Origin: Rhodocyclaceae bacterium
Lineage (GTDB): Bacteria; Pseudomonadota; Gammaproteobacteria; Burkholderiales; Usitatibacteraceae
Assembly (NCBI GenBank): GCA_020247545.1
Contig: JADCIX010000031.1
Location: forward strand, 1-37,920
Length of the DNA: 37,920 nt
Direction: 5' to 3'
Under the pieces are notes generated by a model. That model saw only the letters and a list, made by a program, of their open reading frames with translations. It was not told the DNA's origin and did no database searches. Shown here one piece after another: positions 1 to 37,920 of this stretch; position 1 is the first letter of the stretch; every line of letters starts with the position of its first letter. A program made the translations under genes and the position numbers.

Positions 1-72
1 CTCTACTGGTCAGCCGAGTACGGCTATTTCGGCGTCGAACAAATGATGATAGTCGGAAGTAAGCATCGCTAG
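1..72 (+). CDS. C-terminal end of an unidentified protein (partial)
   Basis: Frame 1 is open from the first base to a TAG at 70-72 and encodes a 23-residue tail containing YWSAEYGYFGVEQ and ending in KHR. The composition (aromatics, acidic and basic residues mixed) looks like real protein. The stretch is too short to name a family, and an open frame this short can occur by chance. If it is real, the rest of the gene lies left of the window. Confidence 0.35.
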   Translation, partial: LYWSAEYGYFGVEQMMIVGSKHR

Positions 73-345
73 CCCGCATATTTCACCGTCGTCCCGATAC
101 TTTCCTGAAGCGGGACGCAATCAGCCATTGAAATGGAAATTTGGGGTCTTGGAGGCGGCATTCGGAGGCGGATTTCGTCTGCGGGCAGCTGGCGACCAAG
201 GTGCCCAAATTCAAGTCGCCTCGACGCTAAAGCTTCAGTACAATGTGGCATCGGCGTTGCTCCTCTTTTGTGTGTTGATTCGATACCTCCATCATAGAAG
301 AGATATGAGTCAACGCCGATTTTTTTTACAACTATGGTGAAATAT
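73..345. other. Intergenic stretch, nothing convincing
   Basis: Short open frames on both strands (for example 128-340 plus) have no ribosome-binding site and no recognisable domain. I see no RNA gene, strong terminator or repeat. Lying next to an IS30-like fragment, it may be old mobile-element debris, but nothing in the bases proves this. Confidence 0.3.
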
Positions 346-501
346 TCAGGCTAGCCGGTGCTTGCGGCCTCGCTTGACCTCATCGTGAATGGTCGAGCGA
401 TCACACATCAATTCCAGCGCAATCTCCTCCAGCGTAAAGCCGCCCAACAAAGCGCTCTGAATCGGGTATCTTTCGTCTAGGGTAAGGCGCAAACGTTTCA
501 T
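346..501 (-). CDS. Orphan IS30-like transposase helix-turn-helix ORF (51 aa)
   Basis: An ATG at 501 is preceded by AAAGGA about 8 bases upstream and opens a 51-codon frame ending in TGA at 346. The product has the pattern of the N-terminal DNA-binding helix-turn-helix of IS30-family transposases: an LTLDERYPIQ start, a middle FTLEEIALEL where IS30 proteins have a 'repeat-sensing' helix, and a recognition helix DRSTIHDEVKRGRKHR. In the family this is followed by about 270 residues with the DDE catalytic core, which is absent here. The piece is therefore either a transposase remnant or a small stand-alone DNA-binding protein. The in-frame stop and the good ribosome-binding site mean it could still be translated. 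No flanking inverted repeats were recognised. Confidence 0.5.
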   Translation of the reverse strand: MKRLRLTLDERYPIQSALLGGFTLEEIALELMCDRSTIHDEVKRGRKHRLA

Positions 502-641
502 GGCAGCATCCTTTCGTCGTAAGAAACAAAAGGGTACCGCCGTTCGATACCTTACCCCCTAAATAAACACCCTAGAAGGTCGTCGGTATTTGGTGTTGGA
601 TTCACGCACTTTTGGCTGAAAGCGCCCGTAGAATATAGCCC

Positions 642-2660
642 TTAGACCTGTAGTTCTTCACGGTCGGCAAAGAACTGTAGCGCCTCAGGATTGGCCAACG
701 CCTCACGATTTTTAATCGGCCGTCCATGCACGACGTTGCGCACTGCAAGCTCGACAATCTTGCCCGACTTAGTGCGCGGCACATCGGGGACGGCGAGAAT
801 TTTCGCCGGGACGTGGCGTGTGGTGGTATTCGTCCGAATGACTTCCTTGATGCGCTTCTCCAGTTCCGCCGTCAGTTGATGACCGTCGGCAAGACGCACA
901 AACAACACCACGCGAACGTCACCCGGCTTTTCTGGTGGCCAGTCTTGGCCGATGACAACGGACTCCATGACCTCTTCTAACTTTTCGACCTGCCGATAGA
1001 TTTCGGCGGTGCCGATACGCACGCCACCCGGATTGAGCACGGCGTCTGAACGTCCATAAATGATCATACCGCCGCGGGCGGTGATCTCGACGTAGTCGCC
1101 GTGTGTCCACACATTCGGGAAGTGTTCAAAGTAAGCACCACGATATCGGCTGCCGTCGGGGTCGTTCCAGAATCCAATCGGCATCGAAGGGAATGGTCTG
1201 GTACAGACCAACTCACCTTTGTCACCCCTAATGGGCCTGCCTTCGTCGTCCCACGCATCCACCGCCATGCCGAGCATACGTGTTTGGATCTCGCCGCTGT
1301 ATACCGGCAGCACCGGCACACCGCCGACAAAACAACCGAGGATGTCAGTACCGCCAGAAATGGAAGACAGACACACGTCGGCTTTGATATTCCGATAGAT
1401 ATATTCAAACCCCTCGGGAGAGAGCGGCGAGCCGGTCGACATTACCGACCGTAATTCATGGAGCTTGTGGGTCTTGGCCGGACGAACCTTAAGCTTTGCG
1501 ATTGACTCGTAGTACTTGGCACCCGCACCGAAATGGGTAACGTCGTCTGCCGCCGCGTAGTCAAACAGGATGTTGCCGCGTCCCAGGAATGGAGAGCCAT
1601 CAAACAACACCAGTGTGGCGTTCGCCGCCAAACCAGATACCAACCAGTTCCACATCATCCAGCCACAAGTCGTAAAAAAGAACACCTTGTCGCCGGGTTT
1701 GACGTCACACTGAAGAACGTGTTCTTCCAGATGTTTTAGTAACGTGCCGCCGACGCCGTGTACGATGCACTTTGGCGCACCAGTGGTACCACTCGAATAC
1801 ATGATGTACAGCGGATCATTAAAGCCAACCCGAACATAGCTGATTGCCTTCGGCCTAAACGGTAGAAGAAAATTCTCCATCACCACAGCATGAGGCACGC
1901 CGGCCACATCAAGTCCTTCGTTCGCCTCAGTCTGGATGTCGTGCAAATACGGCACGATGACCACCTTGCTCACCGTCGGCAGCTGCTCGACACATTCGGC
2001 GATACGCGAAAGTGTTGGCACCGGCTTACCGTTGTACAGGTATCCGTCACACGCAATCAGCAGTTTTGGTGCGACCTGGCCGAAGCGATCCACCACCCCT
2101 TGCAAGCCGAAGTCTGGCGAACACGATGTCCATACCGCGCCCAAGCTGGTGGCCGCCAGCATCGCGACCACGGTCTCAGGCATATTCGGCATAAATGCAG
2201 CAACCCGGTCGCCCTTGCAGATTCCCATGTCGCGCAGCGCCTGCTGCCAGCGCGAGACTTGTTCGTCCAACTCGCGGTAGGTCAAACGTTTGCGTAGTTT
2301 GTCCTCGCCCCAAAAAGTGATCGCATCAGCATCGGTGCGCGACTTAAAGGTGCGCTCGATCAGATTCTCGGCGAAGTTGATCTTGGCTTTCGGGAAGAAC
2401 ATCGCACCAGGCATCTTGTGCTCATTGACCAGAATGTCAGCATCTGCGGCAACACCGCGCTCGCCAATCACACCGCAGTAGTCCCAAATCGCCGACCAAA
2501 AATGTTGCGGGTTACGCACACTCCATGCGTAGAGCGCATCGTAATTGGCCAGATTTGTCCCATAAGCGCGGTTGATGGCCTGCCTAAATGCGGTCACATT
2601 CGCGCTTGCCACGCGTTCAGGTGTGGGTATCCAAAGCGGTAATTGTTTGTTTTCTGCCAT
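642..2660 (-). CDS. aacS: Acetoacetyl-CoA synthetase
   Basis: This 672-residue protein activates acetoacetate to acetoacetyl-CoA (ATP to AMP + PPi) in the cytoplasm. It belongs to the ANL adenylate-forming superfamily. The N-terminus carries the ACAS-type cap ([15 protein letters not shown]), the AMP-binding P-loop [10 protein letters not shown] lies near residue 287, the [13 protein letters not shown] hinge follows, and the catalytic lysine region VPRTKSGK is near the C-terminus. Length and the W-rich [12 protein letters not shown] segment fit acetoacetyl-CoA rather than acetyl-CoA synthetases. The ATG at 2660 has AGGA seven bases upstream. It is the last gene of the ppsA-elaA-bdhA-pcp-aacS operon, eight bases after pcp, and takes over the acetoacetate made by BdhA. 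Some annotations would call it acsA. Confidence 0.93.
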
Positions 2661-2668
2661 GAAAAATC

Positions 2669-3319
2669 CTAATCCAGTTTGCCGCCGACAAGCTTGTGGT
2701 CTTGCTTCGTCCGTAGTGAAGCGTTGATGGCCGCTTCAATCCCGGCCCGCATCGTTGAGAGCGCCATCGTTGGCGCACTACCATTGACCACTTGCGACGG
2801 CAAATACGGTACATGGATAAAGCCAGCACGAGCATTAAGTTTGTTAGTCGCGATATGGTGCAACACGCCGTACATGATGTGGTTACACACGAATGTACCG
2901 GCCGTGCTTGACACTTCCGCCGGTATGCCTTCCTTTTGCATGGCAGCAACCATGGTCTTGATTGGTAGTGTGGAAAAGTACGCAGCTGGCGCCGCTGCAA
3001 CAATTGCCTCATCGATTGGCTGATAGCCTGCGTTGTCCGCAATACGTGCATCGTTGATGTTGATTGCCACACGTTCGACGGAGATACTGCTTCGACCACC
3101 AGCCTGTCCCAGACACAGCACCAAACTCGGTTGGTGTTTACTGATTAGTTTGGCGACCGCCACAATCGCATCACCAAATGCAGTCGGTATACAGTGCGAA
3201 ACGAGGCGGTGCGAGCCGATTATTGAAGGCAGCGCCTTGGCGATTTCCCACGAAGGGTTGATCAGTTCACCACCAAACGGCTCGAAGCCCGTTACCAATA
3301 CCGTGGGGATCGTTTTCAT
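2669..3319 (-). CDS. pcp: Pyrrolidone-carboxylate peptidase (peptidase C15)
   Basis: A cytoplasmic cysteine peptidase that removes N-terminal pyroglutamate from peptides. The 216 residues match the family length. The start MKTIPTVLVTGFEPFGG is the family signature, and the catalytic triad is visible as Glu82 (SVERVAIN), Cys145 (GTFVCNHIMY) and His169 (GFIHVPYLP). It sits inside the PHB/ketone operon, 12 bases after bdhA and 8 before aacS, with which it has no obvious metabolic link. The tight spacing points to co-transcription. Confidence 0.93.
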   Translation of the reverse strand: MKTIPTVLVTGFEPFGGELINPSWEIAKALPSIIGSHRLVSHCIPTAFGDAIVAVAKLISKHQPSLVLCLGQAGGRSSISVERVAININDARIADNAGYQPIDEAIVAAAPAAYFSTLPIKTMVAAMQKEGIPAEVSSTAGTFVCNHIMYGVLHHIATNKLNARAGFIHVPYLPSQVVNGSAPTMALSTMRAGIEAAINASLRTKQDHKLVGGKLD

Positions 3320-3331
3320 CTGCGTCTTTGC

Positions 3332-4123
3332 CTAACGCGCAGTCCATCCACCATCAATGGACATCGACGTCCCAGTGATGCCTTGCGCAGCATCAGAGGC
3401 GAGGTACAGCGCAAGCGAAGCCACTTCATCAATCTCGGCAAACCGTTTGTTGGGTTGCGGCGCCAACAAGATGTCACGAATCACGTTCTCCCGAGGGATA
3501 CCGTGGACCTTGGCTTGATCGTCGATTTGCTTTTCAACGAGTGGTGTCAGCACATAACCCGGGCAAATGGCATTTACCGTAATCCCCTGTTCGGCCACTT
3601 CCAAGGCGCATGACTTGGTGAAACCCACCACGCCGTGTTTCGCCGCGACATACGCCGACTTGTAGGGCGAAGCCACTAGCCCATGCGCCGATGCAATGTT
3701 GATCACACGACCCCACTTCGCGGCTTTCATATGCGGCAAGACGGCGCGGGTAGCATGGAACACCGAAGACAAATTGATGGCGAGAATTGCATCCCACTTC
3801 TCGACAGGAAATTCATCCACCGGTGCAACGTGCTGAATCCCGGCATTGTTCACCAAGATGTCGCAACGCCCCAGTGCTGAAACCGTCCCGCCAACCATCG
3901 CAGAAATTTCTGCCGGCTTTGACATGTCCGCATGCGAGTAGCGTACCTTCACACCAAATTCGGTTTCCATTCCGGCACGAATTTTTTCAATCACCTCAGA
4001 ATCACCGAAGCCGTTCAACGTGATGTTGGCGCCTTCGCGCGCAAATGCGCGGGCAATCCCCAAGCCGATGCCGGAAGTTGATCCCGTAATGATGACGGAA
4101 CGACCTTCGTGTAAACGTGCCAT
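3332..4123 (-). CDS. bdhA: 3-hydroxybutyrate dehydrogenase (SDR family)
   Basis: Oxidises (R)-3-hydroxybutyrate to acetoacetate with NAD+, the first step in using PHB monomers or ketone bodies. The 263-residue protein is a classical short-chain dehydrogenase: cofactor motif TGSTSGIG at 14-21, NNAG in the fourth strand, catalytic Ser in NIASAHG, and Tyr158/Lys162 in SAYVAAK. The sequence around LTPLVEKQIDDQA and the C-terminus GTSMSIDGGWTAR are typical of bacterial BdhA. Its product acetoacetate is the substrate of AacS two genes downstream, which supports the substrate call. It starts 16 bases after elaA. Confidence 0.92.
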   Translation of the reverse strand: MARLHEGRSVIITGSTSGIGLGIARAFAREGANITLNGFGDSEVIEKIRAGMETEFGVKVRYSHADMSKPAEISAMVGGTVSALGRCDILVNNAGIQHVAPVDEFPVEKWDAILAINLSSVFHATRAVLPHMKAAKWGRVINIASAHGLVASPYKSAYVAAKHGVVGFTKSCALEVAEQGITVNAICPGYVLTPLVEKQIDDQAKVHGIPRENVIRDILLAPQPNKRFAEIDEVASLALYLASDAAQGITGTSMSIDGGWTAR

Positions 4124-4139
4124 TTAGTGTTTCCTTACG

Positions 4140-4619
4140 TTAGCCAACTGCCATGCCGGCACGCTGCATTTCCAGATGGGGAATACCATCTTCGATATAT
4201 TCCGCCGAGTCGGTTACAAAGCCGAACCCCTGATAGAACTTTTCGAGGCGTGCTTGTGCGCCGATCCGGTTGGGCATCCCCGGATAAAGTGCGTCGTGGC
4301 GGCGGCATGCCTCGACCATCAGCTGTTTGCCGTAACCACCAAGTCGATAGTCTTTGGTTGTAATGACGCGACCAATCGAAGGCACGGCAAACTTAACGCC
4401 CGCGTCAACCAGGCGGCAGTACGCCGCGAGCTCACGCTTGCCCCCTGCCTCGTGCCAGCCGAGCAAGTGCCACGACACAAAATCCGCTCCGTCCAAATCC
4501 TGAAACGGACAATCTTGTTCAATTACAAAAACATCAATGCGCGCTGCAGACAGTGCATACCAATCACGGCGAGGTAGATCCTCAAAGCGAAGAAACTGCC
4601 ATTGCAAAAGCTCGGCCAT
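4140..4619 (-). CDS. elaA: ElaA-like GNAT N-acetyltransferase
   Basis: A 159-residue protein of the ElaA branch of GCN5-related acetyltransferases. The family signature is seen in RIDVFVIEQDCPFQDLDGAD and the acetyl-CoA loop in GRVITTKDYRLGGYGKQLM, where the usual RGxGxG is RLGGYG. The C-terminal FYQGFGF is typical. The acceptor substrate of ElaA proteins is not established, so no reaction is claimed. It lies six bases after ppsA and 16 before bdhA, inside one operon. Confidence 0.85.
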   Translation of the reverse strand: MAELLQWQFLRFEDLPRRDWYALSAARIDVFVIEQDCPFQDLDGADFVSWHLLGWHEAGGKRELAAYCRLVDAGVKFAVPSIGRVITTKDYRLGGYGKQLMVEACRRHDALYPGMPNRIGAQARLEKFYQGFGFVTDSAEYIEDGIPHLEMQRAGMAVG

Positions 4620-4625
4620 TGGAAG

Positions 4626-7013
4626 CTACTTCACCTTCGCCAGATGCAGCCATGTTTCCACAACGGTATCCGGATTCAGTGACATCGACTCGATGCCTTC
4701 CTTCATCAACCATTCCGCAAGGTCGGGGTAATCTGATGGCCCCTGCCCGCAAATACCGACGTATTTGTTGGCCTTGCGGCAAGCCGAAATGGCCAGGTGC
4801 AGCATTCGCTTAACGGCCGGGTCACGTTCATCAAAGGCTTCCATCACGAGGCCCGAATCGCGATCGAGTGCTAGTGTCAGTTGTGTCATGTCGTTGGAGC
4901 CAATCGAGAATCCGTCGAAGCGCTCAAGGAATTCGTCGGCCAGAATCGCATTCGATGGGATCTCACACATCATCACAATCTTAAGCCCGTTTTTGCCACG
5001 CTCAAGACCGAAATCCTTCATGATCGCCAACACGGCGTCGGCCTCACCCAGGGTGCGAACAAACGGTACCATCAACTCAACGTTGATGAGACCCATCGTG
5101 TCGCGCACAAACTTCATCGCCTCACATTCGAGTTTGAAACACTCGCGGAACGAGTGCGCAATGTAGCGCGACGCACCACGGAAACCGAGCATCGGGTTTT
5201 CTTCGGTGGGTTCATAACGCGGCCCACCAATAAGGTTGCGGTATTCGTTTGATTTGAAGTCGGACAATCGGACGATGACTTTCTTCGGCCAGAAGGCGGC
5301 GGCAATGGTGGACACACCCTCGGCCAGCTTTTTGGCGTAGAACTCTTTTGGCGACGCGTAACCACGCGAGGCGTTTGCCACCTGTGTACCCAGCTCATCA
5401 GGCAGCTTCGCGTAGTCCAAGCAGGCCTTCGGGTGAATGCCAATAGTGTTGGAAATAATGAACTCAAGGCGTGCAAGCCCTACTCCTTCATTCGGCAGCT
5501 GGGCAAAGTCAAACGCGAGTTGTGGGTTGCCGACATTCATCGCGATCTTGACCGGGATCGCCGGCATGTTGTCGAGTGCAACGGTCACAACTTCAAAAGG
5601 CACCTTGCCTTGGTAAACAAAACCGGTATCACCCTCGCAACAACTTGCGGTGAGGTCTTCACCATCCTTTACCACCTCGGTGGCGTCTTCACAGCCCACG
5701 ATGGCTGGAACACCCAACTCGCGGGCGATGATCGCGGCATGGCAGGTGCGACCACCACGATTGGTGATGATGGCGGAAGCCTTTTTCATCACCGGCTCCC
5801 AGTTGGGGTCGGTCATGTCGGTAACGATGACATCGCCCGCCTGAAACTTATGGATTTCATCGACGCTGGAAATCACCCGCGCCGGACCCGAGCCAACCTT
5901 TCCACCAATCGCGCGACCTTCGGCTAATTTTTTCCCGGTACCGTTCAACTTGTAACGCGTGAGCGATCCGGTCTTGAGTTCCTGAGACTTAACCGTCTCG
6001 GGACGCGCTTGCAGAATGAACAACCGGCTATCGCCGCCCTCCGCACTTTTTTCTTTTGCCCACTCGATATCCATCGGGCGGCCGTAATGTTTTTCGATGG
6101 CCACCGCATACTTGGAGAGTTCTTCCACATCTGCGTCAGTTAAAGAAAACTGATTGCGTTCAGCCACATCAACCGGTTTGGTTTCGACCGACCGGCCAGC
6201 CGACTGGGCCTGGGCAAACACCATCTTTTGCGCCTTCGTACCCAACGTGCGACGCAATACCGCCGGCGCTCCGTTTCGAAGACACAACTTGCTGACATAA
6301 AACTCATCCGGATTCACCGCGCCCTGCACCACCATTTCGCCCAAGCCATAACTCGACGTGATGAACACCACGTCCCGGAACCCGGACTCGGTATCGAGCG
6401 TAAACATGACTCCTGCAGCACCGGTGTCGGAGCGCACCATCCGCTGGATCCCCGCGCTGAGTGCGACGTCGGCATGGGCGAAGCCCTTGTGGACGCGATA
6501 AGAGATGGCGCGATCGTTATACAACGACGCAAAGACGTGTTTGATTGCATGAAGGACGTTTTCGATACCCTTGATGTTCAGGTAGGTTTCTTGCTGCCCA
6601 GCGAAAGAGGCGTCTGGCAGGTCCTCTGCCGTTGCGGATGAGCGCACGGCGAATGAGGCCTCGGGGTCATTCTTGGTCAGCTCGCTGTAGGCTGCCCGAA
6701 TCTGAGAGTCAAGCTCTGGATGCAAGGGCGCGTTAACCAGCCATTCCCGCACCATCGCGCCCGTCTTGGTGAGCTGGTCAAGGTTGTCCGTGTCCAGATT
6801 CACCAGTGCAGCGTTGATCTTTTCGGTCAAGCCGTTATGGGTGAGAAACTGTCGGAACGCGTCGGCTGTCGTGGCAAATCCCCCTGGCACACGAACACCG
6901 GCCGCCGAGAGCTGGCTGATCAATTCGCCGAGCGAGGAATTTTTTCCCCCTACGGACGCAACATCGGCCATCCGGCATTGTGAGAGTGGCAGGACCAGCG
7001 ACGCTGACGACAT
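4626..7013 (-). CDS. ppsA: Phosphoenolpyruvate synthase (pyruvate, water dikinase)
   Basis: Converts pyruvate + ATP + water to PEP + AMP + phosphate, the entry to gluconeogenesis. The 795 residues show the three expected parts: an N-terminal ATP-grasp domain ([17 protein letters not shown]), the swivelling phosphohistidine domain with [10 protein letters not shown] (His near 422), and a C-terminal PEP/pyruvate TIM barrel ending with [11 protein letters not shown] (catalytic Cys near 754). The frame stays open up to 7124, but the ATG at 7013 gives the family N-terminus ([11 protein letters not shown]), so the extra 37 residues are leader. A perfect TATAAT lies upstream on the minus strand. It heads the five-gene operon and is divergent from ppsR, whose product controls it. 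Confidence 0.95.
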
Positions 7014-7055
7014 GGCGGACTCTTTCTGGAAATGTTGCGGTGCAAAAGACGTAAA

Positions 7056-7097
7056 ATTATAGCGGACACAGGTATCCGGTACGCGATACACGTGTCC
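7056..7097 (-). promoter_or_regulatory. ppsA -10 element next to a palindromic operator-like site
   Basis: On the minus strand TATAAT (7061-7056) precedes ppsA by about 43 bases; no good -35 is seen at the usual spacing. Directly upstream is a nested dyad: GGACAC (7064-7069) pairs with GTGTCC (7092-7097), and inside it GTATC (7072-7076) pairs with GATAC (7085-7089). A weak -10 without a -35, plus a palindrome just upstream, fits an activator site for the divergent ppsA/ppsR pair. The regulator is unknown. Confidence 0.45.
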
Positions 7098-7126
7098 GAT
7101 TGATAAATCTTCACAGAGGGCCACCC

Positions 7127-7951
7127 GTGCCGCATAAGCGTAGCGTATTTTTTGTCTCCGACCGCACTGGTATTACGGTGGAAATGCTCGGCAACTCGTT
7201 ACTCACTCAATTTGAGGAGGTTGAGTTCAAGCGGGTCACCCTGCCATTTATCGATAATCTTGAAAAGGTCCACGAAGTCATCAACCAGATCGAGTCGATG
7301 CACCGCGAATCCGGTAAACGACCGCTGGTGTTCACCTCGCTGACAGAAGATACGTTACGCGTAGCACTTGGTCAGGCCAACGCCATGGTGCTGGATGTGT
7401 TCGATCGTTTCATCATTCCACTAGAAGAAGAGCTTGGGGTGAAGTCGTCCCACGCCATCGGTCGCAGCCACTCCGCAGGCAACTTCAAGGACTACAACCA
7501 GCGTATCGAAGCGGTGAACTACACCCTCGCCCACGACGACGGCATCACCAATCGAAATCTGGAAGACGCCGACATCATTCTGGTTGGCGTGTCGCGGTCA
7601 GGCAAAACGCCGACCTGCCTCTATCTCGCCCTGCAATTCGGCATCAAGGCGGCTAACTACCCATTGATCCCGGAAGATCTGGAAAAGCTCAAGCTCCCCC
7701 CCTCGCTACTGCCACTCAAAAGCAAAGTCTGGGGCCTATCCATCATGCCGGATCGCCTGGCACAAATTCGCCAAGAGCGTAAACCCGACAGCAAATACGC
7801 CTCCCTCGAAAACTGCCGCTGGGAAGTGGCGACCGCAGAACGCTTGATGGAAAGCGCCGGACTAACCTACCTAAATTCGACCGCCAAATCGATTGAGGAA
7901 CTGGCGACAACCATCCTGCACGAAGCGAGACTCGATCGGCGCGTGTACTGA
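7127..7951 (+). CDS. ppsR: PEP synthase regulatory protein (PSRP, DUF299 bifunctional kinase/phosphorylase)
   Basis: In this family the protein inactivates PEP synthase by ADP-dependent phosphorylation of a regulatory Thr and reactivates it by phosphate-dependent dephosphorylation. The N-terminal [15 protein letters not shown] and the P-loop [10 protein letters not shown] near residues 154-163 are the family hallmarks. I choose the GTG at 7127 because AGAGGG ends six bases upstream and the 274-residue product then matches family length. An upstream TTG at 7100 would add nine unrelated residues. It is divergent from its target ppsA across a 113-base gap. Confidence 0.93.
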
Positions 7952-8236
7952 CTGATCCAACCTGACGACGCCGCAAGGAGGGCTATGTCTATGTTCAACA
8001 TGCGTGAATGCTGCAATGCAGCATAAACAAGTGTTGGCAAATCGTCGCAACAATACACAAAAGCTGGCAATTGGCACGGATTGCGGGATAATTTCACATC
8101 GCCAGTAGCTCTGTTCTTTCGCAGGTGCTTTGCGTCGTATATCTTTGTATGGGTTGAGGCACCGCGAGCTGCTAAGTTTTTGCTTTACGATTTTCTAATA
8201 ATAAGTTTGACCATTCCATTTATCGAGGAGCTGTTT

Positions 8237-10123
8237 ATGTCACGACGTTCATTTGTTAAACGCGGGTTTGTGAAACGCGTATTGCCCGCTGTTGTTGCAG
8301 CGGCAATGGCTGCTGGTGCAACTACCGCGAATGCGGTGCAATTCCAGGGTGTTTATGTCTTCGGCGACAGCTTGTCGGACTCTGGCTACTACCGTCCATT
8401 TTTGGTGAGCATCGGCGTGCCTGCCGGCACAGCCGCGACCCTCGGTCGTTTTACCACCAACCCTGGGCCTGTTTGGTCTGAGATCATCGCCCAGTACTAC
8501 GGCGGTAATCCAAACCCATCGAATGCTGGCGGCGGTATCTTCGCGCAAGGCGGCGCGCGCGTTGCAGCAGCTTCGGCCTCAACGCCCCCAGGCGGCGCGC
8601 AACGTCCTGTCACCACCCAGATTACCGAGCACTTGTCTGCGACTGGTGGCTCGGCAAACCCCAACGGCCTATATGCAATTTGGGCCGGTGGTAACGACCT
8701 TCTGCAAGCTGGTGCAGCAGGTGTTGCTTCAGCCAACGACGTTGCCGCGCAATCCGCCCGCCTACGTGCAGCGGGCGCACGCTACATCGCCGTGTTTGGC
8801 CTGCCAAACCTCGGCCTGACACCGGGCGCGCAGGCAGGTGGTGCCGCCGCTGTTGCCTTGCAAACTCAGGCTTCCGCTGGCTTCAACATCACCCTCTTCA
8901 ACGCGCTGGCCGCGACGAATCAACGCGTAATTCCGGTTGACGTTTTCTCGATGTTGAATGAAGTCGCAGCCAATGCTTCTGCATTTGGCTTCACCAATAT
9001 TTCCGGTACGGCGTGCGGTCCGTTCCCGCCGTTTGCCCCGGCGGGCAATAACTCGCAGTTCTGTACCGGCTCAACGCTTGTTGCCGGTGCAACACCCTCG
9101 AACTATTTGTTTGCCGACAGCATCCACCCGACCACTGGCGCACACGCCATCGTCGCTGACTTGTTTAAGTCACTGATCGACGGCCCCAACGCCTATTCCG
9201 TGATGGCGGAAGTCCCGTTGTCGTCACGCGCCGCACACGTACGCACACTGGATTCCGGCTTGATGCAAGGTGCCACAGCGGAAGTCGGCAAGGTCACCGC
9301 GTTCGCTGCGTACGACGGCGGCAAAACCGATATCTCCACCTCCAACCTGAACCCACAGACCAACACCAAGAACCGCGCTGCAACCGTCGGTTTGACGATG
9401 CGCGTCTCCGAAGGTGCAACGGTTGGTGTAGCTTTCGGCAAAAACAACAACGAAGCACGTATGGGTAGCGTTGGTCAGTTCGACATTGACGAGAACACGA
9501 TTTCGTTCTTCGGTAGCGCCAAATCAGGCGGCCTGTATGCCAACGCCAGCTTTTCTGTCGCCGACCTGAAGTACAACAACATCCAGCGTTCCGTCAAACT
9601 CGGTAACGTTACACGCACCAATCGCTCATCCGCGAACGGTACCAACACTTCCGGCAACATCATGGTTGGTTATGACTTCGGGCTAGGTGCGGCGACGGTC
9701 GGTCCGTTTGTCGGTTGGACCAGCCAGCAGGTTACCGTCGGCAACTTCCAAGAAAGCTCGGCCGCAACCGCACTGTCTACCGATTTAAACATCGATGGCC
9801 AGACGCGCACTTCCAGCGTCTTGAGCGGCGGTGTTCGCGCCAGCATCAAGATGGGTAGCTTCACGCCTTACCTTCGCGTTTCGATTGACCGTGATGAATC
9901 CAACAAAGAGCGTTTCGTGACCGCCTCGCCTGTGACGATTACACAAAACATCAAGTACGACATTCCAGCCTACCGGGCTGACAACAGCTGGATCACAAGC
10001 GTGATCGGTGTTCGTGGCAACATCACCCCGCAGATCGGCTTGGGGCTCGCCTACACGGCGGTCTCCGGCAAGTCTGGCGTGAAACAGGATGGTGTCACCG
10101 CCAACGTTAGCTTCGCGTTCTAG
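8237..10123 (+). CDS. estA: GDSL-esterase autotransporter (EstA-like)
   Basis: A 628-residue outer-membrane esterase. An N-terminal signal peptide (basic SRRSFVKRGFVKR, Ala-rich core, ending TANA) is followed by a GDSL/SGNH hydrolase passenger: block I FGDSLSDSG at about 41-49, block III AGGND near 150, and block V DSIHP near 294 with the catalytic Asp and His. From about residue 370 a glycine/aromatic-rich segment of alternating strands ending in ...TANVSFAF is the autotransporter beta-barrel. The final Phe is typical of outer-membrane barrels. The ATG at 8237 has GAGGAG six bases upstream; the frame upstream of it lacks a signal-peptide start. Natural substrates of EstA-type enzymes are lipids or esters; which one here is unknown. 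The 285 bases before it hold only a small GCTGCAATGCAGC palindrome. Confidence 0.9.
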   Translation: MSRRSFVKRGFVKRVLPAVVAAAMAAGATTANAVQFQGVYVFGDSLSDSGYYRPFLVSIGVPAGTAATLGRFTTNPGPVWSEIIAQYYGGNPNPSNAGGGIFAQGGARVAAASASTPPGGAQRPVTTQITEHLSATGGSANPNGLYAIWAGGNDLLQAGAAGVASANDVAAQSARLRAAGARYIAVFGLPNLGLTPGAQAGGAAAVALQTQASAGFNITLFNALAATNQRVIPVDVFSMLNEVAANASAFGFTNISGTACGPFPPFAPAGNNSQFCTGSTLVAGATPSNYLFADSIHPTTGAHAIVADLFKSLIDGPNAYSVMAEVPLSSRAAHVRTLDSGLMQGATAEVGKVTAFAAYDGGKTDISTSNLNPQTNTKNRAATVGLTMRVSEGATVGVAFGKNNNEARMGSVGQFDIDENTISFFGSAKSGGLYANASFSVADLKYNNIQRSVKLGNVTRTNRSSANGTNTSGNIMVGYDFGLGAATVGPFVGWTSQQVTVGNFQESSAATALSTDLNIDGQTRTSSVLSGGVRASIKMGSFTPYLRVSIDRDESNKERFVTASPVTITQNIKYDIPAYRADNSWITSVIGVRGNITPQIGLGLAYTAVSGKSGVKQDGVTANVSFAF

Positions 10124-10145
10124 ACGCTGGTCGTGGCGCCAAACG

Positions 10146-10178
10146 AGCCGCTGGCGAAATCGTCGGCGGCTTTTTTTT
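10146..10178 (+). terminator. Rho-independent terminator of estA
   Basis: Twenty-odd bases after the estA stop, AGCCGC (10146-10151) and GCGGCT (10166-10171) form a hairpin followed by a run of eight T (10171-10178). Confidence 0.7.
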
Positions 10179-10246
10179 CGCCCTCATTTCGTCAGCAGTG
10201 AAGCCTTTGCTTGCCTGTTGCAGCAGGCTTCATGCATCATCCGCCT

Positions 10247-10552
10247 ATGAAACGTGTCTACACCGCGCTAAACCTCCCCGATGCACACTTGCTGCGTGAT
10301 CTGCTACAGCAAGCAGGAATTGCCGCGCACGTCTTCAACGAAAACGCCAACTCCTTGGTTGGGCTGGTGCCGGTCGCTTCCGGCCAGCCGCAGGTATGGA
10401 TCACACAAGTGCATCAAGAACAACACGCCGCCGCCGTGATTGCCGACTACCAATCACGCTCCCCCACCACTGTGACCAAGACTTGCACCGCCTGCGGCGA
10501 ATCGAGCCCGGGCGAATTCGATTCATGTTGGAATTGTGGTGCGGTATTCTAA
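10247..10552 (+). CDS. DUF2007-family protein with C-terminal zinc ribbon
   Basis: A 101-residue soluble protein. The first ~70 residues (MKRVYTALNLPDAHLLRDLLQQAGIAAHVFNENA...VWITQVHQEQHAAAVI) match the ferredoxin-like DUF2007 'putative signal transducing' domain. The last 25 carry a zinc ribbon, CTACGE and CWNCG. The family's biochemical role is not known. I chose the ATG at 10247 because the family begins with this motif; ATG 10232 and TTG 10211 are in frame upstream, and AGCAGG before 10232 makes that start possible. It stands alone on its strand. Confidence 0.8.
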   Translation: MKRVYTALNLPDAHLLRDLLQQAGIAAHVFNENANSLVGLVPVASGQPQVWITQVHQEQHAAAVIADYQSRSPTTVTKTCTACGESSPGEFDSCWNCGAVF

Positions 10553-10988
10553 TAAGCACCGCAATGCACCGGGATTAGTGCGACGGCGGAACTGAAGTAA
10601 ACAAATACCATCCCGCAGACATTATGTGCGGCGAAGTCTCTACCGAGGACTGGCCGGTGCTCTTTACCGCGCAAGTGCATCACTTACCGCCGCTTTTGCT
10701 TGGGAAGGCCCGCAAAGGTTGATCTACGAAGTCAAAACAGAAACCATTACTGCAGGGAAAGCCGTGGGACTCACACGACCGAGTATCCAGCGCTGTATGG
10801 GTGGTAGCACGGTAGGATTAACGCCCTGTTGCGTAACGCTGACGACCGCTTTGGTGAAGGAGCGACGTGAATATAAAATTGAAGAAATCGGCCAATCACC
10901 GCGTTACGCGACGCGCGCTGACGAAAATGAGAAGCGTGGCTCTAGCGAGACCGGCTCACGTCGATTTGCTGCTTAACGGAAAGCACTC
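10553..10988. other. 436-base stretch without a supported gene
   Basis: A GTG-initiated frame (10626-10976, 116 codons) and a 32-codon ATG frame at 10624 overlap each other. Neither has a ribosome-binding site or a domain I recognise, and residue usage is not protein-like. No RNA gene or strong hairpin is evident. The promoter for the downstream tonB-like gene presumably lies here. Confidence 0.4.
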
Positions 10989-11522
10989 GTGAACATTCGT
11001 CGGCCTCAAGAAATGACGCTCGCTGCAGCAATACTGTTCGCCACGTGTGTCGTGGGCGGCTGCGCTTCTAAGCGCGCGCTCGACAAAGCAGACCCCGGCA
11101 GTCAAATCACTTCATACGCGTCGAACGGAGACGTTAAAGCCGAAGTCATTGAAGCCCCTGAACGCGCGCGGTACAAGGCCACCAAAGGCGTGACTTTCAT
11201 CAGTCCTGAACCATGGGAAAAAAATGCAGTGCCAAAGTATCCGCCTGGCTTGCTAATCAAACGCCTCGACCCAGTCGAGGTTGTTGTGCGCGTTATTGTT
11301 AATACGGTGGGATCGGTCGATTCGGCAACAATCGCCAGTACTTCAAGTGAGGAACAGGCGTTCGCGGAAGAAACGCTGGCGGCGGTGAAGCGATGGGCCT
11401 TCAGCCCACTGCAGCGCATCGAAGGATCTTCGATCCAACCGCTACCATTTTCGCAAGAGTATCGATTCATCTTTAGGCAGGTCAACGGACGCGCAGTTGT
11501 ATCCTCTGGAAGTAGTCAGTAA
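10989..11522 (+). CDS. Lipoprotein with TonB C-terminal domain
   Basis: A 177-residue protein starting at GTG 10989, preceded by GGAAAG at about five bases. The N-terminus is a lipoprotein signal: a hydrophobic stretch ending VVGGC with Cys25 followed by ASK. After a short linker, residues ~90-175 (VEVVVRVIVNTVGSVDSATI...AVKRWAFSPL) are the TonB C-terminal fold that in TonB binds the TonB box of outer-membrane receptors. There is no N-terminal TonB transmembrane anchor or long proline region, so it is not canonical TonB. It may be a periplasmic lipoprotein that uses the same fold. The methyltransferase gene follows seven bases after its stop. Confidence 0.7.
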   Translation: MNIRRPQEMTLAAAILFATCVVGGCASKRALDKADPGSQITSYASNGDVKAEVIEAPERARYKATKGVTFISPEPWEKNAVPKYPPGLLIKRLDPVEVVVRVIVNTVGSVDSATIASTSSEEQAFAEETLAAVKRWAFSPLQRIEGSSIQPLPFSQEYRFIFRQVNGRAVVSSGSSQ

Positions 11523-11529
11523 GTCGGAT

Positions 11530-12342
11530 ATGGAACTCCTGCGGACGCTGTCGCGAGTGCAGAATCGGCCACAGGCCACTGTTCGCGAGCGATTCCTGAC
11601 TTCATTTCGTGATCTACTGAATCAAGTGAAAAACACGGTGACTCCGACCCCTTGGATTCTCGATGTCGGGTGTGGCACCGGGAGTTTAACGTCGACGCTT
11701 GCCCTGAATCCCAATATTCGCGCTCTCCGCGGGGTCGATTTTTCAGCCGCTTATATCGAGCACGCCACGCACAATAACGACGACTCCCGCGTTCAATTCC
11801 AAGTTGGTGATGCGTGCGCGCTGCCATTCGGGAATCAAGAGTTCGATCACTCGCTTTCGATGTTGGTGCTCCAATTCATTGCACAGCCAGAAAAGGCGGT
11901 GAGCGAGATGCGTCGCGTCACACGTCCGGGCGGCACCGTTGCGGCTGCGACATGGGACTCGCGCGGCGGTTTTGTGTGGTTACGCATGTTCTGGGACACC
12001 GCGGCAATGCTCGATCCGGAGGCAGTTGTACGGCGGGCGAAGGTCTGCGCTCGTCCGATGACACGCCCTGGTGATTTAGAGCGGGCATGGAAGGCCGCAG
12101 GGCTGACTAATGTTGTGCAGGACATGCTTACCATCCGCATGGACTTTGCGTTGTTCGAGGACTTCTGGAGGCCGATGGAGGGAAAGGATGGTCCCTACGC
12201 AGAATATGTTCGCGCGCTTACGCCGGACGCGAAGGCGGTCTTTAGGGAAAAGATGGCGTTGGCTTATCTAGACGGCGAAGCGGACGGACCGCGTTCGTAT
12301 GCCGCCACCTCTTGGGTGGTGAAAGGCACGGTGCCATTTTGA
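11530..12342 (+). CDS. Class I SAM-dependent methyltransferase
   Basis: A 270-residue cytoplasmic enzyme of the Methyltransf_11/UbiE-like group. SAM motif I ILDVGCGTGSL is at about 43-53, an acidic residue ends the next strand (GVDFSAAYIE), and motif IV/post-I are seen in ALPFGNQEFDHSLSMLVLQF and RPGGTVAAATWD. The substrate cannot be told. The frame runs up to a TTG at 11497 inside the preceding gene; the ATG at 11530 leaves seven bases after the tonB-like stop and is preferred. An 8-base inverted repeat (AGCGCGCC/GGCGCGCT, 12342-12359) sits on its stop codon. Confidence 0.82.
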   Translation: MELLRTLSRVQNRPQATVRERFLTSFRDLLNQVKNTVTPTPWILDVGCGTGSLTSTLALNPNIRALRGVDFSAAYIEHATHNNDDSRVQFQVGDACALPFGNQEFDHSLSMLVLQFIAQPEKAVSEMRRVTRPGGTVAAATWDSRGGFVWLRMFWDTAAMLDPEAVVRRAKVCARPMTRPGDLERAWKAAGLTNVVQDMLTIRMDFALFEDFWRPMEGKDGPYAEYVRALTPDAKAVFREKMALAYLDGEADGPRSYAATSWVVKGTVPF

Positions 12343-12553
12343 GCGCGCCCAGGCGCGCTGCGCGCGGTGGGCGAGGGGGCTGCTTTTGCAAAGACGGAGT
12401 AGCTGGAGTTGGCCGAGCGAGTGGATGAAGGCCGCTGCGCTGATGTGCAGACTCGCCTTGCCCACGTTGGCCGCACGGGGCTGCGGTGTTGCAGTGTTTG
12501 CGCAATGACCCACGCAAAGATGCGCAGCACCATATTCAGCGTGCTGCCTCAGC
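12343..12553. other. GC-rich non-coding stretch before the AEC remnant
   Basis: It begins with the AGCGCGCC hairpin at the methyltransferase stop. Long open frames here lie on the minus strand and look like the antisense of high-GC sequence, not genes. It is possibly the untranslatable 5' part of the adjacent transporter relic or a dispersed element; no copy exists inside this window. Confidence 0.3.
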
Positions 12554-12736
12554 GTGTTGCCCGACAAATCTTCACTAACCGTGTTGGTGCCGCTCGCCGC
12601 CTTGCCCAGCGCCGACCATGCGTCTTTACTGGCAGAGCGCTTTGGGGCCGATACAGGGCGCATTGCGCGCATTATCTCGGTATCTACGGCGGCGGCGTTG
12701 TTTACCTTTGCGGGAGTGGTGGCCTTCCCTTCTTGA
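12554..12736 (+). pseudogene. C-terminal remnant of an AEC-family (auxin efflux carrier-like) transporter
   Basis: The frame from GTG 12554 to TGA 12736 encodes 60 residues. The middle (LAALPSADHASLLAERFGADTGRIARIISVSTAAALFTFAGVVAF) resembles the last two membrane segments of AEC permeases, where a conserved P-[ST]-A-x-N-like turn is followed by LAERYG and a final hydrophobic helix. The other eight or so helices are missing upstream, so the gene is a relic. It is followed by convergent nmrA-like DNA. Resemblance is by eye only. Confidence 0.45.
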
Positions 12737-12792
12737 CAGGGCGCTAACGCACCGGGGCGCAAACGGTGCCCCAGTGCTGTGTCATTGATCTG

Positions 12793-13644
12793 TCAAACCC
12801 ATGCACTCCTGTGGTCTGCTGCAAATTGCGCAAACTCGATGGGTTTGCGGCCAATGAGCTGGCGCACGGTGTCGGTAGTGCCCGCAGCATAGCCTGCGGC
12901 GGTGAGCTGGTGCAGGCTCATCATCTGGCCAATGCTCCAGTCATCCATGCCCATGCCCTTCATGGACGCAATGGCTGCATCGTCGGGCACAGCGACGTAG
13001 GTCACAGTCTTGCCAGTTGCATCACCAATGGCCTTGACCACTTCCGCGTTGGAAAGAGCTACAGCGCCGGTGAGGGTATAGGCCTTGCCAGCATGGGCGG
13101 CAGGGTTTTGCAAAATAGCGGCGTTGACTGCGGCGATGTCACGCACGTCAATGAAACTTATCCGCCCTTGCCCTTGCGGTAAGTACAAAGCGCCGCCTTG
13201 AATCATGCCGACATAGTAAGTGGCGAAGTTTTGCATGAAGGTGGCGGGGCGCACTAAGGTATAAGCAATACCAGAATCGATCACGAGCTGGTCAATCTCA
13301 CCATGCAGCTTGGGCAGCGCAAAGCCTGCCGTAGCATCCGCGCCCGCACCAGAGGAACGCACGATGTGCTTGACGCCTGCTGCCTTGGCGGCCGCGATGG
13401 CGTTCTTGGCCAATGCCATCTTGTTGGGCACCAAGGGCAACAACAAAAACAAGGTATCAACACCGGCAAATGCGGCTTTCAGGCTGGCCACATCGCCAAA
13501 ATCTACATGGCGGCTGGGCACCCCGTCCACAGATTTGCCTGAAGACGAACCTGCGATGACCTTGGCATCAGCGGCTTTGAGCTGCTGGACCAAGGGGCGG
13601 CCAATGTTGCCGGATGCGCCAGTGACAAGAATGGTGTTTGACAT
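12793..13644 (-). CDS. NmrA-like NAD(P)-dependent oxidoreductase (atypical SDR)
   Basis: A 283-residue Rossmann protein with the NAD(P) motif VTGASGNIG at 7-15, followed by VIAGSSSGKSVDG, the NADP-discriminating region. It continues with the NmrA/QorB-like pattern FAGVDTLFLLLP...IAAAKAAGVKHIVRSSGAGAD and TLVRPATFMQNF. It lacks the classical YxxxK pair, as expected for this sub-family, whose members include quinone reductases and redox sensors. The frame extends to 13752, but the ATG at 13644 has GAGGAG seven bases upstream and starts at the fold, so it is chosen. It is divergent from a LysR gene that probably controls it. Confidence 0.85.
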   Translation of the reverse strand: MSNTILVTGASGNIGRPLVQQLKAADAKVIAGSSSGKSVDGVPSRHVDFGDVASLKAAFAGVDTLFLLLPLVPNKMALAKNAIAAAKAAGVKHIVRSSGAGADATAGFALPKLHGEIDQLVIDSGIAYTLVRPATFMQNFATYYVGMIQGGALYLPQGQGRISFIDVRDIAAVNAAILQNPAAHAGKAYTLTGAVALSNAEVVKAIGDATGKTVTYVAVPDDAAIASMKGMGMDDWSIGQMMSLHQLTAAGYAAGTTDTVRQLIGRKPIEFAQFAADHRSAWV

Positions 13645-13710
13645 GATGAACTCCTCAAAGTGGTTGCTAAGGGACTGAATTTTGCGGCCATCGGTTGATA
13701 TTGAGGAGCT

Positions 13711-13729
13711 AGTAATCGCTACAATTACT
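13711..13729. promoter_or_regulatory. Palindromic operator in the nmrA-like/lysR divergent promoter
   Basis: AGTAAT (13711-13716) and ATTACT (13724-13729) form a perfect 6-base dyad around seven bases. It sits between the divergent genes, 29 bases before the LysR start. This is the usual location of a LysR-type binding site, so it is a natural candidate for autoregulation and control of the oxidoreductase. Confidence 0.5.
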
Positions 13730-13757
13730 TTCAACCAAACGTTGAAGATCAATTACC

Positions 13758-14684
13758 ATGGAAGCCTTATCGACCATTGAATCTTTTGTCCGCAGCGCTG
13801 AGAGCGGTAGCTTCTCGGCTGCAGCGCGCCGCATGGGCCTGACGCCTGCGGCGGTGAGCAAGAATGTAGCAAAGCTGGAGGCGAACTTGGGCGTACGCCT
13901 GTTTCAGCGCAGTACTCGCAGTTTGGCGCTTACCGAGGCGGGGGAGCGATTGTTGAGTGACGTCGGTTCAGGCCTTGCCACCCTGCAAGCCGCAATGAGC
14001 AACCTAGCCTCATCCGGTGGCTTGCCTGCCGGCACCTTGAAAGTGAGTCTGGCTCCCGCCTTTGGCCGCGACTATGTGTTACCGCTGCTGACTGATTTCT
14101 TAGAAAAATTTCCTGCGGTGGTGCCCGACTGGCATTTCGAGAATCGCCAGGTGGATCTGATTGGGGAGGGCTTTGACGCGGCCATCGGAGGGGGGATCGA
14201 GCTGGCCCCCGGTGTGGTGGCGCGCGAACTCTCGCGCTTGCATCTGATACCCGTGGCCGCACCAGCTTACTTGACCAGGCACCCCCCCATACGCAGCCCG
14301 CAGGCATTGGCATCGCTGGATGGCGTCGTGTGGCGTTCCCCACAAACCGGGCGGGTGCGCCCCTGGCTGCTGCAAAAGCGCGACGGGCAGCAAGCCACGG
14401 TGGAGCTTAAACCCCGCGTCACCATGAACGATCCCGAGGCCTTGTGCCGTGGCGTGCTTATGGGCTTGGGAGTGGGGCTGGTGGGCATGCCGCATGCCCT
14501 GCCCCATTTGCACAGCGGTGCCTTGGTGCGCCTGCTGCCGCGCTGGTACAGCGATGTGGGGGCGGTGTCCCTCTACTACGCGGGCACCAAGCTGCTACCG
14601 GCTAAAACGCGGGCGTTTGTTGACTTTATGGTGGGTGCGTTTCGAATGCAAGATCTGGCAGGCACGCTGCGCGCTGATCGATAG
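13758..14684 (+). CDS. LysR-family transcriptional regulator
   Basis: A 308-residue regulator. The N-terminal winged helix-turn-helix is clear: IESFVRSAESGSFSAAARRMGLTPAAVSKNVAKLEANLGVRLFQRSTRSLALTEAG, each part in the family order. Residues ~90-300 form the periplasmic-binding-like effector domain of the CrgA/YafC type (LLTDFLEKFP, FDAAIGGG). The effector is unknown. It is divergent from the NmrA-like gene with a palindrome between, a common arrangement in which the LysR protein controls its neighbour. Confidence 0.92.
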   Translation: MEALSTIESFVRSAESGSFSAAARRMGLTPAAVSKNVAKLEANLGVRLFQRSTRSLALTEAGERLLSDVGSGLATLQAAMSNLASSGGLPAGTLKVSLAPAFGRDYVLPLLTDFLEKFPAVVPDWHFENRQVDLIGEGFDAAIGGGIELAPGVVARELSRLHLIPVAAPAYLTRHPPIRSPQALASLDGVVWRSPQTGRVRPWLLQKRDGQQATVELKPRVTMNDPEALCRGVLMGLGVGLVGMPHALPHLHSGALVRLLPRWYSDVGAVSLYYAGTKLLPAKTRAFVDFMVGAFRMQDLAGTLRADR

Positions 14685-15192
14685 ACCTTCCACGCGCAGA
14701 TCGTTCGGTGCCGCAGCCCAGCGGAGAGGTATCAGGATTGCCGCAGGCACGGGGCACAAATTGGGTAAATCCGCCGCGGTGGCAGCGCACATAATCCAAT
14801 ATTTTTGTCATTGGTGGGCCGGAAGACCGGTGCTAGGGTGCCGTGGATAAAGCGCGTGGGCTCGACTAAGCGGGCCCAAGGCATTAATGGAAAATGTGAA
14901 TCCGACGCTATTGAGTACTTGTCCAACCGTCCAACCTGCTAACAAAAACAATTGATTACAAGTGTTTTTTACCGTTTGCCACGGGAATGCTAGGGCGCAC
15001 CGCAGAAGAATGTTGTGCGGACGCAGTGCTCCCCAGATTGAGTTGAACTAAACCGCTGACGCGGTGGTATCTGCCCGGCGCGATTGCGCGCCATTTCTAG
15101 GGCTTCGTTAATGAATCCACGATCCTGATTGTTGCAGGGGACATCCCTGCGCTAATCTAGGACACGCATATAAAGTCGTTAAGAGAGAGTGG
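14685..15192. other. 508-base stretch with small palindromes, no gene
   Basis: Short frames on either strand (for example 14732-14926 minus) lack start signals and domains. Two small inverted repeats are visible near 15050-15095: ACCGC-TGAC-GCGGT and GGCGCG-ATTG-CGCGCC. No tRNA, att duplication or terminator with a T tract was found. This is the left flank of the decayed recombinase. Confidence 0.4.
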
Positions 15193-15627
15193 ATGACCGA
15201 CACGATCGTGTTGTGAGGGTTTGCGGCACGCACCCGAGAGTCGTATTTATCGACTATCGCCAGCTTGGCCCGGCACTACGGGAAGCGACCTGACGAACTG
15301 ACTGGGGAACAGCTACAAGACCGCCTACTGTTTCTGATCAACGACCGGAAACTCGCGTACGCCAGCGTCAACACGGTCGCCTGCGGGATGCGGTTCTTTA
15401 CGGGCAGGTATTGGGACGCGCCACGGTACGTTTGGATATTCCGATGGCCAAATCCCCGAAACGGCTGCCGCAGATTCTGTCTCGCGAGCAAGTCGTCAAA
15501 CTCATCGGTGCAGCACGTACGCCGCGTGCCCGGATGTTGCTTATGACGACCTACTCGGCCGGGCTACGGGTGGCGGAGGTCTGTGCGTCGGAGCTGACCG
15601 ATATCGAGAGCGCACCGGATCGCATGA
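15193..15627 (+). pseudogene. Decayed tyrosine recombinase (site-specific integrase)
   Basis: Three lesions break one recognisable gene. The frame from ATG 15193 meets a TGA at 15214. It resumes as the SAM-like N-terminal core-binding domain (FAARTRESYLSTIASLARHYGKRPDELTGEQLQ, LAYASVNTVACGMRFF). Near 15400 it jumps to another frame, consistent with loss of one base in a T run, and continues RATVRLDIPMAKSPKRLPQILSREQVV...TTYSAGLRVAEVC, the start of the catalytic domain containing the first Arg (GLRVAEV). It stops resembling an integrase after about 15627, so the His-x-x-Arg and Tyr regions are gone. It is more like stand-alone integrases found with insertion sequences than integron IntI. It cannot be active. 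Confidence 0.75.
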
Positions 15628-16014
15628 GTAATCTGTTGAGGCATTCATGCACCGGACGATGCAACTGGATCGATGGGTTTGCCCGCTGGCACACTTAAGG
15701 TCACTGCGTTCCTAGCGCCTTTGCGTCACGGGCGAAGCAGGGCTTGCCCGGCGAGGGCACCGCCATGAAGCGCGAACCGCAGGCGAATTTACAGCTTAAC
15801 CGCATGCTGGCAAATCATTGGCAGGGATTGGATCGTCCACCCTCCATAGAATCGCGATTAGTGCGCGCCTGCGGCAACCTGTCGCAATACCAAGTGGCGT
15901 CCACGCGAGCCGGTGCAGCCAGATTTCTCGTGACCGCGAACACCAGCACGCGCTATATTGTTTCCATGAACCGCTCGGCAGACTTACAATCCCCATAGCC
16001 CCCGCGCCGGATCA
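15628..16014. other. Junction between recombinase relic and first attC
   Basis: About 390 bases without a supported gene. The frame 15744-15998 (plus) and its antisense have no ribosome-binding site or domain. It could be a cassette whose gene has decayed, since an attC follows at its right end, but no left attC boundary is seen. Confidence 0.35.
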
Positions 16015-16097
16015 GTCTAACGAGGTTTATCCGCCGCCATGAACATCATCGCAATCTCCGGTTGCCTCGGGCGGCGGATAAACGCTATTCGTTAGGC
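16015..16097 (+). mobile_element. Integron-type attC recombination site
   Basis: This 83-base element begins with GTCTAAC (RYYYAAC) and ends with GTTAGGC (GTTRRRY). CTAACGA pairs with TCGTTAG at the ends. After a spacer, GTTTATCCGCCGCC (16025-16038) pairs perfectly over 14 bases with GGCGGCGGATAAAC (16071-16084). Core boxes, paired arms, central spacer and total length fit the folded attC structure recognised by IntI integrases. A small ORF starts seven bases later. Confidence 0.85.
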
Positions 16098-16103
16098 GCA
16101 CCG

Positions 16104-16394
16104 ATGTTCGCTCTTCTGGTTCTGGCCGGCGCATTCAGTGGCGCGGCATATCTGGCCACATTTAAACTACAGCAAAAACGCCGGCTCACTGTGGCGGCAC
16201 TTACGTTCGTGTTGCTCGGGCTACTTCCTGTCGGCTTTGCCTTTCTCTTTGATGATCTCGTCTCTTGCTGGCTTTACTATGATCAATGCAAGGCAGAACG
16301 TATCCCGGGCCTCTCAGAAAGCGATTGCCTGAAAAGAAAGGATGCCGTCGCCTACTTACTCGAAGGTGGAATCTGCCTTGTTAGATACGATTAG
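16104..16394 (+). CDS. Small membrane protein of a gene cassette (96 aa)
   Basis: The ATG at 16104 lies six bases after the GTTAGGC core of the preceding attC, the usual position of a cassette gene. Its stop is 12 bases before the next attC. The 96 residues have an N-terminal helix with many Ala (FALLVLAGAFSGAAYLATF), a second hydrophobic helix (VAALTFVLLGLLPVGFAFLF) and a C-terminal cytosol- or periplasm-side part with three Cys (SCW, QCK, DCL). No domain is recognised. An upstream in-frame start at 16062 lies inside the attC and is rejected. No ribosome-binding site is seen, which is frequent in cassettes. Confidence 0.6.
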   Translation: MFALLVLAGAFSGAAYLATFKLQQKRRLTVAALTFVLLGLLPVGFAFLFDDLVSCWLYYDQCKAERIPGLSESDCLKRKDAVAYLLEGGICLVRYD

Positions 16395-16406
16395 CCAATC
16401 CGCGGT

Positions 16407-16475
16407 GCCTAACCCATCATTCCGCCGGACCTGCGCGATGAAGCCTCGCAGCGCCGGTTAGCTCAAACGTTAGAT
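16407..16475 (+). mobile_element. Integron-type attC site
   Basis: A 69-base element from GCCTAAC (16407-16413) to GTTAGAT (16469-16475), both matching the core-site consensus. Inner arms CCGG..CTGCG and CGCAG..CCGG pair, and the right end reads TTAGCTCAAACGTTAGAT, the classic '59-base element' style. It closes the preceding cassette and opens the next. Confidence 0.8.
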
Positions 16476-16484
16476 TTACTCGCT

Positions 16485-16694
16485 ATGGAAAACGCTCTCG
16501 TATTGATTGGCTTGTTCCTCTGGTTCGCGCTAGCGTTCAACGTAACGGTTGGCGAAACATTCGTGAATTACTCTTTTTTTGTAAGCGCACTTCTTATAGT
16601 GATTGCCGGCGTCATGAAGAACCTGAATCGTAATTTCAAGTTCTTCCAGCGCTGCTGTTCTATTGCTCTAGTGCTCTACCTCCCGATGATCTGA
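16485..16694 (+). CDS. Small hydrophobic cassette protein (69 aa)
   Basis: The ATG at 16485 is nine bases after an attC core. The 69 residues form two or three membrane helices: ALVLIGLFLWFALAFNVTV, FFVSALLIVIAGVM, then a basic loop NLNRNFKFF and IALVLYLP. No family is recognised. The protein is AT-richer than neighbours. It has the position and size of a typical hypothetical cassette gene; the attC behind it is incomplete. Confidence 0.5.
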   Translation: MENALVLIGLFLWFALAFNVTVGETFVNYSFFVSALLIVIAGVMKNLNRNFKFFQRCCSIALVLYLPMI

Positions 16695-16795
16695 CAGAGA
16701 TTCAACTTCACTTTTGGTACTGATATCGTTGGCCTGTGCTTCGATGTTATCGATGCTGCCTTCCTGATTTATTGCATCTCCGGTAAACTTTAAAA

Positions 16796-16834
16796 TGCGG
16801 TTAAGCGGCGCGCCCCTTACCCTAGACGTTAGGC
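16796..16834 (+). mobile_element. Right half of a broken attC site
   Basis: GCGCGCCCCTTACCCTAGAC followed by GTTAGGC (16828-16834) has the form of the right arm of an attC. A complementary left arm with RYYYAAC and GGGG is not found in the preceding 130 bases (the only RYYYAAC match, ATTCAAC at 16700, has no pairing arm). The site looks rearranged or eroded. Confidence 0.5.
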
Positions 16835-16877
16835 CTCGCGTTCTGGCCGCCATACTTCCCGGCCATAAAGACAACAG

Positions 16878-16973
16878 ATGCGCCCGCCAATCACTGTCCG
16901 TAAGCTGCGAGAGACCGACTTCGACGCTTGGCTGCCGCTTTGTAATGGCTACAACGCATTCTATGGACGAATC
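16878..16973 (+). pseudogene. N-terminal fragment of a GNAT acetyltransferase cassette
   Basis: After the GTTAGGC core, an ATG at 16878 opens a frame whose first 32 residues (PPITVRKLRETDFDAWLPL, then CNGYNAFYGR) look like the start of a GCN5-type acetyltransferase of the 'IRxLRxxDFDAWLPLWxGYxxFY' kind. The homology ends at the internal ATG 16974, where an unrelated small protein begins in the same frame. The remaining ~110 residues of an acetyltransferase are absent, so this is either a relic or a 5' extension of the next gene. Confidence 0.5.
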
Positions 16974-17222
16974 ATGAACGACGCGCAAAATTGGATACTT
17001 ATCGCGATTGGCGTTTTAATTGCGGGGTATTTTCTAATCAGGAAAACGACCGGCAACGCCAATGGCCTTAAGTCAACTTCAGACCCACTTGCGGAGGCTG
17101 AAGTTTACTTGGCATACGGAAGAAAACAGCAGGCGCAGGAGGTCTTGGAAAATGCTCTGCAACTCGATCCCTCTCGTACCGATATAGAGGCAAAGCTGCG
17201 CGATTTGAAGAGCCAGATGTGA
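16974..17222 (+). CDS. Small membrane-anchored FimV/TPR-like protein (82 aa)
   Basis: From ATG 16974 the product has one membrane segment (WILIAIGVLIAGYFLI), a short linker, and a C-terminal tetratricopeptide-like unit: DPLAEAEVYLAYGRKQQAQEVLENALQLDPSRTDIEAKLRDL. This matches the FimV C-terminal motif found in polar-organising proteins of type IV pili systems. In FimV this is one part of a protein of several hundred residues; here it stands alone. It is in frame with the acetyltransferase fragment upstream (16878), so a 114-residue fusion is also possible. The sequence after its stop resembles a worn attC only weakly. Confidence 0.6.
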   Translation: MNDAQNWILIAIGVLIAGYFLIRKTTGNANGLKSTSDPLAEAEVYLAYGRKQQAQEVLENALQLDPSRTDIEAKLRDLKSQM

Positions 17223-17726
17223 GATCAACGGGGCCAACTTTTGTGCCCCAAACTCGCCGGGGTAGTCGCTGGATGGCGCAAAGACGCTGGCGCGCAGCCC
17301 TTAACGTAAACGCTAAAGTACCGATTTCCGGAAAATCGTAGCGCCGCTTTTATGGGTCATGTACGGCGGTTCGCCGCTCAGGTAATGTTTTCGCCGCTGC
17401 ACCCCCATTAGGCATAACGTGGTCGGTGGTCAGGCTTGTGAAAATCCTCCTCCTCGCTCCGTCAGGAGCACGGTCGTGACGGAACAGCATAAGGGCGGCG
17501 GTGCCACACTCATGCCGAAAACACTTGGGACGCTTTTTTGGCGTTATGTATCCGGCGACAAAGTTTCGTTGGGTATTGAAACTCGCGGTGTGCGTGATGT
17601 CTTTCGGGTTTGTTTTTCCGAATGTGATGACTGACTAGCGGTAGGTCACCCGCAAAAAACTGAAACTCGTCCATTGACGGGCATCTTCACGGTTTTTTGC
17701 CTGAAACTGCCCGCCCTGCTTAGACT
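17223..17726. other. 504-base stretch with worn cassette-like sequence
   Basis: Just after the FimV-like stop, a right-arm-like CCCTTAACGTAAACG followed by CTAAAGT (to ~17317) resembles an attC whose core has mutated. A frame at 17419-17634 (GTG start, or ATG 17513) gives a short protein with LFWRYVSGDKVSLGIETRG but no domain or ribosome-binding site. I do not call it a gene. CGATTTCCGG/CCGGAAAATCG near 17321-17338 is an imperfect palindrome. Confidence 0.35.
17652..17700. repeat. Inverted repeat downstream of astB
   Basis: GCAAAAAAC (17652-17660) and GTTTTTTGC (17692-17700) are perfect 9-base inverted repeats, each with a nearby CTGAAACT (17660-17667 and 17702-17709). It lies 27 bases after astB. 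It could serve as a weak terminator for the minus-strand operon or mark an insertion junction. Confidence 0.4.
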
Positions 17727-19058
17727 TTACAGTTGGAACGGGTAAACCGAACCCAACTTGAGAATGGAGGTAAGTTCGTCCAACGCGACGCGCACCTCGG
17801 TGATCAATGCCGGATCGGTGAGATCCGCATCGGCCATACGATCACGGTAGTGCTTCTCCACCCAAGTCGTGAGCCGTGCATACAGGGTGTCATTCAATAC
17901 GACGTTCGGGTTCACCGCGTTCGCTTCAGCCGCGTTGAGTTCAACACGAAGCCGCAAACACGCGGGGCCGCCGCCGTTCATCATGCTTTCGCGCAAATCA
18001 AACACCAGCGTTTCGTTTAACACCGGATGCGATGTGACCAATCCTTGCAGGTAAGTCCACACACGTGGATTTGTCCGACATTCGTCGGGAACCACAATCG
18101 CCATCTTGCCGTCAGGTTTCGATAACAGTTGACTGTTAAAGAGATAACTCGACACCGCATCCTCAACCGAGACATCGGCGTCCGCCACGTTGATCACAAC
18201 AAACCCCTCGCCGAACTTTTCGCGTAACTCGGCAAAGACGGCGGCTTGGTTAGCAAACGCGCGATCGTGGCAGAACAACAACTCACGATGCCCGACCGCA
18301 ATCACGTCGTTGTGGAACACACCCGCATCAATCACATCGGGATTCTGCTGTGCAAACACGGTGACCGATGTATCGAGCCCGTGTAACCGCGCCACGGCCT
18401 CCGAGGCTTCACGCGTTTGCCGTGCGGGGAATTTTTTCGGTGCAGGCGCACTCGGGTCAAAACCAGTCGCTCCGTAAACAAAAAACTCCACCCCCTTCGC
18501 CCCAATACGCGGCGCAAAGCGTGTGTGGTTCGCCGCCCCTTCATCACCAAATTGTGGGCAGGAAGGGAGTGCCGCGTGGTGGGCAAAACACTTATCGTCG
18601 GCAAACATCGCACGCAAGATGCGCGAGGTCGTCGGATGCTCCATCGAGCGATGGAATTTATTGTTCAAGTTCGCCGCGGTGAAATGGACACGCTTATCTG
18701 CTGTGTTTGCACTCGGGCTCACTGTCGCGGCGTTGGCTGACCACATTGAAGACGCCGACATCACGCCGTTGAATACCGGGCGTGCATCACGCGCCGCCGT
18801 TTTCAACACGGCTACATCGTCCCCCGAAAACCCCAACGCGCGAAGCGCGGCTAGGTTGGGGCGCTCCTGCGGTGCCAACACACCCTGTTTCCAACCGCGA
18901 TCGGCCAGCGCCTTCATCTTGGCCAAGCCCTGTAACGCAGCAAGTTTTGGGTTCGCCACCACGCCCTGATTTTTTGCCGATGCGATATTGCCGAATGAGA
19001 GACCGCTGTAGTTATGCGTTGGCCCCACCAGCCCATCGAAGTTCCATTCGTTTGCCAT
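17727..19058 (-). CDS. astB: N-succinylarginine dihydrolase
   Basis: Second enzyme of the arginine succinyltransferase (AST) pathway: succinylarginine to succinylornithine + CO2 + 2 NH3. The N-terminus [21 protein letters not shown] is the family signature. The catalytic His lies in [15 protein letters not shown] and the nucleophile Cys (about residue 367) in [13 protein letters not shown] use the ATG at 19058 because family members have five or six residues before NFDG. In-frame ATG 19067 and a GTG at 19082, which overlaps the astD stop as GTGA, are alternatives giving up to 451 residues and translational coupling. It is the last gene of the ast operon here; astE is not found after it. Confidence 0.93.
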
Positions 19059-19078
19059 TGCGTCCATATTGGAAATAC

Positions 19079-21635
<2,557 letters not shown>

Positions 21636-21642
<7 letters not shown>

Positions 21643-22730
21643 GTCGCCCCCGTCAGATGGTGATTGGCGGTATCAAGCGGCACCACACGCACGGCGTCGC
21701 CGTCGTCCACATCAATCAGCACCGCCACTTCTCGCGATACACCAATATGATCACTGCCGTTGCCAACACCGGATCCAGTGCCAATCACCACCGGTGCGAT
21801 GGTGGCGCGAAACCCTTCTGACTTTGTGTTTGCGACAATTGACATCACCGCCCTACCCGACTCGATGGTCTCGGCGAGATTCGGCAAACTTGTGGAAACG
21901 GTCATACGTCGTTGCAGACGAACCGACCGCAGGGTTTCCACGCGCGCTTCGACCGTTGGACCGCCGTCAAAAATATCCACGTAGGTGTCAGCCTCAAAGC
22001 CCTCGTCCATCAAGATGGAAAACGGCAACTCGCCGTCGGGATGTAACTGGCCGATGGCCAGCTTTGCGGCCGCTGGCAGTAGCGGGACGTAGATTGGATA
22101 CTGCGGCATTAACTCGGCAATAAAGGTTTTGCTGCGCCCGCCGGAAAGCTGCTCAGCCTGTGGATAGTCCATGTTGAAGAAGCGACGCCCGACCGCATCC
22201 CAAAACGGTGAGCGGCCTTCGGCATCACACACGCCGGGGTTTTCGGCGGCGAGTTTGTCGGCAAATCGTTGACGCTGTTCAGCAACATACAACAGCCGTG
22301 CGCGCGACAACAAATCCGGCAAGTCGCTATCGACAAAGGTTGGGTCGATGTAAAACGAGGTCAATAATGACAAGCCAGTCAGATCATGACAAAGGTGCAG
22401 CGCGTGAATCTTGTTGCTGACCTTAAGCTCTTGGGACGCATGCACGATGATTTCGTTGCGGTACGAGTAGAAACGATCATGAAAACCTGCGGCCGCCGCA
22501 ATCCCGCTGGTACCGACAATCTCACCGGTGTTGGCATTTTCGAGCACAAAAAAGTATGCCTCTTCACCCGGCAGATCAACTTCACTCGCAAACGAGTAAC
22601 GCGAATTGGTGATCTTGTCAGTGAGCCGATCCCGATCGGGCGGCAACGAGGTAATGCCGATCGCGCTCTTAGCCGCAATCGATTCGATTTGCGGCAGATC
22701 GGTAAGCTCGGCCGGACGAAGAACAAACAT
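21636..22730 (-). CDS. aruF: Arginine N-succinyltransferase, alpha-type subunit (AruF-like)
   Basis: 364-residue paralogue of the next gene, again of the AstA family: LRPAELTDLPQIESIA, IGITSLPPDRDRL, FYSYRNEIIVHASQEL, LLSRARLLYVAEQRQRF, FNMDYPQAEQLSGG, FIAELMPQYPIYVPLLP. The sequence parallels AruG along its whole length with modest identity, as expected for the two subunits. It starts five bases after the astC stop and overlaps aruG by seven bases, so the subunits are probably made in equal amounts by coupling. Confidence 0.88.
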
Positions 22731-22735
22731 GTTGT

Positions 22736-24191
<1,456 letters not shown>

Positions 24192-24195
24192 CATA

Positions 24196-25242
24196 TCAAC
24201 CATCTCCCATTGGGTTACCTTGGTCCGCCGCCGAGGTGGCGGCGAGCGCGTTTAATCGGCGGCTGCGCTCATCGCGCGGCGTTAACTGAAAATGCGCCCG
24301 GTAAGCGCTGGAAAAGTGCGGCCCGGACGAAAATCCGCAGGAGAGTCCGATCTGCAGAATCGACTGGCTGGTCTCGCGCAGCAGCTGGCGCGTACGTGCT
24401 AACCGCATTTCAAGGTAATACCGAGACGGCAGGCTATCCAGATGCTGCTTAAAGAGTCGCTCGAGCTGTCGCCGCGAGACACCCACCAAACGCGCAATTT
24501 CCTCAGTCGACAGAGGCTCCTCAAAGTTTGCCTCCATGAGTGCGACAGCTTCGGTCAGTTTAGGCTGTCCGCCTCCAATCCGTGCCGATAGCGGCACCCG
24601 CTGGCGCTCGTCCGCCGCACGCGCGCGCTCGATACCGAGCTGATCCATGACTTCAGCGGCGACGTCCGCCCCTAGGCGGGCGGTCACCAAAGCGAGCATC
24701 AAGTCTTGGGCCGCCTGTCCGCCCGCCGCCGTAAATCGGTTTCGATCGATCTCGAATACGTGCGAGGACACCACGACATCAGGGAATTGTTCGGCAAACA
24801 AGGCCGTATAGGGCCAGTGAATAGTGGCGCGGAAGCCGTCCAGCAGCCCAGCACGCGCCAACACCCAGGCACCAGTACCGATACCCCCCAGCGCTACGCC
24901 AGCCGCGTCCGCCGCACGCAGTCGAGCGATGATGTTGTCATGTCCAACCTCAGCCAGCGGTGCGTCGCCTACGACAAACAATACATCCAGCCGGCTGAGC
25001 GTATCTGCTGCCGCATTGGCCAAGAGCGAAATTTTGCTGGCGCTGTGCACTTCCTGCTTCGGCGAGACGGCCGCCTGACTGGCTGCGGCCACAATGCCAT
25101 CGCCGAGCACATGTACGGAAAGGGTTGCCTCACCCGAAACATCGTTGACGGCTTCAATAATGCCAAGCGCACTGCCGAGTGCCGCTAGCGAAAAGCGAGG
25201 CAAGAGGAGGAAACCGATGTGTCGAAAGTTCGGGCGCGGCAT
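24196..25242 (-). CDS. argR: ArgR-like AraC/GlxA-family transcriptional regulator
   Basis: A 348-residue protein with an N-terminal DJ-1/PfpI (GATase1-like) sensor domain (RHIGFLLLPRFSLAALGSALGIIEAVN ... ALGGIGTGAWVLARAGLLDG) and a C-terminal AraC double helix-turn-helix (VALMEANFEEPLSTEEIARLVGVSRRQLERLFKQHL ... QIGLSCGFSSGPHFSSAYRAHF). In P. aeruginosa a protein of this architecture, ArgR, senses arginine and activates the aot and aru operons. Here it sits exactly between aotP and astC, the same order, so the role is strongly suggested. The ATG at 25242 begins at the domain; no clear ribosome-binding site is seen. A TTG at 25362 would add 40 residues. Confidence 0.88.
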   Translation of the reverse strand: MPRPNFRHIGFLLLPRFSLAALGSALGIIEAVNDVSGEATLSVHVLGDGIVAAASQAAVSPKQEVHSASKISLLANAAADTLSRLDVLFVVGDAPLAEVGHDNIIARLRAADAAGVALGGIGTGAWVLARAGLLDGFRATIHWPYTALFAEQFPDVVVSSHVFEIDRNRFTAAGGQAAQDLMLALVTARLGADVAAEVMDQLGIERARAADERQRVPLSARIGGGQPKLTEAVALMEANFEEPLSTEEIARLVGVSRRQLERLFKQHLDSLPSRYYLEMRLARTRQLLRETSQSILQIGLSCGFSSGPHFSSAYRAHFQLTPRDERSRRLNALAATSAADQGNPMGDG

Positions 25243-25320
25243 TAACGGCAGACGAAATGGGAAGCCACCAAAGGAGAGCGAACGGAACGGCCAACACAAA
25301 TTCAACAAAACATCAATAAC

Positions 25321-25360
25321 GACGGGCGTCTCCAAGCATTTATGCCTGCAAATGCCCGTC
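25321..25360 (-). promoter_or_regulatory. Hairpin upstream of argR
   Basis: GACGGGC (25321-25327) pairs with GCCCGTC (25354-25360), and inside it GCATTT (25336-25341) pairs with AAATGC (25350-25355); the two pairings share the GC at 25354-25355. There is no T tract. It lies in the 250-base gap between aotP and argR and may be an operator, an RNA processing site or an attenuator. Confidence 0.4.
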
Positions 25361-25492
25361 AATACTAGTGTTTGCTAAATTGTATGCAATCAAGGAGTCA
25401 CCGAAGTGACCCTCCATCACGCGGCACGCTCGAGGATTTTCCTACAAGTTATGGCACGCAAACCCAGATTCGCAGTTTTTCTGGTGTCCGCG

Positions 25493-26266
25493 CTACTTCA
25501 AACTGCCCGACAAAAACTGTTGCAGTCTTTCACTGGTTGGTTTGCTCAGCACGACACGCGGATCGCCCTGCTCCTCAATGCAGCCCTTGTGCAGAAACAC
25601 CACGCGGTTTGACACTTCGCGCGCGAAGCCCATCTCGTGCGTGACGACCACCATGGTGCGCCCCTCACTTGCGAGGTCACGCATCACGCGCAACACCTCA
25701 CCGACGAGTTCCGGGTCTAACGCCGAGGTCGGCTCATCAAACAACATCACATCCGGCTCCATCGCCAGCGCGCGGGCGATTGCCACACGCTGCGCTTCAC
25801 CGCCGGAAAGATGCGCGGGATAAAAATCTTTGCGATGCCAAACGCCGACACGGTTCAAGTAACGCTCAGCGCGTTCAAGTGCTTCCTGTTTGGACAGGCC
25901 GAGCACCTGCATGGGCGCTTCGACAACATTCTCGCTTACCGTCATATGTGACCACAAATTGAAATGCTGAAACACCATGGATAATCTCGCGCGAAAACGC
26001 TCCAACGCCTTTGGATCTGCGGCGGTCAGCGTGCCATCGCGGTCGCGCCTTAACGCCAGACTTTCGCCATTAACAGCAATAGAGCCTTCGTGCGGGCGCT
26101 CAAGCAGATTCATACAACGCAGCCATGTGCTTTTGCCTGAGCCAGAAGAACCGATAATGCTGATCACATCCCCCGCGTTTGCGGCCATCGAAACGCCCTT
26201 CAGAACATCGTTGTTGCCGAAGCGTTTAACGATGCCGTCTACACGTAATTTTTCTTGTGGGCTCAT
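25493..26266 (-). CDS. aotP: Arginine/basic amino-acid ABC importer, ATPase
   Basis: A 257-residue ATPase of the HisP/ArtP/AotP group. Walker [10 protein letters not shown] at 39-47, Q-loop VFQHFNLW, signature [15 protein letters not shown], Walker [15 protein letters not shown] and the switch [10 protein letters not shown] are all intact. It energises AotQM/AotJ uptake at the inner membrane. The 102-base gap to aotO could hold an internal promoter, but no convincing box was found. Gene order aotJ-Q-M-O-P followed by argR equals that of P. aeruginosa. Confidence 0.93.
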
Positions 26267-26368
26267 GTTGAAATTGATTCGAGGGGTGACTGATTGTGTT
26301 CAGTTCTAAGCCAGACTAGGACGGGGGTGCCAAACGCGAAGCGACAAAATTGACGCAAGCCAGCCTCC

Positions 26369-27487
26369 CTAACGCGCGCTCAGCAAATTACCAGTGCGAA
26401 ATGGCACCTTACCGGCGATCTTGCACAGCCGCATCCCAGCATGCGCAAACCGACTGGTGCTACGCGCATACAAGACCCCATCGGTTGTCGCCTTCAACGC
26501 AGTAGTGTGCCCTGTGATCGGATCAATCACATTCGCCACCAAGTCGCCGGCATGAATCATGTCACCCAGCGCGCGCTGATAGTCGACCACGCCGGAGACG
26601 GGCGACTCAACCGCCTCTGAGCCCGCCAGCGGTGTTGCGTCATGTAACAGCGGCGGGGGTGGTGCTGCCGCGCCGCGAATGAATCCCTGCTCGGTCAGGT
26701 AGGAGATGATGGCACCTGCATCCTGCTCCGCCAGCGCCTTCGAGACGTCGGCTTCACCACGCAGTTCGACCGTCACCGATACACAAGCCAACGGGATCGG
26801 AACACCGGGGAAACGCTCGCGCAGCATCCACCAGGTTCTTGAACACGCTTCGTCGAACGGGTGGTCGCCGGAGACCGTTTCCAGCAGCGTCGCTGCGGCA
26901 CCGAGGTAGCGCGCGAGCGGCTCGACACGCTCCCACAAAGGGCTGCCCGCATACAAATGCATTAATGCCTCGCTATCACAGTGCAGATCGAGTACCACAT
27001 CGGCATCCGCGGCAAGCGCAAACAGTGTCTGGCGCAGGCTCGCCATCTCGGTCTTCACCGGCAGTGCCCGAATGGCATCGATCAAAGCGGCGCGAATCAA
27101 GTTCACGTTAGCAGTCTCGTCCGGTCCGAGCTTCGTTTCTACCTTCTTCGCGACAATGTCCACTACATCGGGATAGTGACGATTAAAGTTCTCTGCAGTC
27201 AGAAGTTCGAAACGTCCGATGTGTGCATGATCGATCCACTGCGAAAGACCGATCGGATTGGCGACCGGCACCAATACAACCTCGGTTTCAAGCGACTTGC
27301 ACTCCTCGAGCTCCGCAAGCAAGCACTTGAGATGGTGCGCTACCAACAAGCCCGGCACCTCATCAGCGTGTAATGCCGCATGAATGTAAATCTTGCGATT
27401 GCGGTCGGTTGGCCCGAAGTGGAAGCTGACAATTTCACGCGATGTGCCGATGACCGGTGACAAAAGAGGGTGCTTACGAATTTGCAT
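26369..27487 (-). CDS. aotO: AotO-like succinylglutamate desuccinylase/aspartoacylase-family protein
   Basis: A 372-residue zinc-dependent deacylase or carboxypeptidase-like protein (M14/AstE-AspA clan). Zinc ligands are visible as His40 and Glu43 (HAALHADEVPG) and His169 (LDLHCDSEA), with NFNRHYPD between. The C-terminal ~70 residues (ESPVSGVVDYQRALGDMIHAGDLVANVIDP) have a beta-barrel look typical of this branch. In P. aeruginosa aotO lies in the arginine transporter operon and its function is unsettled. Because astE is missing from this locus, this protein is the best local candidate to hydrolyse succinylglutamate. It starts 28 bases after aotM. Confidence 0.85.
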   Translation of the reverse strand: MQIRKHPLLSPVIGTSREIVSFHFGPTDRNRKIYIHAALHADEVPGLLVAHHLKCLLAELEECKSLETEVVLVPVANPIGLSQWIDHAHIGRFELLTAENFNRHYPDVVDIVAKKVETKLGPDETANVNLIRAALIDAIRALPVKTEMASLRQTLFALAADADVVLDLHCDSEALMHLYAGSPLWERVEPLARYLGAAATLLETVSGDHPFDEACSRTWWMLRERFPGVPIPLACVSVTVELRGEADVSKALAEQDAGAIISYLTEQGFIRGAAAPPPPLLHDATPLAGSEAVESPVSGVVDYQRALGDMIHAGDLVANVIDPITGHTTALKATTDGVLYARSTSRFAHAGMRLCKIAGKVPFRTGNLLSAR

Positions 27488-27515
27488 AGTTTTATCGTAG
27501 AGAATGTGATGATTG

Positions 27516-28253
27516 CTAGATTCGTGGCGCGGTGGTCAACACGACGCCGCTGACATCGAACGAGTTCTTGCGCGGCGCGAGATGCTGTAACCAGCGACGC
27601 TCGGCAAAATGAAACAAGCCAACCAGCGAAAACGTGAGCAGCATATAACACGCACCGGCCGTCAAAAACGCCTCAAACGGCAGGTAGGTTCGTGAATTCA
27701 TCTCTCTTGCCGCACCGGTCAAATCCATCACTGTCACCACACTCGCCAGTGACGTGCCGTGCAACATCATGATGACCTCATTGGAATACGCTGGCAACGC
27801 GCGACGCATCGCGGAAGGCAGCAAAATGCGCGTCAGCACCTGGAGCTTGCTCATCCCAAGGCTGTTGGCCGCCTCGACCTCGCCGTAGGGAACGGCGCGC
27901 ATGGCACCAGCAATGATTTCCGCTGTGTACGCCGCTGTATTCAGGGTGAACGCCAGCACTGCGCAAAACCAGGCGGAGGACAACAGCGGCCAGAGTACAC
28001 TCAGCCGCACCCATTCAAACTGTGCCACGCCGTAGTAGATCAGGAACAATTGCACCAGCATCGGTGTGCCGCGAATGACATAGGTATAGAGCCATACCGG
28101 TCGCGAAATCCACACGTTGTTACTCGCACGCGCGATGCCTAAAGGCATGGCGAGCAACAGGCCCGCCGCCAGCGCTACCGCGAGCAATTGCAGCGTTGTC
28201 CCGATGCCTGTCGCATACATGGGCAAGGATTCGATGATGGCATCGAAATTCAT
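27516..28253 (-). CDS. aotM: Arginine ABC importer, permease subunit M
   Basis: A 245-residue inner-membrane permease of the HisM/AotM type with about five helices. The N-terminal helix is GIGTTLQLLAVALAAGLLLAMPLGIA. The cytoplasmic EAA loop is EAANSLGMSKLQVLTRILLPSAM (seen in two parts: EAANSLGMS and ILLPSAMR). The ATG at 28253 is one base after the aotQ stop, so coupling is likely; the longer frame to 28310 would intrude into aotQ. A ~25-residue C-terminal tail (APRKNSFDVSGVVLTTAPRI) extends past the usual end. Confidence 0.9.
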   Translation of the reverse strand: MNFDAIIESLPMYATGIGTTLQLLAVALAAGLLLAMPLGIARASNNVWISRPVWLYTYVIRGTPMLVQLFLIYYGVAQFEWVRLSVLWPLLSSAWFCAVLAFTLNTAAYTAEIIAGAMRAVPYGEVEAANSLGMSKLQVLTRILLPSAMRRALPAYSNEVIMMLHGTSLASVVTVMDLTGAAREMNSRTYLPFEAFLTAGACYMLLTFSLVGLFHFAERRWLQHLAPRKNSFDVSGVVLTTAPRI

Positions 28254-28254
28254 C

Positions 28255-28941
28255 TCAGGCTGCCCCGCGCAAACCGACGGTGACGCGCTTTTCCAACGCA
28301 CCCAGTGCAAGCAGCGAAATCGATGTGATGGCTAGGTAGATTGCGGCAGCAGCCAGATAAAAGGTAAACGGTTCACGTGTCGCGCCCGCCGCCAGCCCCG
28401 CGCTGTGCATCATGTCGGTCAAACCAATGACAGAAACGATTGCTGTCGATTTCACCAACACCAGCCAGTTATTGGTGAAGCCGGGAATGGCAAGACGTAC
28501 CATCTGCGGAAACGTGATTCGCAAGAACACACGCATGGGCGACATACCAAACGCCAGCCCTGCCTCGCGTTGGCCTGCGGGGATTGCCATCAACGCTCCA
28601 CGGAAAGTTTCGGTCAGATAGGCACCGAAGATGAATCCGATGGTCGCCACACCGGCGACGAACGGATTAATATCGACATAGCCCTCATAACCGAGCGCGG
28701 CAGCGGCGGCGTTGATGCCAATCTGGCCGCCGAAAAAGATCAGCAGCATCAGCACCAGGTCGGGTACGCCTCGCACTACCGTGGTGTATGTTGAGGCCAG
28801 CCAACGAATAACAGGGATGCGCGACAACTTTGCGGCGGCTCCCACCAATCCCAGCAAGACGGCGATCACTAACGACGCCCCCGCTACGCCAAGCGTCGTC
28901 AAAGTGCCGTCCAGCAGTGTGGGGAGAAACCCGTGCAACAT
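28255..28941 (-). CDS. aotQ: Arginine ABC importer, permease subunit Q
   Basis: A 228-residue permease of the HisQ/AotQ type: TLLDGTLTTLGVAGASLVIAVLLGLVGA at the N-terminus, the conserved TTVVRGVPDLVLMLLIFFG, and the EAA loop EAGLAFGMSP...RITFPQMVRLAIPGF. It pairs with AotM to form the membrane channel. It lies six bases after aotJ and one base before aotM. Confidence 0.92.
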   Translation of the reverse strand: MLHGFLPTLLDGTLTTLGVAGASLVIAVLLGLVGAAAKLSRIPVIRWLASTYTTVVRGVPDLVLMLLIFFGGQIGINAAAAALGYEGYVDINPFVAGVATIGFIFGAYLTETFRGALMAIPAGQREAGLAFGMSPMRVFLRITFPQMVRLAIPGFTNNWLVLVKSTAIVSVIGLTDMMHSAGLAAGATREPFTFYLAAAAIYLAITSISLLALGALEKRVTVGLRGAA

Positions 28942-28947
28942 GTGACG

Positions 28948-29781
28948 TTATTTCTTCGCCGTCGCGTTGGTGGCTGCAGCAGCCGCGGTCGCAGCTGCGG
29001 TGCCGTACACATCAAAGTCGAAATACACGTCTTGAATCTTTTTGTATATGCCGTTGGCACGAATCGCGGCGATTGCCTTATTGAAGTCTTCGCGTAGCGA
29101 ATTGTCGCCCTTCCGAAGCGCAATTCCAGCACCGACACCAAAGTACTTCGGATCGTCGTACACCGGGCCAACAAAGTGAAAATTCTTCCCCTGCGGCGTT
29201 TTCAAAAATCCCACCTGCGCTGCAATCATATCGAGCACCGCCGCATCAACACGGCCTGACGCGAGGTCAAGAAACACCTCGTCTTGTTTAGTGTAACGAA
29301 CGATATCCGCGCTCTTAAAGTTTTCGCCAACAAATCGGTCATGGATAGTCGAGCGCTGCACACCAACCCGTTTGCCCTTCAATCCTGCGGGGGTGACTTC
29401 GAGCGTGGAACCTTTCTTCACGACAAATTGCGCGGGTGTTTTATAGTACCTGTCCGTGAAATCCACTGCCTTCTTGCGTTCATCGGTAATCGACATCGAG
29501 GCGATCACGGCGTCAATCTTGCGGCTGTTTAACGCGGGAATCATGCCGTCGAAGGCTAATTGTACGAATACACATTCCACTTTCATCTGCGCACACAACG
29601 CGTTGGCGATATCGATGTCAAATCCTTTTAACTTGCCAGAGGTGTCGATTTCACTGAACGGCGGATAGGCACCTTCCACGCCGAGTCTTACTTTTTTTGG
29701 CTGGGCGTCGGCACCCAAACTAAAGACCGCAAAAATTGCGACAACCGCGACAAACAAAACTGCGCGCAATAACACGTTCAT
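28948..29781 (-). CDS. aotJ: Basic amino-acid ABC importer, periplasmic binding protein
   Basis: A 277-residue SBP_bac_3 family protein. The signal peptide (LLRAVLFVAVVAIFAVF..., cut near ADA-QP at 26) leads to the binding fold: RLGVEGAYPPFSEIDTSGKLKGFDIDIANALC, FDGMIPALNSRKIDAVIASMSITDERK and VGAGIALRKGD. These are the lysine/arginine/ornithine-type signatures (the Asp in MSITDERK binds the ligand alpha-amino/carboxyl site). The last ~20 residues are an unusual Ala/Thr-rich tail, TAAATAAAAATNATAKK. It overlaps the cyanophycinase stop by four bases (ATGA), so both are translated together. Confidence 0.92.
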   Translation of the reverse strand: MNVLLRAVLFVAVVAIFAVFSLGADAQPKKVRLGVEGAYPPFSEIDTSGKLKGFDIDIANALCAQMKVECVFVQLAFDGMIPALNSRKIDAVIASMSITDERKKAVDFTDRYYKTPAQFVVKKGSTLEVTPAGLKGKRVGVQRSTIHDRFVGENFKSADIVRYTKQDEVFLDLASGRVDAAVLDMIAAQVGFLKTPQGKNFHFVGPVYDDPKYFGVGAGIALRKGDNSLREDFNKAIAAIRANGIYKKIQDVYFDFDVYGTAAATAAAAATNATAKK

Positions 29782-31208
29782 TTCACACTCTCCAATTTAG
29801 GCACCGCAGCGGGGGTCTGACTGGGCACGCTTGCCGAACCCACATTTTCGCCTGCTTTCCGCCCGCCTGCCGTCGAAAGCGGCATGTACAAAGGTTTTGC
29901 CATCAGTACCGGAACGATATCCAATCCCATACGAAGGATGCTGTAGTCCTCGCCCCCCAACTTAGAGGTGAAATAGCCAATTGTAGATGCAGTCTTGAAT
30001 AGCCGAAATTCGAAGCCAACATCCTCAGCCTCAATCGAGGTGGTGGTGGGGCTCCCACCGACGCGACCAGCCGAAAACGCGATGCCACGGGTTTCAGCGG
30101 CAGGACTATCGAGCAATTCACTCATGGCAAACAGAATCGTGTTGTCACCCAGCATATCCGGATAAAAGCGAACGCGATTGTTGTAGGGATTAAAGTCAGC
30201 CGACGTGTGGTCGAGCTTTTTCCCCGCCAGCTTGACGGGCGATGGTGAAACGACACCACTGCGAAGATCGACCCGATCACCACGATCTAACCAAGTCAGC
30301 GTGGCACCCAAGACGCGCAACGGCTTGCTGCTAACTTGACTTGCGCCGCGCAGGTCAACGAGTAACACGCCGCGCCCGCCGATTGCTTCGACGTCGCCGC
30401 CGTCAATAATGGCAGCGCTGTTTTCTTCCACCCCGAGGCCCAGCTTGATGTTCTGCTGCGCCATGACGGCAACCATACGACCGATGCGGCCGCGCTTCAA
30501 AAAATGCTGATCAACAAACACGCCCGGCCCGGCAAACCCTAGCCCTCGATCGATTTCGCTACCCCACCTTGCACCGCGCTGCATCACCGTCAGGATCGCC
30601 GGCGGTTCGCGGAACATGGTTTCGGACATGATTGCCGCACCCGCACTTGAGCCGGCGACGACACCACCACGCCTGAACAAACGCCAAATCGCCTCGAGCA
30701 TCGGCGTGGGTTTGCCGTCGACGGAGTACAAGGCTGCGGTGATTCGTTCCTGCGCCCCACCTGAAAAATAGACACCACTCGCGCCGTCAATGGCGGCGAT
30801 CCACTTGGTGTCCGCAACAACCGTGCGGGGGTCGAACCCCTTCAACTTATCCGACAGCGGAATCATTTCCGCTTTTGCACCGTGTTTCTGCAACGACTCG
30901 ATGAGACTTTTTGCCGATTGTTCGGGCTCACCCGAAGCGGTCGGAAACACCACCCACTTCGCGCCGGGGCCGCCGCTTAGGCTAACGATTCGGCCCCAAA
31001 CATCGGCGTTGTCCGACTTGAGAGCACCGCCGATTGCGACCGCGATACCAGCTTTGACAACCTTGGAGCCCTCATTCGCCCACAGCGGCGTCGGCAGGCT
31101 ACAAACAATGAACACCCATGCCACGAGGTACGCCGCCAGTATGTGGCGGCTGGAATTCAGTGCCTCGCGGTGTGAATCGCGGTGTGAAAACACGCAGAAA
31201 AGTTTCAC
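29778..31208 (-). CDS. Exported cyanophycinase (peptidase S51 family)
   Basis: A 476-residue protein. A hydrophobic segment at about 23-44 ending in LWA-NEG is a signal peptide, so it acts outside the cytoplasm. The S51 fold is seen in AIGGALKSDNADVW, KWVVFPTASGEPEQ, GVYFSGGAQERI and the nucleophile elbow VVAGSSAGAAIM with Ser188. Cyanophycinases cut multi-L-arginyl-poly-L-aspartate into beta-Asp-Arg dipeptides. Length and export resemble extracellular CphE rather than the ~270-residue cytoplasmic CphB; the C-terminal ~160 residues are extra. The start is a GTG at 31208 with a weak GAG upstream. Four-base overlap with aotJ makes it the first gene of the arginine transport operon, which supports an arginine-releasing role. 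Another alpha-aspartyl dipeptidase-type specificity cannot be excluded. Confidence 0.85.
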   Translation of the reverse strand: MKLFCVFSHRDSHREALNSSRHILAAYLVAWVFIVCSLPTPLWANEGSKVVKAGIAVAIGGALKSDNADVWGRIVSLSGGPGAKWVVFPTASGEPEQSAKSLIESLQKHGAKAEMIPLSDKLKGFDPRTVVADTKWIAAIDGASGVYFSGGAQERITAALYSVDGKPTPMLEAIWRLFRRGGVVAGSSAGAAIMSETMFREPPAILTVMQRGARWGSEIDRGLGFAGPGVFVDQHFLKRGRIGRMVAVMAQQNIKLGLGVEENSAAIIDGGDVEAIGGRGVLLVDLRGASQVSSKPLRVLGATLTWLDRGDRVDLRSGVVSPSPVKLAGKKLDHTSADFNPYNNRVRFYPDMLGDNTILFAMSELLDSPAAETRGIAFSAGRVGGSPTTTSIEAEDVGFEFRLFKTASTIGYFTSKLGGEDYSILRMGLDIVPVLMAKPLYMPLSTAGGRKAGENVGSASVPSQTPAAVPKLESVK

Positions 31209-31614
31209 GGTAACTCAGTGGGAATTGTGGCGACGCACGATATTGACACATCGCCGTGACCGCCCATAGGCGCGCCCTGCAGAAAATTGCGCAAGTTGTA
31301 ACCGATGGTCGCATTGTTATAAGCATCCCGACCAAACGATCCCCGCAGCTACGGGGTTGGAACCCGGCAATTAGGTCAGATTCGTGAAAATGACCACAAC
31401 CCGCTTTCAACTTTGCGACGCCAAGTTGTCAACAAGCGACGGCTACCCCGTCCGGGGCTTTTTTTCCCCACGCCGGTGGCTAGACTCCATCGATTACGAA
31501 GGGGAAAACTCGTCATTAGTCAGGTCAACCAACAATTTCCCAGCTGCCAGCCACTACGCCTATTTTTCACGAACCCTTGATTAGTCAAACATGCCCACTA
31601 CGGAGTCCACCCAA
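31209..31614. promoter_or_regulatory. Divergent control region between cyanophycinase and TonB-dependent receptor, with RNA-like hairpins
   Basis: About 400 bases with promoters for both directions presumed. On the plus strand CCCCG-CAGCTA-CGGGG (31341-31356) competes with GGGTT-GG-AACCC (31354-31365). Further on, CCCCGTCCGGGG (31446-31457) is followed by CTTTTTTT (31458-31465), a terminator-like element about 150 bases before the receptor ATG. Alternative hairpins plus a terminator in a leader suggest attenuation, or a small RNA. No known riboswitch was recognised. Confidence 0.4.
31446..31465 (+). terminator. Terminator-like hairpin in the receptor leader
   Basis: A short GC stem (CCCC/GGGG, loop GTCC) is directly followed by seven T. 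The stem is short, so efficiency may be low or conditional. Confidence 0.4.
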
Positions 31615-34413
31615 ATGAAACAAACGCACTTTGTTTTGAAGCCATGCGTCCTCGCAGTCGCAGCGGCAATCGTGTCGATCCACGCGGTAGCCCAGACGCC
31701 GACCGCCGCACCTGCGCCCGCTGCGCCCGCCGTCAAGGCGGAAAAAATCGAGGTAACTGGTTCGTCCATCAAGCGTATCGAAGGCGAGAACGCGCTTCCG
31801 GTGCAAGTCATCTCGCGCGAAGACATCGACAAAAGCGGTGTCACTACAGCGGCCGAATTGCTGCAAAAGATCACTGCCAACGTCGGCGGCTTGACCGACG
31901 GAGCCAGCATCACCGACCAAGCCGGCGCGCAGCGTGGCTTTAACGGTGCGAATTTGCGCGGCCTGGGCGTGTCCAGTACGCTGATACTCCTAAATGGCCG
32001 TCGCCTCGCCAACTTTGCCTCACCTGGGGACAACTCAGGTGTTGATCTCAACAATATTCCATCTGGTGCAGTTCAGCGCGTCGAAGTACTGAAGGACGGT
32101 GCCTCAGCAATTTACGGTACAGATGCAATGGGCGGAGTGATCAACTTCATCACCCGCAAAGACTATCAGGGCGCGGACATCAAGATCTACACCGCGAGTA
32201 CTGAACAGGGCGGTGCGGGCAAAACGACCGTGAGCGCCTCTGCAGGTATTGGCGACCTCGGTAAGGATGGGTTCAACGTCTTTGGTGCAATCGATGTGCA
32301 GAAACTCGATCCACTACGTTCCAGCCAGCGCAAGTTCATTCAAGAGTACGACCTGCCCGGACGCCTGGCACCACAAACATCGTCCAACCCGTTTCCAGCC
32401 AACGTCGATCTCACCTCGGCACAACTGACAACTTTGAATAACTTTGTACGCGCCAACCCCACCACCGCGCTGCGTGGCACCAACGCTGATGGCACGTGGA
32501 ATCCGGGCGGCATCAACAGCGGCTCACGTCGTGTCAACTTCGCCCGCACGTCGTGCACTGGCGGCGCGAACCCCAACTCTGTCCAACCCACCGGACTGGG
32601 TGGCCGGGAAGGCTGTAGCTTTAACTACATGGCTGATACCGAGATTTATCCAAAATCGGACAAACAAAACTTCATCGGCCGCGCCACGTTCCAGTTGGCC
32701 CCCACGCACCAATTGTTTGCTGAATTACTCCTGAGCAAGACCGAGACGGACTACGCCGCATCGCCGGCAACATCGGGCAACATCGCCGCCAGCGCCGGCA
32801 TCACCCTGCCGGCTTCGCTGCAAGCGGTGACTGGTATCACCACACCGGTCGCCTTCCGCTTCCGACTCTCGGACGCTGGCGGGCGCACCAGCCGTGTCGA
32901 GAGCGAAGCCACACGTGTGGTCGTCGGTGCAACTGGCACTGTTGCCGACTGGGACTACGACGCCGCGATCAACCGCAGCGTGAACGAGACGACCGACGAA
33001 AACATCCGCGGCTGGGTGTCGAACACCCGCCTGCGCGCTGGTATTGCTGCCGGTGCCTACAATCCGTTCGTGTTACCGACTGCCGCCGGACGGGCATTCA
33101 TGGATTCAATCCAACTGAGCGGCGCAGCACGTATCTCCAAAGGCACCACCACCATCATCGACGGCAAGTTGTCACGTACGCTGACCCGCTTAGATGGCGG
33201 CGATGTCGTTCTTGCATTGGGTGCAGAGGCGCGACGTGAAGAGACCAGCTTCCGTGCCACGGATGTGTTGAAGAGCAACGATGTGGTTGGCGACCGTTCA
33301 AGCTCGGGCGCACTGTTGGCAGACACCAGCAATACCCGTAATGTCAAGGGTGCTTACGCCGAAATCATCGCGCCGTTTACCAAACAATGGGAAGGCCAGT
33401 TCGCGCTGCGCAGCGACCGCTACGACGGCGTCTATGACAAGGCCCTCAACCGCACGACGTCAAACCTGACCTCCACCAATCCAAAAGTCGGGATCAGCTT
33501 CCGTCCCGACAACACACTGCTGTTCCGCGCTTCGTATGGTACCGGCTTCCGCGCGCCGTCGGTTTCCGAGTTGTTCCGTCCAGTACGATCCGGCGTGACC
33601 GCCAGCTTCGTACGCGATCCTGTTTCGGGTGAGGTGGGTCAGTTGCCCATTGATCGCTTCTCCAACCCAGACCTACAGCCCGAGAAGTCCAAACAGTTCA
33701 GTGTCGGCGTGATCTTTGAGCCCTCGCGCAATTGGAGCGGTAGCGTTGACTTCTGGACCATCCGCAAGACCGACATCATTTCGGAAATCGGCGAAGAGAC
33801 CATCTTCAGCAACCCAACCTACTACAACAACTCGGCTATCGTCAGCCGCTTCTCGGACGGCTTTGTTAACGTCATCACCGTGAAGAAAGAGAACCGCGGC
33901 AAGCTCAATACCGCCGGTCTGGACCTCGCGTTGCGTTGGCGCGGTGACAACGGTCCCTTCGGTCGTTTTGGTGCAGACATCTTGGGCACCGTCGTCACTG
34001 AGTACAAGTTCGCGACCGATCCACGCTCACCACTGGTCGACGGCTTGGGCAAATTCCGCGACGACAAGGCCGTGCAACGTTGGCGTCATAAGCTGAACTT
34101 CGATTGGGACCGCGGCCCGATCGGCGTGACACTTTCCAACACGTATCTTTCAAGCTATCGCGACCAAAACGTCGACGGCTTGGCGGCACCGGAGTGGAAC
34201 AACCGCGACGTAAAGGCTTACTCGCTTTGGGACCTGAGCGGCAGCTACCGCTTTTCGAAGGAACTTCGCCTACGCGCTGGCGTGTTGAACCTTGCCGATA
34301 CTGCACCACCGTTCACCAACCAGTCGCGCTACTTCCAAGTCACGTGGGACTCCACCTATGGCGATCCGCGAGGGCGTACTTACTTTGCATCCCTCGCGTA
34401 TTCGTTTAAGTAA
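31615..34413 (+). CDS. TonB-dependent outer-membrane receptor
   Basis: A 932-residue receptor. Signal peptide (KQTHFVLKPCVLAVAAAIVSIHAVAQ), a short Pro/Ala linker, a TonB-box-like EKIEVTGSS, then the plug domain (LPVQVISREDIDKSGVTTAAELLQKI ... LRGLGVSSTLILLNGRRLA ... VEVLKDGASAIYGTDAMGGVINFITRK), and a 22-strand-type barrel ending in aromatic FASLAYSFK. ATG 31615 is preferred over ATG 31591 because GGAG lies nine bases upstream and the signal peptide starts there. The substrate cannot be read from the sequence; neither siderophore nor cobalamin synthesis genes are nearby. Divergence from the cyanophycinase operon suggests peptide or amino-acid-polymer uptake, which is inference. A strong terminator follows. 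Confidence 0.92.
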   Translation: MKQTHFVLKPCVLAVAAAIVSIHAVAQTPTAAPAPAAPAVKAEKIEVTGSSIKRIEGENALPVQVISREDIDKSGVTTAAELLQKITANVGGLTDGASITDQAGAQRGFNGANLRGLGVSSTLILLNGRRLANFASPGDNSGVDLNNIPSGAVQRVEVLKDGASAIYGTDAMGGVINFITRKDYQGADIKIYTASTEQGGAGKTTVSASAGIGDLGKDGFNVFGAIDVQKLDPLRSSQRKFIQEYDLPGRLAPQTSSNPFPANVDLTSAQLTTLNNFVRANPTTALRGTNADGTWNPGGINSGSRRVNFARTSCTGGANPNSVQPTGLGGREGCSFNYMADTEIYPKSDKQNFIGRATFQLAPTHQLFAELLLSKTETDYAASPATSGNIAASAGITLPASLQAVTGITTPVAFRFRLSDAGGRTSRVESEATRVVVGATGTVADWDYDAAINRSVNETTDENIRGWVSNTRLRAGIAAGAYNPFVLPTAAGRAFMDSIQLSGAARISKGTTTIIDGKLSRTLTRLDGGDVVLALGAEARREETSFRATDVLKSNDVVGDRSSSGALLADTSNTRNVKGAYAEIIAPFTKQWEGQFALRSDRYDGVYDKALNRTTSNLTSTNPKVGISFRPDNTLLFRASYGTGFRAPSVSELFRPVRSGVTASFVRDPVSGEVGQLPIDRFSNPDLQPEKSKQFSVGVIFEPSRNWSGSVDFWTIRKTDIISEIGEETIFSNPTYYNNSAIVSRFSDGFVNVITVKKENRGKLNTAGLDLALRWRGDNGPFGRFGADILGTVVTEYKFATDPRSPLVDGLGKFRDDKAVQRWRHKLNFDWDRGPIGVTLSNTYLSSYRDQNVDGLAAPEWNNRDVKAYSLWDLSGSYRFSKELRLRAGVLNLADTAPPFTNQSRYFQVTWDSTYGDPRGRTYFASLAYSFK

Positions 34414-34480
34414 TCCACAAACTGGCAGGTGTCCGTAGAGGTGCCGCCAACGAAGCTTAGTCGCCTCTGAGCTGCAACAA

Positions 34481-34514
34481 AAAACCCCGCCGGTCTTGCG
34501 ACTGGCGGGGTTTT
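34481..34514. terminator. Bidirectional rho-independent terminator
   Basis: AAAACCCCGCCGGTC (34481-34495) and GACTGGCGGGGTTTT (34500-34514) pair over 15 positions with one G-T pair and a TTGC loop. A flanks on one side and T on the other let it stop the receptor transcript and the convergent Omp85-like transcript. Confidence 0.9.
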
Positions 34515-34637
34515 CACCTTTTTGCAGGGCTCCGGTGCTTGCTAAGGGAGCCGCCGCGCTGCGTTTCTAATTCGCGTTCTTCACGCAAATCGCAAGACCA
34601 AGGCTACCCTACTGACCAAACGTCGAATCTCCCTCCT

Positions 34638-36350
34638 TCAGAAGGAAAATTCACTCTTCACCAAGAACTGCAGTGGCTTGATACCCGGCGCGCGGTTCAG
34701 TGGTGCCGCCAGATCGACGTGCAACATATTGGCAAATGCAGTACGGTCGAGGGCCACCCGTAGGCCAATGCCGACGTCCGAGAGTTGCCCGCCGTTAACC
34801 TTGTTCTGGTTCAGCCCACCCCACGCGCGGCCACTGTCAAAAAACACGGCGCCACCAACACGAAGCAACCGGAAGGGGTACCAATCGGTGAACGCGCGCT
34901 TCTCAATTGAGGCAAGTACCCGCTGGTCACCGGCCTGATAACGTGCGGGATAACCGCGCAGGCCAGACAGGCCGCCGATCATTAACTGGTCGGCAATCCC
35001 GCCGCCATTAATCCGATCAACCGCGAGCGACGCATAAAAAAGTGAGCGCGCGGGTTGGGGTGCGTAATATTTCAGCGTGAACCCCGCCTGCGTCATCGGT
35101 CTGCCGGTCGTGGCAATACGGCGATCAACAACGACGCCGGTCAGGAGTACGCGATTCGACATTAATTGGGTGCCGTTGCTAACCGCCGCTGAAAACAACA
35201 AGTCCGAGCGGGTCGACCCCATCGCCGCCACTGGCACGGTCAATTGCACACGCGCGTTAAAACCGACAACCAGATACTCGGCGCGCTCAATCCGGTTGTA
35301 GTTTTTGACTTTGACAAATGCATCTTCGAGCAAATCCATCCGCAAAAAAATTGCCCGTAACTTATTATCGACCGGTAACAGGAGTGGGGCAACCCGGCCG
35401 CTCTCAGTGCGATAGCTGTTGTCGTTGATGAGCCCGCCTGCAGAGAAACGCCGCGTCCAACCGTTCATGAGCCCCGGCGACCAGCCGCCGCTCAATTCTG
35501 CCGACTGTATTTGGTGACGATACTCACTGACAATATTGCCGGCGTTGTAGATGGGGTCGATACGATCCTCTTCCCGCCAATCGCCACGCGCCGCCCAGCG
35601 CGTATCGAGCGAGTAGAACGGCCTATCTATGATCAGCGAGGTTCGGCTGCCGTCGTTGAAGCGCGCTCGCGCAAAATCCAGAGTTGTACGGCCATCAAAG
35701 AGCTGTGTTTGCGACAACTCGAATTCGGAACCTTTCCGGTCAATGTCTGCGGTGCGCGCATAACTGATGCTGGTGCCATTACCAAAAAGATTTTGTTCCG
35801 CTATTCCAAAACTGGTTTTGTTGTCCCCGCCGGCCCGTGAAAAGCTGCCGGTCAGATTAAGTGTCCACGTGTCACGGGTAGCGACCTCGATATCCACCAC
35901 ACCGTCTTTGTATGTCAACGGCTTGATATCAACGTCGTAGCGCGTGCTTGAAGCCCTAAGCAGGCGCTCGGTCTCGTCAATTTTCTGGCGCGAGACTCGG
36001 TCGCCGCTTTTGAACAACAACACCCGTTCAATCACCGGCGCACGAGTGGGAATATGCAACCGGTTGACCCAACGAAAAAATGCATTGTTTTCGGCGTCAT
36101 CCGACAGATCAAAAATATTCTGCGGATTGATGTGGATCTTGCCGATAACTGCACCAGAGCGCTCTAGCTCGGCAAAATCGGGGGTGTTTGTTGTCGTGGC
36201 CCCCGCTGTGGTCCCCGCTGTGGCCACACTAGCCTGATGCGCAAGCAGCAAGCATGCGCATGCAATCACATGCCTTAGCCACGCGCAGCCAGCCACTTGC
36301 TGTGCGAAGCAGGTTATTTCATGCCCGGCGGATGACTTTGAAGATAACAA
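34638..36350 (-). CDS. Omp85/TamA-like outer-membrane barrel protein
   Basis: A 570-residue protein of the BamA/TamA superfamily. After a hydrophobic leader (HVIACACLLLAHQASVATA), residues ~75-170 contain a POTRA-like region (VIERVLLFKSGDRVSRQKIDETERLLRAS ... VDIEVATRDTWTL). From ~175 a beta-barrel follows with the surface-antigen (D15) landmarks GGLSGLRGYPARYQAGDQ, where the RGY is the conserved lid-lock element, and a final ...FLVKSEFSF. Barrel ending in Phe is typical for outer membranes. With only one or so POTRA domain it is shorter than BamA (~800). It may be a patatin-barrel-type or accessory secretion/assembly factor; the partner is unknown. The only upstream start in frame is a TTG at 36350; GTG codons at residues 19 and 28 are alternatives. 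Confidence 0.8.
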   Translation of the reverse strand: MLSSKSSAGHEITCFAQQVAGCAWLRHVIACACLLLAHQASVATAGTTAGATTTNTPDFAELERSGAVIGKIHINPQNIFDLSDDAENNAFFRWVNRLHIPTRAPVIERVLLFKSGDRVSRQKIDETERLLRASSTRYDVDIKPLTYKDGVVDIEVATRDTWTLNLTGSFSRAGGDNKTSFGIAEQNLFGNGTSISYARTADIDRKGSEFELSQTQLFDGRTTLDFARARFNDGSRTSLIIDRPFYSLDTRWAARGDWREEDRIDPIYNAGNIVSEYRHQIQSAELSGGWSPGLMNGWTRRFSAGGLINDNSYRTESGRVAPLLLPVDNKLRAIFLRMDLLEDAFVKVKNYNRIERAEYLVVGFNARVQLTVPVAAMGSTRSDLLFSAAVSNGTQLMSNRVLLTGVVVDRRIATTGRPMTQAGFTLKYYAPQPARSLFYASLAVDRINGGGIADQLMIGGLSGLRGYPARYQAGDQRVLASIEKRAFTDWYPFRLLRVGGAVFFDSGRAWGGLNQNKVNGGQLSDVGIGLRVALDRTAFANMLHVDLAAPLNRAPGIKPLQFLVKSEFSF

Positions 36351-36745
36351 GGAAACACTTTCGGAGATGCCTTATTGATCACGTTTAGGGGCGGCTGGCT
36401 CTTGCACGCGCTTAGACGCACATGGCGGCGCTTCACCGCGCTTAGCCAATCGAAACACGAGCATCGGCACCGCCCAAACTCACTTTACCTTGGGACACCT
36501 TGGCAGTTACACCACCCAAGAATAGTTGGGCGAAGTCTCTGCGTCGGTGCGGTCTCGAACATATCACTTCGCATCCCGACTGCGCAGCTGCATTCACAAT
36601 CGCGCGTGCATGATTTTCGCCGATAAGCGAAAAACATGCAGCTCTCCTCTATTCTTGTCCCTCATTTTTATTGGGATCAGTTAGGCGGTTGCGGCTAGGG
36701 TCGCTTGTGACCCACAATGGACATTGCCAAGGCCCGAAAGCGGCG
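36351..36745. other. 395-base stretch between the Omp85-like gene and the lysE attC
   Basis: No gene supported. GTTAGGC at 36680-36686 could be another cassette core on the same (minus) orientation, but no paired arms were found for it. GGGTC-GCTTGT-GACCC (36698-36713) is a small hairpin. The ORF at 36375-36626 (plus) has no start signal or domain. Confidence 0.35.
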
Positions 36746-36847
36746 GTTTAACGTTGGAGATAAGCGGCAAACAACGGCGGCACGGCGCAGGCAAAAGCGC
36801 GCAAACGTTGACCGCCGTTGTTTGTCCGCTTGACTGACGGGTTAGGC
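36746..36847 (-). mobile_element. attC recombination site of the lysE cassette
   Basis: A 102-base element bounded by GTTTAAC (36746-36752) and GTTAGGC (36841-36847), which on the minus strand read GCCTAAC ... GTTAAAC, the attC core consensus. The arms at 36762-36780 and 36812-36831 pair over 19 bases with one bulged T. The bulge lies in the arm nearest the gene, as expected for a minus-strand attC behind lysE. It starts 11 bases after the lysE stop. Confidence 0.85.
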
Positions 36848-36858
36848 CGCACTCGGCA

Positions 36859-37491
36859 CTACCCGCGATGCATAGAGGAAATGAGCTTTAATCCCAAACC
36901 CACCATGACAGCGCCGGCCGTTCGATCGACCCAGACCTTGCCTCGAAGATAGACGCGACGAGGCCCAGACGAGGATAGAAGTATTGCGACTATGGCATAC
37001 CAGCCAGCCTCAACGACAAAGATGGTGCAAAGCAATGCGAGCGCGAACGGCGCTGAAAAGTTACTTGGTAGGAAAGCCGCAAAAACGCTGGCATAGACGA
37101 TCGCGGTTTTTGGATTGCTCACTTGTGTGGTGAGCCCAAGCAAGAAGTGGTGGCGCAAAGAGAGCTTCTGGCTAGAGGATTTGCCATTGACTTGGAGTGG
37201 CTCGTTGGCGCCAGAGAAGATGCGGTAGCCGAGGTAGCAAAGATACAGACCGCCTAGAACCTTGAGGCCTATGAACAGAGCTGGCACCGCCAAGAAAACT
37301 GCTTGCAACCCCAGCAGCGCTGCCGAAGCGAAGAGGACGGCACCACATCCCATGCCAAGCGAAGCGGCGACACCGCTTGACCACGATGCAGAGACCGCAA
37401 CCCTTGCCACCATGACAAAGCTAGGCCCTGGACTGATTGCTCCAATGGCCAGCGCGCTGGCGATACCGAGAAGAGAAAAGATTTCTTGCAT
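36859..37491 (-). CDS. LysE/RhtB-family amino-acid exporter carried as a gene cassette
   Basis: A 210-residue inner-membrane exporter with six helices. The signature AIGAISPGPSFVMVARVAVSAS at the N-terminus and GLTTQVSNPKTAIVYASVFAAFLP in the middle are those of the LysE superfamily (homoserine/threonine/lysine or arginine efflux); the substrate is not predictable. ATG 37491 has GGAGG five bases upstream; the GTG at 37497 is rejected. The gene is enclosed by GTTAGGC cores, with its own attC directly behind the stop, so it has the structure of an integron cassette read on the minus strand. It lies 3' of the REP-associated transposase relic and repeats. Confidence 0.9.
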   Translation of the reverse strand: MQEIFSLLGIASALAIGAISPGPSFVMVARVAVSASWSSGVAASLGMGCGAVLFASAALLGLQAVFLAVPALFIGLKVLGGLYLCYLGYRIFSGANEPLQVNGKSSSQKLSLRHHFLLGLTTQVSNPKTAIVYASVFAAFLPSNFSAPFALALLCTIFVVEAGWYAIVAILLSSSGPRRVYLRGKVWVDRTAGAVMVGLGLKLISSMHRG

Positions 37492-37508
37492 GAGCACCTC
37501 CAGAGACT

Positions 37509-37520
37509 GTGCGGCCTAAC
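37509..37520 (-). mobile_element. Upstream cassette boundary of lysE (core site)
   Basis: GTGCGGCCTAAC here is the exact inverted repeat of GTTAGGCCGCAC at 36841-36852. On the minus strand it reads GTTAGGC, the recombination core, placed 17 bases before the lysE ribosome-binding site region. No attC arms are seen beyond it, so the previous site has been lost or replaced. Confidence 0.6.
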
Positions 37521-37548
37521 TCAGTATATGGCGACAACCCAATAATAG

Positions 37549-37638
37549 AATAATCGGGGACATAGAATAATCGCGAATAATCGGGGATAGACCAGAATAA
37601 TCGGGGACCAGAATAATCGGGGACAGACCACGATTATT
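37549..37638. repeat. Clustered AATAATCG repeats forming a REP-like palindrome
   Basis: Copies of AATAATCG start at 37549, 37566, 37576, 37596 and 37612, four of them extended to AATAATCGGGGA. The last faces CGATTATT (37631-37638) and forms a hairpin with loop GGGACAGACCA. Repeats of this kind beside a REP-associated transposase gene are its usual targets or products. Confidence 0.7.
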
Positions 37639-37920
37639 CACAACAATTCCGCCTGCCATTTGTCTTTGCCGTCAGTTTTCTCAACTGGTCGCCCCGCTTC
37701 ACCCCTTGTCACCCGCCGCCCCAACGCCTTTGCGATCTGCGCCTGAAACTTCCTGCCGCCCAGTACAAAGTTACCATTCGTCGCATCCCGTATCTCGTCG
37801 GTCAGCGCCTCATCAACATGTGCACGAAACAGCGCGCGGTACGCCTCGCGACGTTCTGCGTCATTCCTGGCCAAATGCATGTATTGCTCGTGCGGAGTGA
37901 TGATCATGCTTGGTTTACCC
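37638..37920 (-). CDS. REP-associated tyrosine transposase (RAYT), 3' part, runs off the window
   Basis: The minus frame is open from the right window edge to a TGA at 37638-37640 (about 94 codons). The residues TPHEQYMHLARNDAERREAYRALFRAHVDEALTDEIRDAT and FVLGGRKFQAQIAKALGRRVTRGEAGRP match the C-terminal part of Y1-type transposases that act on REP palindromes; the HUH catalytic domain with its Tyr would lie outside the window. An ATG at 37907 is inside the homologous part, so it is not the true start. The adjacent AATAATCG repeats support the call. Confidence 0.75.
   Translation of the reverse strand, partial: GKPSMIITPHEQYMHLARNDAERREAYRALFRAHVDEALTDEIRDATNGNFVLGGRKFQAQIAKALGRRVTRGEAGRPVEKTDGKDKWQAELL

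Follow-up and report, generated by a model that had tools for sequence, protein, structure and literature searches.

A putative cyanophycin scavenging and arginine catabolism locus in a Rhodocyclaceae bacterium

Gene content and conservation of the locus

We analysed a 37,920-nucleotide stretch of Rhodocyclaceae bacterium contig JADCIX010000031.1 (the window), in which a minus-strand run of genes reads cphE, aotJ, aotQ, aotM, aotO, aotP, argR, astC, aruF, aruG, astD, astB and is flanked by a divergent gene for a TonB-dependent receptor (Table 1). An earlier sequence-only reading of the window gave the correct place and strand for every gene that it named; the receptor gene does diverge from the run, and the coordinates put the overlap of cphE and aotJ at exactly four bases, as had been claimed. 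The aotM open reading frame as listed overlaps aotQ, and its true start may be internal. The terminator-like hairpin beyond the receptor gene has weak support, because the pattern scan found 28 such sites where 23.1 were expected.

Table 1 Features of the locus, with positions in the window
Feature	Position	Strand	Basis or remark
astB, N-succinylarginine dihydrolase	17727..19082	-	curated model
astD, succinylglutamate-semialdehyde dehydrogenase	19079..20554	-	curated model
aruG/astA, arginine succinyltransferase	20599..21642	-	curated model
aruF, arginine/ornithine succinyltransferase alpha	21636..22730	-	curated model
astC, succinylornithine transaminase	22736..24166	-	curated model
argR, AraC-family regulator with DJ-1/PfpI-like domain, probably of Pseudomonas ArgR type	24196..25362	-	domain models; ARG box upstream of operon
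aotP, ABC ATPase	25493..26266	-	HisP model 414.8 bits, cut-off 466
aotO, predicted CphZ-type cyanophycin dipeptide hydrolase (beta-Asp-Arg)	26369..27487	-	AstE_AspA_cat; 8ein/8eip match; PMC10206079
aotM, ABC permease	27516..28310	-	HisM model 251.9 bits, cut-off 306
aotQ, ABC permease	28255..28941	-	HisQ model 244.1 bits, cut-off 319
aotJ, predicted periplasmic binding protein for basic amino acids/beta-Asp-Arg	28948..29781	-	TIGR01096 above cut-off
cphE, predicted exported cyanophycinase (S51)	29778..31208	-	signal peptide, S51 core at about residues 54-323, strand-rich C-terminal region
Tandem ARG box (predicted ArgR-type operator), pointing towards cphE	31405..31441	-	between cphE and receptor; consensus PMC10963909, PMC4997734
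TonB-dependent receptor, divergent; proposed cyanophycin fragment/dipeptide importer	31591..34413	+	Pfam plug and barrel, cphE adjacency, receptor tree
Terminator-like hairpin 3' of receptor gene	34481..34514	+	pattern scan only

The sequence-only reading had proposed searching related genomes for a link between cyanophycinase and aotJ. Within a set of 150 genomes (G000-G149, own genome included), cphE lies directly before aotJ in six relatives, and this retention of gene order indicates that the arrangement is more than chance. In G048, G082 and G094, cphE is unlinked to aot; three genus members keep aot-cphZ-ast (cphZ being aotO, see below) without cphE, and neither transporter nor CphZ therefore depends on cphE. 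The second row of the co-occurrence count over G000-G149 was 16/137 (p ~9e-9, with related genomes not independent), and counting by genus gave 5/5 versus 9/77 (p 7e-5). A class-wide sample outside the order contained CphE in 2 and CphZ in 13 of 368 genomes, with no co-occurrence.

A predicted exported cyanophycinase

CphE scores 130.1 bits against the cyanophycinase model TIGR02069, a margin of only 3.5 bits over the cut-off of 126.6. Its predicted fold matches cyanophycinases well above dipeptidase E, in a comparison mainly of residues 54-363. Nine residues that are invariant in an 11-row alignment (Q153, S188, D233, Q234, H235, R239, R241, R244 and E262) align with the CphB residues that form the Ser-His-Glu triad and the Gln/Asp/Gln/Arg/Arg/Arg pocket; these are all nine of the cyanophycinase residues listed in PMC3235067. 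Lengths of 407-419 residues are found in 9 of the 11 aligned proteins, and the 182-residue C-terminal region of CphE has no PDB sequence match. Ahead of the core lie a hydrophobic stretch (23-34) and a helix (20-37). On its sequence CphE is a predicted exported protein, whose final location we infer, and the model, fold and active-site residues together identify it as a putative cyanophycinase.

Transport and probable arginine-responsive control

AotJ exceeds the cut-off of the lysine/arginine/ornithine binding protein model TIGR01096 (278.5 versus 256.35 bits), and the permeases and ATPase match the HisQ, HisM and HisP models, all below cut-off. The argR product combines an AraC-type helix-turn-helix with a DJ-1/PfpI domain; its top NCBIfam model is that of the paralogue GbdR (308.3 bits, cut-off 480), and it is probably a Pseudomonas-type ArgR.

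The published ARG box consensus describes the Pseudomonas ArgR site (PMC10963909, PMC4997734). Using the printed, Pseudomonas-derived form (TGTCGCN6GNAA, in tandem with a 5-bp spacer), we predict a tandem box between cphE and the receptor gene with 3 mismatches in 18 positions, and none of 300 shuffles was equally good. Tandem boxes with 2-4 mismatches occur in all 10 cphE-receptor regions tested. A 21-base period was taken from the alignment and a YGTCGC scan pattern was written post hoc; the printed-consensus test is separate from both.

A receptor that tracks cphE

The receptor has Pfam plug and barrel domains. Twelve relatives have a long CphE, and in 10 of them a TonB receptor gene adjoins cphE, divergently or co-directionally. 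In a 39-row tree, 13 of 16 cphE-adjacent receptors fall into one clade (support 100/99), the only other member of which, G082a, comes from a genome that also encodes a long CphE; none of 500 label shuffles clustered as well. The tree used 21 of 27 non-adjacent receptor places, drawn from a set that contained the genome of the window and in which no genome had more than five places scored, and left out six: G012:C215, two of G003, G021:C51, one of G082 and G137:C15.

Linkage, tree and ARG box together suggest the substrate of the receptor. We give about even chances to its being a dedicated outer-membrane importer of cyanophycin fragments or beta-Asp-Arg, in which case the block would be to a polyamide what a polysaccharide utilisation locus is to a polysaccharide, with a single box that responds to arginine governing the receptor, the exported depolymerase, the importer of the inner membrane, the enzyme that splits the product in the cytoplasm and the catabolic operon. 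Alternatively, two units could lie side by side, an ordinary aot-cphZ-argR-ast operon for uptake of arginine and beta-Asp-Arg and a receptor for iron, heme or something else that lies next to cphE by chance. The domain-model and PDB matches of the receptor are indeed to heme, siderophore, colicin and B12 receptors, but they are weak and come mostly through the plug; TonB receptors are also numerous in the genome (26 first-look candidates). Against chance neighbourhood stand the recurrent adjacency in both orientations, the single clade and the shared intergenic ARG box, and we consider this alternative unlikely.

A predicted dipeptidase inside the operon

The aotO product carries an AstE_AspA_cat domain and belongs to the AstE/AspA (M14-like) fold family. 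Its residues 14-363 give a full-length match to PDB 8ein/8eip (best E 7.6e-80), named 'succinylglutamate desuccinylase' in the database, and we take 8ein to be a CphZ entry. H40, E43, H169 and E241 are invariant in 9-row and 21-row alignments; family knowledge assigns these residues the roles of zinc ligands and catalytic Glu. At the position of E241, 8eip has Ala. The AstE/AspA-like family of aotO has been reported as a hydrolase, CphZ, of the cyanophycin dipeptide beta-Asp-Arg (PMC10206079). By sequence, aotO is a predicted CphZ-type dipeptidase inside the operon, and the claim that the window holds no isoaspartyl dipeptidase gene fails. Dipeptide cleavage thus need not be encoded elsewhere, and polymer cutting, import and dipeptide cleavage would be encoded together. 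A plant-type asparaginase/IaaA homologue on another contig (288.1 bits) could add a second dipeptidase; IadA was rejected in this genome (24.5 bits, cut-off 331.25).

An arginine succinyltransferase route without a recognisable AstE

AstC (677.4 bits, cut-off 609.95), AstA/AruG (487.1, cut-off 391), AstD (802.3, cut-off 579.3) and AstB (722.4, cut-off 538.3) all score above their models' cut-offs, and AruF lies below its own equivalog cut-off (426.0 versus 458.8) but above that of the AOST subfamily (387.9 versus 284.35). A search of the genome for AstE (TIGR03242) returned C47 as its sole match, at 20.2 bits against a cut-off of 305.65. None of the 28 genomes of the family has an AstE above cut-off (best 29.8 bits), so the arginine-to-glutamate route is incomplete as annotated. 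The earlier statement that the AST enzymes degrade arginine to glutamate is therefore weakened, as it lacks an AstE above cut-off for the last step.

One way to close the route is for aotO to be the missing succinylglutamate desuccinylase of the family, or to do both jobs. It belongs to the AstE/AspA family, beta-Asp-Arg is chemically an aminosuccinyl-arginine, and astB is present in all eight family genomes in which the operon is readable that far, although none of the 28 has an AstE above cut-off. The two further AstE/AspA proteins of the genome sit elsewhere, one in a peptidoglycan-salvage locus and one beside N-formylglutamate amidohydrolase; either of them could nevertheless perform the AstE step. 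TIGR03242 does not match aotO, which has no NCBIfam match. The CphZ proteins of 11 family genomes and those of 10 genomes with AstE have 77 invariant positions in common and differ as groups at position 353 only, outside the catalytic set. Because no active-site change is group-specific, we hold AstE replacement as a rival only, and an improbable one; assignment of aotO as CphZ is preferred.

Proposed pathway

We think it very probable that the locus combines cyanophycin scavenging with arginine catabolism in one block. Exported CphE would cut cyanophycin to beta-Asp-Arg, as homology, fold and catalytic residues suggest, and the receptor, judging by its evolution and regulation, probably carries cyanophycin pieces or dipeptides through the outer membrane. 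AotJQMP would import both beta-Asp-Arg and arginine, CphZ would split the dipeptide into Asp and Arg, and AstC, AruFG, AstD and AstB would take arginine into the succinyltransferase route. When arginine appears, ArgR at the tandem box probably activates the operon that begins with cphE and aotJ, and it may also activate the receptor gene. No cyanophycin synthetase (CphA1) above cut-off was found in the genome; storage was accordingly rejected, and scavenging fits. The earlier proposal that the unit captures, cuts and consumes cyanophycin is supported in part: a predicted exported cyanophycinase heads a conserved aot-argR-ast unit, the receptor follows cphE among relatives, and an ARG box separates the two genes; capture is the part for which the receptor substrate stays inferential. 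That the substrates of the S51 enzyme are instead other peptides, arginine-rich or isoaspartyl, is most improbable, given its nine retained cyanophycinase residues, its fold matches and its co-occurrence with CphZ.

Cyanophycin-eating heterotrophs decide the fate of nitrogen stored by other bacteria, and in this locus the steps from outer membrane to central metabolism come as one compact unit that can be tested. Its receptor belongs to a TonB family that is a candidate for handling an isopeptide polymer, and its ARG box is a regulatory link between cyanophycin use and arginine sensing. The locus also brings out a gap, in that a bacterial family has AST operons but lacks a recognisable AstE.

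Comparison with known systems

Sharon et al., PNAS 2023, reportedly identified aotO of the Pseudomonas aeruginosa aotJQMOP-argR operon as CphZ. That operon and ours have in common the order aotJ-Q-M-O-P-argR, an AstE/AspA-like aotO and a regulator that is, in ours, probably of ArgR type; unlike it, ours begins with cphE, has a divergent receptor gene and continues in the same run with the AST set through astB, without astE. ArgR activates aotJQMOP-argR, according to PMC12341379.

PMC10206079 describes the cyanophycin utilisation locus of strain L21-Spi-D4 (Ben Hania et al.), in which, as here, cyanophycinase, dipeptidase and transporter are clustered in a genome without cphA1; its dipeptidase is IadA, whereas here we find a predicted CphZ together with a TonB receptor, a putative ArgR-type regulator and AST genes. 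In Citromicrobium sp. JLT1363 a TonB-dependent transporter gene likewise lies beside a cyanophycinase gene, with cyanophycin as proposed substrate, but this is a single alphaproteobacterial case, and the accessible part of PMC3400609 reports no link to aot, CphZ, ArgR or AST. The extracellular CphE of Pseudomonas alcaligenes DIP1 and P. anguilliseptica BI (PMC3235067) resembles ours in its Sec signal, its GXSXG-His-Glu triad and its pocket of Q, D and three Arg, and resembles the CphE proteins of the relatives in having about 420 residues; Gln234 is kept here where CphEal has Thr, and our cphE lies within an aot operon.

With scavenging loci and the CphZ family (PMC10206079) and receptor-cyanophycinase neighbours (PMC3400609) in print, the suggestion that the arrangement is not known as a described system overstated its novelty. 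Our search, mostly of open-access papers, found no publication on the full cphE-aot-cphZ-argR-ast-receptor block. Most parts are known; what is new is their union in a single block under an ARG box, and the receptor and the shared arginine switch are the elements most worth testing.

Gene content and layout

Every gene named by the sequence-only reading was confirmed in position and strand, and the run from cphE to astB is tightly packed: 4 bases are shared by cphE and aotJ and likewise by astD and astB, 7 by aruF and aruG, and the widest gaps separate aotP from argR (130 bases) and aotO from aotP (102 bases). The contig belongs to a 3.54-Mb draft genome that is 99.99 per cent complete. The closest named record to the cyanophycinase CphE (83 per cent) is from MAG Rhodocyclaceae bacterium. 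The C-terminal region of CphE is strand-rich in the model and conserved among relatives; a PDB sequence search with it returned no match.

Features of the window and of related loci
Feature	Location	Strand
Run cphE to astB	17727-31208	-
aotO	26369-27487	-
cphE	29778-31208	-
CphE C-terminal region	29778-30326	-
Tandem ARG box	31405-31441	
TonB-dependent receptor	31591-34413	+
570-residue protein, weak BamA/Omp85 matches (34.1, 27.2 bits), no Pfam match	34638-36350	
Small protein with TonB C-terminal domain, adjoining a methyltransferase	10989-12342	
Two short overlapping frames, by eye like tyrosine integrase fragments	15265-15698	
Likely peptidoglycan-salvage locus (L143)	G000:C47:14000-29632	
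cphB-cphA1 locus L056	G011:C16	
cphB-cphA1 locus L054	G004:C92	
cphB-cphA1 locus L053	G002:C193	

The window had been thought to lack an isoaspartyl dipeptidase gene; however, aotO fits that role by its match to 8ein/8eip (residues 14–363, E = 7.6e-80). Residues H40, E43, H169 and E241 are invariant in the alignments, and the position of E241 is Ala in 8eip. A PNAS study of 2023 reportedly named the dipeptide hydrolase CphZ, showed that Pseudomonas aeruginosa AotO is CphZ, and found that the aot operon enables use of beta-Asp-Arg. The aotO-type AstE/AspA-like family is reported as a cyanophycin dipeptide hydrolase (PMC10206079), and the isoaspartyl dipeptidase is called CphZ in PMC12661447.

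A profile search for AstE, the last enzyme of the arginine succinyltransferase (AST) route, gave at best 20.2 bits in the own genome against a cut-off of 305.65, and AstE exceeded the cut-off in none of the 28 family genomes (several incomplete), in which AST operon genes are present. The own genome encodes three AstE/AspA-domain proteins: aotO, a member of the likely peptidoglycan-salvage locus and the neighbour of an N-formylglutamate amidohydrolase. Comparison of family CphZ with CphZ of 10 AstE-bearing genomes revealed no group-specific change at catalytic positions. The salvage locus L143 itself contains Amidase_2, LD-carboxypeptidase (S66), S13 carboxypeptidase, M15 D-Ala-D-Ala dipeptidase, a TonB receptor and the AstE/AspA-like protein.

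Conservation of the locus

Long CphE (E of 1e-80 or better) occurs in 12 of 149 other relatives. In six of these (G004, G008, G009, G010, G011 and G014) cphE directly precedes aotJ; the G010 contig breaks inside cphZ, and those of G001 and G012 break on the aotJ side of cphE. G149 carries aotJ-Q-M-cphZ-aotP-receptor-cphE on a single strand, and cphE is unlinked to aot in G048, G082 and G094. A receptor adjoins cphE in 10 of the 12, the exceptions being G048 and G082. CphZ is present in 11 of 12 CphE genomes versus 16 of 137 others. Among 12 named loci (one being G008, counted once with L059), the available sequence includes cphZ in 10 and a receptor in 6; the two loci in which cphZ is missing lie on contigs of 6.1 and 7.3 kb. 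Outside the order, the class sample covers 368 further genomes, of which 2 have CphE, 13 have CphZ and none has both.

An aot-cphZ-argR-ast unit often occurs with no cphE, and cphE and the receptor therefore look like a module added later to the head of an older operon. Such cphE-less units end in astE in G048, G058, G094, G102, G137 and G144. The same-genus genomes G002, G003 and G006 (the last on a short contig) have aot-cphZ-ast with neither cphE nor argR there. The operons of G003 (L117) and G002 (L118) also lack aruF, and L118 has no astD between aruG and astB.

Regulation

The ARG box consensus consists of tandem copies of TGTCGCN6GNAA separated by 5 bp (PMC10963909; PMC4997734), and in P. 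aeruginosa ArgR activates aotJQMOP-argR (PMC12341379). The tandem site upstream of cphE is the sole match in the window to a relaxed pattern at up to 2 mismatches (0.16 expected; 14 of 100 shuffles contain one). A search of 10 cphE/receptor regions with the published consensus gave in each a site with 2–4 mismatches of 18, always oriented towards cphE; equally good sites arose in 0 of 300 shuffles for seven regions, 1 of 300 for G012 and 2 of 300 for G011 and G094. The best sites upstream of aotJ in G002, G003 and G006 have 6 or 7 mismatches, the level of shuffles. G094 is a telling case: its cphE–receptor pair keeps the site though the aot-argR-ast operon lies on a different contig. We consider the window site a putative functional ARG box.

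Receptor history

In a tree of 39 rows, in which the program flagged long branches, a single clade (support 100/99) holds 13 of 16 cphE-adjacent receptors; its sole further member, G082a, comes from a genome with long CphE elsewhere. The other three, from Undibacterium/Oxalobacteraceae, branch elsewhere, so recruitment took place at least twice. Receptor family models and PDB matches point to the general receptor class only. Cyanophycin has been proposed as a TonB receptor substrate from one Citromicrobium neighbourhood (PMC3400609).

Scavenging and comparison with known loci

The own genome fits a cyanophycin scavenger rather than a storer, because its best match to cyanophycin synthetase (CphA1) in a profile search scores only 81.3 bits against a cut-off of 850. 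Three same-genus relatives (G002, G004 and G011) have cphB-cphA1 with a second Mur-ligase-type gene, so a food source within the genus is conceivable. The gene before cphB in G004 and G011 encodes a TonB receptor that belongs to a different clade.

The proposal of a scavenging locus holds up in its essentials, with more support than sequence alone could give. Most of its parts are known, and what is new is how they are combined: we regard it as a form of the cyanophycin utilisation locus in which the dipeptidase is CphZ, a receptor family tracks cphE and an ARG box is present.
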